Below the pieces are notes generated by a model that was not told the DNA's origin, made no database searches, and was given only the letters and a program-made list of their open reading frames with translations. Source: Sisyra terminalis (taxonomy: Eukaryota; Arthropoda; Insecta; Neuroptera; Sisyridae). Taken from it: 64,000 bases of DNA. Both the position numbers and the translations under genes were made by a program. The stretch covers positions 26,740,001 to 26,804,000 of the forward strand of contig OY292276.1 of assembly GCA_958496175.1 (NCBI GenBank). The letters run 5' to 3'. This document shows positions 1-64,000 of this stretch, piece after piece. Numbering within the stretch: position 1 is the first letter of the stretch; each line of letters opens with the position of its first letter.

Positions 1-1075
1 AACTGCACTAATACGGCCTTGAATAAGACCAGTAAACGCATCTCTGTTTAGTATTGATCACGGAGGCTGTGTGCTCTTAAAACATCCCTCTCATAAGCGT
101 CCTATACACCCTATACTTCTCATCTACCCTGTGCGACTTTTACTTTCGCTCGAAACCATTCCCATCTGTTCGAAAATACTCTCTTCTTCACCCCTCTAGC
201 ACGTGTTTCAACAATATAGGTACAAATATAAATACATAGTATTACACGAAACAATTATCTATATGTATTTTACCGAACTAAATGAAAAAATGTTGAAGTT
301 AAAGTAGGAATATAAGAGACGGGAGTATATAATCGATTTTAATTAGTTTAATCAAAATCTTTAAGAAAAAAAGATTGCAGCGCTTGTGCAACAGAAACGG
401 GTGTTACCCAAAATTTTCAACCAATTTATAACAATATTTTTCCATAAATTTTAGATAAATACAATTTCTGTATCATCTTAAACATTTTTTTTATTTTTTT
501 ATAATTCCTAGTAAAACTTTTAATTCATATCTTTATAATAATAATAAAAACTTACCGAAAATTCTACACCTTATCGTCTGTCAACATTCAAATCTAAAAA
601 AAATTATTTTGTTTCCTAACAAATATGTTCACCGTTTTTATGTACTGTTTTAATTAATAAAATGTTTTAATTATTATTTTCTGATGAACGATAATTAACG
701 CACTGAGTGAAAGAACACAGGGTAAGTTATAGAAAAAAAATTAATATTATTTGCACTTGTGTTTAAACGACATATAGCGTGTCATATGGTGAAGGCGTCA
801 TATATATGTTATTTCTTACACTTAACTTTTTTTTTATATTATTTTGTTTGTACGTATTTCCGTTCTTTTTTTTACTTTCTTTTTGCTAGTTCATTTGTCC
901 TGTGTTTGGTACTGGAAGAAGAAAGTGATGACCTTCATCATACGCCTGAAAAGTACCACGCAAGCGTCAATTTTCATATCCCAATGAGAGTGAATCGTTC
1001 ATTTCATCTTCTCAACGCTTTTCCGTGAGGAAATTTCCTCATTTTTACCTTTTTCCACATCTTTCAATAAAATAA

Positions 1076-1143
<68 letters not shown>

Positions 1144-2577
1144 GTACTTATGTACATACGCTATTAGGAAGTACACTAGTTAAATGATTCAAAGTATAAA
1201 AGATTTTTCGTTTTACCATTTAAGTAGTCGATTAAATAAATGATAGGTAAAATAATTTTCAAATATCAGGTTGATTATTTAATCATATTTTTATGTACGA
1301 TTTAGGAATATAAACATGTCGATTTGGCTATAAATACTTTTTAGGCAAAAGTACCTTTTGAAAATAGAAGAAATTTTAGCTAACACGAAAAAAGGGAAAG
1401 CTAAGAATATAACGATGAAAAATAATCATAAGATCTTTCTATCTTTGAAAAAAAATATATATATTTAATTAACCTTCTTTATTTGAAAAGTGTAATTAAC
1501 CTTATGAACAATATTGATTAAAATAATTTCCGTGATAAATAAAGAAATATTGGACCTAAATATACAGAACTTACAATCCAAAAATTCTGTGATATTGCAC
1601 ACTCAAGAAAAAATGTAACATCTATATTAGATTACATACTTATATATTATCTCTCAAACACTACACGAAATATCTAATTTTCATTGTAAGTATTTTCTAA
1701 GCTCTGCAATATTTTTTTTTCAAAATTTTCACAGTTAAGTTGAAACTGCGAAACTGTGTTACATTATCAAGAAAGAGAGGGATACATTTTTAACTACTTC
1801 GGAAACATAATATTTTTTTCTAAAATATTAATGACTTGATAAGGTTTTTTTTTTAATAAAGAAGAAACTTTAAAACTGCTTTATCATTTTTCAAACCCAT
1901 TTAGATATCTCAAACATTTATTTGCCAAGATTTGATTTTTTACTTCACAATTATACGGATGATATTCTACCCCTATTATTCTCGTAATTTCCATCATTGC
2001 AAAATAGTTCATATCAAAGAAAATATCTTTCTTTTAAGCTTCATAATGCTAAATAACTCAGTAATTTCCAAATACAACGTCGAATATATACTTGTACATA
2101 CAGGAACAAATAGGCAGAACGAAAATATAAGGATTATTTTCGCGACGGAACCCTAAAAATGGACTACTTAATAGTGGCTTAAATGAGTATCTTACAGTGT
2201 TGTACACTACTGCTTTGTCAAATTACTCTATGAATTTTATAGGTTGTATATTTATTAGCTTGATTATTTGAAGAAAATGTGCTAAAATTATTTTACGACT
2301 AATTCTATTACATTAAACTTACAAACAGTTTTACTTTAACTTAGAATTTTTGGACGGATATTCAAAAAAAAATAATATTAAAATATATAAATACCAAAAT
2401 ATTAAATAACACTTTTGCACTATTGTAAACCAACTGCATTTTTTTAAATTTGTTGCCATTATCTATATCTAAGACATTGAAATATTATTATCGGTACATT
2501 TTTAATCATAAATTTATAAAGTAAAATTATTTTAGGATAATTCTTAGTAAATCCGAAGATAGCTAATTAGTTAGTAA
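1..2577. other. AT-rich DNA, no gene recognised
   Basis: This is probably psq intron. Short open frames here show no domain and are compatible with chance. The only structured part is the AT microsatellite described separately. Confidence 0.5.
1077..1139. repeat. (TA)n microsatellite
   Basis: About 31 perfect TA dinucleotides in a row. Confidence 0.95.
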
Positions 2578-3029
2578 CAGGGCTGACCCTAAGTATATTC
2601 GACTGACATACTGAAACAGGACCCCGCTCTTCTGGAGGTCTCGCTGTTAAAATACAATTTTATAGTTATCAAGTTATTATTCATTATTCTTCCAATACTT
2701 CGCACCAAATGATTCATTGAACGGTGACAAAACAGTCAGTAATAATTGAATATAATAAAAGGATTTTTTTAGTTAAAAAAATAATTAATAGATATTAGAA
2801 CAGAAAAACTTTACTATTATGTTGTCTTATGGCAAAAATTTGAAAAATCAAACTTCCTTGTTTTCGTTTCTTTTTTTCAATATCGGAGAGAGTAAATAAT
2901 TCCATGTTTTTTCTGACTATTTAGTATATTATGTTTTAATATCTACCTCATAAAAGTATGTTTAAAATTAAAAAAATTGATCTCAAGCGAAATTTTAGTT
3001 ATGTCCCGCACTACCTAAGACCGGCCCTG
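2578..3029. mobile_element. hAT-like non-autonomous element (relict)
   Basis: The left end CAGGGCTGACCCTAAGTA is an imperfect inverted match to the right end TACCTAAGACCGGCCCTG. The 8 bp on each side (GTTAGTAA and GTTCATAA) agree at six positions, as expected for an aged hAT target duplication. The inside is AT-rich without a transposase frame. Confidence 0.6.
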
Positions 3030-4394
3030 GTTCATAAGTTAATTATAGTTCGCTCAAAAAAATAATATAATAAATATCCATTTTTTTAATTACCCTAATA
3101 ATTTTTTCAAAGTTTAAATTGCATTTGTATATTCGTCATCATATTTTAGCTCTGTACACGAAAACTTATTACATATTTAGTTAATTTAAGAAACAGCACT
3201 TCCGATACTACTTTTTTTCATATTAATAAGTTTTTTTGGGTTTCAAAACATAGTTGTGCAGTTTTAATCATATTTTGATCATTTGACTCCTTTTTCTTGA
3301 TTTCCCTTCTCACTATTACAGAAAAATAAGATTACCTACCTCAATATGGCAAAGACTTAACAAGAAAAAGTAAAACTGTACAAATCACAAATATGATTTA
3401 GAACAATACTATTTGTTGTGCGGAACTTATAAAATATTATTTTATAAAGATCAAAAATAATGTAGAAAAATATGCAATTAGATTTAATATTTTTTAGTAG
3501 CAGATTAATATAAAAAAAAGTATTTCTACCGTTCCATCTCAAAAAGTTGAAATTTTTTAAATTCAAAAACAATAATTAAGTAATAATCCAAAAGAAAAAA
3601 GGACAAAAATTTAAAAGATAAATTTCGTGTAAATTATTGATATTTTTTATAAATAGGAAAGAGGATTTAATAATTATTTACCCGTTTTTATAAAGTTAAT
3701 AAAAATCAATTTAAATAATAGTTACTTTTCTAAGACTTTTTAAAATTTTGTATTCCTAAAAAAGAGAAGATAAAGCTTTATTTTTTTGAGATATCGTTTT
3801 AATTGTTACCATCGTTACCATACTCTCCAAATATCAAAAACAAGCTATTTTTATATTCACAAGTCTTTTCTTGGCAAAATGTCCGGACAAATTTAATATT
3901 TGGCAATTAGATATTAGCAATTAGATTATAAATTAGCACAACAAGCGTACGTCCTTAAGCTAAAAATTAAAACAATTATTCGCAAGTATTTATTCAATAA
4001 TTCAACAATGATCACGAAAAATAACTGAGTTTCAAGCACGCTTTAACGACATAATAGAAAACTAAAGTGAAATCAAGAAAAATTCAAGTTCCCTACAGAT
4101 GTCACTACTAGTTCTACAAAGAAAAATCATAAAAACTGTAGTAATTGAGGTCGGTTGAGTTCGTTAAATTCGTATAGCATCGGCAATTGGCATCAGATCT
4201 GAGAGACCCAGACGGACTTGCCCAGCTCAAAGACAATCCCCGGCCCAGGTCTCGGGTGCTTTATCGAGCGATTTTGTACCGTCAAATCAAAGAAAATATA
4301 ATAAACTCGGCCATGTAATGCGAGCACACAACTTTTCTCCCCATCCTAAATCCGATACGAGTCAAAAATATCTCAGTAACGATGAATATTTTAC
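3030..4394. other. AT-rich DNA, probable psq intron
   Basis: No exon was recognised. A GC-richer patch at 4186-4275 (GACCCAGACGGACTTGCCC and following) stands out from the base composition around it, but no frame or repeat structure could be assigned. Confidence 0.4.
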
Positions 4395-4559
4395 CTGCAA
4401 TTCTTCCTCAGACACGTCAATCTCGCCTCGATAAACAAACTCAATTATAAATTTTAAGTCGACAAAATCAACGTCCTGGGGCATTATTATCGTTGGATGT
4501 TTGCACGGATTTTCCATTAACAATTTTTGAAAATATGTAGAACATGCCGATAAGACCAC
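4395..4559 (-). CDS. psq: pipsqueak BTB exon, second half of the domain (partial gene)
   Basis: This 55-codon exon follows a 62-nt intron. It starts at VVLSAC after an ATAG acceptor and ends at EEELQ with a good CAG|GTAAAA donor at 4394. It holds LLMENPCKHPTIIMPQDV and FIIEFVYRGEIDVS, matching the Psq BTB C-terminal half. Joining it to the upstream exon gives KAHKVVLSAC, the expected BTB junction, without a frame break. No further psq coding exon was recognised between 4394 and the left edge, so the rest of the gene lies outside, or in exons too short to see. Confidence 0.85.
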
Positions 4560-4623
4560 CTATAAATTATTTTTTTTTTATATTTATAAAAACAATTTAT
4601 TTGCAAATAATATGCCAATGACC

Positions 4624-4829
4624 TTGTGAGCTTTCAACGAAAAATCTTTGCATGCTAAAGTTACATCTACAAATGCTTCATTTTCTAATAGCTGATGAAA
4701 CACTGAAGTCATATTGGTTTGATAATTATTCCATCGCAAACAATAATGCTGATGTTGCGAGTTTGTGCTTTTTTGATACTTAGAAGTCTCATCGTCAAGG
4801 ACACCATGTCGCAGTTCATCATCAGCCAT
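4624..4829 (-). CDS. psq: pipsqueak BTB exon, first half of the domain (partial gene)
   Basis: The reading frame starts at ATG 4829 and carries the BTB core motifs [25 protein letters not shown] and SLKAHK. These closely resemble Drosophila Pipsqueak, a BTB/Psq-domain chromatin factor. The exon ends just after KAHK at a GT donor (GTCATT) at 4622-4621, so the last exonic base is about 4623. I chose ATG 4829 because upstream in-frame codons are open but have no ATG nearby. An acceptor near 4914 could add N-terminal residues. The neighbouring gene, lola, is divergent. The Psq DNA-binding repeats are not in the window. Confidence 0.85.
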
Positions 4830-7400
4830 ATTATCTTCATTCGTTTCTCTCAAGGCGCAAACTTCGGAGTAATCTTCGAATAAGTCTTTATTGATGATTT
4901 CCCGTGGATTTGAACTAATTAAATATATTTTATAATTAGTTAATTGATATCACGGCAACATAAAATTGCATTTATGAATAAAAAAGCAATGCTAACAACT
5001 TTACAGTAGGGAAAATGTGACACAAATCATACACAATTCTTAAATAATAGTAGAAATAGTGTAATAATTAAATTAAATAATATATTTACATTTTTCTCCG
5101 AACCATTGTAATAGCACTAGAACGGTTTGACATAAACAGGCAAAAGATTCATTCATCAAATATTTTCAATTTGTTTACAAATATTTGTATTTATTTGTTT
5201 TTCGTATCTATTATAATAATTTATTAAAACATGCACAAAACGAGATTGATAAATTAAACAACTGAATATTACTGGGAAATGATTTTCAAAAATGGTCAAT
5301 TTGTTTGAAGTTTTATTCCAAATTAAAAGCCGACAAAAAGAAAATAGCAAAGATAAAAATTAGAAACAAAAAGAATCCATGAAAAACTATAAATTCACCG
5401 AGAACAATAAAAAAATTAGAATTTCTTTAACATTCATTTGAACAACGAAAGCGAAAAAAAAATATCTGAATTGTACAATTTTATCAAAATCACTGGTTCC
5501 ACTAAATTATGTATTTTACCCTATATACTTATGTGCTAATGCTTATTTGCTTTTACCTATGGCTTTATCTATATCTTTATAATTATTTAACGAAAAAATA
5601 TAGATCCACATTCACTAACATGAAATCAACGTAAAATTTTATATTTTTTTTTATTAAGTACCCGTACGGTACGCGAAATCCAATCAAAAGACATCTCAAG
5701 CAGAAAAACGATTCAAATGTCCCACATAATGCTTATAAAAGGCTATACATATAAAACAAAACTGTTCCATTCAGATAAGAAAATTTCCGCATATTATTAG
5801 ATTGTGAACTGAAATTTGTTATGGGATACGAATATTTTCATTATTTCTTGTATGTTTCGTTGCTATTTCATTTTCGCTTATCTTTCGATTCTTCTCTCTT
5901 ATCACATTTTTGATAAACATTTTAATAGAGAATACAGTATAATTGAACAAATGTATCAGTCAAAACCAATGAAAAATTCAACCATTTATCACGATTGGGA
6001 TTGTAAGTTTCATCTAATTTATTTTAAAACCTTTAAGTGGTTTCCAAATGCTGATTATTTTATTTTTTTCGTTATTTTTTATACTAACAGGACAAATTCC
6101 GCTCTTTTACCTAAATTATTATGTAGTCGTGATAAAGAATCGTTGATAATATTTTTCAATAGTGGAATTTACAAATTTCAATCGCTAAGATTTTGACCGA
6201 AGGGAAATATTGCTCAAGCTTTCTCTAGCTTCTTTGTTTCATACCGGTTTTTTTTTCTTTACAACCATGACGCCAGACATCTGGTTCGATAATGCTAAGA
6301 AATATGTGAAATATCAGGAGGGTAAGAGACCCCTGTTTTTTCCTCGAAAAAAAAGCAGATGTAGACTGATGGAAAGGTCCTTGGGCCCGGATCCCCTTGT
6401 AAAGCATTAGGGTGAGAGCCGATAAGACCAACTAAGGTTTCTTTCTTTTCTTCATTTAAAATAAACTACGCAGGGAACATTGCCTTGCCCTTTTTGTGCT
6501 TAGGGCGAAATATTATTTCAGCAAAAATTGGCATTTAACACCGCAAACCAAGTGTAGGTATATGGGGAAAAATGAAATAAGATCTCCACTCATGTAGTCT
6601 AATAAATTATAATATTTTGAAGCGCTAAGTTGAACAATACTAAAGCGAAACGACTAATTAGATAAAAGTATGTTACAAATAAAACCTCGTGATGAAAACT
6701 ATGATCATGCGTAGCAAGTTGAATGCGCGTGTATGAATACGTCGCTAAAACGTGTAAATTCTGCTGCATATACTCAGTTCAATTATTTGATGAACAATCT
6801 GTAAGATATTGTGTTAGTCACCAACACTACATAGCACGAATACAGAAAATAACAAAGTATGTCAACAACCTGCTTAAAAATTTCAAATCATGAAAACCAT
6901 AATAATATTCATGAAAAATTCTTACCTTAAGTAGGTAAAATTCTTTCACAATGTTTTACACCACAGGTATAAAAAAGTCATTATATGTCTAATTTGGAAA
7001 ATCTAATAAAGATATAAGGATTGAGGTTTTATGTTTATGATTTAAGTATATTGTAATATTCTAAATCAGAAAACTACTTAAATCTGACTACGTTCACGAC
7101 AGAATCTAGACTTGGAAAATATTAGTGACCATAATAAAGGCGTAGTATCATCTCATCCAGCAAGTTCTTGGTATTTTGTTTTGTCCCAAGCTTCATCCGT
7201 CCGTCTCTCTATGTCTTATAGTTCCCGTTCAATTCTTTTCATCTTATCGTTTTTATTTCATTTCTCTTTATCCAATAGCAAGGTTTGAGTCGTCTTTTAT
7301 GCCGAATGTTTTACGTTTCCCCAATGTTCCCTCTTTTCAAAGCTTACACAAATAATAGATCTACGCGAACTACGCCTAAGCAACAAAGAGAGAACGTAAA
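4830..7400. other. psq-lola intergenic DNA, no gene recognised
   Basis: It contains several short chance frames. A GC-richer patch at 6215-6440 is open on both strands but matches no family I know and may be an old repeat. psq upstream exons may lie here. Confidence 0.4.
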
Positions 7401-8440
7401 AATTAAGCTGAGTTGAGTATTTCCCATTTCAAATTGTTGTTCCTGTTTTATACTACGAAAGCGATATAAGACCACTAACCGTTAGCTCCCCTCAATGCTT
7501 AAAGTTCTAGCATCATAGTATCCTGTCGAGGTGAAGCATACTTTGCACGGAACTTTAGTTAAACCCCGCCTATGACCCGGTACAGTCCAAAAAGTTAAAT
7601 TGCGCACGAGTTTCACATGGAAAGGATCTGAATTTTTTTTTAACTTGTCTGTACAGGCATGGTTAATGTCGTGCGCAAAGCTAAAAATTACGCTGTTTGC
7701 GCCGCGTCTAGTGACGTAGTTTAAATTCCGTGCAGGTTACAAGATCTAATGGTTCTTCGTGGGCTTGATATGCTTACGGTTTTAGTAAAGCATTTGAGTG
7801 TTCGCCGCTTTCTAATCAATGTCGGGCAAGTGAGGCGACGGTGTAACAAAACATTAGTTTTATTTAATTTTGTGATATTAAAAAAGACTGTGCCAATATA
7901 AGGTAAATAACAGCATTATTTATTAATATTTAGTTTTTAATTTTTCGAATAGCTTTTAAAATAATTTCTAAATTAGAAACTTTAAAATCGTGTTGGCGTT
8001 GACCTACTTGAGGGTACATACAATTATTGCTAATATACTTAGTATTTATTTCTTAATTGTTTATAAAGCAATTTTCTCGCATCAACTTTACAACAGTCAT
8101 GTAATTGGGTTATAAATTAAGCTGCTTATGTTTCGTGAAAATTTTCAATCGAATAATTCAAGCATTACGCCATGTTGAAACTCGGGAAAAGCAGCCATTA
8201 TAAGCCACTTTCAAAGCGAAGCCCCGCTATCCCCCACATAGCCATTCTGTAACCGTTGTCCGCCATTTTCATGCCGCATAACCCAACGAAACCGGAGCTA
8301 CGACGCGTCCCTTATTTAATGCATTTTCTGCCGCCATTGCTGAAACACGTTCTGGAGCGTAAAACATTAAAACAGTTTACTAACTAATATTAATAGTTTT
8401 AATTGTTTTGTTTATAATTATAAATGATTGTTAGTTAGGT
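7401..8440. promoter_or_regulatory. candidate lola promoter and 5' UTR region
   Basis: Base composition rises in GC relative to the window, most clearly at 8215-8360, just upstream of the lola start exon and between two divergent genes. A donor-like TTAG|GTATGT near 8438 could join a 5' UTR exon to the acceptor at 8578-8579. No TATA or initiator element could be chosen with confidence, so the transcription start is inferred only. Confidence 0.35.
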
Positions 8441-8580
8441 ATGTTTGTTTTTATGAATATTTTGGTTAAAATTTAATAGAATTTATTGAAATTTTTCGGT
8501 TACACACAATGCCGCACCCAAGTTTTCTATGTGACACAAGAGAAAGTGTATTAATTTTTTTTTTCATTTTTATTTACAGT

Positions 8581-8754
8581 ATGGATGACGAACAACAGTT
8601 CTGTTTAAAATGGAACAATCATCAATCCACTTTAGTTTCTGTCTTCGATTCATTATTAAGAAGAAATCAGCTTTTGGATTGCACATTAGCAGCCGAGGGG
8701 CGGTCTTTAAAGGCTCACAAAGTTATATTATCTGCGTGTAGCCCGTATTTTGAG
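8581..8754 (+). CDS. lola: lola constant exon 1: start and first half of BTB domain
   Basis: The start ATG follows a TTTACAG acceptor by one base and opens with [16 protein letters not shown], the Lola N-terminus. [32 protein letters not shown] complete the first half of the BTB fold. The exon has 58 codons and ends in phase 0 at GAG|GTAATT. An ATG at 8509 in the same frame lies in the presumed upstream intron and is not chosen. Lola is a nuclear BTB transcription factor controlling axon guidance and cell identity in Drosophila. Confidence 0.95.
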
Positions 8755-8818
8755 GTAATTAATTTTAATTACAAGCTATTATAACATTTATTTCATTTCA
8801 TTGTGTATTTTTTTACAG

Positions 8819-9557
8819 AATCTATTAGCAGACTATTATGACAAGCATCCGGTTTTTATACTTAAAGATGTAAAATTTAAAGAATTAGAAGCGATGATGG
8901 ATTACATGTATAGAGGCGAAGTCAACGTATCACAGGACCAATTGGGTCCATTATTAAAGGCAGCTGAATCGTTACAAATCAAAGGCCTTTCAGACAATAG
9001 ACGAGGAGAAAGTAGAACAAATAATGAAGAACGACGACGAGAACCTCCCATAATTCTTCCACGAGAAAAAACACCTCCTCCAGCTCCATCATTACCACTA
9101 GTTAAAGGACTAAAAATAGAACAGAAAAAAGTAGAAAATCATAGGGAAGGCTCACAATCTCCCGCAATGAGACGAAAAAGAAGAAGGCCTAGCAATGATA
9201 CAGATGCTGGTGGTGATAGTTCAATAGAAAATCATGATGGAGCATCAAATGCATCATCTAGTGTTAGTGTTAGTCAACCAATTGTACCTCCCGTTGTGCC
9301 TCTTAACGAATCTAGATCAGAATCCGCCACATCTTCAGTAAAAACAAAACCTGAAGACTCCTCCCTGCCACAAGTTCCTGTCAAGCAAAAATTAGAAGCT
9401 CATTCTGAATTAATGCTAGAACCAAAGTCTGAATTTATTGAAGAAGATATGAATGAAGATAGTGTTGAAGATCTTACGCTTGACGATGATGATATGGACA
9501 TGGATCATTCACGACCTGGACCGTCACATGGCGGTCAAGGTGATAGTTCTAATCAAG
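8819..9557 (+). CDS. lola: lola constant exon 2: second half of BTB plus linker
   Basis: It begins at NLLADYYDKHP after a TTTTACAG acceptor. DYMYRGEVNVSQDQL and LLKAAESLQIKGLSDNR finish the BTB near residue 118. The BTB mediates dimerisation. The linker that follows is rich in charged, Pro and Ser residues and has a basic stretch RRKRRR at about residues 176-181, a likely nuclear localisation signal. It ends in an acidic run (DDDDMDMD). The donor is G|GTTTGT in phase 1; read-through of the 58-nt intron would add only GLF before a stop. Confidence 0.95.
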
Positions 9558-9615
9558 GTTTGTTTTGAAAGTTGATAATGTTTTGCAGGGTCTTATTAAA
9601 TTTATTTATGTTCAG

Positions 9616-9699
9616 GATTTGGCTGGCAAATGGACCCTTCACAAGACGAAACATTTATGGCGGCACAAGAAGCAGTTGGACAACATCGAGACGCACAAG
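9616..9699 (+). CDS. lola: lola constant exon 3: last shared coding exon
   Basis: The exon restores G|GA and encodes FGWQMDPSQDETFMAAQE, a block conserved in insect Lola, then ends CAA G|GTAAGAAACC. Twenty-eight codons bring the shared protein to 332 residues plus one base. This phase-1 end is the reference for every alternative 3' exon: each must supply two bases to finish residue 333. All terminal exons listed below do so. Confidence 0.93.
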
Positions 9700-9709
9700 G
9701 TAAGAAACC
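9700..9709 (+). promoter_or_regulatory. master 5' splice donor of lola
   Basis: GTAAGAAACC follows the last shared exon. All downstream terminal exons compete for this donor in cis, or receive it in trans as shown for Drosophila lola. Confidence 0.85.
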
Positions 9710-10770
9710 AGCTACATCTTCTTTTAAAATGACACCCTGTTTTGGTTTTATTTCATTCGAATTGTTTCTTATATTATTTACATTGAGCAAATTTACTTTA
9801 CTTAAAACTACGAATGAGATAGAGCTAAAGTGGGTCGTGTGCATTATATAACATTGCTTCGTTTTGGCAAAATCATTTATTCCCATCTCTGGTTCTTTTA
9901 TATTAATTTGTAAATTATTAGGGGTTTTCATTGCTTTAATTTGCTTTCAATTTATTAATTAATTTCAAATCTAATTACTTCAACTATGGCAATTTTCAAT
10001 AGGATTAATTAACTTATAAATTACTTTTTAAAACTTAAATTTCCATTTTTAATTTTCTTGAAATTTCAAAAAGAAGAAACAACAAGGTCGACGGATTGGA
10101 ACTCAGTTTAAGGTAGGACGAAAATTGTTAGGACTTTTTTTTTCATTTCCATATTTTTAACCAGAAATGGGTAATACCTTTGAAAAATTTTGTTTATTTG
10201 AAAAATCAGTAATTTTTTCCTTCATTTTTGTTGAATTATTTACATAATTTTGCCATTGCGAGCGGTGCACTATCCTTAAGATTGTCATTTCAAATATGCA
10301 AGCGGAATTTTGTCATTGCACACTATTTTTTGATTGAAAGTTCATGTTTTTGTTTCGAAGTAATTGACAAAATGCCGTTTGTTCTGTAGTTAGTAGAATC
10401 TATAAAGGGATATCGGTTTGTTGGCCTACCTACTTGTTTGTACTTTTTGTGTATGTTGTGCATGCCAATTTCTTTGTCCTGTTTTTTTTTTTAGCTTTAG
10501 GTAACAAATCATCCAATACGTAAATAACAATACGTCTTATGGTTTTTAATAATCATCGATATCTTACATTCTATATTAGAATGTTAAATTAATGTGGAAA
10601 AAAGTTCTGGAAACTAAAAAGTTCTTGCAACATTATTTGACAATTTGACTTCTATTTTAATATGAATTAATCACTTCTGTGTTACTTTTAATGCAGTTGT
10701 GGTTGATTACAACACACCAGTGTTTATATTTAATAGTCGTTATTTGTCAAAAAGTGAAGTGTTTTCAATT
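9710..10770. other. first part of the long intron, nothing recognised
   Basis: AT-rich sequence without a supported exon. Confidence 0.5.
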
Positions 10771-10812
10771 TGTAGCTGCCGAATTCTGGTCCAGTTTTCG
10801 GCAGTGAGGTAA
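10771..10812 (+). promoter_or_regulatory. intronic hairpin element, copy 1
   Basis: TGTAG is followed by a perfect 8-bp stem, CTGCCGAA (10776-10783) with TTCGGCAG (10797-10804), and then TGAGGTAA. The 3' arm runs into CAGTGAGGTAA, which resembles a 5' splice site. The function is inferred. Confidence 0.6.
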
Positions 10813-10936
10813 TTTTCAAAATTGGAAGTGCTTTTTTTTACAGCAGTGAGTTTATTTTTTAAAATTTTCCAGGGAAGATCTTTTATCCACATAAAAGAGC
10901 GACAACGTTAGTTAATTGCAGAGTGATGGTTAATTT

Positions 10937-10978
10937 TGTAGCTGAATTTTGTACCCAGTATAATTTTCAGTGAGGTAA
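10937..10978 (+). promoter_or_regulatory. intronic hairpin element, copy 2
   Basis: It has the same TGTAG and TGAGGTAA borders as the copy 160 bp upstream. The stem is shorter, CTGAA with TTCAG, around a 19-nt loop. Confidence 0.55.
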
Positions 10979-11219
10979 TAATTACAAAAAAATATTCTAT
11001 TGCTGTGAAATATTGGTAAATGGTAAGATTTCTTTATCGTTATTTTTTTTTAATTTTAAGATCTATATTATAAGTTCATCATTTAGCATAGTTTTATAAT
11101 TCAAAGGTAAATTTTTAATTTCCAAAATTTTTGGTGAAATATAAAGAAATACCATATTTCTTGATATTTACTATCAACTCGTCATTTTAACACGATGTGC
11201 TTTCAAGTGTTTTAAAATC

Positions 11220-11252
11220 TGTAGCTGAAAAATCATTTTTTCAGTGAGGTAA
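11220..11252 (+). promoter_or_regulatory. intronic hairpin element, copy 3
   Basis: TGTAG, an 8-bp stem CTGAAAAA with TTTTTCAG around a 4-nt loop, then TGAGGTAA. Stem positions 4 to 6 are A-U pairs here and G-C pairs in copy 1, a compensatory change. Confidence 0.6.
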
Positions 11253-11812
11253 AAAGTAAAAGAAGTATTGTGTGAATCAATGTGACTATTAGTGAAAAAT
11301 CGGTTTATTATTATATCGGTTAATTATTGTATTATTAACAATAGTGATTTCTATTGTGTTTGGTGAGTATGTTATTTCAAGCATCTGTATCAGTGCTTGA
11401 AAATTATTTTTTTCGTTTTAGTTTTAAGATTTTTTTTTAAATTTTATGTCGACATTTCCATTCCTGTTCATTATCCTTATGTCTTTTTGGGGTATTATTT
11501 CAAAAGAAAAAAAGTATTAAAATTAAGTTGGGATTTGTTGAGTATATGATTTAGTTAAGTGTGTGGTGTGTATGGTTGTTATTTTTAAGTGTGGGTCCTA
11601 GCAATAAGTTTAATTTTAAGGATTTACGATGAGAGGTATGAATGACGAGAGTTATATGAATGTAGTGTGTTTTAGTATTTAAGATTACTGAGTGTATACA
11701 CATGAGATAATGAAAAGATTTGAAAAAAAAAGAGTGACTGCAGCACTCGGTTAATATTTTTTGAGTTAACTCAATTGAAATTAGCATCGGCCAATCATCA
11801 TCACATCACTTC

Positions 11813-11900
11813 ATGGACGTTCTTCTTGAAGACATCATTCCCACTTCATCAGAATTCACAATCGTTCATCGTGGAGCTGTAATCGGGCTGGATCTTACAA
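11813..11900 (+). CDS. candidate alternative first exon (ATG to phase-1 donor)
   Basis: The frame opens MDVLLEDIIPTSSEF and stays open for 29 codons plus one base to a donor-like A|GTAAATATT. The 3' phase equals that of the shared lola exon, so it could splice to any terminal exon and give a protein without BTB. The same DNA is also open in another frame from an ATTAG at 11784 (beginning ASANHHHITSW) to a stop at about 11881, so it could instead be a terminal exon. No promoter was identified. Confidence 0.35.
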
Positions 11901-11984
11901 GTAAATATTTACTTTCTTTTTTCCTTCTAATTTTCCAAATTTTAAATTCACAACTAAATGTGATTTTTCTTCTTCTTCCAATAG

Positions 11985-12049
11985 GTTGGGGAGGATTCGA
12001 TAAACCGTCATTCGAGGATTCCATTCCTGTTAACTTTTCATTTTTGTAA
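11985..12049 (+). CDS. lola: lola 3' terminal exon without zinc fingers
   Basis: A strong acceptor (TTCTTCTTCCAATAG) is followed by 21 residues starting GWGGFDKPSFED and ending NFSFL, then TAA. An AATAAA at 12064-12069 lies 15 nt after the stop. The tail has no Cys or His, so the product would be a BTB protein with no DNA-binding finger, a class known among Drosophila Lola isoforms. It is also in frame with the ATG stretch at 11813-11900 through an 84-nt intron. Confidence 0.55.
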
Positions 12050-12232
12050 AATTATCAATAAGAAATAAAATTCAATGACTCGAAATGATTTTTTCATTTG
12101 TAAAGTAAAAAAAATAAAAATGATAAGTTTTTCGTTTATACGTATTTTGAAATGGCAAAGAGCAGTAATATTATCATTTTTATTTTATGTCCCGTTATCC
12201 TTATATTTTGGGGAGTATTGTATCATTTTCAG

Positions 12233-12282
12233 GGTTCAAGTGGTCGATGTCTTGTTTTATTTTGTTGTACAATGAGTGGTAA
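12233..12282 (+). CDS. possible short terminal exon or relict
   Basis: An ATTTTCAG acceptor in the lola phase is followed by GFKWSMSC and eight more residues before TAA at 12280. GFKW is also the opening of the zinc-finger exon at 47059, so this may be the stub of a lost finger exon. A strong donor-like GTAAGTATT overlaps the stop at 12279. There is no finger, and the case is weak. Confidence 0.25.
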
Positions 12283-12552
12283 GTATTTAATAAGTGCCGT
12301 AATATAATAATAGGACGTGTATTTGTGCGTTATGGCTTTTTAAGTTTGAATATTATTTCAACGCTTATGTTATCCTTTTTTTTTAATTTTGTCATGTACT
12401 TTTCGTTTTGTGATATTTTTTTTCTCAATTGTGAGTACATTTTATGGATTAGATTAGCCGGCTTACTGTATTCGATCGTTTTTAAATTAAAAAGTGAGAT
12501 TTTAGTTAACGGTTAAACATTGCTAACCATTGCTTAAATCTCTCGCTTGCAG

Positions 12553-12800
12553 ATTATATGTACGATGTGAAGATGACAACTGACCTCTGGGTCGTAAAAC
12601 ATGGCGCCGCCGACCACGTCTTCAGCTGTAAGGCGTGTGGCCGCAGCTACAAGCATCGTGGTAATCTGCGTCGCCATGAGAATTATGAATGTGGCAAACT
12701 TGCGAGTTTTAAGTGCAATCACTGTCATCGATGTTTTCATCAACATAGCAACTTAAAACGGCACATTGACTCACAACACAGTATTACATACTTAACATAA
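12553..12800 (+). CDS. lola: lola 3' exon, zinc-finger pair 1
   Basis: It follows a CTTGCAG acceptor and encodes 82 residues. After a 25-residue lead, finger 1 is C-X2-C-X12-H-X4-C (CKACGRSY ... HENYEC), linker GKLASFK, and finger 2 is CCHH (CNHCHRCF ... HIDSQH). The tail is short, SITYLT. It is GC-richer than the other exons, and its finger 1 signature is close to the classic Lola form. It is the most upstream finger exon. Confidence 0.9.
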
Positions 12801-15124
12801 TTAAAATATCTGCTAAAAGGATAACATAAGTCATAATTAAGATACAGTATTATAAATCTCTTATTTAGTTTCAATGATTTGCACTATGATGATTCCTTTT
12901 CGATATTCAACCTCGGATATATTTTAAACAGTAATTATTTCACTTTACAAGCCTATTGATTTACAAACAATAATTACATTCTACTATTGCTATTCCGTTA
13001 TTTATCTAGCTTTATATTTGATCTGTATATTAATGAATTGGTAAACGTTAATAACGGTAGTATCTTATTTAACACAATTGTATCTAATATGCATTTTTGT
13101 GTTTATAAAATCCAAAAAATAGAAAATATTTGTTCCATTTATGGGTGCACTGGATTGGTATTCTAACATCTTTAGTACTTATTTTCCAACTCCGCATAGT
13201 TTTTGTATTAGAAAAATGAAATTTGTCTTAATTGGGTTTTGTGTTTGTATAATTTGTCGTTTAAAATCTATAATTGCCTTAATTTATTTCAGTAGAAAAG
13301 AGGTTGATGATTGTAATATTAAACTAGAATAATATAAATCATAAAAGTTCCTAATTATATAATTCGATAAGTAAATGCCAAAGAAAATACGTGTAGATTT
13401 AATTAGATTTGATAACTTTATTCCAAAAACAGTTTAATGAACTGAAATGTGTAATTTTTAAAATGCTATTAAATTATTAAGTCAAAAAATTTGTTTTTTA
13501 AGTCAAAAAAATTTTATTTAAAAGGTAGGTATTATTAGAAAGTTGCTTTTTTATGTTTGAACTATTCGAGAAAAAAATGTTTAATATCACGTTTATGTTG
13601 AATTTTAATTTATTATTTATGTTAATCAAGTGATTTGTAATAGAAATATTTTTTTTAATTGTAACTTCATTGAGAACACTACATTTAATAAAACAGACCA
13701 ATTAGTACACAGTATTTGCATTAACATTATAAAGAAATTTGTATTTTAATTATAAACTTATTCTAAGCGTCACCAACTACGTAAATGTACAAAGAAAATT
13801 TAATATATAAAAAAAATAATAGACACACATTTTCTATTCGATTCTTCTTCTAACAGTAGGCTTATGTAATTACATTTTTATATTTTTTTTGAATGACTAT
13901 GGATATTTTGTTACAGTGAACTCTTTAGAAGCCATCCTGAGTAATATTTTTCGAAAACACAAATGTCCGTCATGTGGCAAATTATATGAAAATGAAATGC
14001 TATTTAACGAACATTCGAAAAGTTGTGAACGCTGTCCACAGTGTCCTTACATTGCGTCATCCAAATTTCAAATGATTCACCATTTAGAAAAAGTACACAA
14101 CATTTCACCAAAAAGTTACGACTTAACTTAGTTTCCATTGTAGTTTTGAATTTTGAATAATTACCGCATTTACTTACATCGTGGACTACTTTCAAAAATC
14201 GTAAGAGAAAATAATTGGAACAGTTATATCTTTGACATAGAAAATACGAAAAAATACATATAAGAATAGTTAAATATTAATTATTTTTTTTTGATTTAAT
14301 ATCACAAATAATAAACAGAAATGTGAACATTTTGTGTGTAGATGCGGTAAATATTCGCATTTATAATTTAAGTTGTGGCGATAAAGATTAACACTATATT
14401 GTGAGTTATGAAAAATAAATAATCGATTTAATATTTAAGTTTTATGTTTTCTTTTGTCATTATTAATTTTCTTAGTTAAACGTTGATAATTTAAAAATGA
14501 CGCATCTCTTGAAAACAATTGTCAGAAGTGATTAATTTTAATCATGGTTTATATATTTCTATGTCCACTTAATGGTTAAAATAATATTGCGTGTAGATAT
14601 GGCTTCAAATATAGAACATTAAAACATCACTTTTTTATAAAAAAAAATTCAATGTTTTAAGAAAGCCGTTGCTTTATCTTTGAGATGCTTTGTAAGATCA
14701 ATTAAGTGAGGAATTTATGGGGTAAAACAATTTTTATATCAAAAGATAATGGCCAACAATGATTCATTTGTGGTGTGTTAATATTGAGATAATTTCGGTT
14801 TTGCTCTAACAGCAATTTTGAATGAAATACATAAAACTTTAAAAGACCTAACAAATAAGCTTTTCATGAATCTAAGAATCGGTTGTATTTTTTTTTTATC
14901 AAAAAATGTTTACACAGTTATTAAAATAAATGGTATTGAAAATCAGTGTATTGTTATAAAATAATACAGTTGAGTTTTATTGTTAGTATACTGAAAGTTA
15001 CATTAAAAAAATAAATGTATGAGTTTATACAAAAAAAATATTCTATATTTAAAACCACATATTTGAAAGCTACATTAATGGTAAATTCATCATTCATACG
15101 AAATTTATTTAGTTTCATTCATTT
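12801..15124. other. inter-exon DNA around the second finger exon
   Basis: Apart from the exon at 13917-14131, I see only AT-rich sequence with 3' UTR character and no other exon. Confidence 0.5.
13917..14131 (+). CDS. lola: lola 3' exon, zinc-finger pair 2 (short linker)
   Basis: The acceptor is TTTTGTTACAG; 71 residues. Finger 1 is CPSCGKLY ... HSKSC and finger 2 CPQCPYIA ... HLEKVH. The usual GK-x3-F linker is missing: only ER separates the last ligand of finger 1 from CPQC-type finger 2. Spacing of the two fingers on DNA would therefore differ from the other isoforms. The tail is NISPKSYDLT. Confidence 0.85.
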
Positions 15125-15313
15125 GGCACAGGCAGCTTTTAGACATGTTACTATCTAGCGACGTTTAATGCTCTATTTTGTTTTTAATTTAATTTACAAA
15201 TGAATCGACCATAATGAAAATTTAACATCAAAAGAGAAAATTATACAACGCCAGAATTAAATTAAAAACAAAATAAAAAATCAGACGTCAAATAGTGACG
15301 TCTCTTAAAGCTA
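15125..15313 (-). mobile_element. MITE, family M1, inverted copy
   Basis: This 190-bp palindromic element matches, in reverse, the copies at 23527 and 24552. Shared blocks are AATTAAATTAAAAACAAA, AAAGAGAAAATT and the GACGT ends. Confidence 0.6.
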
Positions 15314-15466
15314 CTAACGTTGTTATACTTAGAAGCCTAATTACAAATTTCAATCATACCTGATATAATAACTTACTTTCGCTTTGGTTTTGGGATTATT
15401 TTATTAAAGCTAGACACCAAATGAGATTATTAAAAATGATCAGTTGATTTTCTATGTTGGTTACAG

Positions 15467-15750
15467 ATACCATTCGATCAAGGCTTATAAATAATACGAG
15501 TCTAGGATATAACTACAATACTTCCAAAAAATCCCGTAAATCAAAGGAATTTGAATGTTATATGAATCCTGAAACACGTAAATATGAATGTCCTTTGTGT
15601 GATAAAGAATATAAAGCCCCAGAAACTTTAAAAAATCACTTGCGATCTAAGTGTCAAAAACGACCGAAATTCGGATGTAATACTTGTTATTTTACTTCTT
15701 ATTCAAAACATGAATTAAATTTTCATATGCAAAATACCAATCATGAGTAG
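15467..15750 (+). CDS. lola: lola 3' exon, zinc-finger pair 3
   Basis: The acceptor is TTGGTTACAG; 94 residues. A basic 41-residue lead (DTIRSRLINN, KKSRKSK) precedes finger 1, CPLCDKEY ... HLRSKC. Linker QKRPKFG leads to finger 2, CNTCYFTS ... HMQNTNH, whose His spacing is five residues rather than four. The stop follows directly. Confidence 0.88.
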
Positions 15751-16154
15751 GTTTATATTCAATATTTTACGTATAAAAGATATAAATGATATCTAAACCT
15801 GTCCTATTATGTTACTTTAATATCAAATTATAATTATGTATTTTTAAATAATAATAAATTTTTACTGTTTCTTTACCAATATAATATTTATCGATTTTTT
15901 TGTTAACTATTTTTTAATACAGTTTTTTAAATAAAAAAATATCAACATTGATAAATGGTATTCAAAACTTTTTAGAAGAATTTGTATTGTTTTTTATTAA
16001 GATAATATATAAAAAAAGAAACATTTTGATTTAAAGTTTAAAGGTATTAGTTAAAATTGAGTATGAAAATATCAATTCAGTGAACTATTGATTTTTTTAA
16101 TAATATTAATGCTGATACTGGTGGAGTTTCAAAATATCCAAATAACAGTGCCAT

Positions 16155-16269
16155 ATGATTGAAGCGGAAAATCAAAATATTGACAAATTCCTCAAATTAG
16201 AAGGTCATCCAATTACAAAAACGGAAGAGCAAAGAACCGAAGATCAACCTATGAAGATAGCCAAAAAAG
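16155..16269 (+). CDS. candidate alternative first exon (ATG to phase-1 donor)
   Basis: ATG 16155 opens a hydrophilic, Glu/Lys-rich frame (MIEAENQNIDKFLKLEG) of 38 codons plus one base. It ends at a weak donor, AAAAAAG|GTTTTT, in the lola phase. Splicing to the finger exon 464 bp downstream would give a small protein with two fingers and no BTB. Upstream in-frame stops exclude reading from the shared exon with the nearest AG. Codon content looks coding, but no promoter is visible. Confidence 0.4.
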
Positions 16270-16733
16270 GTTTTTTATTAATGTTTTAATTACGTATATA
16301 ATTGTGTTGAAAATTACAAGACTTAATAAAAAATTATACAGAAATAATTAATTGATCTTACAGTGTATTAACAAATTGTATACAAAACAATTAACACATT
16401 TTATATGTGCTTAGTTTATTCATTTGAATATAATACCATAAGAAATTAAAAAATATTTAAAAATATGTTTAATTGTTATTAATAAAGCATGTTTTCTCCA
16501 AATTAGACTACCTATTTAACATATTTTTTTTATCTTTTTTATTTTATTTGTAGTTTCTAGATAACACTTATGAAATTATTTTGCGATGAATTATTTATAA
16601 TGCACTATAATAGGGTAAACGGAAAGGCTTCAACCTCTACATGTAATTAAGTGTTATTTTGCGCTTTATTAGTAGTAAACGTTTCTGTTGCTAAATGATG
16701 TTATTTAAGTAACTATATTATAATTTTTTTTAG

Positions 16734-16948
16734 TCGACTACGATATGATGGATCCCAAAGTGAGAAAAGATTTCATCTGCCCACATTGCTGTCGTTCATA
16801 CACCAGAAGAGATAATTTACATCGTCATATTAAAATTGAATGCGGAAAAGAAAAATCATTCTTTTGTCCCTTTTGCCAATTTAGAAGTTATTACAAAAGT
16901 GATTTAAAAAGTCATATGATAAGACGACATGGATATGATATATATTAA
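16734..16948 (+). CDS. lola: lola 3' exon, zinc-finger pair 4
   Basis: The acceptor is a T-run ending TTTTTTTAG; 71 residues. The lead VDYDMMDPKVRKDF is short. Finger 1 is CPHCCRSY ... HIKIEC, linker GKEKSFF, finger 2 CPFCQFRS ... HMIRRH, tail GYDIY. All eight ligands are present. An ATG-headed candidate exon lies just upstream. Confidence 0.9.
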
Positions 16949-17662
16949 TAATTTATTAAAACTAAGTATCTTTTTAAATAATTGGTTATTAATTAAACCT
17001 CCCATTTACTTGTTTAGTTTTTTTTTTATTTTTTTGTATAATACAAAACTAATTTAATGGGTATCTTGCAGCGATTAATTAATAATCATAAAAAGTACTG
17101 CTGGCAGTTACATAAAAACTTCTACAAGAGAATAAGGACTGCGAGGATAAAAACACGGCAATAGATAAGTATTGAAATTAAATAATTTGATATAAGACAA
17201 ATTTGGTTGTTCAAACTTCCCTGTTCAATACAAATGCCTTTTACTTGCCCGCATTATGTACGAAATTATTGTAACTTATTTCAGTTTAATCACCTCCACA
17301 AATTGTGATACGTTCAATTGTGAACAAAAATTTTAAGAAAATACTCATAATATTGTGATATGATTGATGTTCAACATCAACAGTACAATGTAGATATGAA
17401 ATAATTTAATTTAAATTTTATACATTACTTTTAAAATAGCTACATAATTCATTCAGATTCATGACAATATGTTCTAAAACTTTCATTGTTTCTATTCCTT
17501 ATTTTTTTATCAAAACTATATAAGTTTATTAAAAATAAATTTAATTATTTAAGTGGCAACTTTTTTTATCTCTCAAATGTTAAAAGTTAGTTCAAAATAG
17601 ATATCTTATGACAATTTCGAAAAATTTCTAATGAGGATAGCACGGTTTCTAGTTATGTAATA

Positions 17663-17707
<45 letters not shown>

Positions 17708-19263
17708 ATTTATTTAAAATTTCATTTTACAAAAAATCGTGAATTTGTGAAGTATTCTTCATACTAATTTTTTAGAGATGAAGAAATCAAATTGACACCT
17801 ATGAGTATAAAAAGACATTGAATTTAATTGAACTTTTTTCTTTAACTTTCAATCAAGTTACGATTGCTGTCTGCTGCATTTAAACAAATATATTGTGAAG
17901 CAAAAGTTTAATTATACAGGCATCTATAATACTTTGGCGTTTGTAAACTATTTGAAGAATACACTATTTTACGTAGCAAGAGCTACAACAGGGTGAAAAA
18001 AAACAGTAAAATTACAGTTTCTCTTCTATGTACAAATGCCAAATTTTTAAATTAAAGTTACTTTTGCTTTTATACCGAAACTCATTCAGCAAATCTAAAA
18101 CTACTCACCATAATTTATATAAAAAATATTGGTTTTAATTTGTTTGGAAAATTATTAAAATCGCAAGGGAAATCCTTTTTTTTCTGTATTATTCTAGCGT
18201 AAAATTAGGTGAAAGCCCATGATATTTTGAAGCGAGTTCTGTAATTGATTAAAAAAGAGTTAATTTAGTCGAAAAAGAACATATTTATTTTTGTGATAAC
18301 TATCCTCTATTTTTTCGTTTATTTTTTTTTTTCTAATGTTTGTGTTCTGAATACACAGACGGAAAAAAGGTAATAATATGAATGAATTAAAATTTTAAGT
18401 ATACATATTATATTAGCCTAATATTTGCTCCATGATAAACTTCTGAGAATTTTCGTACCTTAGGTTCTTTCATTGATTAATGTGCTAAACTTGAGGTTAC
18501 ACTCATCATTATTTGCTCTTTGTTTTCAATTGAAATAAACTTTTTAAGATAATTACACATATGATTTTATATTTTTTTACAAAACAATAAAACTATTCAA
18601 AACTTTTTTTTATATAACTTTGTTTAATCTATCTGAAAATAAGGAACATTTTTTTTATATTCTTATGCGTGCCATATTTTCAGAAAGAGGGAATCCTGTA
18701 TTTAATTTGTTGTTATACATGTATGTTAATATTGGAATTTTTTCTTCAACTTTTGTTAAAATCTGTATTTGTCGAGATCTCAAAAATTTGAATAGATCGC
18801 AGTAGAAACTTATTCGTAATGTAAATGTACTTAAACTTTTAATAATTGTGATCAATGTAGGATTAATTAATAAAAAAAAATATAATTTAAACTTATTATC
18901 AAATAAACTTTTTTTTTAATACAAGCCTCTGCTTTAATTTTAAAGATATGTAAAGTAGAAACTATGATTTTTATTTCAAAATTTCTTCACGGGTTTTTGG
19001 TTGCATGTTTTTTTGCATTTAAGGGATTTAAGGTTTCCTATTTTTTTATTTTTTTTTATCACAAATTTCGTCTTTTAGTTTCTCACACATACAAATGCAA
19101 CCAATAAAATGAATCATTACTCTGATACCTCGTTGCAGCTTTTTTTCACAAATGGACTCTATTGTTATTAAACGTTTTGTTATTTTCAAAAGTTAATTTT
19201 TGTGTATGTAATTCAATTAGCTTTGGCATAAAAACGGTTTATATTAAATGAATATGTTTTCAG
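16949..19263. other. 2.3 kb inter-exon DNA, no exon recognised
   Basis: AT-rich sequence containing the TA microsatellite at 17666-17701. Candidate acceptors tested here run into stops within a few codons. Confidence 0.5.
17666..17701. repeat. (TA)n microsatellite
   Basis: Eighteen TA units flanked by near-identical AATTTATA on both sides. Confidence 0.9.
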
Positions 19264-19562
19264 TAGATTCGAATGAAAAAATGACGGATGCTGAGAAGCT
19301 GTTGCCGTACTTAATGCCATTAAACTTATCAAAAGTATTGTGGTGGAAAAGGCATCGATGTCCGCAATGTCCACGTTCTTATCAACACATCAAGCATTTA
19401 AACGCTCATCTTAAATACGAATGTGGCAAGGAACCTAGTTTCAAATGCCAATTCTGTCCACATCGCGTCAAGCAAAAAAGCAGTCTTATAAGTCATGCGA
19501 AAAATCACCATCAAATTGATTTAAGAACTTACACAAAAAATAGCAAAAAAATTAAAACTTAA
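19264..19562 (+). CDS. lola: lola 3' exon, zinc-finger pair 5
   Basis: The acceptor is ATGTTTTCAG; 99 residues. The lead is acidic then hydrophobic (MTDAEKLLPYLMPLNLSK). Finger 1 is CPQCPRSY ... HLKYEC, linker GKEPSFK, finger 2 CQFCPHRV ... HAKNHH. The tail is basic and ends KNSKKIKT. Confidence 0.9.
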
Positions 19563-20489
19563 AAACTCATATTTGATACTCTTGCATCGCTTGTTGTACC
19601 AAAAAAAAAGCTCATGGGAATTTCATTGTATGGAATTGAATCTCGATCAAGCTTTAAATAGAACAAGCAATATGAAAGTATTGAATGTTTAATGAAAACA
19701 AACTATTCTTGTCATTATCAATGTATACGATCTTTATATTTTAATAGCTTTAGAAAAAGGTATACGATTATTGTTAGTTATTGTATTCATAATTATTTTT
19801 AGTTTATTTTTTTAAATTAGCTAAGATCTCAAATTATTATTTAATATTTAACCACTAAAAAAGAAATTTGTGATTACCTTAGTAAGAAAATCAGGGTTTT
19901 ACCATTATTTATTTATAAAAGTGTAAAAATAAGAAACGTACCACTACAAACAAAAAGCATTGTTGAAACTTACAAATTTTGAAAATCGAGTATACGTAAT
20001 AATCTGTGAAAAATATAGCATTATTTATATTTGTACTAGAACTGTATATTTTTATTTAAATAAAATATATAATATGTATAATTTTTTGTGTTGATTAATT
20101 GTTTCATTCGATTTTTTTACAAAATCATCAAATATTTTATATATTTATTTTTGAGGGTGATTTTTTTATATTTCTAAAATTACCGTTAGTTGTTTTTTTT
20201 AACTCTATTAGAGTACGCTACTTTTAAATTTGCATTTCAGCCATGATCAAACTAAACTTTTATTTACTTTTTGTAAATAAATAAAAGTTCAAATGAGTTT
20301 AAATATTTTTTTTTGTTTTAGCTGTTTTATGTATGTACACAGTTATTTTTGATTAGCGTTTTTAAAATGCATGTGAATGAGTGCAAAACGGCATGTTTGG
20401 AGTGAAATCTACCGAAAAAATAAATCGTTTAGCCCTATGAAGCTTTAAACTGATTTTTATGTTGACTAAGTTCTCTAACTCTGTTCTAG
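19563..20489. other. inter-exon DNA, nothing recognised
   Basis: AT-rich and probably 3' UTR of the upstream exon followed by intron. Confidence 0.5.
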
Positions 20490-20794
20490 ATTCTACCTAT
20501 GAATTCATCAATTACAAACACGATGATCGAAAATCGAAATTCTGTTTTCTGCGTGAGGTTCGTGAAATTTGGAAGACACAAAAAAATGCCATGTTTGCGT
20601 GCCCAACATGCAAAAAATGTTACAATTACACATCCCTATCACGCCATATATATTTAGATTGCAATGTGCCATTTCAGCATAAATGCTTCATTTGTAATAG
20701 ACAATTTAAGAGAAAATACCATTTAACTAGACATCTCACCTCCCACTATCCTAAACAAAAACCAAAGATTTTAACAAAAGAACCACAAGATTAA
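20490..20794 (+). CDS. lola: lola 3' exon, zinc-finger pair 6
   Basis: The acceptor is CTCTGTTCTAG; 101 residues. A 36-residue basic lead precedes finger 1, CPTCKKCY ... HIYLDC. The linker is NVPFQHK, without the usual Gly-Lys. Finger 2 is CFICNRQF ... HLTSH, with three residues between its histidines. The tail is Lys/Pro-rich (YPKQKPKILTKEPQD). Finger 2 core KRKYHLTRH resembles those of the exons at 22472 and 26969. Confidence 0.88.
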
Positions 20795-22471
20795 AATATA
20801 ATTAAATGTTAACTTAAATACGATTTACTTAATCTAGTCTTTAAAGGAACGCTGTTTGAATCAAATATAGTGAACTTTAAGCCATACTTTTACCATGTTT
20901 TAAAAACGTTAAGTAGACTGATTCTTATAATATACATTTACTTTTACTTATTAAACACTATTTATAACTTGTTTTAACTGTGATTATACTTTAACTAAAA
21001 GAGATTCATGAAAACCTTTTTTCATATTGTCTCTTCAATCTCCCATTCACATTGTTTTCTCTAGTGCTTTTAATAATAATTTCAGTTATAGATAGTTTAT
21101 AAATTAAAAATCTTATTATAAATTAAACACAACTCTAATATGGATTATTTTTTTCAAAATTTAAATGGAAAATTTGAAACATACAAAATCATACAAATTC
21201 TGCCGGTTACAAACAATTATTGATGGAATTACCAACAATGCACACAGGGTATACTGGTTAAGAAAATATAGCAGCAATTTGTATAACAAAAATTAATGTA
21301 CAACTAAAATAGAATAGCTCTACAATATTACTGGTTTAATTAAGAGTTCTTCAACGTGCGCCAGTAATGTTATAAATAAAGACATGAAATCATTGTCTTA
21401 CATTATGCTATACCAAAATATAATAGACGTACTATTACTAATTACTATACCATATCAGTTAGTTAAAATTTAAAAAAAAAACAACAACTTGAATATGGTA
21501 CGTTTTTGTAAATGATTTACAATTCTTGTGATTTATTTTACTCATTTTTTTTTAATTTTTAGTATATAATATATAATAACAGTTCACTCTATCTCATATA
21601 CCAAAAGTTTATCTAAGAAAAATTATTGAAAAATAAAATGTAAGAGATTAATATCGTTACGTATTAAATATAACTGTCATTAAATTATTTTGTGATTATA
21701 TAGGTAGATGAAGTATATAATGTACTTATTTATTGAATAAACCAAATTATTTTCTTTTTTTACTTACCATTTTTCATTAATACATATTTTCCTTCTTTAC
21801 TAACAATTTCTTACCAATTTCTTTATTACACTATTGAAAAGTATTCTTTTTAAAAATTCATTGTAAATATAAGTTATCTCATATAATTTATCTTTTCTTA
21901 ATATTAACCTCATTTGTTATAAAAATTAAGTTATTTTTAAACCAAGCATCTTTACATAGATGTTCTGGGACTTTACATAGCTTTTTTTCAGAAGAATGGG
22001 TTTAATTTTGAACCAAAAAAAATGGATTTACTTATGTAAGTTTCAATTTTTAAATTCTTTTGAACTGATATTCATATTATATTTATTTTAGGTAAAACTT
22101 TAAAAGAAATCAAATCTAAGAAAGATATAATGCATAATATGTGATTTATTTTATTGTTAATGGAAATATTCAGAAACACTGGGGATGCCTGATTTTCATA
22201 ATGAATGAAAAGAAAAAAAATATGGGTAAGAATTCTAAATAGGAATAAAATTATGAAAAATTAAAATGTAAACTGTTTTCAATGTATTCAGATAAGTTTA
22301 TAATAAAATTCTTTATACATTTTTTTTAAAAATTTTATTTGGTTTGTTAATAATTTAGTTTAAATATTTTACCATTGATTAACAGAAATAATAAACAAAA
22401 AGTACAAATGCTTGGGATTTTTTTTTCTGTTTGCAAATTACTAACTTTTTGTTTAATTTTTTTTTTGTTAG
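20795..22471. other. 1.7 kb inter-exon DNA with two weak phase-1 frames
   Basis: At 21990 a CTTTTTTTCAG acceptor is followed by EEWV and a stop, and at about 22095 an ATTTTAG is followed by GKTLKEIKSKKD and a stop after 17 residues. Either may be chance or a decayed exon. Neither is called as a gene. Confidence 0.3.
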
Positions 22472-22779
22472 ACTGGCTGGTTTTGGACGCACAGCCAATT
22501 CAAAGGCCTCAACTCGTCCGAGCCAACCTGAGCCATCTGTTAAAATACTGCGCACGGACTATTGAAAATAAAATGATTTGTCCGCAATGTGGTCGAGAAT
22601 TCAAAAATATGAACTCATTACGAGCTCATCTTTCGCAGGACTGTGGAAAAGAAGCAAAATTTCATTGTGCGCTTTGCCCCTCACAGTTCAAAAGAAAGTA
22701 TCATTTGCAGCAACACTATTCGGTACATCGAAATATTTTACAAAATACCATTATAACAAGAGAACAAACACAATTGTAA
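22472..22779 (+). CDS. lola: lola 3' exon, zinc-finger pair 7
   Basis: The acceptor is a long T-run ending TTTTGTTAG; 102 residues. The lead DWLVLDAQPIQRPQ is comparatively GC-rich. Finger 1 is CPQCGREF ... HLSQDC, linker GKEAKFH, finger 2 CALCPSQF ... HYSVH with three residues between histidines. The tail is NILQNTIITREQTQL. Confidence 0.9.
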
Positions 22780-23526
22780 AACTGACGTAACTCATTTTCG
22801 AAAATTTCTAGTGTTTAAAACGGCGGCTTTAGGTTGACAAATTTATAGTAAACAATCCTGCTGGTATAAGAGATATAAGTTGTGTTTTTATATTGTTTCG
22901 CCTTACTATTTAAAATAGCGCCATCTGTATACCCAACTAGTATGTACTAGAAGTTTCCACAGTATAATAAATTAATCCTTTGTTACATTAAATTCACCTT
23001 ATGATAAATAAATTTCAGGTTTTTAGTAATTAAATTCATCTAAGAAATGAAATTCTACCACAATAGGATGAAATTAATTTGAAAAAATTGTATCCCTTTG
23101 TTTCATTGAATAAACAAATCGAACACAAATTGCTGATAATCTTAAACAAGATAAAATGATAGAAAATATAATCAAAAGGGTAGAAAAGAAAAATTCAGAC
23201 ATTTTAACCACCTTCGAAGTGTTCAGCTTGTGGAAGTCTGGGTATAAAGTTTTCAAATTATTTACAATGTGCAGGTAATTGGTGTTAACGAAAAACGTGT
23301 AAAAACATACCTGATATTTCTTTATATCTTAGAAATATTGATACTTTTCTTTTATTATATAATTACATCACGCTTTTAATTCTTTAGTATACAAATTGTT
23401 TTTCTTATATTAACGGTAGTGTTTTTAATCGATTTTTTAATTAATACTTATTTTCTAAAAGTTAAATTATTTCTAACCACACATCAATATATTCCGCCAA
23501 ACGGTTTTTTGAAAAAAAATATTATG
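22780..23526. other. inter-exon DNA, nothing recognised
   Basis: AT-rich; no supported exon on either strand. Confidence 0.5.
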
Positions 23527-23751
23527 GGCTCAAGTCCCTTTTAGGTCACTCAATCTCTGGCAACGTTGCATTTTTTGCTTTGTTTTTTATTCTATTCGCG
23601 ATTTTTTTGTTAATTTAATTCAAATATGGTGCAATTTTCTCTTTTGTGGCTAAATTTGCATTATGGGTCGATTTATTCGCGAATTAAATTAAAAACAAAG
23701 TAGAAAATGCGACGTTGCCAGATATTGACCGACCTAAAAGGCACATGAGCC
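23527..23751 (+). mobile_element. MITE, family M1, full-length copy
   Basis: The 225-bp element has imperfect terminal inverted repeats of about 65 bp. The left arm contains CTTTTAGGTC, CTGGCAACGT and CTTTGTTTTT, which return inverted at the right end. It has no coding frame. Confidence 0.7.
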
Positions 23752-23879
23752 AAATTCTGATTATACTTGTTGCCATTCACAAAAATCACTCCATAACGAC
23801 TCATGTCCTTTTTAGTGATATTAATATCTGGTAAAGTTACTTTTTCTTCTTTATTTTTGATGTGAAACATCTATAGGCG

Positions 23880-24060
23880 CAGGTACATCGGATCGTTTGC
23901 GTGGCGAGCGATCGCCACGCTATACAGTCACGTGTAGTATTGTGTAGTAGTAGTAGTGTGTACAATATGGCGACGCGTTGCCATGCGCAAACGACGTGCG
24001 ACTCCCTTCTCTCTCGGTTCGATGGTCTTGTTTCAGTCTTGTTTACTACAGTATACATAA
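23880..24060 (+). promoter_or_regulatory. CpG-rich patch, candidate internal promoter
   Basis: A 180-bp stretch with many CpG dinucleotides stands alone in very AT-rich DNA. It includes a 9-bp perfect hairpin, GCGTGGCGA (23899-23907) with TCGCCACGC (23912-23920). It lies directly upstream of the ATG frame at 24095 and between two M1 MITE copies. It could be a promoter of downstream 3' exons, as trans-splicing would need, or cargo of a mobile element. Confidence 0.4.
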
Positions 24061-24094
24061 CCTATGTTTTACTTGAAAAAATGAACAATAAAAT

Positions 24095-24187
24095 ATGTCA
24101 GACAGTGATAATTCAGAAAATGGAAGTGAACTTCCTCTTGCAAAGAAAGCAAGAATACACTATGACGCATTACCAAGTCATCAGTAA
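24095..24187 (+). CDS. short coding-like frame, candidate first exon
   Basis: ATG 24095 opens MSDSDNSENGSELPLAKKAR, a composition typical of real N-termini (acidic Ser-rich start, then a basic KKAR), and stops after 30 residues. A GT at 24177 after CCA A would end the exon in phase 1, compatible with all lola terminal exons; another at 24184 ends it in phase 2. The product family is not recognised. It is boxed by a 13-bp inverted repeat, GATGTGAAACATC near 23860 and its complement near 24525. Confidence 0.35.
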   Translation: MSDSDNSENGSELPLAKKARIHYDALPSHQ

Positions 24188-24551
24188 TTATATTTTTCAA
24201 ACGTCAATAAATAAGCGTCAAGAAGTAAAATCTACTCTCTTGGTAGATTGAAATTTATACAATTTTTTATTGTATATATTATTTTGATTTGATTAAATCA
24301 ATTAATTATTGAGTTTAGTTTCGTACTTATTATACTTATTTTAAAATTTAATAATGACTGACAAAATTGTATTTCAAAACCAGCTGATAGCGAGTAGCAC
24401 ACGAATGTTTTATTTTTATTTGTCATTAATGTAAATATCTAAAAATCATTTAATTAATTAATTTTCTAATCATGGTGGTTTTCTAATTTTGTTTTTAATG
24501 CATATTACTTGTACAAACTCGATGTTTCACATCTACCAGGCGTCCCGTGAC

Positions 24552-24733
24552 GGCTCACATTTTTTTATTCATTTAGCGATTTTTTGTTAGTTTAAATCAA
24601 ATATCGTATCATTTTCTCTTTTGTTGGTAAATTTTCATTATGGCCCGATTTATTCGTGTATTAAATTAAAAACAAAGTAGAAAATGCAACGTTGCCAGAT
24701 ACTGATGTGTCGCTAAAAGGAACATGTGCTGAC
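24552..24733 (+). mobile_element. MITE, family M1, 5'-truncated copy
   Basis: It shares the central CATTTTCTCTTTTG block and the right end AACGTTGCCAGATA with the copy at 23527. Its left inverted repeat is mostly missing. Confidence 0.6.
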
Positions 24734-26615
24734 ATTTTATTTTTTCAAAATTTGTTGTTTTTGAATACAATTCTTTTATGATATTTAGAAGATTGCAGAA
24801 CTACGAAATCTCTTTTAAAAAATATAAATATCTTCATTATTTTCAAAATTTTATCTTTTGCATACATTTTACATAGATGATCATTTTTCAATATTTTTGA
24901 AACAATATTTGCCTTGATCTAAATGACTTTAGTTTCAATTTCGGGATGAAACTATATTTGGTAAAATTAGTATGTTTTTTACAAGAAAAGCATTGTTCAT
25001 TATCAACAATAATAATTATTTTAAATTTCTTCAGGTAATTCAAAAAGTTCACACATCAGAATTTTGGTGTTCAAAAATTACTGAAAATTTTAGTAGTATT
25101 GACTAGTTTTTCCTACTCTAGTCACACTATATTAGCAATAATTCATTAATTTTACAAATATCAAAATTCATTTGTTTCATTTTCCTTAATTTACTATCTA
25201 GATTTATAGTAGAAGTATTTACTTGGCGAAATAGAATCAAGAACTATTACAAATTTATTTCATTACAATTACAAAGAAATAACAAATAATACCATAAAAT
25301 CGGGAAAGGAACAATTTGTTTCAGCCATATAGATTTATAAGAGATTCCTTGATCATAATGAACGCATTTTATATGATAAAATTAAAATTTTATGAATTAT
25401 TTCAGTTTTACAATTGTGAAACGTTGGAATATTTTTTTACCTTTTAGTTTCTAGCATGAAATATGTGAGACTTCATTTAACTACATCTAGTATTTAAATT
25501 AAAAAAAATAACAGGCCAAATAATAATAGTTAGGTATGATAAAATAATTTAAATCCAAAAAATAGTCTAGTCGATATACATATAAATATATATATATAAA
25601 CAATAAACATCTCTGCTAATAAAAATTTATAATGAAAAATAAAAAATTGTGAGTACAACTCACGTTATTCAGGGATAAAAGCGTATACTGAACATTGTAA
25701 TCGAATTTTTTCTGACTGATTTTCATCGTTTTACAATGTGAATAATTTTGTAAAATTGTTACAAATTTATTAAATTTACCAACATGGGTTTAATGAAACA
25801 ATTGAAATCAATTTTTACAACCTTATAATATATGTTAGTACCTAATGAAAAAAATATTTTTTAAGTTTTAATAATTTCACAATCAAATATTAAATTTGAG
25901 ATTTTCTTTTAAATATGCAGAGTTGATTTTTTTTGTTTATTTTAATATATAAATTCAAATTATTTATCGTATTTTATTCATACAAAATATATTTACTTTT
26001 GTTTATAATATCCGTAAAGAAGTAAACTAATATTTAATAGTATATTATTATGTTATAATATATATTATATTTACTTTTTGTTAGAATTTATATATTACCA
26101 TACTTTAGTCTATATTATTATACTTGCTTATTCATAAATTATATTTTGTTTGTTTGTGACTCTTGCAGCAATTTGATCCCATTGTCAAAAAAAAAATAGT
26201 TTAGTTATTCAAATATGCTGAAGAATATCATTTTTTAAGACTTGTTGATGTAATTTTAAAATTGACGAATAGCCACAATAGTTTTTTACCCAAAAAGAAT
26301 TTCCATAAACATATATCCTACTCAAAATACACTTCGGTATTTTTTATTGAAAATTTATTACGAGCTTTAAAAATGATAAATGATGTATTTTCATCTAATT
26401 TATAAACAAAAAAAATATTTTATATTTCCGTTGATACCTTGATTTTTTAATATTTGCCGTTTTCTTTAAAATAAACAAAATTATAAAAAGTTAAATGTGT
26501 TCTTACTGAAATACATTGTTTGTAAATAAATGTGCGATTATTATTGAATTAAATAAAGATTTTATTTATATTTTTTTTTCATTTTACCAACAGCCAATTG
26601 TTATTTTCTCTTTAG
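24734..26615. other. 1.9 kb inter-exon DNA, nothing recognised
   Basis: AT-rich; no zinc-finger or homeodomain coding was seen in any frame. Confidence 0.5.
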
Positions 26616-26746
26616 TGTCGAAAGTAGAAGATTTCAAGTTAAATACATTTCCAATGTCTTATAAGAATTGCCTTATGACGACCGGCTGTCACGTCGTAGG
26701 ATGTTCCATAGATATGAATAACATTTTTATGTTGTTTAAAATGTAA
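26616..26746 (+). CDS. lola: candidate lola 3' exon without a classical finger
   Basis: A good acceptor (TTATTTTCTCTTTAG) in the lola phase opens a 43-residue tail beginning VSKVEDFKLN and ending NNIFMLFKM, with an AATAAA at 26751, five bases after the stop. Three cysteines and one histidine (NCLMTTGCHVVGC) do not form a CCHH pattern. A GTAAGT overlaps the stop codon and could act as a donor, but the resulting phase does not fit downstream exons. It is either a finger-less tail or a chance frame. Confidence 0.4.
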
Positions 26747-26968
26747 GTAAAATAAATTTTGTAAATTTCATAAACTACAAATGAGTGTTTGATGTTCATT
26801 AAAAGCATTTGATTGTATTTAAAGAAAATATCGATTTTCTTAAAATGAAATATAATTAATTGATTATGTAATGTTTGATGTTTATTTTTACTATTTTGTT
26901 AATCTGAAAATTGAAATTATATTTATTGTAAAAATAAGTTTAATTAACATATATTAATTTAATTTCAG

Positions 26969-27228
26969 ACTGGGTGCCTTATCGTGGTAGGAATCACCGA
27001 AAATACAGAAATAGATCAATATATCCATCATCTGAACTGAAGAAAAATCAATCGGGACAATACTTGTGTCCAAGATGTGATAAAACATTCTTCCAAGTCC
27101 CATCTTTAAGATCTCACATAAGTTTAGACTGCAATGGATATAAATTTAGCTGTCGTTTTTGTAATAAATTATTTAAACGAAAATATCATGTAAAACAACA
27201 TGAATGCTCTGTACATAATATAAACTAA
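26969..27228 (+). CDS. lola: lola 3' exon, zinc-finger pair 8
   Basis: The acceptor is TTTAATTTCAG; 86 residues. A strongly basic lead (RGRNHRKYRNRS) precedes finger 1, CPRCDKTF ... HISLDC. The linker is short (NGYKFS). Finger 2 is CRFCNKLF ... HECSVH, with four residues between histidines. It ends NIN. The next finger exon starts only 418 bp downstream. Confidence 0.9.
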
Positions 27229-27646
27229 TCAACGGTATACCAAAAAAAAAATAAAAGTCAATTTTTGAATCTAGTCATTGAATTATTTAATTGGTAGGTA
27301 TAAATGATAATAATAATATATTTTTTATTTAAATATTACATTTTTAAAATCACTTTATAAAAAAGTGATTAGGATAATTAATGTGAAATATTCCGGAATA
27401 AATATTTTTGGAATCTAAATAAAACTGTTGTATTTTATTTTAGTGTGCATAAACTATGCTAATATTTATAAAGCTAGAATGATTGTTAAAAAAATAACAT
27501 TTACTATGATTTGTTAAATTAATTTACTAACTGAATAATAAAAAAATAATAATAATTAAATTTGTCTAATATACTTTTTCACTGATGCTATTGTGATTTA
27601 TATTTTCATTTGAATCAGTTGAATTAACTAATTAAAATTGTTGCAG

Positions 27647-27870
27647 CTTTCTTCTCATATTACAACATCTGCCCAAAGTGTTTCAAACAGTTCAAGAACT
27701 CCAATTCACTCAACTCTCATATGTACCAAACTTGTGGTAAAGTTTCAAAATTTGAGTGTGAATATTGTGAAATGAAATTTTTAAGGAGTTTTAATTTGCG
27801 CCGCCATGTACTTAGTAAACATGCTGTCCATTTAAAAATCAACGATACGTTGTTATCAATGCAAAAATAA
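27647..27870 (+). CDS. lola: lola 3' exon, zinc-finger pair 9
   Basis: There is no ATG near the acceptor (ATTGTTGCAG), so the exon is only visible by its splice phase. It encodes 74 residues. An eight-residue lead (AFFSYYNI) precedes finger 1, CPKCFKQF ... HMYQTC, linker GKVSKFE, finger 2 CEYCEMKF ... HVLSKH. The tail is AVHLKINDTLLSMQK. Confidence 0.88.
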
Positions 27871-28814
27871 TATGATTTACGTCAAAGCAGTTGTAATATA
27901 TATATATATTCGCATGAAATTAAGAAAGAAAAAAATATTAATCATTATAGCAAGCGATTCATAAATACATTGTCGCTGAACTGAAAATTTAACGAACAAA
28001 AACTTGATACAATTATAAGAAAACCTGGAGATAAATTTGGCCGGAATTCTTTGTCTAAGCCCTATTGTGGTATTACTATTGCTTATTTTTTTAAATTTTT
28101 ACCCTCTAGAGGGTTTGAGTCTTCCCCTTGACAAATACAGTGAATACCTAAATCTGAATTTATCTGCTTGAATGTTAGAACAATTGATATATAGGTGTAT
28201 AACTACTTATTTTTTCTGAACATTGAATACAACTGAATATTACAACTGCATTTTTATTGATATAGATTGATTATTTTGTATTAAATGTATGTACACAAAG
28301 ATACTAACAGTGTTGTTACACAAATATTTATTTTATAATTGATATTTACCACGTGTGCCATTAATTTTATCATAGTTGTACCTAAAATTTAAACTTAGTA
28401 CAAGTTAAATATTCTACGAAAATTCTAAGTCAAAAATGGTGAACAAAAAATGCCTATTAACAAGTGCCTTAAAAATAATTCAACTGTAGCGGATTTAAAA
28501 TTATCTTTTTAAATTGCTTACAAAAAATTAAAATATCCGCCTTTTGAAAATTTGCAAATCCACCATTGAATTTAACTCTACTGTGATTAAGATCGACCAG
28601 TCATTTACTCATTTTTTTAGTCATTAGTTGTAAGTACTAATATTAATTTTAATCTATCGAAATAAATACATTTTCCTATGGAAAACATGTATAAATTTCA
28701 TAGAACAGATTTATTAATAATAGTGTTCCGATATAAAAAACATGCGATACTAATAAATAATGCTTAAAAATAGACTGATAGTCATGTAACACTTAAACAC
28801 TACGACTAAGGTAA
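27871..28814. other. inter-exon DNA, nothing recognised
   Basis: A short TA run at 27897-27909 follows the stop; the rest is AT-rich and unassigned. Confidence 0.5.
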
Positions 28815-28999
28815 TATATAAGAAAGAGGGTATTCCAATATTGCAATGTATGATGGGAAATGTGTCAAGATGTGATGCCGCTACAAGTGTACTTAATGTA
28901 AGGTAATTTAAGTGAGTACTTCAGATTCACTTGTGGCGGCGCCACATATTGAAACATTTTCCATAATGAATTGCAAGATTGGAATACCTTCTTGTATAT
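28815..28999. mobile_element. palindromic MITE
   Basis: Two arms of about 80 bp pair with few mismatches: GGTATTCCAAT near 28830 and ATTGGAATACC near 28978 belong to the outer stems. A GC-richer GGCGGCGCC lies inside the right arm. There is no coding frame. Confidence 0.6.
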
Positions 29000-30086
29000 A
29001 ATGTTACAACATAGTGAATTCATATAATGTATAACCTGTTCTCGAATCCGGGCTAGTAAGAAGGTATATACAAGAACCTTAGATGAATTATTATTTTAAG
29101 TGTTGCATGATTAACTATCCATGTTTAAGTGATTCATCTTTAGCAGTCATTTGGTCTCATATCGGGTAACTTCGATAACAAATTATTATTACATTGTGCT
29201 TCAAATCTTTAATGAATTTGATGAAAAATTTAAAGTATGTGCCATTTAAATTACGATCTTATTACCAAAATAATTTTAAAAAATGGTTGAATTGCTTAGT
29301 GAAGGGAAATTAAATACGTAATCAAAAATGAGACTTTAAAATGTTATATTTATTAAAAGCTTTTAAATCTGACATATTAGTTATTTTTGCAAATTGAAAT
29401 ATTTTAAATTTATTAAAAATGGATTGTTTGGTAATTGTTTTGTTGTATTAAAAACTTTTTGAGTCGTACTGTATTATATGTTTGACAAAATATTTATTGT
29501 CTGCTCTCTGTGGTGTTTATAACTTATTTTTTCTATCTACAAAAGTATAAATTTTGAAACTTTAATTTATATAAAATATTGAAATTATTTTTATTGTAAT
29601 TGTCATTTTTATTGATTGTTAAAATCTAAATGTATTGTTCAATAAATTTTTCTTTTTACAAGTTTATTTATTACTCCCTTTTTCCTTTAGTAGGTGTTTG
29701 ATGAATTGTAACAAAAACTATTAAGTAAATGGATTTCTTCTCCATCTTTGTTTTACAATAAGATAAAAAAGTTTACTAAATATTATTTAAAAAAATACTA
29801 AATTGAATGATATGTTTTTAATTTGAGGAAATATGTTTGTATTTATTTTTGGATAGGGTATGGAGATCGTTTTTGTTTTAAGTTTAAATCCAAAGATAAT
29901 CTTCGTAGATTTTTAACGTTTCATAAATTAGACTTCATATATTACATTTAAAAATCTATGCATGTTGTAGACTGAGTGTTTCAAAAAGAGTAAATTGTAT
30001 CGCTAATAATGAAGTAAGTAGTTAGATTTCTTATACAAAAAATTCCAAAAACGATGGATTAATATAGAAGAAGTTTTATTTTTCAG
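29000..30086. other. inter-exon DNA around the decayed exon
   Basis: AT-rich. Apart from the relict at 29857-29951 nothing is recognised. Confidence 0.5.
29857..29951 (+). pseudogene. decayed lola zinc-finger exon
   Basis: After an ATAG acceptor in the lola phase, the frame reads GYGDRFCFKFKSKDNLRRF and eventually HKLD before a stop at 29949. KSKDNLRR and TFHKLD look like the helix and end of a Lola finger 2, but the CxxC is reduced to one cysteine, the first His is Phe, and finger 1 is absent. A working exon lies 230 bp downstream. Confidence 0.45.
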
Positions 30087-30298
30087 AAGACATAAAGCCC
30101 ATGAATTTGAACAACATGTATCAATGCACGAAATGTCATAGATCATACTCAATACTGGCTAATTTGAAGCGACATAAAGATTATCAATGTGGCAATAATC
30201 GAGGGCGGTTTCACTGTCAAGTTTGTGAGCGACCTTTCAATCGAAAAGACCATTTGAAGCGACATATGTTGAGGAAACATGAAAATAATTTATTTTAA
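30087..30298 (+). CDS. lola: lola 3' exon, zinc-finger pair 10
   Basis: The acceptor is TTTATTTTTCAG; 70 residues. Lead EDIKPMNLNNMYQ; finger 1 is CTKCHRSY ... HKDYQC; linker GNNRGRFH is one residue longer than usual; finger 2 is CQVCERPF ... HMLRKH; tail ENNLF. All ligands are intact. Confidence 0.9.
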
Positions 30299-31065
30299 TT
30301 TTTTTTTATAAACGATAGGTTTATTTTGTATGTTATAATTTTCTATTCGTTCCTTCAATTTTAATCTTTTCTAAAACTATTTTGTATATTATATAAATCT
30401 TTTATTTTCAATTGATTATAATTTTAGGTATAAGTTTTCTTGCTAATCTATTTTTTTAAATTATCTTATGATTTAAATTTTCTATGGTCTTTTGATTTGT
30501 ACTTTAATAATTAAAATAAATACTTTATATTTATTATTTTTTAATTTTTACATTTATTTTATTTTTGTTTGGTGTGGGAGTTTAAAATGTACTTTTTATT
30601 TATACTTTTTAACATAAATTTTAAGCTACTATTCACAACTAGAAAGAGAAATATTATAATTAAATTTTTTAAGACACGATCAAAACATCGAGTATATTGC
30701 AGAAAATGAAATTTTAAAATAGTTTCAATGGAATATACATTTAACAGACACATGAAATGTATATTATGCGGATATTTTTATTTTTTCATTAGGTTTAACC
30801 AATCTTAATAATTCGATATATACATATATAAATGAGAAAACTGTTTATTATTTTAATTTTTAATATTGCTTGATTTTTTTTTTATAAAATGAATGTATAT
30901 TAGTGACTTAATTGTGACCTAAGCTCGATTTGTAGTTAATAATATAATGAACAGTTTTCAAAGTTAAAAGGTACTGTAGCATGATAATTACAATTAGAGT
31001 TTAATGTTTCAAAACCACTTCCAAGACGATTGTATTTTATAACTAACATATATTTTTTATTTTAG
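30299..31065. other. inter-exon DNA, nothing recognised
   Basis: T-rich 3' UTR-like sequence; chance frames only. Confidence 0.5.
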
Positions 31066-31262
31066 ATTTCATTTGGCGTTTCGATCGCATTTTCAAATGT
31101 GATAGCTGTTACCAAACATACAGTAGTGCAAAAGTGTTACGACGGCATCAAAAATACCATTGTGGTCCATACCGAAAAATTTTCCTCTGTCAGTTTTGCA
31201 ACAGTGAATACAACAGAGAAGATAATCTGAAACAGCACATTAAAACAAACCACTGGACATAA
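31066..31262 (+). CDS. lola: lola 3' exon, zinc-finger pair 11
   Basis: The acceptor is TTTTTTATTTTAG; 65 residues, among the shortest finger tails. Lead DFIWRFDRIFK; finger 1 CDSCYQTY ... HQKYHC; linker GPYRKIFL; finger 2 CQFCNSEY ... HIKTNH; then WT and stop. An aromatic DFxW opening is shared with the next exon, 586 bp downstream. Confidence 0.88.
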
Positions 31263-31848
31263 TACTTAATAAAGAGAAAAAGAAACCTCATCTTAGATAC
31301 ATAAGTAGTTAATATTTATAACTATTAATATTTTTTTTGTAATCATCATTACATCATTGTAATCAGGATTGTAATAATGAATTGATACGAATATTTTTAC
31401 TTTGAAGAAAACCTGCATCTCTTGAAAATTTTATGCATAATTTATGTAGTTATTTTTTTAAAATTCATCCAGATTTATCAGAATTAATGAAACTATTACT
31501 TTAGTTGTACAGTCTTTTTTTCTAGTTAACTTTGTTCGAAAAATTGATTGAAAAAATAAAATTAAAATAATAGCGATATCTCTATGCTGTGTTTTTAATT
31601 AACGAAAAAAAGTTATTTTTCAGGCAAGCAAATGCAGGTAATAATGTATACTACAATTTATCCGTACACACGAGCAATTAACGCATGAATAAATGTAATA
31701 CATTACAAGAACCTATTTTATCAGCTTTTTTGCATTATTTAGCAAAATAATATTTGTGTCGTTTTGATGTTTAATTTGGCGTGTTTTTTTTTAAAGCAGT
31801 TGATAGTTGTGTTATTTAATTCTGATTTTGAATGTTATATTGTCGCAG

Positions 31849-32117
31849 ATTTCAAATGGTGGCTTGTGCCTACAAGCTATGTGAAACGAAAGAGCATGAT
31901 ACCACGTTCGTTGGATTTCTCCAAATGTTTGCTGCCTGATGGTCGTTATTTTTGCCCAAGTTCGCCATCACGTGTCTACAAAAATAAGCGCAATTTAAAA
32001 CGGCACATAAAGTATGAATGCAATATTTCGTTAATGTGTCACCTTTGTCAACTACTATGTGCTGATAAGGAAGAACTTATCCTCCACATGTGGGACAAAC
32101 ACACTGAAAAATATTAA
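31849..32117 (+). CDS. lola: lola 3' exon, zinc-finger pair 12, with a broken CxxC
   Basis: The acceptor is ATTGTCGCAG; 89 residues. Lead DFKWWLVPTSYVKRK. Finger 1 reads YFCPSSPSRVY ... HIKYEC: the second cysteine is Ser (TCG where TGC is expected), so zinc binding by finger 1 should fail. Finger 2, CHLCQLLC ... HMWDKH, is complete, but its linker (NISLM) lacks Gly-Lys. TCG and TGC differ by a swap of two bases, so an assembly error is possible. Confidence 0.8.
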
Positions 32118-34132
32118 ATACAATGAAAAAGTATTTATTTATTTTTTTTTTTGATACTATCAAAACAGGAATGTACTATAACCAAATTATTGATTTTTCT
32201 CTTAGACCAAAGTTGCATTAGTCCTTAATTAAAATACCACTATATGACTTATGTATAATACAGATTTATTATTTATTTATTACATAACAATTCGAAATAT
32301 ATTTATATATAAGCTCCTTAATCAAAATGCATGCAATATTACGAAAAAAAATATCTTGAACCAACTTCTTCAAGGAATACAATATAGATTTTATATTATA
32401 TTTTTTTGTATTTAACAAAAGAAGTCTTTACTACAAATTAATTTCTAGTCAAAATGAGACTTAATTTCATACCAAAATTTCGTGATATTGCATTATTTTC
32501 CAAATATTAAGATTATATAAATGAAGAAATATAAAACTATTTAAGAACATTAATATATAAAACTGCCTATATAAGATTAAGATAACGAGAAAATTCTTAG
32601 AGAATTACCTCCAATGTCCATTGTTTTTTGAATATTAAAATCATCATATAAATCAGAGGCTGAAAAACTGTACGATACTGTATACTAAAGATCTACATTA
32701 CTTCTTCAATGTTTTCAATTATTTATTTATTTATTTATTCGCAGTGAAGTGCTTACTTTAATTTATAATTAAATCTAGTCATTATTTATTTTGAAAAAGT
32801 GTGTCATTAGCTTAGTTTTAACATATTGCTATAAAATACGACTAAATTATTACTAAGAATGACATAGTAATTTGTTGTTACTTTTCACGTTTAACTACGT
32901 TATATTTAGTTATTTATTGTAAAAAAAGAATAAAACTTTTAAGATGTGTTTTATGTAGTTAGATAAGAGAGTATAATCTACTATACTCAACCAAAAAACT
33001 CGTTATAAAAATTAAAGTGTGTTTGTTTATGTGAAAATCTATTTCAATATTTTTGTGAAGCAAAAATATGATATAAGATCCAAGATAAACAGTACACATT
33101 TTGGAAATTAAAATAAATGCACTTTAATTCAATATGATTCAAAAATTTGTCTCTAGTCTAATTATTATTAAAGCAAACCCTGTTAGCTATAAAGGTCTAG
33201 TCATTAAAAGTAACCAATTTTTTCAAATTATCTTACGTATTCTTTTTATGTTACGAAAACAATATTTGGTTCTTTGATTTAATTGGTCATTTACTTGTGA
33301 TTACGGTTAATTACTTAACATTAATCAATAAATTACTTTAATATATTCGCAATATCTGATATTTTATAAGTTATGATTGTTTTATGCAAACTATCGTTTC
33401 AATACACCAAAAACTTATTAAGGTTTTAAAATATTTAAAAAATACAAAAAATTTTGTCTTATAATTTGCGTGATGTTCACAAAACTGTATGTGTTTAAAT
33501 TACATATATCTTAATAAAAATGTTTTATAACGAATTATGTACTTCAATTTTAAAAATATTTCGCATGTAAGTATTTCCATACTGAAAATTATTTTACAAT
33601 CATTTGCACGACGGTTGATATCAATTCGAGTTTGAATTTATTTTTTCATATTTGTAGAAGTTATATTATTATACTTATATTTCCTGAACTATTTTTTTGT
33701 TGATAATTTATGTTTCCTTCCTTTTTTGTAAACAAAATAATATTGGGATAATGGTAACAATTTTGTAGCCTTCTGTATACTAGCAGCCCTATGGTTGTGG
33801 AAGGGATACTGCAGAGATAGTAAGAGTTAAGTACAAAGATAATTTAAGTGTTAGTACACAACAGATAAAAGAACTTGCTGTATTTTACACAAAGTGCGTC
33901 CAGATAAACCAATTCATAAGAAATCATGTAATATTCGTTTAACTGCATATGTAGCTAAATGTAGTATTCCTAGATTTACTTTGATTAATCTGAATACTAT
34001 TGGTGTAAAATAAGCATTAAACTAAATTTATACAATTTTTTTAAATCTAACTCTGTGTACCACAACTTCTAAAGAACCTATTTATACCTATTTCATTTAT
34101 ATTACTCAATACTGACAAATATTATTTTTCAG
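32118..34132. other. 2 kb inter-exon DNA, nothing recognised
   Basis: AT-rich, with a short TATT tandem run near 32722. No exon seen. Confidence 0.5.
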
Positions 34133-34470
34133 GTGAACCTTCTATTATCGAACAACAGTTGAAAGAATTTCGTACATCATATTTGGGTGGATCAAATATA
34201 TTGTCCGAAAATTTATCGTATGCCGATTTGTATTATGAACGATCAAAGTTAAAAACGGACGACAAAATACTAAATAATCAACCAAATGGAAGAAAATTCA
34301 CTTGTATACGTTGCAATCGTTCATATAAAAATAAAAGACATTTGCATCGACATGAAACATATGTATGTGGAAAAGAACCACAATTCAAATGTTTCTACTG
34401 TAGTGCAAGATTTACTCATAATTATACTCTCAAAGTACACATAAAAACCAAACATCAAATTTACATATAA
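34133..34470 (+). CDS. lola: lola 3' exon, zinc-finger pair 13 (long lead)
   Basis: The acceptor is ATTATTTTTCAG; 112 residues, the longest single-exon finger tail here. A 58-residue mixed-charge lead (GEPSIIEQQLKEF, then YADLYYERSK) precedes finger 1, CIRCNRSY ... HETYVC. Linker GKEPQFK; finger 2 CFYCSARF ... HIKTKH; tail QIYI. Confidence 0.9.
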
Positions 34471-34806
34471 AGTGAAATTTCGTATTTAAATAGTTTAAAT
34501 TAGCTGTATCATCTCCAAAAAAAAACTTATTTTTCTACAATATAAAAGGAGAGAACAAATTGTTTAAATTGCAATCATATCTTATTACTTCGTCTTGTAT
34601 GCGTTAAAATTATTTATAACTTAAGAATATTCTTTTGTATGTGACAAAAATAAATTTTAAGATTGATTAAAAATTGTGAATTTTTTATCTTTTTAAAAAA
34701 AAAATATTTTTCTTCAGTTGATAAATAAGAATTAAAAAAAATCCTTTGAATTGATTGGCAAAATTTCGTAGAACTTGCACAGATAGTAAAACACTATGTT
34801 TTTAAT

Positions 34807-35354
34807 ATGACGGCCGGTCGTCACATACGATATATTGTTATTTTCTCAGACATCTTTCTGACGACTGGGCATAATATACAAAACTATAGAATTTTGACTT
34901 GTTTTACATTTATATGGAACTAAGGGCCAACAACTAAAAGAAAATGTGGTTATTCATTTTTTTATCACAATATTAAGATTTTTTTTTTCAAGAAATATTT
35001 TTATTAGTATAATACATGAAGCTTACTAGTGGTCGAGTGGTCAAAGTGGCTGCTCCAAAACTGATAGGTGCTAGGTTCGAACCTCGTATCGAGCAAATTT
35101 TTTATATTTCTCGATCAACGGTTTTTATTAACTCTAGCGTCGGTTAAAGTTTCAACAGTTATATAGCGATGATAGATAACAAAAGAAAAACAAGAGTTTC
35201 ACAATTGCTACTAATATGATTTTTTAGTTTTCAGACTTTTTTTCATGCAGTATTTTTCAAAATAAAATTTTATGTAAACATATTTCATAATTTTTGCACT
35301 TAAAAATATTTTAATGTTTCGTGTATGACAGCCGATCGTCGCATGGGTATATTG
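34807..35354. repeat. direct repeat pair flanking a SINE region
   Basis: About 30 bp at 34807 (ATGACGGCCGGTCGTCACAT) recur at 35324 as ATGACAGCCGATCGTCGCAT, each followed by a TATATTG or GTATATTG. The SINE at 35027 lies between them. Confidence 0.4.
35027..35180 (+). mobile_element. tRNA-derived SINE, copy 1
   Basis: It has an A-box-like TGGTCGAGTGG near 35030 and a B box GGTTCGAACC at 35074-35083, like a Leu/Ser-type tRNA, but no proper acceptor stem. The downstream body (ATATTTCTCG, TTTTTATTAACTCTA) is shared with the copies at 37784 and 39807, which marks a SINE rather than a tRNA gene. Confidence 0.65.
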
Positions 35355-35946
35355 AACCAAACATGTATATTTTTGTTTTAAGTGTGATAGGTCATCGTCA
35401 ATTTAGAAGTTAGTTACTAGATAAATGAGGAAATTTCAATAAAATTTTAGTGAAAATAGTTCAAGATAATAACATTTAATTTATTTTTCAAATTTAACAT
35501 TTGTTTATTTATATGGGCAAAATATTATCTATTTTTTTTCCAAAAATTAAAATTTTTAAAGTACCTATATGAAGTAAAAATTTTAAAATTGCATGAACAA
35601 ATACCTATTATTTTTCTTAAACCTTTTTCTTTTATTTTGTTTATTTAAAAATATATCTTATGCTTACGTCGTAGATTTTAAATTCGTACTTACCAAACTT
35701 ATTTCGTTTATAACATCTACATAGAACTCAATTAACAATAGTGAATATTTTAGGTTTTTTTTAAAGAAATATATCTTTAAAAGATAGATAACGTTTATTT
35801 TACTTGAAAGATTTTAACAAAAATAATTTGTTTGCTTTGCATATTTTGAAATTAACTTAGCTTAAAAATGATTGTATACTTTGTTAACTATTGATATTTA
35901 CATGCTTTTAGTTTTCTAAACTGACTATTTTGATTTTATGTTTTAG
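35181..35946. other. inter-exon DNA, nothing recognised
   Basis: AT-rich and unassigned apart from the right copy of the direct repeat. Confidence 0.5.
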
Positions 35947-36215
35947 AGGAAACCCAAGTATCGTTCATGCGCCATTATACACGAGAAGGTCTAGAATATA
36001 TTCCTTTTACCAAAACGAACCGCGGATATCAATGCGTAAAATGTGATAAATACTATAAACATCGTTGCAGTATATGGCGCCATTTAACCTACGAATGTTC
36101 AAAACCGAAACAATTTAAATGTTTAATTTGTGAAAAACGGTTTACCCAAAAAAGTACTTTGACAGCACATATTATTAATGTGCATAATACATTACTAGAT
36201 TTGCCTCAAAAGTAA
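35947..36215 (+). CDS. lola: lola 3' exon, zinc-finger pair 14
   Basis: The acceptor is ATTTTATGTTTTAG; 89 residues. Lead EETQVSFMRHYTREG ...; finger 1 CVKCDKYY ... HLTYEC; linker SKPKQFK, where Ser replaces the common Gly; finger 2 CLICEKRF ... HIINVH; tail NTLLDLPQK. Confidence 0.9.
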
Positions 36216-37086
36216 ACCAAATAAAGAAAAATACTACTTTTTTCTGTTACGACCGTTTAGTTATTAATTTTGACTTGTTAGTTAAGTTACTTTTTGTAAT
36301 GACGATTGTTGCTTTTATGAGAACATAAACAATATTGAAATAAAGTTTGTAATTTTCGAAAATTATTAAGATTTTTTAATATTCCTAATTCTATATTTAT
36401 TTTTTGCAAAAAATATAAAATCCATTTCCTCGATTATTATTTTTCCAAATTCAAATCTCCTGCTCGTTATATAACAGACTAGTATTTTGTTTACTACCTT
36501 TTAGGAAACCTAACCGAACATTACTCAAATAAAATAAACGTATTTACTCTAAGGGTAACAACCACTTCAAGAACACTGTAAAAATAATCGCTAAATCGAT
36601 TTTATCATGTGTAGCAAAATTATAGCTATGGTTTTGCATTAAATTATTTCAAAATGTTTATGAGTTTCTGTATTAAAAATATACGAATTTTATTTCTATG
36701 GTTAATATAATGTCTTATTGGGACAAAAGACTTAGCACGGCTTAATAAAATAGTGATTCAGTTCTAAATAGCTTAAAATAGGAAAACAGAAAAAGATATG
36801 CGCATAGGGTTTTTTTGTATTATTTTATTAAGTGTGAAATTTAATATATTAACTCCTTTAATTGTGTGTTAGCTATATTATCTCACCATAATTTACGCTA
36901 TTAGTGTTTATATTAGTGTTATATAGTGTTTTCGTTTGTAAGTTGAAATATATCTTCGCATGCTGGAAAAAAAAATCATTTTTAGTTTATATTTCATCAC
37001 TTATGCTTGAAAAACATCTCAAAATTTAAACTTCAGACTTTAGGATTTGTAGAACTCTTTACTGAAGCATAGAAGAGAAACTTATG
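36216..37086. other. inter-exon DNA, nothing recognised
   Basis: AT-rich, no exon seen. Confidence 0.5.
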
Positions 37087-37270
37087 TAGAAGTTTAATTT
37101 TGTGTTAAAAGTGCGAATGAAGTTAAGAGCTAAACTGTTGGTCAATTAGGCTTGGTCAAGCCTAATTTTGTATAAAGACAACTACTAATCGGCTAACAGA
37201 ATTTCTGAGAATTTTATCAACAGATTAGTTCAAATTTCGTTCACACTTTTAACACAGAATTGAACTTCTA
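37087..37270. mobile_element. palindromic MITE with TA borders
   Basis: TAGAAGTTTAATTTTGTG at the left end pairs with CACAGAATTGAACTTCTA at the right end over about 35 bp. The centre holds a small perfect palindrome-like AGGCTTGGTCAAGCCT. TA at both edges suggests mariner-type target use. Confidence 0.6.
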
Positions 37271-37273
37271 TAT

Positions 37274-37471
37274 CAATGCTTCTCAAACTTTTTCATACCA
37301 CGGGCCCCTTAGAAAAAAACAAGGTTTCATTCTCCAAAAACTTTCGACTTTAGTAATCTCCAGTACTTTATTTATGTACCATTAATTATTGCTATAGACA
37401 TATTTCGCGGCTCCCTGGCAAAAGCTCAAGGGCCTTCTAGGAGGCCGCGCTTCCCGGCTTGGGAAGCACTG
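37274..37471. mobile_element. hAT-like MITE with perfect 8-bp target duplication
   Basis: The ends CAATGCTTCTCAAAC and (inverted) CAGTGCTTCCCAAG match each other, and GC content is raised inside. The flanks at 37266-37273 and 37472-37479 are both TTCTATAT. The left flank overlaps the end of the MITE at 37087-37270, so this insertion came second. Confidence 0.8.
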
Positions 37472-37783
37472 TTCTATATAAGTATCCTTTCTTCTCTGAT
37501 TGAAGTTAGGACTTTCAGATTACAAGCCATATTATTGTATGATCGTGCACCATTGCATCACCATACAAAGAGTACTATCTTCTAAAATTGTGTCTTGCTT
37601 TATATTTAGCGCTCTAATTAGGCAAACAAGAGTTTATGAAAGTTAATTTCCAAATTAAGAATTTTTGTGATATTTATTTAAAAGTTTATTATAAAGTAGA
37701 TGCAGTGTTTATAATTTTTCGATCATGAAAAAACTATTTTATCTGGAATGTGTTAAATGCGTTGATAATTTTTTATCTAGTCT

Positions 37784-37950
37784 TCTAGTTAACGAGTGGT
37801 CAAAATGACCATTTTGAAACTGATAGGTGTTAGTACTAATTTTCGTGACGAACAAGTTTCCTAATATTTCTCGGCTTACGGATTTTTATTAACTCTACAG
37901 TGGCTAAGGCGATGGATCGTAGCAGTTATAAAGCGTCGATAAAAAAAAAT
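37784..37950 (+). mobile_element. tRNA-derived SINE, copy 2
   Basis: It shares GAGTGGTCAAA, AAACTGATAGGTG and the body ATATTTCTCG with the copy at 35027. The B box is decayed. Confidence 0.55.
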
Positions 37951-38218
37951 ACATAAAAATTATCAAACCAAATGAAAACGAAAGTAAAGTAGCAGATTAA
38001 GATAACGAATTATTATTATCAATGGTAACCACATAATATTTATTATCGTGTACTATAAATGGACCAATAAATTCTTTTTAGGAATTTAAGTTCTTAATAA
38101 TACTACGACAGTTACTTCTGTGTGTCATGTTGTTTCTATGATTTTATCTTAAATGATAATTGATATATTTTTGTAATTATTTCTTGTTTTTGTATTGAAC
38201 TGGAATATTTTATTTCAG

Positions 38219-38484
38219 ATTTTTTCAACGTTAGTTCAACATTTAATTGTGCAAGATGTCAACGAATATATAAATATAAAAAAACTCTTATGCGTCACAT
38301 TCGTTATGAATGTGGAGTGTCTAAGTTTTCTTGTCCTATATGCTATCGGAGATTTAAACAGAAACATTCGGTCAAAAAACATTTAGAGACAACGTGTAGA
38401 GGAATGAAATTTCAGCCAGATTTGCTTTCTTCAAGAGAAAAACTAAGAAGGAATAAATCGTTTAATCATGAAGTGTGTTATTAG
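38219..38484 (+). CDS. lola: lola 3' exon, zinc-finger pair 15
   Basis: The acceptor is TATTTTATTTCAG; 88 residues. Lead DFFNVSSTFN; finger 1 CARCQRIY ... HIRYEC; linker GVSKFS; finger 2 CPICYRRF ... HLETTC, so the last ligand is Cys rather than His. A basic tail (SSREKLRRNKS) follows. Its HIRYECG and RFKQK blocks link it to the exons at 41305 and 47059. Confidence 0.9.
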
Positions 38485-38759
38485 TTCAGATAAGTTAAAG
38501 TTATAAAAAATATATACATATATTAAATTAAAAAGTGTTCTAAGCAAAACCGACAAAAAGATGTATCTCAAATAATTACAATTAAATAAACAAATATTTA
38601 ATTTAAAGTAATATGATTATATTATTTAAGTTTTAGATAGTTTTTCTTTTTTACGTGACCTACTATTCTTGTACTACTAATAATTATTCTTGTTGTAATT
38701 TATTTGGCAATACAATTGCGCGTTTAAGAATAGTTTTATATTTATTTGTTTCACTCAAG

Positions 38760-38799
<40 letters not shown>
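38760..38799. repeat. (TA)n microsatellite
   Basis: Twenty TA units, perfect. Confidence 0.95.
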
Positions 38800-38802
<3 letters not shown>

Positions 38803-39806
38803 ATAGTCAATTAATGACAATTTTAAAGGAATTGTGATTTATTTTATTTTGAAGTAGAAAATTTAACTAACAAAATTTTACAAATAAATAAACTTTTCTC
38901 ATATGCATTTTTAAAATCAACATTTAGGAATTATATTTGTCGATTTTGGTTATATTTGAATATTGATGAATTTTCTAAAGGTTCCAAGAATTTTAAAAGA
39001 GGCCAATTTAAATTAAAGTAATTTGGTTAAAATGTATTTTTAAAGCTTTTAGATATTTATATAGACGCAAGAAATTGAAAGTTCGAATCTCTTTACAAAA
39101 AAAGCAAATAATGTTGAATATTATTTGAATTTCCTACTGTAAAATGTAAAAATACATTAATAATCAGAATTGATTTATTAATTTTTAACATTAAAAAATG
39201 TCCAGTGATAGTAGCGTACACTGTACATATGTATTTAAATATCTAAAATTTACAAATTTCAATAAAGCAATATCTACGATACATCGAATTGTTTCCATTC
39301 AGTAGCATATACGTTATATTTTGCTCAAATTTTATTAAATCAAAAGGTATATGATATTTTAAAGTTAATATGATTTTCGCTTTAATATTATTACTTTTTT
39401 GTACTTGAACTTGTATGTGATCAATTATTATTATATATTCAATGCGGATTACTGAAAATATAAGTTTATAATGTAACACTAAACGTGATGTATGTTTGTT
39501 TTTTACTTTTATAATAATATTTAAAGTGTTGAATGATATTTATTTTTTCAGTGAAGGGAAAAATAATTTTAGTTGTAAAAAAATATTATCTTATTATTAT
39601 TTTATTATTTATTGGATGAAATCGATAAAAATACATTGAATTGTGTATTTTGAATTATTGGTAACACTAAAAAATTAAATTATACTTAAGGAATTCGATG
39701 CTCACAAAAAATATTAAAGAAATTAAATTATAATTAAAAATGGTTTTTAAAACATTAGAGAAACATATTATTTGTTTTTACTTATCAAAAGTTTAAGAAT
39801 CTACAT

Positions 39807-39920
39807 GTGTGTAGTCAAATGGGTGGTAGATGCTGGGTTTGAATCTCGCAACGAGGAAGTTTTTTTTAATATTTCTCGGCTTACGATTGTTTATAAACTC
39901 TAGATTCGCTACAGATCAAA
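39807..39920 (+). mobile_element. tRNA-derived SINE, copy 3 (fragment)
   Basis: GGGTTTGAATCTCG preserves a B-box-like core, followed by the family body ATATTTCTCGGCTTACG, which is identical over 17 bases to the copy at 37784. Confidence 0.55.
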
Positions 39921-41304
39921 CATGTAAATAAAAACGACAATAAGAAAATAAAATGAAAATCGTTATATGTATTTATAGAAAAAACTATTTATTTAAATTT
40001 ATTTTTTATTTATATTTTATTCTTTTTATTGTAGCTTAATACTTGCTTTACTGGATTATATTGATATTTTACAATTTGTAAGGACCAATAGTAAATACCA
40101 ATGTAAAAATTGACAAAATTTTGCAACTTAATATACGGACATATATGTATTGTAACTATATAAGTATCATTTTGACCGTGTAAAAAAGTAAGTAACCTTA
40201 CCACTGTGTTCCATATCCCACATCCTTACAATATCTTTGAAATTAAAAATGTTTGTACCACATATTAATATCAATATTTGTTTTTAGGTTTTTAAGGTTT
40301 TCGCATTGCCAAATAAACAATAATCATCTTTGATGTTAAGTTAAGAAAAAAATTCTTCAGTATAATAGTGTTAGTTTAAGTGATGCAAAATTCGAAAGTA
40401 TAATTAATATAGTAAAAATAAAAATTTAGATATGTATATCAAAACTTACTTAAAATCATGTTAATATAAAAACTCATTTATTCTTTTATTTATTAGTTAC
40501 CTACAATTAGCAATAAAAATGGGGCATTTGCAATAAATTATTATTGTTTTATTATACTGATACGATAAGAGTATATTAAGTTTGTTAATTGAGCAAAAAT
40601 AAATTAATAAAAATTGTTAAGATTTTTTGAATTTGATTAGTTTATTACCAAAGTTAGTATAAGTTTAATATCGCAAACATGTGAAGTTTTAGTGGCGGCA
40701 GTAGTTTGTAAATATTTATTTTTTTTGGGTTAATGTGTACATTTTCATATTTCAGTAAAACGACCATTATTTGTCTGTTCAAATAAATAAAAGCACCAAA
40801 CTCTTTTTTCTTTGGTTGATTCATTCTAATCCAATACCAAATTGTTTTTTATAAATATGTCGTTTATGTAATTTTTGTATTTTAAAGAAATCGGAATATT
40901 TTTGATTGCTACACTTGTAAGTTATATTTATATTTTTTAATACCAGCAATGCAAAAAGAGTTTAGTGGAAACTTTTAAAACATTTCTCTTCGTACAAATT
41001 TATTATCTTATAAACAATATTCTTGCTAATAAATTCCTACTGTATTTCCTATTCTTGTATAATGTATAAAGAGAATAATATTTTAACCACTTTAACTTTT
41101 TGTAGTTGAATTAATAGGAATTTTAGGAATAACTAAAAATACAACACCTAAATGTTTTTATATTATTATCATTAATATCCTTTCATCTATTCTTATTTAG
41201 AAAAAAAAAATTTCCTTTAAATTCTTTAATTATGCCTGATGTTTATTATAAACGAGTTTTTGTAACATTTGAAACTAATTAATTTTATTCTTTTTTTTTT
41301 GTAG

Positions 41305-41510
41305 GGCCTCGAGGAAAACTGGGCTTTTTTAAAGATAGATACGTTTGTATGCAATGCAGTCGTTCATATAAGTGGAAATTTACTGCGATTCGGCACATAC
41401 GTTACGAATGTGGGGAAGCTCATTTTTCTTGTCCGTTATGCCATAAACGATTTAAGCAAAAATATTCTATGAAGAAACACATGGAAAGACACGTGATGGC
41501 ATGGTCTTGA
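41305..41510 (+). CDS. lola: lola 3' exon, zinc-finger pair 16
   Basis: The acceptor is a T-run ending TTTTGTAG; 68 residues. Lead GPRGKLGFFKDRYV; finger 1 CMQCSRSY ... HIRYEC; linker GEAHFS; finger 2 CPLCHKRF ... HMERH, with three residues between histidines. Tail VMAWS. It resembles the exon at 38219 closely enough (HIRYECG, RFKQK, KKH) to suggest duplication. Confidence 0.9.
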
Positions 41511-42913
41511 GATTAGATTTTAATTTTTTTTAACAATTTTTTTTATTACATAAACTACCCAGTTTACACATCTTTTAAAAACTATGTAAAATTTATATCA
41601 TGTAAAATTTTGGATGTGTAGTATGACATAAATTTTACATAATTCTTACTTACTGTGTTTATTGGTCATTTTTTTTCAACATATGATTCGAAAAAATGCG
41701 TTTTGATGAAACCCGAAAATAATTTACGGCACAAGTGCAGTAAAAATTTAAAGCTCATAACAGGCAATTAAACAATCTTTTTCGATAATTTTAAAAGGTA
41801 ACACATGTCATTGACCATAGTTTTAATACATAGTTAAATAATCCGTGTAGTAAAAATGGATACGATATAGTTTAGCTCCATGGGCAACTGCAAGTTATTT
41901 ATTTAAAGCTTAAATTTTAAACCATTCCATTATTTGATATTTAGTTTACAGTTACCAAAGAGATGATGTTTTGTTTAGAATGGAATAATGGGGTAGAGTG
42001 ATGCGGTATTATTTGAAAGTCTATAGACCCCAGTGAATTAGAAATGCACAGAATTGAATTATATACATGATGGGAGATTTTTTCTTAACTTATGAAGACT
42101 TGCCTGTCCCTATCTCTTCTTGTACCCTGCAAACGAAACGAATAATGAAATGGTTTAATACTTGAGTTTTATATATACAGCTTCCAGTTGTCCATGGGGC
42201 TTAACTATATCTTAGCGATTAAAATCATGTAGATATGACCTAATATTTGTTGTAATACCTACATTTGATTCGATTTTAATTTTTGTAAAATTTTATATAC
42301 CTCGAACCAGGTTGAAGGGAGTAATTAACCGAAAGGGAAATAATCCTTCATATGATTTTATTATATTTGAAAAACTTGAAACGGGTGCATTTATTGTACC
42401 TGTATTATATTATATTCGCCGATTTTGCTTGTAACACAGATTTTTTCAATCATTGTAAAAAAAATATGTATGAATCTCGTGAGACATTTTTCCGAAACTC
42501 GAATTTTGATCCAGCATAGTCTTTTTATCGGAAATCAAATCGCACTTGATACATAAATTAACTATAAAACCCTTACATGTTTTTTGAGATTTTTTTTTCG
42601 TTGTAATGTTTATATCAAATAAATAGAAAATAATTAACCATAATAAATTGAATGATTTTTAAAAGATTTTTTTTACTGTAAAAATATTCCTTCAATAACA
42701 AAATCCTTTCTAATAGGCTTTTTTAAACTTTCAATTAATGAAGAATTAATATTTGAAATTTAACAGTGCAAGTAAGAAAGTTGCAGTAGTATTTAAGTTT
42801 TCTTTACTTTTTTGTATCTAATTTCCAAATGAATATTCTAAGAATTTTATTTATTTAATGTGCACACGTTATAAATTTGTAAGCATCTAACTGACATATA
42901 ATTTTTGTTTTAG
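41511..42913. other. 1.4 kb inter-exon DNA
   Basis: Besides the DNA transposon at 41864 there is a small inverted pair, ATGTAAAATTTAT near 41584 and ATAAATTTTACAT near 41630. No exon seen. Confidence 0.45.
41864..42211. mobile_element. non-autonomous DNA transposon, about 350 bp
   Basis: The left end (GATATAGTTTAGCTCCATGG, then GCAACTG) and the right end (CAGTTGTCCATGGGGC, then TTAACTATATC) are inverted copies over roughly 27 bp. No frame is present inside. Confidence 0.55.
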
Positions 42914-43179
42914 GCATCATACCCACATTTGTAGGCAGCGAAATAAAATATGTATGTTTGCGATGTAATCGTTCATATTTACGGAAAAAAACTGCTGTTC
43001 GACATTATCGTTATGAATGCGGGGAGGCGAAATTTTCGTGTCCGGAATGCTTCAAGCTCTTCACACGAAAATATTCCTTGCATTGGCACATGGAAAATAC
43101 GTGCAAGGAATTACATAAACTAAATAAAATAAAAACGCTGAAAAAAAATATGAATGCTCGTCAGGGGCATAAGAAGTAA
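42914..43179 (+). CDS. lola: lola 3' exon, zinc-finger pair 17 (tandem duplicate A)
   Basis: The acceptor is TTTTTGTTTTAG; 88 residues. Lead GIIPTFVGSEIKYV; finger 1 CLRCNRSY ... HYRYEC; linker GEAKFS; finger 2 CPECFKLF ... HMENTC, ending in Cys. The tail is Lys-rich (KTLKKNMNARQGHKK). It is clearly paralogous to the next exon, 637 bp downstream. Confidence 0.9.
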
Positions 43180-43816
43180 AATCAAAGAATGTGACGAATA
43201 AAATTGACGAATGCAACCGTATATTAATTATTACTATTATTATTTTTTTTTTTGAAATTTAACTTGTTTTACAATTTAATCAACTATTTTTAATGCCTCA
43301 CATATGATTTTTTTTTAAAACGTTCCATTTTTGTTTTATTCCTTGTTGTAAGAAGAGGCACATACTTCAAGGCTAAAGACAATTTGCTTCAACATATTTA
43401 ATTTGTTGAATTTATATATTTTATTAAAAACGTAAAACAATATTTTTTTAAAGTACATGTAATTCTTGTAAAATTGTATTTTTATGAAAATAAAATCTAA
43501 TAAAAGTTGTTTAAAATTACCTACACTGAAAGGTTTATTTATATCATTATTTTCAGCTTTTAGCATTAAGTTAATTAAAATATAGAAGTATTATTTTGGA
43601 GTACAAAATGTTCATGTTGGAAAGTGGATTTAAGTTTTAAATTTTCAGTAAAACGTGCAATTATGATTTGAATACTTGAATTCCTTTAAATCCTGCAAAC
43701 ATAGAATTTAATTCTTTTCGAGTGCCTAGAGATATTTTTTTGTAATTTCAGTGTTATATTGTATTTATTTTCAGGAAATTGTTGATATTTTGTACTAATA
43801 AATTATATTTTTTTAG
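43180..43816. other. inter-exon DNA between the tandem duplicates
   Basis: AT-rich; no further exon seen. Confidence 0.5.
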
Positions 43817-44043
43817 GCTTTGTCGAAAAGATAATAGGTAATGAAATAAAGTACGTATGCGTGAGATGTAATCGTTCATACGCAAGAAAAAATACTGCAA
43901 CTCGGCATTATCGATATGAATGTGGGGGAAAAGCTGCATTTTCGTGTCCCGAATGCTTTAAGCCTTTCAATAGAAAATATTATTTGAAGTGGCACCTGGA
44001 AAAAACATGTAAACAAACGTATAAAGCACACAATAAATATTAG
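43817..44043 (+). CDS. lola: lola 3' exon, zinc-finger pair 18 (tandem duplicate B)
   Basis: The acceptor is a T-run ending TTTTTTTTAG; 75 residues. Lead GFVEKIIGNEIKYV; finger 1 CVRCNRSY ... HYRYEC; linker GGKAAFS, one residue longer than in its twin; finger 2 CPECFKPF ... HLEKTC. It shares EIKYVC, RCNRSY, HYRYECG, FSCPECFK and RKY with the exon at 42914, while the tail differs. Confidence 0.9.
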
Positions 44044-45600
44044 TTGAATAAAAATGTAATCAAAGTTATTGAATAAAAAGAAAATCCATCGCATTAGATA
44101 TAAGTTCAAAATAATATATTTCTTTTAATGTAAATAGTGCCAGTAATATTTATTCAAGTACACCAAAAATTATTTAAATCATATTTTGTATTTTTAGTAT
44201 TGACATTTTTATAGTTTAAATAAAAAAATAAAATATTTATTAAGTTTAACAAATTAAAAAAAAAATAGACTAATTCCTAATTGCTATGATTTTTATCTTT
44301 TTTAGCATACAAAAGGTTTTACTTTATTTATAACTTTGGGAAAAATGAAATATATTTCTATTTCATATCTTATATATTTTTTATTCATATTCATATCCGA
44401 GTTTTAATTTTGATCAAAGCAATCAAAGAACATATTATTTATGTCTTCATTTTTAGAAAACAATTTAATTTTCAAGTACGCTGATATTTCGTGTTAACAC
44501 GTTAGTCCTGTTTCTCATTTATACGTTTGCTATTCGAGTTTTATTCGAAGAATAGTCGTTAACTCATTCTACACCAAATATGCTGTAAAAACAGTTGGTG
44601 ACATAAGTTTGGATAGCATACAAATTAAAAGTCCAATGAATAGAAGATTATATTCGTTACTCTTCGGTGTACATATATTAAATAAGATGTAAATAAAATG
44701 AGTTGACTTTAAATAATACTTTTTAAATTGAAATGAAATAGTAAACTTATAATAGAGGAATAGACTTACGTGGTAAAAAATTCACTTAAAATAAAAATTT
44801 GTACATTTAGGTATGATTCCAATATTTATTTGAAAATTTTAGCTAAAAAAAATCAATTTCAGTCAAAAAAATCGCGATTTTATATTTGATTTCTCTACAT
44901 GGACGTTAGTACATGTGGGCAAGAGGAAAAAATTATCTTCTTTTAGAAATGTGAACTTTTTTATTTTGGTTATTTGAAATACATATATACATATATAAAA
45001 AATAAAACTTAGAAGCTATTGTTCTTTATTGTTCTTAAATAAATTAATTATGCCATATAATAGCTTAAAATATTAAAAATGCAATTCTTAAAAAAATTGC
45101 CTATAATAGAAACAATGAATTCAACATAGTTGGCACGGGTATACTTTATATCGATACAATCTGGCAATGTCTTATTCTATGTTTTTTTTATTCAATACTC
45201 GAATAAATCGATCATTTCGTATGACTGCTAGACTCATTTTAGTCGGCTTATTTGGGATTTGATTAAAAAATGAAATAGTCAATGAAACTTTATCTGATAG
45301 CATCGGTCTTAAGTATATCTTTATCAAACCACCTATAAGTGTTACCAAATTGCGTGTTAACACAATATATGAGCGTAATTTCAAAGTACCAATAAATTAT
45401 TTAACACCCTCTATTTCGTGCTCCAGTCTTTTGTCTTTGTTGCAATCGAACCACCCTCTTACTACTTGTTTCAATTAGAAACATTTGCTTTCGTTTTTTA
45501 TTTAAATTTTAATTTAGATATTACTTTGTCCAGTTCTAACTCACATATTATATAGGCTTTATTTTTTCCTATACTAATGTTTTATTAACATTTTTTATAG
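44044..45600. other. 1.6 kb inter-exon DNA with a possible transposase relic
   Basis: Mostly unassigned AT-rich sequence. On the minus strand, 45172-45384 is open and reads NQIPNKPTKMSLAV, loosely like the conserved QYxPNKPxKxGIK region of piggyBac transposases. This may be chance. Confidence 0.3.
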
Positions 45601-45866
45601 ATAAAAGTGAGGTATCCGAGCAAAACAACGTACTTCAAGATCATTTATACACTGCAAAATTAGACACTGCAAAAAAAAGGCTCACTAAAGAGTTGCATAT
45701 TTTACGTGCTGGAGGAAAAAGAAACTGTGTTGTATGTTCAAAGAATAACATTCCAAACTGGAAACGGCAGACATTGTATTTTTGTGACACCTGTGAAGAA
45801 AAGCCGAAGTTACACGTAGGTGACTGCTTCGAAAAATATCATACATCACAAAATTTAGAACTATAA
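45601..45866 (+). CDS. lola 3' exon encoding a piggyBac-type cysteine-rich domain
   Basis: The acceptor TTTTTTATAG is in the lola phase, and the exon encodes 88 residues to a TAA at 45864, with AATAAA at 45957. A charged lead of about 46 residues is followed by RNCVVCSKNN, KRQTLYFCDTC, EEKPKLHVGDCFEKYHTS. This is the layout of the C-terminal zinc-binding domain of piggyBac transposases: CxxC, RxTxYxCxxC, KPxL, CF-x2-YHT. One usual cysteine (KPxLC) is His here, still a possible ligand. The catalytic domain is absent. I infer exonisation of a transposase 3' end as a BTB partner module. The alternative is a transposon remnant with a fortuitous acceptor. Confidence 0.7.
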
Positions 45867-45970
45867 AGTTTTATAAAACTCATTAAATTGAAAGTAGAGA
45901 TTATGTTCAATTATGTTAAAAGTGCTAAATTCATCAATAGCATATCTACTTCTCGAATAAAAAGAAAAGT

Positions 45971-46281
45971 ATGGACGTAGCAAGGATTTTGATCAGAGGG
46001 ATAAGCAAAAAGGGTAATAATAGGTATATTTTAATAAAAATAAATAATGAAAAAAACATTTGAACATATTTACTTAAAATTATAGCAACATTAATCGAAG
46101 ATCTTCTCACAACCGACTGTTTACAGTTTTTTCTTTACATGCAGATGTACATTACTAGGGGTGCGTTCCATTAGATGTCTAGAATGCTCATAACATCCGA
46201 TGAATAAAAGGAAGTTGTGGGTACTTAGTGGATCACACCCACAAGTCTGTGCTCTCCTTGTTCTTCCTTAGCTACGTCCAT
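45971..46281. mobile_element. short DNA transposon with terminal inverted repeats
   Basis: ATGGACGTAGCAAGGA at the left end pairs with TCCTTAGCTACGTCCAT at the right end, allowing one extra base. The 310-bp inside is GC-richer and non-coding. It starts about 100 bp after the piggyBac-type exon. Confidence 0.55.
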
Positions 46282-47058
46282 TTAAAAAAAATAATAATAA
46301 TTTTCAATAAAATTTTCTCAAAAAAAAGAGGAAAATTTATTTTAAGATAATTTCTGGTGAATTCACAGCCTAAATATCTAATAGGTGGATGAAAAACATC
46401 CGTATTTGCGATAATATTTTTGAACAATTCTTGTAAGAATTAACGCTATCTATATAAGGATTTTAGTAGTTACGGTTTTTTTTTATATCAATCAAAAATG
46501 ATTACTTATTTGTTAAAATAAGCAAGTGTTAAAACATAAATTATAAGTAATTACAAATTACGAATTATAATTATCCATCCAATTTATAAAAAAAGTGTCT
46601 CAATTTGAAAAACCTCAATGATTTTTCAAGGAAATTTATAATTTTTGAGAAGTAGCGCGAAGCATACTCTAAATATAAGTAATTACATATTATAAAGAGA
46701 AAATAAGTGTTTTTTTTAAATATTTTTAGTAAGAATTTGAAACTATTACGTTATAAAAAGTTAGTTTTCAAATAAAAATATTTACAGGATTGTTACTTTG
46801 AAGAATATTTGACTTCTTTAACTAAACTACATGTCTAGTTAAAATTCAGTTCAACTTCTACTGTAAAATATTAATCGTTAAATAAACAACGTTTTTGAAA
46901 CGACTAATTTATTTTTTTGTTGTAAACTTTTTTTGCATTTTTGCTTTTACTAAAAATGCATCTATTTTTTTTAGTTTTATTTAAATAAGTTATCGGTGGT
47001 AATTGTGGGCAACATTTGGTCTAGATAATATTTTTAACAAAGATTTTTTTATTTTTAG
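46282..47058. other. inter-exon DNA, nothing recognised
   Basis: AT-rich; no exon seen. Confidence 0.5.
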
Positions 47059-47285
47059 GGTTCAAATGGATATTTGATGCATCCGGAAAAAATTTTTCAT
47101 GTGTACGATGTGGACGTTCTTATTCTACAAAAAATAACTTAATACGGCACGTACGATATGAATGTGGTGAAGCTAAATTTCCTTGTCCTATTTGTAACAA
47201 AAAATTTAAACAAAAGTGCTACATAACAATCCACGTGGCAAATGTACATAATATCAACTATCCACATAATCGTGAAAGCATTTGA
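47059..47285 (+). CDS. lola: lola 3' exon, zinc-finger pair 19
   Basis: The acceptor is TTTTTATTTTTAG; 75 residues. Lead GFKWIFDASGKNFS; finger 1 CVRCGRSY ... HVRYEC; linker GEAKFP; finger 2 CPICNKKF ... HVANVH; tail NINYPHNRESI. The GEAKF linker and FKQK block place it in the 38-47 kb subfamily, but its second finger is CCHH. Confidence 0.9.
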
Positions 47286-48779
47286 AAGTACAGTCTCTTA
47301 ATTTAATTGTCGATTAAGTTTTCTTAAAAAAAAGCTTTTAGTTTTGTTAAGCGATTTTGTATACTTACTTTGTTTAGTTTATAAATTATTATTTTTTATT
47401 ATCTTATTTTAAGTATTTTGAACATGTGTACCTGGTTAGAACTAAACGAACTTTCATTATGCTATAGTAACATAAATAAATATATAAAAAAAGTCGTTTG
47501 TATACTTTTATTTGTTATTTTATCATTTTAGTTTTACTGAATGAGTTTTGATATTCGTACAAACATTTTTATTTAAATTTGGTAAACTGAATTGTTTAAA
47601 GTAGTAATACCCTTTAGTCTATTACTATACGAGAGTTAGAAAATTTCAGTAAATCAAGATATAAGAACAAATTTGAATTTAATGATCACTAAATTCTATG
47701 TTTGTTCATTATTAACTCTTAATTAAATAAGTGATTCATATAGAGAGCGTTGTCAAAGAGTAAAAGAAGCAGATCCAGCAAGTTGTATTGAGCCCGAATG
47801 GGTAGTTGTCTGGAAGGAGGGATAAACACTTATATACTTGTATTTCACTTCGAAAATTCAATTAGAGCTATCTATTACATCCCCATTTTCTTCTAATCGG
47901 AAAAGGAGGGAAATTGCAAAGAAAGTTGAAAGAAAAATAAATCCTATTTCTTATGATTATAATACTCGTATTAATTTTGTTCAAATTGGTTTTATTGTGG
48001 TTATCTCTATATAATTTATCTTCGCTTTACTTGTCACCTTATTTTTCTCTATTTTATAAAATAGAGATGCACGTTTTTTTCCTACAATTTTTATTATAAA
48101 GACAAAATATTTAAAAACATTATTTTTGTCTGCTGATTTTTTTTCACAAGGCTTTCAATGCCCTTATATATATCTGTTAAATCATTTTAATTTATAAACT
48201 TATTGGAAAATTTTCCTGTTGAATTTTTATACCATATTGAGTTTTTATAAAACTAACGGTTTCTGGGCGAACCCGGAGGCCGTGTGAGGCCCGTCTTGAC
48301 TATTTTTCCGGCCCGCGAGATTCATCACACTTTTACAAAATCTATCATCATCATATATATTAAAATTGCTAATCCGTGAGACGTTTTGGTGCAGAAAAAA
48401 AGTTTCTTTCACTCCATCCGCATATATTCCATTCATAGCTTGCTCACCCACTCTTCTTCACCAAAATTGCATTTCGTTGTAGTTAAAGCAGCTGATCTCT
48501 GGCTGTAATACTTTCCGTTAGAATGGAGCCTAACGGGTTTTGCACTAGTTTAGTTTTATAATGGCTAAAATGGTGAAAACCAATGTATTAAAAATATCTA
48601 TAGTGTATATAAATTAAATATGGAGAATTGGAGATGTATAATTTTATATGTGACCTGTGTAGTTATAATGAATTTCCAAAGTGGCCCGGAATAACATTTA
48701 GGTTGATCATCTCTGGCTTAGTGCATATAAACATATATATATACTTATATATATATATATATACTTATATATATATATA

Positions 48780-48822
<43 letters not shown>

Positions 48823-50037
48823 AAACTTTATATATTCGGAATTGCTATGGGTCTTTAACCAGTTACAAATTTAGACTTACTATTAATAATAATGTTCCCT
48901 TATGGTACTTTTTTATAGTTCATTGTAAACGGGAGTAACAGTTCTATAATTCGCAAAAGTTCCTGCAAGACATATTAATAAATATTTAAGTTCAGATACG
49001 TGATCTGTTTACTGATCCTTATAGTCCAGAATGTATAAAATCTGCACACATACGCATAATGCATACATGTAAGCCACCAACTTGGGTAAAGAGACATACA
49101 TTTTGATTTTGTAACTGACTCTTTGAGTTAGGGTTGGGGAGCAATTTAAATTAATTTACCGTTATCCAATGATTGTTTAAAAGAAGGGAAATGGTGAGTT
49201 ATAAAAAAATACATATTTATAAATTTACCTATTTTCAAATAGGAGGACCACCTATAAATGCCATTAAGTCTTGATTGATGCAATAGGTGTTTAATTGTGG
49301 AGGACTATTAATTAAATTATCATTAAGATTCCAGCCATTTGACATACCAGTGTTAAGAAATAAACAAATCCGTTAACTAACAAGCGGGTAATTTTGTGAT
49401 CGTCTACTTTTGAACTATTCTCCAACTATTCCAACGATTCGTTAGTATAGTAACTACCAAAAAATATTACTAGAGATTGCCATGTCAAGTTTCAGCATTC
49501 GAGCTTTCGTCTGATCGCATTTATACATAATGCCAAAGATTTTAAACCAGCGACCTAGAATTATCATTAATTTAGGAATGCTACTGTTGATGGATGTTAA
49601 GAAGAAATTGACACAAAGTAACTATAAATAAAAACGATTAAAACAGTTAAAAATAAGATACTGTAAAGTGAAGTAATCCAGAAATATTTACCAATAAAAG
49701 TATAGGAAATAATAAAAAGTTTTTTTTTAAAAAACATATTTTAACATGATTATTTCCAATAAGTACATTTCCTAGTATGTACTTCTGCTTTTTGAATTCA
49801 ATAAAAGCCAGTTTTATACTTTACAGTTTCCTTTTTTTTCTAAATAATTTCCACATTATAGTTGACTTTTATCAGTAGATTTAACTTGAACGATTAATTT
49901 TACTACTTATTTCTTTTAACAATGTAGTTTAGTATTATACCTAATTTAGTCTATTTATTGTTTGTCTAACGAATTTAAAATATTAAACGTAAAAATTCAA
50001 TTATTATATTTTTTTGTTTATAAAAACATATTTTCAG
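47286..50037. other. 2.75 kb inter-exon DNA before the homeodomain cluster
   Basis: It holds the AT microsatellite at 48731 and a GC-richer patch at 48250-48500 (CCCGGAGGCCGTGTGAGGCC) that is open on the minus strand and looks like an inserted repeat, possibly with a B-box-like GGGTTCGCCC on that strand. No exon was recognised. Confidence 0.45.
48731..48819. repeat. AT microsatellite with ACTT interruptions
   Basis: TA runs are separated by regularly placed ACTTATA units, then end in a pure TA run. Confidence 0.9.
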
Positions 50038-50306
50038 GGTATTACTCTAGGCGTCACCGAATCATGTTTAGCTCAAGACAAGTTCAGACGATGGAAATGA
50101 GTTTTTTGGCAAGTAATTTTCAAACACCTACACAAATGCAAAGACTTGCTGCTATAACTGGATTAACGTACAAGCAAGTACAACAATGGTTTGTAGATCG
50201 ACGCCGGAAACAACGTGCTTTTGAGAAAAAAACAAACGGTCAAGAAAAAAGTTTCACGAATGCTATGCAACAACCTAATCTTAGACATACTCGTATAAGA
50301 TATTAA
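50038..50306 (+). CDS. lola 3' exon encoding homeodomain 1 (divergent)
   Basis: The acceptor CATATTTTCAG is in the lola phase; 89 residues, with AATAAA at 50353. The homeodomain covers about residues 4-63: basic N-arm YYSRRHRIMFS, helix 1 around RQVQTMEMSFL, helix 2 around MQRLAAITGL, helix 3 YKQVQQWFVDRRRKQR. Trp48 and Phe49 are kept, but the invariant Asn51 is Asp, which should weaken standard TAAT-type recognition. The tail is basic and disordered. It is paralogous to the exon 265 bp downstream. No zinc finger is present. Confidence 0.85.
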
Positions 50307-50571
50307 CAAGAGCAAATTACAAAAGTGGCGTTTATAAAAAAAATTTTTTCTTAATAAATTGCTTTTAATAAAAAATACAAAGCTTTTTAATTGCTCGTAT
50401 CCTTTTGGTTTAAAATAGGTGTCTAGCGATAAATTTTGGAGGTTTTCTTTGATTTTCAATGTCAGAGATGATCATTTATGCTTTACCTATGTATCTACAT
50501 TTATTAATTCTATAACGAAATTGAAATAATGGATTAATTCTATTTCATAAAACCTAAACAAATATTTCCAG

Positions 50572-50807
50572 GTCCATTTTTTAAACGCTCACGAAACTTT
50601 AGCTACGAACAAGTTCGAATACTGGAATCGAATTTTTTATCAAATATCTATCCCAGTCCTTCACAAATGGAAGAACTCGGTACAAGTATTGGTCTTTCAT
50701 ACAAACAAGTGCAACAGTGGTATGCAAATCAACGTCGTCGAAAATGTGCTAAAAGTCTTCGAGTTAAAAGAAGCAACAAGACGATCTTGGAGCATAATAC
50801 ACTTTAA
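50572..50807 (+). CDS. lola 3' exon encoding homeodomain 2
   Basis: The acceptor is AATATTTCCAG; 78 residues; AATAAA at 50889. N-arm FFKRSRNFS, helix 1 YEQVRILESNFL, helix 2 QMEELGTSIGL, helix 3 YKQVQQWYANQRRRK. Asn51 and Arg53 are present; position 49 is Tyr and 50 Ala. It shares QVxxxE, FL, QM, GLxYKQVQQW and RRRK with homeodomain 1, so the two look like a tandem duplication. The tail is basic and ends ILEHNTL. Confidence 0.85.
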
Positions 50808-51666
50808 CCAATCTAAAGGTGATAATATTATTTTACTACAAACTGTGAAAAAATGTATACAAATTTATTTTAAGTATTCATAAAATTTAATAAATATATA
50901 TATATACAGATATTTTTTTACTTATTAATACATATATTCCTATATAATTCTTAAGAATTTCCAATTTTATGTAAAGATTTTGGTGTTATTTTATAATAAT
51001 TTATATTGTGGATAGTATATACATATGTAGTAGAATTATTTTCGTAATGTTCATATAAGATTATTGAACAAAAATAACATATTTTTTTCAATGTTTATTT
51101 GAAATTACTATCTTATGAATAATTCATGGGATACGTACTATGAAAAATGATTTTTTGTAACAAAGTAATAAAAATCCTTATCAAATACCAATATTTTTTT
51201 ATCTTTTGTAATTTTAAAAATATACTTTAAGACATATTTTGCAAAAGTAAAAAAGATTATTAAAATATTATTTTTTATTAATCTAGCAAAAACAACTGTT
51301 TTTATTAATAAATAGAGTGAAAAACATAGTTGTGGGACGGTTAACTTAAGTTGCTTAAGTCGCTAACATAATTTAAAACTTTAAATACGAGCGTTAAAGA
51401 CTATTTATCTGAAGCTCGTTATTAAAATGCAATCTCTGTGCATATTTTATATTTCAGCTATAGTTTTGCTTGAAATATTAAAAACAGAGATTTTTACAAC
51501 TTTTAAAAATGTTTTACATATTTTTTTCTCAATAACACATTTAACTAAAAATTAACAGTTTTAAAAATTAACCGCTTCATATAACAATAATCGTTAGTTG
51601 TAAATTTTTGATAAAAACGAAATTTAATCTGTGCAATTGAAAATAAAAACTAATTATTATTTTCAG
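50808..51666. other. inter-exon DNA, nothing recognised
   Basis: AT-rich; no further exon seen between homeodomain exons 2 and 3. Confidence 0.5.
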
Positions 51667-51866
51667 GTTACTTAAGAAGCAGACGTAGATATACCTTCCA
51701 ACAAAGAAAAATTTTGATGGAGTTTTTCCAACGAAATAAATTCCCTAATTATTTAGAGAAACATGAAATGGCAATAGCGACACAGTTATCTTTCAAACAA
51801 GTGGAACAGTGGTTAAAAAATATGAGAAAAAGATTCAAAATTCGTAAAAACAAAAAGCGATATTAA
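51667..51866 (+). CDS. lola 3' exon encoding homeodomain 3
   Basis: The acceptor is TTATTTTCAG; 66 residues; AATAAA at 52003. The whole tail is essentially one homeodomain: N-arm YLRSRRRYTFQQ, helix 1 RKILMEFFQRNKFPN, helix 2 EKHEMAIATQL, helix 3 FKQVEQWLKNMRKRFKIRK. Trp48, Asn51 and Arg53 are kept; Phe49 is Leu and position 50 is Lys, a residue that alters base preference in known homeodomains. Confidence 0.85.
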
Positions 51867-52605
51867 TTTTTTTTGTATATTTTTTTTATATGTATGTATT
51901 TTATTTTTTGGACACTATGCATTTTGTTGTAATATGTTTGTCTAGCATTTACTTTGTTCATTAAATTATAGGAAAAAAATTATAAAATTGTTTTGTACAA
52001 TGAATAAATAACATTTTCTTAAAGAAATAAATTTCATTTTTAAAGTGTAAGTTTTCTTTAGTCAATACAAATGCGATGATTTAGTCCTATTTTTAATAAT
52101 CAAACAGTGGCAGTTCTTGGTGGTTGTTCTTTGCATTGCAGTAAAATAATAATGCTGAACCAATTGTTGATTCGTTGAGTCAACTGAATTCAGTGAATAT
52201 TCACTTCATTATTTTGTTCGTTGTTGAAATTTATGTGTTTAGGAAATAAAAAAATAAATATATTTATTATTTAAGATTTGTTAATCGAATAGAAAATAAT
52301 TATTGTTCTTTTTCAGAATTCTCAAAGAAATAACCTCGACTTACGTGCAAGAAAATACTGCTGTGATATTAATGTAATATTTTCAATGTTGCATTGTAAA
52401 TATATACATTATATATGCATGGGTTCGATAAAATACAATATGACCAAATATTGGAAAATATTCATTCTTAAAATGAAGATACCTAGATTTTTGAAGTTAA
52501 TGTATTGTTCTATATTTTTTTAGTAATGACATTGCTTACAAAAAGTAAAACTATTCATCAAACTTTTAAACTATAGTATCATTAATATTGTTATTTTTTT
52601 TTTAG
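51867..52605. other. inter-exon DNA, nothing recognised
   Basis: AT-rich 3' UTR and intron sequence. Confidence 0.5.
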
Positions 52606-52832
52606 ATTACAACAAATATTTTTGCAGATGTGGCAAAAAGTATACATTTAAAACAAGTTTACAACGGCATCTAAGGCTAGAATGCGGACAGCCTCCACGT
52701 TTCCGATGTTATATTTGCGATTTTCGGACGCATCGCAATGAAAATTTAAAAGCCCATCTATTTAGAATCCACGGTTTCGTAGCTGATTCACTTACTGAAG
52801 TCGTAGAATCAAAGTCACAATATTTGTATTAG
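52606..52832 (+). CDS. lola: lola 3' exon, zinc-finger pair 20, inside the homeodomain cluster
   Basis: The acceptor is a T-run ending TTTTTTTTAG; 75 residues. Finger 1 starts almost at once (DYNKYFCRCGKKY ... HLRLEC) and has only one residue between its first two cysteines, so its knuckle is compressed. Linker GQPPRFR; finger 2 CYICDFRT ... HLFRIH is normal. The tail GFVADSLTEVVESK is acidic. The next homeodomain exon's acceptor is 180 bp away. Confidence 0.82.
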
Positions 52833-53012
52833 TTGCTGTAATAGTATTGTAAATATATAATTTAAGTTAAAATATTAATTGTAGTTTTAATTTTTTCCTG
52901 TTTTGTTAGTGTAAGGAATGTTTGGGATGATTGATATGCTATATTTTTTTAAACAAATTTTATTTGTTGAAAATAATGAAAAATCAAACTCACGCAAAAG
53001 TTATTCTTCAAG

Positions 53013-53215
53013 GGTTCTACGTCACACGTACACGAATGCTATTAACGCTAGAACAACGCCAAATCCTCGAAAAGGCTTATGAGCATCAACAATTTCCACC
53101 GAGCGAAATTTACGCCCAGATTTCTTCGATAACAAATCTGCCAGTATATAAAGTACAAAAATGGTTCCAAAACAAACGTTTCAAATCTCGAAGAAATGCT
53201 GAACTTCGTATATAA
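53013..53215 (+). CDS. lola 3' exon encoding homeodomain 4 (canonical)
   Basis: The acceptor is TTATTCTTCAAG, weaker than most; 67 residues; AATAAA at 53271. N-arm FYVTRTRMLLT, helix 1 LEQRQILEKAYEHQQFP, helix 2 EIYAQISSITNL, helix 3 YKVQKWFQNKRFKSRR. The WFQNKR signature with Gln50 and Asn51 is that of a standard homeodomain. An upstream ATG at 52975 is in frame but lies before the acceptor. Confidence 0.87.
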
Positions 53216-53429
53216 AGAGTGTTCTGCAACGTTTAAGAAATGTAAACATTTTAAATTATTTTTCTTTCTAAATAAATGTTTGCATGTTGTGCATTGTAAA
53301 TTTGTATTTCCATTGAAAAAATCTTAATTCTCAAATCAAATTGATCTGTTCTGCCTATTCATTCACCTTGCTGTTATTTTTTTTTAATTTTTATTTTTTT
53401 TTTGCAATAACCAAACTTTATTTTTTCAG

Positions 53430-53659
53430 GACTGAATCTACGGTATCGTGTTCCATTTTTGTATGCGCAAATAAAAAAATTAGAAGCTTGTTTTGAAATA
53501 AATAATTTTCCAAATCGTGAACAAATTGAAGATTTAGCTAAACTCCTTGATACAACTCCAAGTAAAGTTAAAGTTTGGTTTCAAAATCGGCGTATGAAAC
53601 AAAAAAGGCAAAGAGTTTTTAAATCAGTTGCATCAAATACAGAAAGATACTCATCGTAA
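53430..53659 (+). CDS. lola 3' exon encoding homeodomain 5 (canonical)
   Basis: The acceptor is TTTATTTTTTCAG; 76 residues. N-arm LNLRYRVPFL, helix 1 QIKKLEACFEINNFPNREQ, helix 2 IEDLAKLLDT, helix 3 SKVKVWFQNRRMKQKRQR. All landmark residues (Leu16, Phe20, Trp48, Phe49, Gln50, Asn51, Arg53) are present, the most orthodox of the five. It is 214 bp after homeodomain 4. The tail FKSVASNTERYSS is Ser-rich. Confidence 0.88.
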
Positions 53660-54724
53660 ATTGAACAATTTTCTAATGTACAAAAATTTTTTGCTTTTCA
53701 CTCCGATTTTACAATGTTAACGTTTTATGTACCTAAATGCTCCAAAAATGATGATTTGATTATATTTAAAAATTTATAAAATTTAACACTTATAAAGAAA
53801 TTGTAATGCGAAATTCTCATATTGAATTTCAAAATCGTATATATACCTACCTTTGAATTTTATATGATTTTGTTTTTAGATATCAACATTTTGGATTTAT
53901 TTTGAAATAACTATAGAAAATTCGTTAGTAAAATATGACCAAAGTTTGTGACCATTAGTATATTATGTTAATTATACTCCAACAATTGGATAACGCATAG
54001 CGAGCGTATAAACGCATATAAAAAAGTTATTATTTGTGCATAGTTTTAATGAGAATTTTACCTTCCTCAGGTGTTTAATACTAATAATTGCCCTTGGGGT
54101 TTTAAAGTACGGTTACCAATATAAACAGAATAAATATATTAGTAATCGATTTAATGGTTTAACTTTGTTATAAACAGAGTGCTGACTTTGAGGATGGAAC
54201 CAAAAACGAAACTGAAATATTGATTTTTACAGAGTCTGAGTTGAAGCAATTGGTTCCAGCTTCTAGCAATTTCGTATTAAATATATTAACGTGAAAAATG
54301 TTTAGAAAATTGCTTTTTATAAGTGAATTATAAAAATTTAGAGTGGAGTTGGCGCCAAAACTACAGTTAAGCATTAACTTCGGAACCAAACTTGGAACCA
54401 TAGTCCAAAAATAATTGAACCCGAAGCCTAAACTAATTTGAGCCAGCATCCTAAATTAACGACAAAGCAATAATTTAACATTCACAATTTCGTTAAAATA
54501 ATTATTAAACTTATTTTTCAAAGCAGTAATTAATAATTGAAAATAAAAGATATTATTTTTTATTTGAAGAATAATTAATATAAAATTAGTTTTTTTCGCT
54601 GACTTTGAACAGTTATACTGTTTATACAGTAGAATATAAAATATATTGTAGTCTTATTTATGTAATATAACTAACAAAAGTAAATCATAAATATTTTGAA
54701 CAAAAGTCCAAACAATTGTACTTT
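53660..54724. other. inter-exon DNA after the homeodomain cluster
   Basis: A GC-richer patch at 54175-54445 with repeated GGAACCA/TGGTTCC words may be an old repeat. No exon recognised. Confidence 0.4.
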
Positions 54725-54852
54725 TGACGTATTGCCCAAATACGTATTTCGATTGCTCCGTAACTGCTATATAATGAGCAATCCAATACAACTTGATGAC
54801 CACTGAAAAAGATTGCTTGGTAATTGAAGTACGTGTCTGGGCAATACGTTAA
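54725..54852. mobile_element. small MITE
   Basis: ACGTATTGCCCAAATACGTA at the left end is inverted at the right as TACGTGTCTGGGCAATACGT with two mismatches; length is about 128 bp. Confidence 0.6.
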
Positions 54853-56545
54853 AAATACATTTGTTTGAGCTTTGTTCACATTTTTGTTTGTAGTTTTTTT
54901 TGGTAAATTATAATACATAAATAAGACCGCAATATGTGTTATATATTGTATAAACACTAATTAATAGTAGATGATAAAAATCAGATTTGAATTCATTATT
55001 TTAGTAATTAATATAATAGTTCTAAAGAGTCACTTTATTTTATTTTTCATTGTTTCAAGTAATTAGAACTGGATTTAAAAAAGTTTTGATCGTTTAATTG
55101 TTGTTTATAATGTTATCATGAATGATAAATTATTGAAATATTTGTTAATATGTTGAATTAATAATTATTTGTGCCCTTCAAGATAAAATGCTACGAATAA
55201 CGACAGTTATAAGTATTAAGCACTTGAGAAATGCACAGTTTTCGCCGAAACGTTGTGTTATGCAGAAATAACTGTTTTAATGCTATCCGTCTTTTTGTTT
55301 CGTTGTCTAATTATTACAAGAAATTCCATTTTTGGGTTGATATTATTACTCACCTGATTTCGAAAAATTAATAACGTACATATATCATTGAACTTTATGT
55401 TATTTGTATCTTTATATTAATTTCTTATATATTAATTGAAACGAAGGATTAAAGGTAGGGAATATTGAGTCAAATTTTTTACTTTCATGCTGATGGAAGA
55501 CCTTCAATTTTATGTTGACAAGGGTGTTGTTGTCGCTATCGAATTAAACGATTTTAACGAGAGATTGTATTTATATAAATGACATTGAACCATTTTTACT
55601 ATGTTGCTATAATTCGTAAAAAAATGTATATAATTTTCTGTTGAGAAAAAAAATGGTATTCGGTTATCCGATTGCGCAACAATATTCGAAGTCGCCAAAC
55701 TTATGTAATCATCATTATGTTATTTAAAATCAAAATTGTTTTTTGGAGTTTTTCCTTACTTTATTTTTATTTTCAAAATTTTTTCCTTATAAATAAATTC
55801 ACAGTAAGTTTCTTATAAAATTACTCGAAAACAAATTTATTAATTAATTATAGATTACTGTATCATTTTTTTTTGCTGAATTGTTCGAATAAATTTATTA
55901 AAAGTGTAGATTAGCGTAGAATAAGTTTTGTAAAAAGATAATTGAATGAAGGATATTTGAATGAATAACAAGTAATTTAATATATACCATTAATATATAC
56001 ATACAATTACCTCAAAAAAATACAAAATTTTAATAGTAATATTTTAGAATTAACCAGAAGCTTATAACGACAAATGCATAGTTCTAATACGCTACATCTG
56101 TTTAATTCTTTTATTATTGTTATAAAGCGTGATACGAACTTTTTTCAATAGTAACATTGCAGTTATTGTTAAATATATTATAATATGCCATAGTTCTTAA
56201 ATTTTAAATTTATAGTTTTTCTTTTTATGTTAGATTTTTTTATATTCATGTTAAATTGAGTCAAAATAACTTTAAATATTTAAACATTTGTACCATCTGT
56301 ATAATATTATAATTTATTACCATTAAAAAATAAAATATAATTTTAAACTGAATAAATTGTTTCGATTTGAAATTACAGTTCATATAATATTATATCTGTA
56401 GCAAAAATTATTATTTTTATATTGCATTATTTTACTTTTCTACTTAAAATTTTCTTTAATATCTTTTTGGTAAATACAACTATATTGGTTGGTGGTTAAT
56501 GTGTAATTATTAGCAATAATTGTAATGATAAATTTTTGTTTTTAG
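54853..56545. other. 1.7 kb inter-exon DNA, nothing recognised
   Basis: AT-rich; a CpG-containing stretch at 55195-55310 resembles ends of repeats but has no clear structure. Confidence 0.45.
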
Positions 56546-56742
56546 GATCTAAGCCATGGGTTTGCAATAGTTGTAAAAAAGTCTATTGTTTTCGAACTAG
56601 TCTCATCAAACATATGAAACACGAATGTGGAGGTCGAAAGGAATTTAAATGTTTTGCTTGCGGAAAAGGATTCACTCAGAAGCACAATATGACAACTCAT
56701 TTATACCGAATTCACAACGTTATACTTTCAAAATATAAATGA
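56546..56742 (+). CDS. lola: lola 3' exon, zinc-finger pair 21
   Basis: The acceptor is TTTTTGTTTTTAG; 65 residues. Very short lead GSKPWV; finger 1 CNSCKKVY ... HMKHEC; linker GGRKEFK; finger 2 CFACGKGF ... HLYRIH; tail NVILSKYK. All ligands intact. Confidence 0.9.
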
Positions 56743-57527
56743 AATGCTCCAGGAGACTATGCTATGAATAAAAACATTCAAATAACATTTTAAAAAAATA
56801 AGTAATATTAAAAAATAGTGTACACCGTCCAAAGATAAAATAGTAAATAAGAAATTACGTGTTAATTTTGTTAACTATTAATATTTATATCAATACGACA
56901 TAAGTAAGTGTATTAAGTTTATTTCCATTTGAAAAATGTTTAAATTATATTCTCAAGAATATTTGAGACATTCTCATTTTTAAACTTTATGTTGAATTTT
57001 AAGAATTTTAACTATAACTATACTATAACCAGTTATTAAGTATACATTAATTTTATACAGTATATTATATATACTTTCGTAATTAATAAACCATTATTGC
57101 TGTATTTTTTCAACCGTTTAAGAACATTAAGAAAAAAATTTAAATATCAATATAATAATAGGTAAACGATTATGTATTATATGTCGGCGAAGCAAACAAG
57201 ACAGTATGTATATAAACACCTATGTGTAAGTGAAAAAAAAATATGTGGGTGAAATCCAAGTGTAATAATCATTGTCTCAAATATGAATTAGCGATTGTGA
57301 TCATTCGTTTCAATTGTTCTTTTGATTTCATTAAATTTACAATTTTTGCCACGTGTTAATTGCATCAGTATTGTGCTGGGAATATATCACGGATAGTTAC
57401 TAGTATAGTATAACGTTTGAGGAAGTTAAAAAATATTGTCTTTGTCTATATTTTTCTTTCCCTATTATTAGAAACGAATATAATTTTCGAAATTATTTAA
57501 TATTAAACTTATACAACTGTTTATAAT

Positions 57528-58008
57528 CAGAGCTGTCAGAAAAAAGTGTCTTAGTTACTTAGTACCTTAGATACTTTTTAAAGGGAACTTTATCTCGTAA
57601 CTTAAAACGTATCTTAGATACCAAAAAGTAACTTGGGTGCTCAGAGATCAGACACAGAGCTTTTGAGCTTTGTTTTGGTATACAAGATTCAATTTATTCC
57701 TCTTATATTAATCTTCTATTGTTTTTAAAGTGCGTTGTGTTTATAGGAAATTTGGCATAAATACTTTCCTTTTTCCTAAATTAATAAACATAAGAAGTAT
57801 AATATCTGATTACCTAACAACTTTACCTAATCCGTTATAAAATTTGGTACGTACATATTATTTAAGTATCTCAGAAAGTAACTTAAAATAAGTATTTAAG
57901 TTCCTTTTTTTAAGAGTAATTATATATCCAATGTAACTTGGGATACTTTTTAATAAAGTAACTTATCTAATATCTAGATACATTCCCAAAATATCTTTGA
58001 CAGCTCTG
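57528..58008. mobile_element. hAT-like non-autonomous element
   Basis: The ends CAGAGCTGTCA and TGACAGCTCTG are perfect 11-bp inverted repeats. Internal words such as CTTAGTTACTTAG recur on both sides. AAT precedes and follows the element; a full 8-bp target duplication is not preserved. Confidence 0.6.
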
Positions 58009-59411
58009 AATCAATCTGATATAAATTCCAAAATTTATATTGGCTCAGTACATAAACTAAGCAGTGTTGTAAATATATTTGAACACCAAATCCAGAAACA
58101 GTAATGATATACTGAAAGGAAGATAATATTCACATGATTCTTGTAACCAATGTATAAATTACTTTAGATTTGAATTCGTCTTTTAATATTTTACTCTTTT
58201 TTTTCCTAGTTTTTAATTTTTTTATTCAATGAATTTTTTCAACTTTTGAGTTTTCCATTTAATTTAAGTTATTTATTTTGAAAATAACCCGAATCTAGTT
58301 CCTAATTGTTTTGTTTAATACAAGTGCATATAACGGTGCAAGAAGTAAGTAAAATTATAATCAACCCTTTTACATAGTGGCACTTATAACACAATGTTTA
58401 TAAAATACAAAACCATACCCCCCTCTTTAATGTAGTATTTTTATACTATGTTTTTTGTTTTTATAAAATCTTATTAACCATAAGTATGATACTTTAGTGT
58501 CCTAAAGGTGTAATTTTTATTTTATCGAATAACGCGAAACAAATTCAACATCTTTATATTTTTCATATATTCCCTTTTCACTACGTTATAATGCATTGTG
58601 AACATTGTTTTTCAAATAACAATGTAGAAGTGATTGCGAAGACAGCACCAATATATTAGATGCTAATGAATTGAGTCTTAATTATTGAAATAGTTTCAGA
58701 ATGTTGTTTTATATTAAAATAATTCTATGAAAAATTTAAACTAAATTTAAAGCAACAAACTTTTACGGTTAAAATCAAAAACTGTTTTTGTAATTAAGTT
58801 ATTAAAGAAGTTTTTAAGTTTCGTGGCCTTAAACATAACTCGAATGTGATGTATTTATAATGAACATTGTAATAAAGTAGTTAATTTACGAACATTTCTT
58901 ATAAAAGACTAAGCTTACTTGTTCATAGAAAAAAAGTTAAATTATCTCCTCTTAAAGCTATTCATTTTAAAATAAAACTATGAGAGTACATATTAATTAA
59001 ATCTGTGTATTAAAATATTTTTTAAAATAAATTATTTAAAATGTTGATAAATATATTATTTATTTCCGAGTCACAATTATAAATTAATGAATAATAATTT
59101 ATGTCCTATGACTCAATTTCTTTATTACGACGCGTTTCAACAGTTTTTGGTTGTCATCATCAGGTAATTAAAATTAATTTCATTACCTGATGATGACAAC
59201 CAAAAACTGTTGAAACGCGTTGTAATAAAGAAGAAATTGAGTCATAGGACATATATTATTGTTATTCATTGATTTCTTTAAAATGTTCTAAATATAGCAT
59301 TTAAAAATATATATTTTGTATTATTTCAATAATAAATAGTTTATACTGGTTTGTTGTTATTTAATGTAGAATTGTTTATATAATTAATATATTGTAAATT
59401 TTTTCTTCTAG
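58009..59411. other. 1.4 kb inter-exon DNA
   Basis: Apart from the palindrome at 59075-59275, no feature was recognised. Confidence 0.45.
59075..59275. repeat. long near-perfect palindrome (fold-back element)
   Basis: Arms of about 70 bp or more meet around 59170-59180. GTTTCAACAGTTTTTGGTTG on the left returns as CAACCAAAAACTGTTGAAAC on the right, with one 3-bp insertion (AAGAAG) and few mismatches. The homology extends, weaker, about 25 bp beyond both CCTATGA/TCATAGG borders. It lies 140 bp upstream of a finger exon acceptor. Confidence 0.8.
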
Positions 59412-59659
59412 GTAATGCAAACTATGATATGACAGATCATGGACCTCGATTTTATTGTTCTGTTTGTCCGGCTAGTTATAAATTGAAAAAGCATTTAACT
59501 TACCATATACGACATACTTGCGGAAAAGCTATTCAATGCCCATATTGCTACAAAATTATACGTGGAGTTGCTACAATCAATCGTCACGTAGAAAAATATT
59601 GTAAAGTGGCTCGTGAAACTTTCTATGAAACAGCTAATAACTGTACCACTGGAAATTGA
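59412..59659 (+). CDS. lola: lola 3' exon, zinc-finger pair 22
   Basis: The acceptor is TTTTTTCTTCTAG; 82 residues. Lead GNANYDMTDHGPRFY; finger 1 CSVCPASY ... HIRHTC; the linker is only GKAIQ; finger 2 CPYCYKII ... HVEKYC ends in Cys. The 22-residue tail (ARETFYETANNC) has no known motif. Confidence 0.88.
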
Positions 59660-60425
59660 TAAAAATACATTTCATGGTGAATAATTATAATACTCTTTGT
59701 ATTTTTCCAAAATAATATTCTTATTTATAAAACTAAAAACATTCATTTTTTTTAGTTTAAGAAGTAACAATTTCAGCAATATGAAATAAGGTATCGAGAA
59801 GTTAGAAAAAATAATTAATTATCGTTACCTTATCCATAACAAATATAATTGAATAATTTTTAAAAAGGTAATTTTACATGTAAATTTATATATAAATAAA
59901 TTATTTATTTTTTAAATAATAGTATTAAATATTAGAAAAATTTAATAACATCAAAATAGTTTCATTAAAAACAACAGTATTAAACATACTTCTAAGTAAG
60001 TCATATATTTGATGGTTTTTTCTCAATAAATGACTTCAACTGTAATAAAGATAAGGAAACCAAACCTTATGTAAGGTACTTTCTTGAAATAAAACACATT
60101 TCCTTAAAGTATTTGTTAACATTGATAATTTTGTTTTTCTTAAATATATCACAATTAATACCATCATAGTTAAAATAATGTCTATATCACATATATGACG
60201 AAATATTTGTATAACACGTTAATTAATTCTTTCCAAATAATGCAAATGGAGCTGAAATGGGTTGAAAACGCTGAAACGGAACTGAAACGGTGAAAAAATG
60301 GGAATAAAAGATACCATACAAAATAGCTTTTGATTTTTAATTTTTGTATTAAAGTCATTAACGAAGCTGTGTGTTTTTTTTTTTTAATTAAAATGTTAAC
60401 TAATTCTATATTTTTTTCTTTTTAG
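59660..60425. other. inter-exon DNA, nothing recognised
   Basis: AT-rich; no exon seen. Confidence 0.5.
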
Positions 60426-60508
60426 AACAAAAAGGGATTGAAAATGCTTTCAAGAACTATCTTCTTGAACCTGAATATTTAAAAAAAGACGAAGAGGCTA
60501 AAATCTAA
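60426..60508 (+). CDS. candidate lola 3' exon without fingers, possibly frameshifted
   Basis: The acceptor TTTTCTTTTTAG is in the lola phase. It gives EQKGIENAFKNYLLEPEYL and eight more residues, then a stop inside an imperfect 18-bp tandem repeat (AAAGAGGCTAAAATCT and AAAGAGGCTAATCTG). A second frame, 60526-60747, follows in another phase and looks coding. The repeat may have introduced a frameshift that cuts a longer finger-less tail. Confidence 0.4.
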
Positions 60509-60525
60509 AAAAGAGGCTAATCTGT

Positions 60526-60747
60526 ATGAAAAATGAAGAATGGAAACTTAAACAAGAAAGTATTGATCAATTTAATTTTGATTGTCCTCAAAACCAAGGA
60601 AACATAAATTTGGATAATTCATGCAACGAAAATATGGGCAGTTATAAATCTATATATTGGGGCAATAAACCAAAACCTTTACCTATTCACTCTATTCATA
60701 TGAGACCACGACTCAATGGATCGGACTATAGGTTTGTCAATGAGTAA
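60526..60747 (+). CDS. coding-like frame following the short exon
   Basis: It encodes 73 residues from ATG (MKNEEWKLKQESIDQF) through YKSIYWGNKPKPLP to RPRLNGSDYRFVNE. The composition is balanced and unlike chance AT-rich frames. It is offset by +2 from the exon at 60426, and no phase-1 acceptor lies directly before it. An AATAAA follows at 60830. I do not recognise the family. It is best read as the shifted continuation of the exon at 60426. Confidence 0.35.
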   Translation: MKNEEWKLKQESIDQFNFDCPQNQGNINLDNSCNENMGSYKSIYWGNKPKPLPIHSIHMRPRLNGSDYRFVNE

Positions 60748-61673
60748 AAATGATGAATCGTACGCGTATCCACTTAATTTAAAATACTTGCAATATTATT
60801 TTACTAATTTATGTGATTGAAATGTAAAAAATAAAAAGATATCTTGGATACTAAATTTTCGTCTAAACCTTTTTGTCATTTGATTTTTTAAAGAGGTATA
60901 TTGAAACTACAAGTAATTTAGTAGCCATAATGTATTAATATTTTTTGTCTTCGTATATGTAACATACCATACATTTACGAAGACAATTGATTGATTTCCG
61001 TAATCGTCCCGTTTGTTTAAAATTGTGACTAATTGAGTACAGCAGTGGGTATAGTATTTTTCCTCTACTATACCCAATTATTATCAAACAGAAATAGATT
61101 CATATTGGGTTTAATTCTTAATGATTTTCATATTATTCAAGCGAAATATTTTTATTTCGATGCTATATCTGTTCAGAATATATTACCATTACAATTTATC
61201 ATATTTATAGTTATAATAAAATAAAACTTAATCATAAAAAAATAATTCTGAAGTTCGCATTTTTTTGAATGAAAAGAGATAAGAAAATAAAAATTACGAA
61301 AATGTTAGAAAATATGTTAAACACATGGGCATTTTTTCTTTTGACAACATTCACAAAATAGAATATCCTGAAATGTTTAAAAAGTAGTATAGATAATTTT
61401 GCCCAAACAAAATAAATTTGCCCAGTAATACTAACGTCTTTTAAATACCAAAAATAATTTATTTTTCTAAATATAATTTCCAGTGTATCGATAGATATAT
61501 CTAAAAATGATCTACTATAACGGTAAATAACGTAAATAAATATCTTGTAAAAAAATATTTTTAATTAAACTGGGGGTTTCTATCGTGCTTATCAACTCCA
61601 CAAGCTTACTTTTTTTGCTCACCAATTCAAGTTTTTACCAAGCAAAATTATATTGTGACAATTTAGTAAGGCT
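60748..61673. other. inter-exon DNA, nothing recognised
   Basis: AT-rich; an imperfect inverted pair GGGTATAGTA/TACTATACCC near 61047-61077 is the only structure. Confidence 0.45.
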
Positions 61674-61866
61674 TAAGCAGGCCGTTCATGCTTCGACTTG
61701 CAGTCCAACTAGTGGTCCGACTTTCGAAGTTGGATCTAAAGTCGGACCGTGAATGGTGTTGTTGGAAGTTGGATGTCTAGCGGATCATTTAGGCGATCCA
61801 ACTAGAATATCCTACTAGTAGTCCGACTAGTTGGACTGCAAGTCGGAGCGTGAATGACCTGCTTTA
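61674..61866. mobile_element. GC-richer MITE with 45-bp inverted repeats
   Basis: The left arm AAGCAGGCCGTTCATGCTTC, continuing GACTTGCAGTCCAACTAGT, is inverted at the right end with about six mismatches. The 193-bp element is much richer in G and C than its surroundings and has no frame. Confidence 0.75.
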
Positions 61867-62185
61867 CTTTAAATGTTTCTTTTCAATTACATAGTAATTA
61901 GTAAATATCGAGATATAGTATAGTAATATAGTAAATATTTACTATATTAGATATAGTAAATTATCTATCATTTACATTTCTCATATTTATAACTGACATT
62001 AACATTATATTTAAAATTATAAAAACAAAATATATTATTCACTGTAACATTATCGTTCATAAGATAACATGAAACTAAATAAATAGACTTATAAGCGTAA
62101 GTATTGCAGCCACAACGAATTTACTTTGTGAGTATCTATATAGCTATTTTAAGTTAATGCTTATTCAATTTATGTATTCCTTTAG

Positions 62186-62423
62186 AGTTCGGATGGTTTT
62201 GGATACGCCTGTGTAATGGGCAATCATAATTTTTCGTTTTATTAAATTTTTAGAGTTCAATGCCCAAAGTGTGATAAAACTTATTCCATAATAATAAAAA
62301 ATAAGACGACGTTTACGACTAGAATGTGGAATTTCACCTAAATATCAATGTCCGTTTTGTCCTACAAAGTGTAAAAGAAACAATCATCTCAAGGGGCATA
62401 TATTTTTAAGACATTCACAATAA
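62186..62423 (+). pseudogene. lola: lola zinc-finger exon with frameshift
   Basis: Acceptors at 62184-62185 and 62254-62255 both fit the lola phase. After the second one the frame reads VQCPKCDKTYSIII and then shifts; a stop follows at 62339. The adjacent frame continues the pattern with RLRLECG, CPFCPTKC and HIFLRHSQ to TAA at 62421. The shift lies in the A-rich stretch 62295-62310, and the finger 1 His is Arg even in the shifted frame. The upper acceptor opens EFGWFWIR, like a normal lead, before a stop. I judge it inactive. Confidence 0.6.
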
Positions 62424-62834
62424 AAGTGGCGTCAAGAACTAACAAAAATAATTTAAATACTTATAAAATTTGGAGATTTTAAAAACTTAAGACACCGATA
62501 AGCCAGCAAATGTTATTAATTAGTACAGTAAGGATGTTACATTATACGATATATTCATATTTTTTTTAATTTTAATTGGCTGTTTCGATAAAATACTTTG
62601 TTTATAAATATTAAATAAACCAGAGGTTTTAATATATATTTAATATATGAATTGATGTACCTATTTGAAATAAAAAACGTTAAATTCTCAAAATAATATG
62701 TGTATTTCTATATTTTCAATTTTTTGTTGTTACATGTGTTTGAATTATATTCTAAAATTACACTTTTTTTAATTTTGTTATGTTGATGAAGAACTATAAT
62801 ATACCCATTTATTCAATATTTGTTTTTATTCTAG
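62424..62834. other. inter-exon DNA, nothing recognised
   Basis: AT-rich; no exon seen. Confidence 0.5.
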
Positions 62835-63016
62835 AAGAATGGATGGAGAGTGAAGAAGAAATTGAAGATTCACATAATTTAGACAGTGGAAACTTGAGCC
62901 AAAATCAAAAGGAAGTGGATCCGTTTCAGGACATTTATGTAGGTTACGTAGTGAAAAATCGCGGAAATGCAGCAAGCGGTAATCATACAAATGTACATTG
63001 TCCTAAATGCGATAAG
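62835..63016 (+). CDS. lola: lola 3' exon, zinc-finger pair 23, first part (intron-split finger)
   Basis: The acceptor is TTTTATTCTAG in the lola phase. The 61-residue part has an acidic lead (EEWMESEEEIED) and ends at VHCPKCDK, directly after the CxxC of finger 1, in phase 0 at AAG|GTATTC. Reading through the donor reaches a stop after about 12 residues. Confidence 0.85.
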
Positions 63017-63069
63017 GTATTCTTAAAATACATAATATCGTTCAAAAATTAATTTTTCTTTCTTTTTAG

Positions 63070-63246
63070 GTTTACAAATGGAAGAATAATTTATCAAGAC
63101 ACCTACGCTATGAATGTGGGAAAGAAGCTCAAATAAAATGCCCTTTATGTTCCGTTTCCACTAAACATCGTTCTAGTATGCGGAGGCATATGGAAAATCG
63201 TCACAATGAATATAGAGTTTATTTTACCGATCAAAGAAAAAAATAA
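63070..63246 (+). CDS. lola: lola 3' exon, zinc-finger pair 23, second part
   Basis: After a 53-nt intron (acceptor CTTTCTTTTTAG) the frame resumes VYKWKNNLSRHLRYEC, completing finger 1. Linker GKEAQIK; finger 2 CPLCSVST ... HMENRH; tail NEYRVYFTDQRKK and TAA. With the first part the tail is 119 residues. It is the only two-exon finger tail in the window. Confidence 0.87.
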   Translation, partial: VYKWKNNLSRHLRYECGKEAQIKCPLCSVSTKHRSSMRRHMENRHNEYRVYFTDQRKK

Positions 63247-63998
63247 GATAAGCTAGTTTAATATTTATGTAAAGAATACTTTATAGAGCTGTAAATTTTT
63301 GTTTCAATTGAAATATTTTCCAAAAAGAATTCATAATAAAGTTAAAAAAATGTTTTCTGTTTTTGAAAAAAAAAGTGTTGATCTTGAATTCTTTTCTGAT
63401 CCTTAGAACGCCAAGTCCGTTTTTAAAAATGTATAATATCAACTATATATTAGATGCTTCGATGTCCATTTAATTGTTGTGATAACACAGCCAAAATAAA
63501 ACGGATACCAATAATATTAAGTATTAAATAATAAATATAGGTAGCTCATATTTTGCTAAGGTACTAATTTGGTATTCATTGATAAATTTTCAGTTTTTAA
63601 AGTAAGGAATATACTGTTGTAAATGCAAAGGAGAAAGTGCAGGTTGATTTGTTTTCAGTTCATTCAACGGTTCGTAGGATATGTCGTAGCATCTTCAGTT
63701 GTCTTGAGAATAATATTTTATATTAGAATTAAATGAATTCAGAGAAAATTATGTGAAAATCAAATTTCCTCAACATAAAAAAAATACTTTGTTTAAGTAT
63801 TATTTTTAGAAGTTAGATGAATGAAGTATTTTTTGTTTGATTTCAAGCATAAAATTTTTTAAACATTTAACAACGTGTGGTTTGTGCTTATTAGCTTTGA
63901 AAATGTCGACTAATTTTTCGTGTGAAATTATTACTTACGTTAAGTTCCTACTGCATTGAAAGTGTTTTTATTAACATTGACACTTATTTATGTTACAG
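63247..63998. other. inter-exon DNA up to the next acceptor
   Basis: AT-rich. At 63655 a TTTTCAG in the lola phase opens only about 20 residues without Cys/His pattern, probably chance. The final TTATGTTACAG (to 63998) looks like the acceptor of one more 3' exon. Confidence 0.5.
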
Positions 63999-64000
63999 AT
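63999..64000 (+). CDS. lola: start of a further lola 3' exon, cut by the window edge
   Basis: AT after TTATGTTACAG would complete GAT (Asp), the commonest first residue of the lola tails here. Only two bases are visible. Confidence 0.4.

Follow-up and report, generated by a model that had tools for sequence, protein, structure and literature searches.

Homeodomain exons in the lola terminal-exon array of Sisyra terminalis and the BTB-homeodomain isoforms predicted from them

The diversity of lola products has been described in several insects. For example, the Drosophila gene gives at least 20 isoforms through cis- and trans-splicing (PMC1947980, accessible sections), and the known lola tails carry C2H2 or C2HC fingers or none, C2H2 being present in 17 of 20 (PMC11426971, accessible sections). 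In Nasonia and Apis the gene is expanded, with over 180 and 58 alternates, respectively (PMC5000498, accessible sections). More generally, the accessible sections of a survey of arthropod TTK-type BTB proteins give C2H2, HTH and FLYWCH as the major DNA-interaction domains, and words starting with "homeo" are absent from its main text (PMC11426971). Other members of this group, such as psq and mod(mdg4), join a TTK BTB to a non-zinc-finger DNA-binding fold, although these folds (Pipsqueak HTH and FLYWCH) are outside the homeodomain family. Within the accessible parts of the literature searched, a scope that excludes most subscription papers and all preprints, no described BTB-homeodomain protein or lola homeodomain isoform was found.

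In Sisyra terminalis, the gene found in the window (the whole stretch of 64,000 nucleotides that was analysed, to which all positions refer) is lola by its BTB core and hub exon, and all features of the window described here lie on the plus strand. Common exon 1 (8581..8754) carries the start codon and the first part of the BTB in an open reading frame that runs to the donor GAG/GTAATT; common exon 2 (8819..9557; acceptor TTTTACAG, donor CAAG/GTTTGT) carries the remaining BTB and a linker; and the hub exon (9616..9699) ends within a split last codon, G/NN, at a donor located at 9699/9700 (CACAAG/GTAAGAAA, the end at 9699 reading CACAAG/GTAAGA). One G at the boundary between exon 2 and the hub is ambiguous, and the two can also be joined as ..9558/9617.. 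with an identical product. The joined translation, exon 8581..8754 included, matches lola of the lacewing Chrysoperla. In a protein search with the whole HD5 isoform (see below) as query, core identity to Chrysoperla lola reached up to 87%, and the top 23 matches were isoforms from a single Chrysoperla locus, of which 20 bear the name lola; the hub end QEAVGQHRDAQ occurs in all 23 isoform representatives listed. The motif FxLRWN of TTK-type BTB domains (PMC11426971, accessible sections) reads FCLKWN in S. terminalis, with K replacing R, as it does in two Chrysoperla records inspected.

As in lola of Drosophila and other insects, the TTK-type BTB core and the hub exon are accompanied by an array of alternative terminal exons, and as in Nasonia and Apis this array, served by one hub exon, is very large. 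A pattern scan of the window gave 24 zinc-finger-pattern frames in hub phase: a C2H2 terminal exon at 52606..52832 and 23 more open frames in the remaining array, which extends over 12553..63246. Two of the 24 (stops at 27870 and 63246) are without an acceptor passing the script filter. The difference from the known tails, with their fingers or none, lies in five additional hub-phase frames, HD1 to HD5, whose tails are homeodomains, whereas homeodomain tails are not named for Nasonia and Apis in the accessible sections of PMC5000498. We consider it highly probable that HD1 to HD5 belong to lola as alternative terminal exons and give the predicted BTB-homeodomain Lola proteins.

A previous sequence-only reading had placed five open frames at 50038, 50572, 51667, 53013 and 53430 and assigned a homeodomain to each, and both claims were borne out: all frames were recovered, and against the Pfam profile PF00046, with a curated cut-off of 22.9 bits, the scores were 45.9 bits for HD1 (50038..50306), 51.6 for HD2 (50572..50807), 32.7 for HD3 (51667..51866), 49.8 for HD4 (53013..53215) and 66.8 for HD5 (53430..53659), the most canonical homeodomain, with WFQNRR. 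The zinc-finger exon at 52606..52832 lies between HD3 and HD4. A search of the whole genome returned 107 homeodomain matches, lola's five among them (HD5 66.4 bits, HD2 51.1, HD4 48.9, HD1 45.8, HD3 31.6). The AlphaFold model of HD1 (pLDDT block means of 90-96 at residues 11-60, and 79.4 overall) predicts the three-helix homeodomain fold, and its best Foldseek matches were CDX2, NKX2-5 and BARHL2, with E values of 1.8e-4 and up. Positions are numbered by the Antennapedia convention. Trp48, which together with a helix 3 pattern had been attributed to all five exons, is indeed present in every one, but the pattern fails at position 51 of HD1: Asn51 is kept in HD2, HD3, HD4 and HD5, and the alignment places Asp there in HD1 and Thr in the retrogene described below. 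Residue 50 is Lys in HD3 and Gln in HD4 and HD5, and these three would be predicted to recognise TAAT-type sites. Asn51 is an important DNA-contact residue of homeodomains, and DNA binding by HD1 and by the retrogene is therefore doubtful, because both lack it; their predicted binding is weak or absent.

The fit of these exons to the hub was likewise confirmed in part. The first codon is a phase-1 G/NN (Gly) in all five, which fits the hub end at 9699, and all five frames are open through the homeodomain. Of the pyrimidine-rich acceptors noted for the five exons, four are good: with a scoring matrix derived from the acceptors of 21 zinc-finger exons, and in a ranking among the 2,700 AGs of the window, HD1 (rank 98.8%), HD5 (98.3%) and HD3 (98.2%) fall in the top 2% and HD2 (94%) in the top 6%, but HD4 (84.4%) has a weak AAG acceptor, whose score of 0.91 is lower than those of 20 of the 21 zinc-finger acceptors under leave-self-out scoring. 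The AATAAA reported near four exons is found within 300 nt past the stop in four of five, but such signals carry no evidential weight, because their frequency is at chance level (55.6% of random positions here). The statement that no exon has its own start codon is wrong for HD4, which has an in-frame upstream ATG at 52976, and right for HD1, HD2, HD3 and HD5, in which no in-frame ATG lies upstream and the first internal Met falls within the homeodomain; for this reason these four cannot be one-exon genes. Long introns commonly hold nested genes, and a separate small homeobox cluster nested in lola, driven from promoters and 5' exons of its own and matching the phase by coincidence, would agree with the upstream ATG and weak acceptor of HD4. 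However, such a cluster is very improbable, as the earlier reading had also judged it to be less likely: besides the four exons without a start codon, the lola phase is common to all five, in the C4 frame discussed below a homeodomain of this kind is fused to the lola core at an exon boundary, and in NCBI isoform models of Chrysoperla the lola hub is joined to exons whose orthologs in the window flank the homeodomain cluster on either side, with tails orthologous to exons 20525-20758, 27646-27861 and 63070-63231.

The key link between the lola core and a homeodomain was found beyond the window, on C4 of this genome. A frame of 361 codons located there (L072) has no introns and consists of a lola BTB core (90.3 bits) and a homeodomain (48.3 bits, above the PF00046 cut-off) that is nearer to HD1 and HD2 than to any of 61 other homeodomains compared from this genome. 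The three parental coding-region introns are missing and all three junctions are contiguous: that between exons 1 and 2 (8754/8819 in the window) exactly in the DNA register, that between exons 2 and 3 by protein alignment of less conserved sequence, and that between hub and HD2 gapless and in phase, with the hub end ACAAG followed by sequence that aligns in register with HD2, beginning at the first base of that exon. A hub-homeodomain junction located at the exon boundary, in phase and without introns is as expected from a retrocopied spliced mRNA; thus, the C4 gene is best explained as a processed retrogene that derives from the spliced mRNA of a BTB-homeodomain lola isoform, which indicates that such a hybrid mRNA was really made. 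Its parent is apparently HD1, HD2 or a close relative of these, HD2 being favoured by DNA and HD1 by the protein tree. Within the BTB part, the best DNA stretches match lola at 75% and 77%, and within the HD2 part the best match is 72% over 121 bp. On the other hand, conservation of the linker is poor (overall identity of 42%, with 62 gaps in 393 columns), the hub matches lola at 42 of 77 bases and the whole tail matches HD2 at 140 of 228, so that the exact junction rests on the alignment of weakly conserved bases.

The same gene might alternatively be a retrocopy of the lola core only, fused with a pre-existing adjacent homeodomain, its likeness to HD1 and HD2 being due to convergence or to a later copy into lola. 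This would agree with the 57% identity to HD2 of the first 60 bases past the hub junction, and with the result of an inspection by eye of the 300 nt that precede the gene and the 500 nt that follow it, in which neither a poly(A) tract nor a target-site duplication was seen; both are, however, usually lost in old retrocopies. We regard such a fusion as scarcely credible, given the in-phase register from the first base after the hub end, the closeness of the homeodomain to HD1 and HD2 and the similar degree to which the best stretches of both halves have diverged. Under the preferred reading of a processed retrogene, a free-standing intronless copy also makes the idea testable, since a BTB-homeodomain gene separable from lola is open to knockdown and expression studies.

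Support for the individual exons is uneven. The HD1/HD2 type is well supported as a lola isoform by the retrogene; the case for HD3 and HD5 is based on their phase, acceptor and homology; and HD4 is the weakest candidate. The five homeodomains share 22.5-42.5% pairwise identity over 40 aligned residues. They were compared with others from the genome (69 of the 107 matches were examined, namely 64 in 60 regions plus lola's five) in a first tree of 68 rows (62 from the genome outside lola, the five and one from a beetle, with two of L066 omitted) and a second of 56 rows, from which 12 rows shorter than 50 aa were omitted. A single origin of the five is neither rejected nor demonstrated (p-AU 0.369), 57 columns being too few to demonstrate it, and the same holds for one clade including the beetle sequence P0035 (p-AU 0.192). 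It is conceivable, if rather unlikely, that among these exons the HD1/HD2 type alone gives a working lola isoform and that HD3, HD4 and/or HD5 are remnants or parts of a different transcript: the retrogene matches that type alone, the HD4 acceptor is weak, and HD3, HD4 and HD5 form long branches in the second tree. Nevertheless, the frames of all five stay open across the homeodomain, pN is lower than pS in all 10 pairs of homeodomain exons, and the highest profile score is that of HD5. The BTB likewise shows constraint at the protein level (pN 0.111 against a pS of 0.856). Use of all five exons today remains the reading that we favour.

In other insects, the homeodomain isoform has one possible counterpart. 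Searching with the whole HD5 isoform gave 5,969 matches among 7,983 scored candidates, and PF00046 was present in one of the best 120, a model of lola isoform X11 from the Colorado potato beetle, Leptinotarsa decemlineata (P0035, nr), with a BTB, a homeodomain of 54 bits and a hub end reading ...GAHRDSQ. The BTB-homeodomain architecture is thus common to both species, although the linker ahead of the homeodomain is longer in the beetle protein, and homology of the exon is a candidate only. Among related insects, in which the earlier reading had suggested a search for homeodomain exons, this model has a homeodomain and none of the 23 Chrysoperla cluster representatives listed does. Protein searches for relatives of the beetle tail matched only P0035 itself among 35 candidates, and the HD2 tail, as query region of the joined isoform, gave no candidate. 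Together with the C4 junction, the beetle model lends support to the BTB-homeodomain lola isoforms that had been suggested from the sequence.

In the proposed mechanism, cis- or trans-splicing of the kind found in Drosophila lola would connect the common BTB part (8581-9699), through its hub donor at position 9699, with one homeodomain exon, so that BTB-homeodomain Lola proteins would be made beside the usual BTB-zinc-finger ones. The five exons would have arisen by exon duplication. The homeodomain would bind DNA and the BTB would assemble the protein with other Lola isoforms, and one locus would thereby couple two unrelated DNA-binding folds via a common oligomerisation domain. A homeodomain under a TTK-type BTB would be a new architecture obtained through alternative splicing, in five versions per locus, and would show that an array of alternative terminal exons can gain a new DNA-binding fold, beyond diversifying an old one. 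Tentatively, and with slightly less than even confidence, lola in lacewings and related groups may be seen as an open hub for domain capture, in which a homeodomain was captured and duplicated into five exons, a transposase zinc ribbon was captured as well, and one BTB-homeodomain product was exported as an independent intronless gene, the oligomeric BTB mixing homeodomain and zinc-finger subunits in one complex for composite DNA recognition from one locus; the beetle isoform would then reflect either an old condition shared within Neuropteroidea or a separate, second capture.

Finally, one of the 24 zinc-finger-pattern frames of the array (45601-45866) corresponds to a piggyBac-type zinc ribbon, which hints at further domain capture.

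The shared part of lola is encoded on the forward strand by three exons, the first coding exon at 8581-8754, the second at 8819-9557 and the hub, or last common exon, at 9616-9699. Joined, they translate into 332 codons plus one base, so that the last hub codon is split G|NN. Among the best 120 of 5,969 matches in a protein search, the nearest 23 all represent isoforms of the lola locus in the green lacewing Chrysoperla carnea (20 of them named lola), with up to 87% identity over four fifths of the query and an identical hub end in all 23; beetle lola comes next among the matches listed, at about 50-60% identity, beetles and lacewings both falling within Neuropteroidea. Just upstream, at 4584-4949 on the reverse strand, lies a second BTB exon, judged by eye to be of the same general type and probably part of a neighbouring BTB gene. 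In Drosophila, 20 lola isoforms, 17 of them with C2H2 fingers, have been reported to arise from cis- and trans-splicing (PMC11426971, PMC1947980), and over 180 alternates have been reported in Nasonia and 58 in Apis (PMC5000498). Downstream of the common part, a pattern scan over a background of 102 stop-ended frames (at least 40 residues, after any AG in hub phase) found 24 with a zinc-finger pattern, two of them without an acceptor passing the script filter. Clear orthologous tails exist in the window for three of the 23 Chrysoperla representatives, at 20525-20758 (68%), 27646-27861 (69%) and 63070-63231 (80%); these exons flank the homeodomain cluster on both sides, which therefore lies within exons used by lola.

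This cluster comprises five forward-strand exons, HD1 (50038-50306, 45.9 bits), HD2 (50572-50807, 51.6 bits), HD3 (51667-51866, 32.7 bits), HD4 (53013-53215, 49.8 bits) and HD5 (53430-53659, 66.8 bits), all above the homeodomain profile cut-off of 22.9 bits and all opening with a phase-1 Gly codon followed directly by the homeodomain. The sequence-only reading, which had proposed lola isoforms combining BTB and homeodomain, was right in substance. With a matrix built from 21 zinc-finger-exon acceptors and ranked against 2,700 AGs, the acceptors of HD1, HD3 and HD5 fall in the top 2% and that of HD2 in the top 6%, but that of HD4 is poor. Four exons have no in-frame ATG upstream of the homeodomain, but HD4 has one at 52976. 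The AATAAA near the stop was correctly counted in four of five exons, although in this AT-rich DNA 55.6% of random positions match as well, which makes it uninformative. An AlphaFold model of HD1, from an alignment of the five sequences, predicts the domain confidently, with pLDDT block means of 90-96 over residues 11-60 (79.4 overall), and its best Foldseek matches are CDX2, NKX2-5 and BARHL2. In the alignment, residue 50 is Gln in HD4 and HD5 and Lys in HD3, classes that prefer TAAT-type sites with differing flanks; Asn51 is missing in HD1 and in the C4 gene described below, and HD1 may lack the usual mode of DNA binding. A single origin of the five is neither shown nor rejected by the tree.

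A search of the whole genome (376.6 Mb, 11 contigs; the window is C3:26,740,001-26,804,000) recovers HD1-HD5 among 107 homeodomain matches. The same search shows a 1,096-codon frame with four homeodomains at C3:42,331,583-42,334,327 (stretch L037), perhaps zfh2/ZFHX-like. Counting HD1-HD5, 69 of the 107 matches were inspected; among the 62 homeodomains from outside lola that were compared, the nearest non-lola relative of HD1 and HD2 is a match on C4, within an intronless open frame of 361 codons on the reverse strand (L072:1916-3001, C4:52,782,115-52,783,200), or 349 codons from the first lola-like Met. This frame encodes, in order, a lola BTB domain, a diverged linker with the hub, and a homeodomain; the N-terminal BTB domain rules out an ordinary homeobox gene. 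In reverse-complement coordinates of L072, its DNA aligns at 2037-2209 with window 8581-8753 (75%), at 2229-2394 with 8837-9002 (77%) and at 2886-3006 with HD2 50607-50727 (72%), and the registers of the first two alignments indicate that the 64-base intron after 8754 has been removed exactly. The hub ends in ACAAG in both lola and the C4 gene, and the C4 base that follows aligns, without a gap, to the opening base of HD2, codon phase being preserved; the position of this junction rests on weakly conserved alignment, since 42 of 77 bases match in the hub and 140 of 228 in the whole tail, with 57% identity over the first 60 bases past the junction. By eye, the flanks (300 nt before and 500 nt after the frame) show neither a poly(A) tract nor a target-site duplication. 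Within 500 bases past the stop, on the 3' side, there is, again by eye, a long imperfect inverted repeat, perhaps a small transposon.

The simplest origin of this frame is a spliced lola mRNA, combining BTB and homeodomain, that was reverse-transcribed. The retrogene provides independent genomic evidence of hub-to-homeodomain splicing of the HD1/HD2 type and backs that part of the sequence-only reading. It shares 70% of 120 aligned bases with HD2, 62.5% with HD1 and 47.5-52% with the other homeodomain exons, whereas the protein tree joins it with HD1 (99/76); the parent would therefore be one of these two exons or their common ancestor. Its reading frame is unbroken and under constraint: for the BTB part, pN is 0.111 and pS is 0.856, and for the tail, compared with HD2, the values are 0.375 and 0.600. 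HD3 and HD5 are also, with good probability, ends of lola isoforms, and HD4 less probably so. In the proposed mechanism, the hub donor at 9699 would be joined to a single terminal exon per transcript, and the choice of a homeodomain exon would yield a product of about 400 residues with BTB, a presumably disordered linker and, close to its C-terminal end, a homeodomain. In Drosophila, the BTB domain of LOLA assembles into hexamers and also binds other BTB domains of the TTK type, the class of lola (PMC11426971), so that such subunits would be expected to enter mixed complexes with zinc-finger isoforms.

In an arthropod-wide survey of TTK-type BTB proteins, the major DNA-interaction domains given are C2H2, HTH and FLYWCH, and the main text contains no word starting with 'homeo' (PMC11426971). 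No BTB-homeodomain protein, lola isoforms included, was found described in the literature searched, but the protein database contains one as a model, the Leptinotarsa decemlineata lola isoform X11 (P0035; BTB 98.0 bits, homeodomain 54.0 bits). No homeodomain occurs among the 23 Chrysoperla representatives listed, and protein database searches with the HD2 tail and the beetle tail gave no further relative. The beetle homeodomain does not group clearly with HD1-HD5 in the tree. A further non-zinc-finger domain of lola terminal exons is DUF4806, which forms the tail of the beetle lola isoforms P0052, P0057 and P0099 (precomputed domains, checked for P0099). In the window, one of the 24 frames with a zinc-finger pattern, a terminal-exon-like, lola-phase frame at 45601-45866 on the forward strand (acceptor at 45601 or 45556), encodes a zf-Tnp_2 zinc ribbon (27.1 bits, cut-off 24), a domain that ends piggyBac-type transposases at the C-terminus, and is possibly a second captured domain in the array. 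This domain has 15 further matches in the genome, many interrupted by stops, one of them near a 285-codon frame (stretch L070) that by eye resembles a piggyBac transposase.
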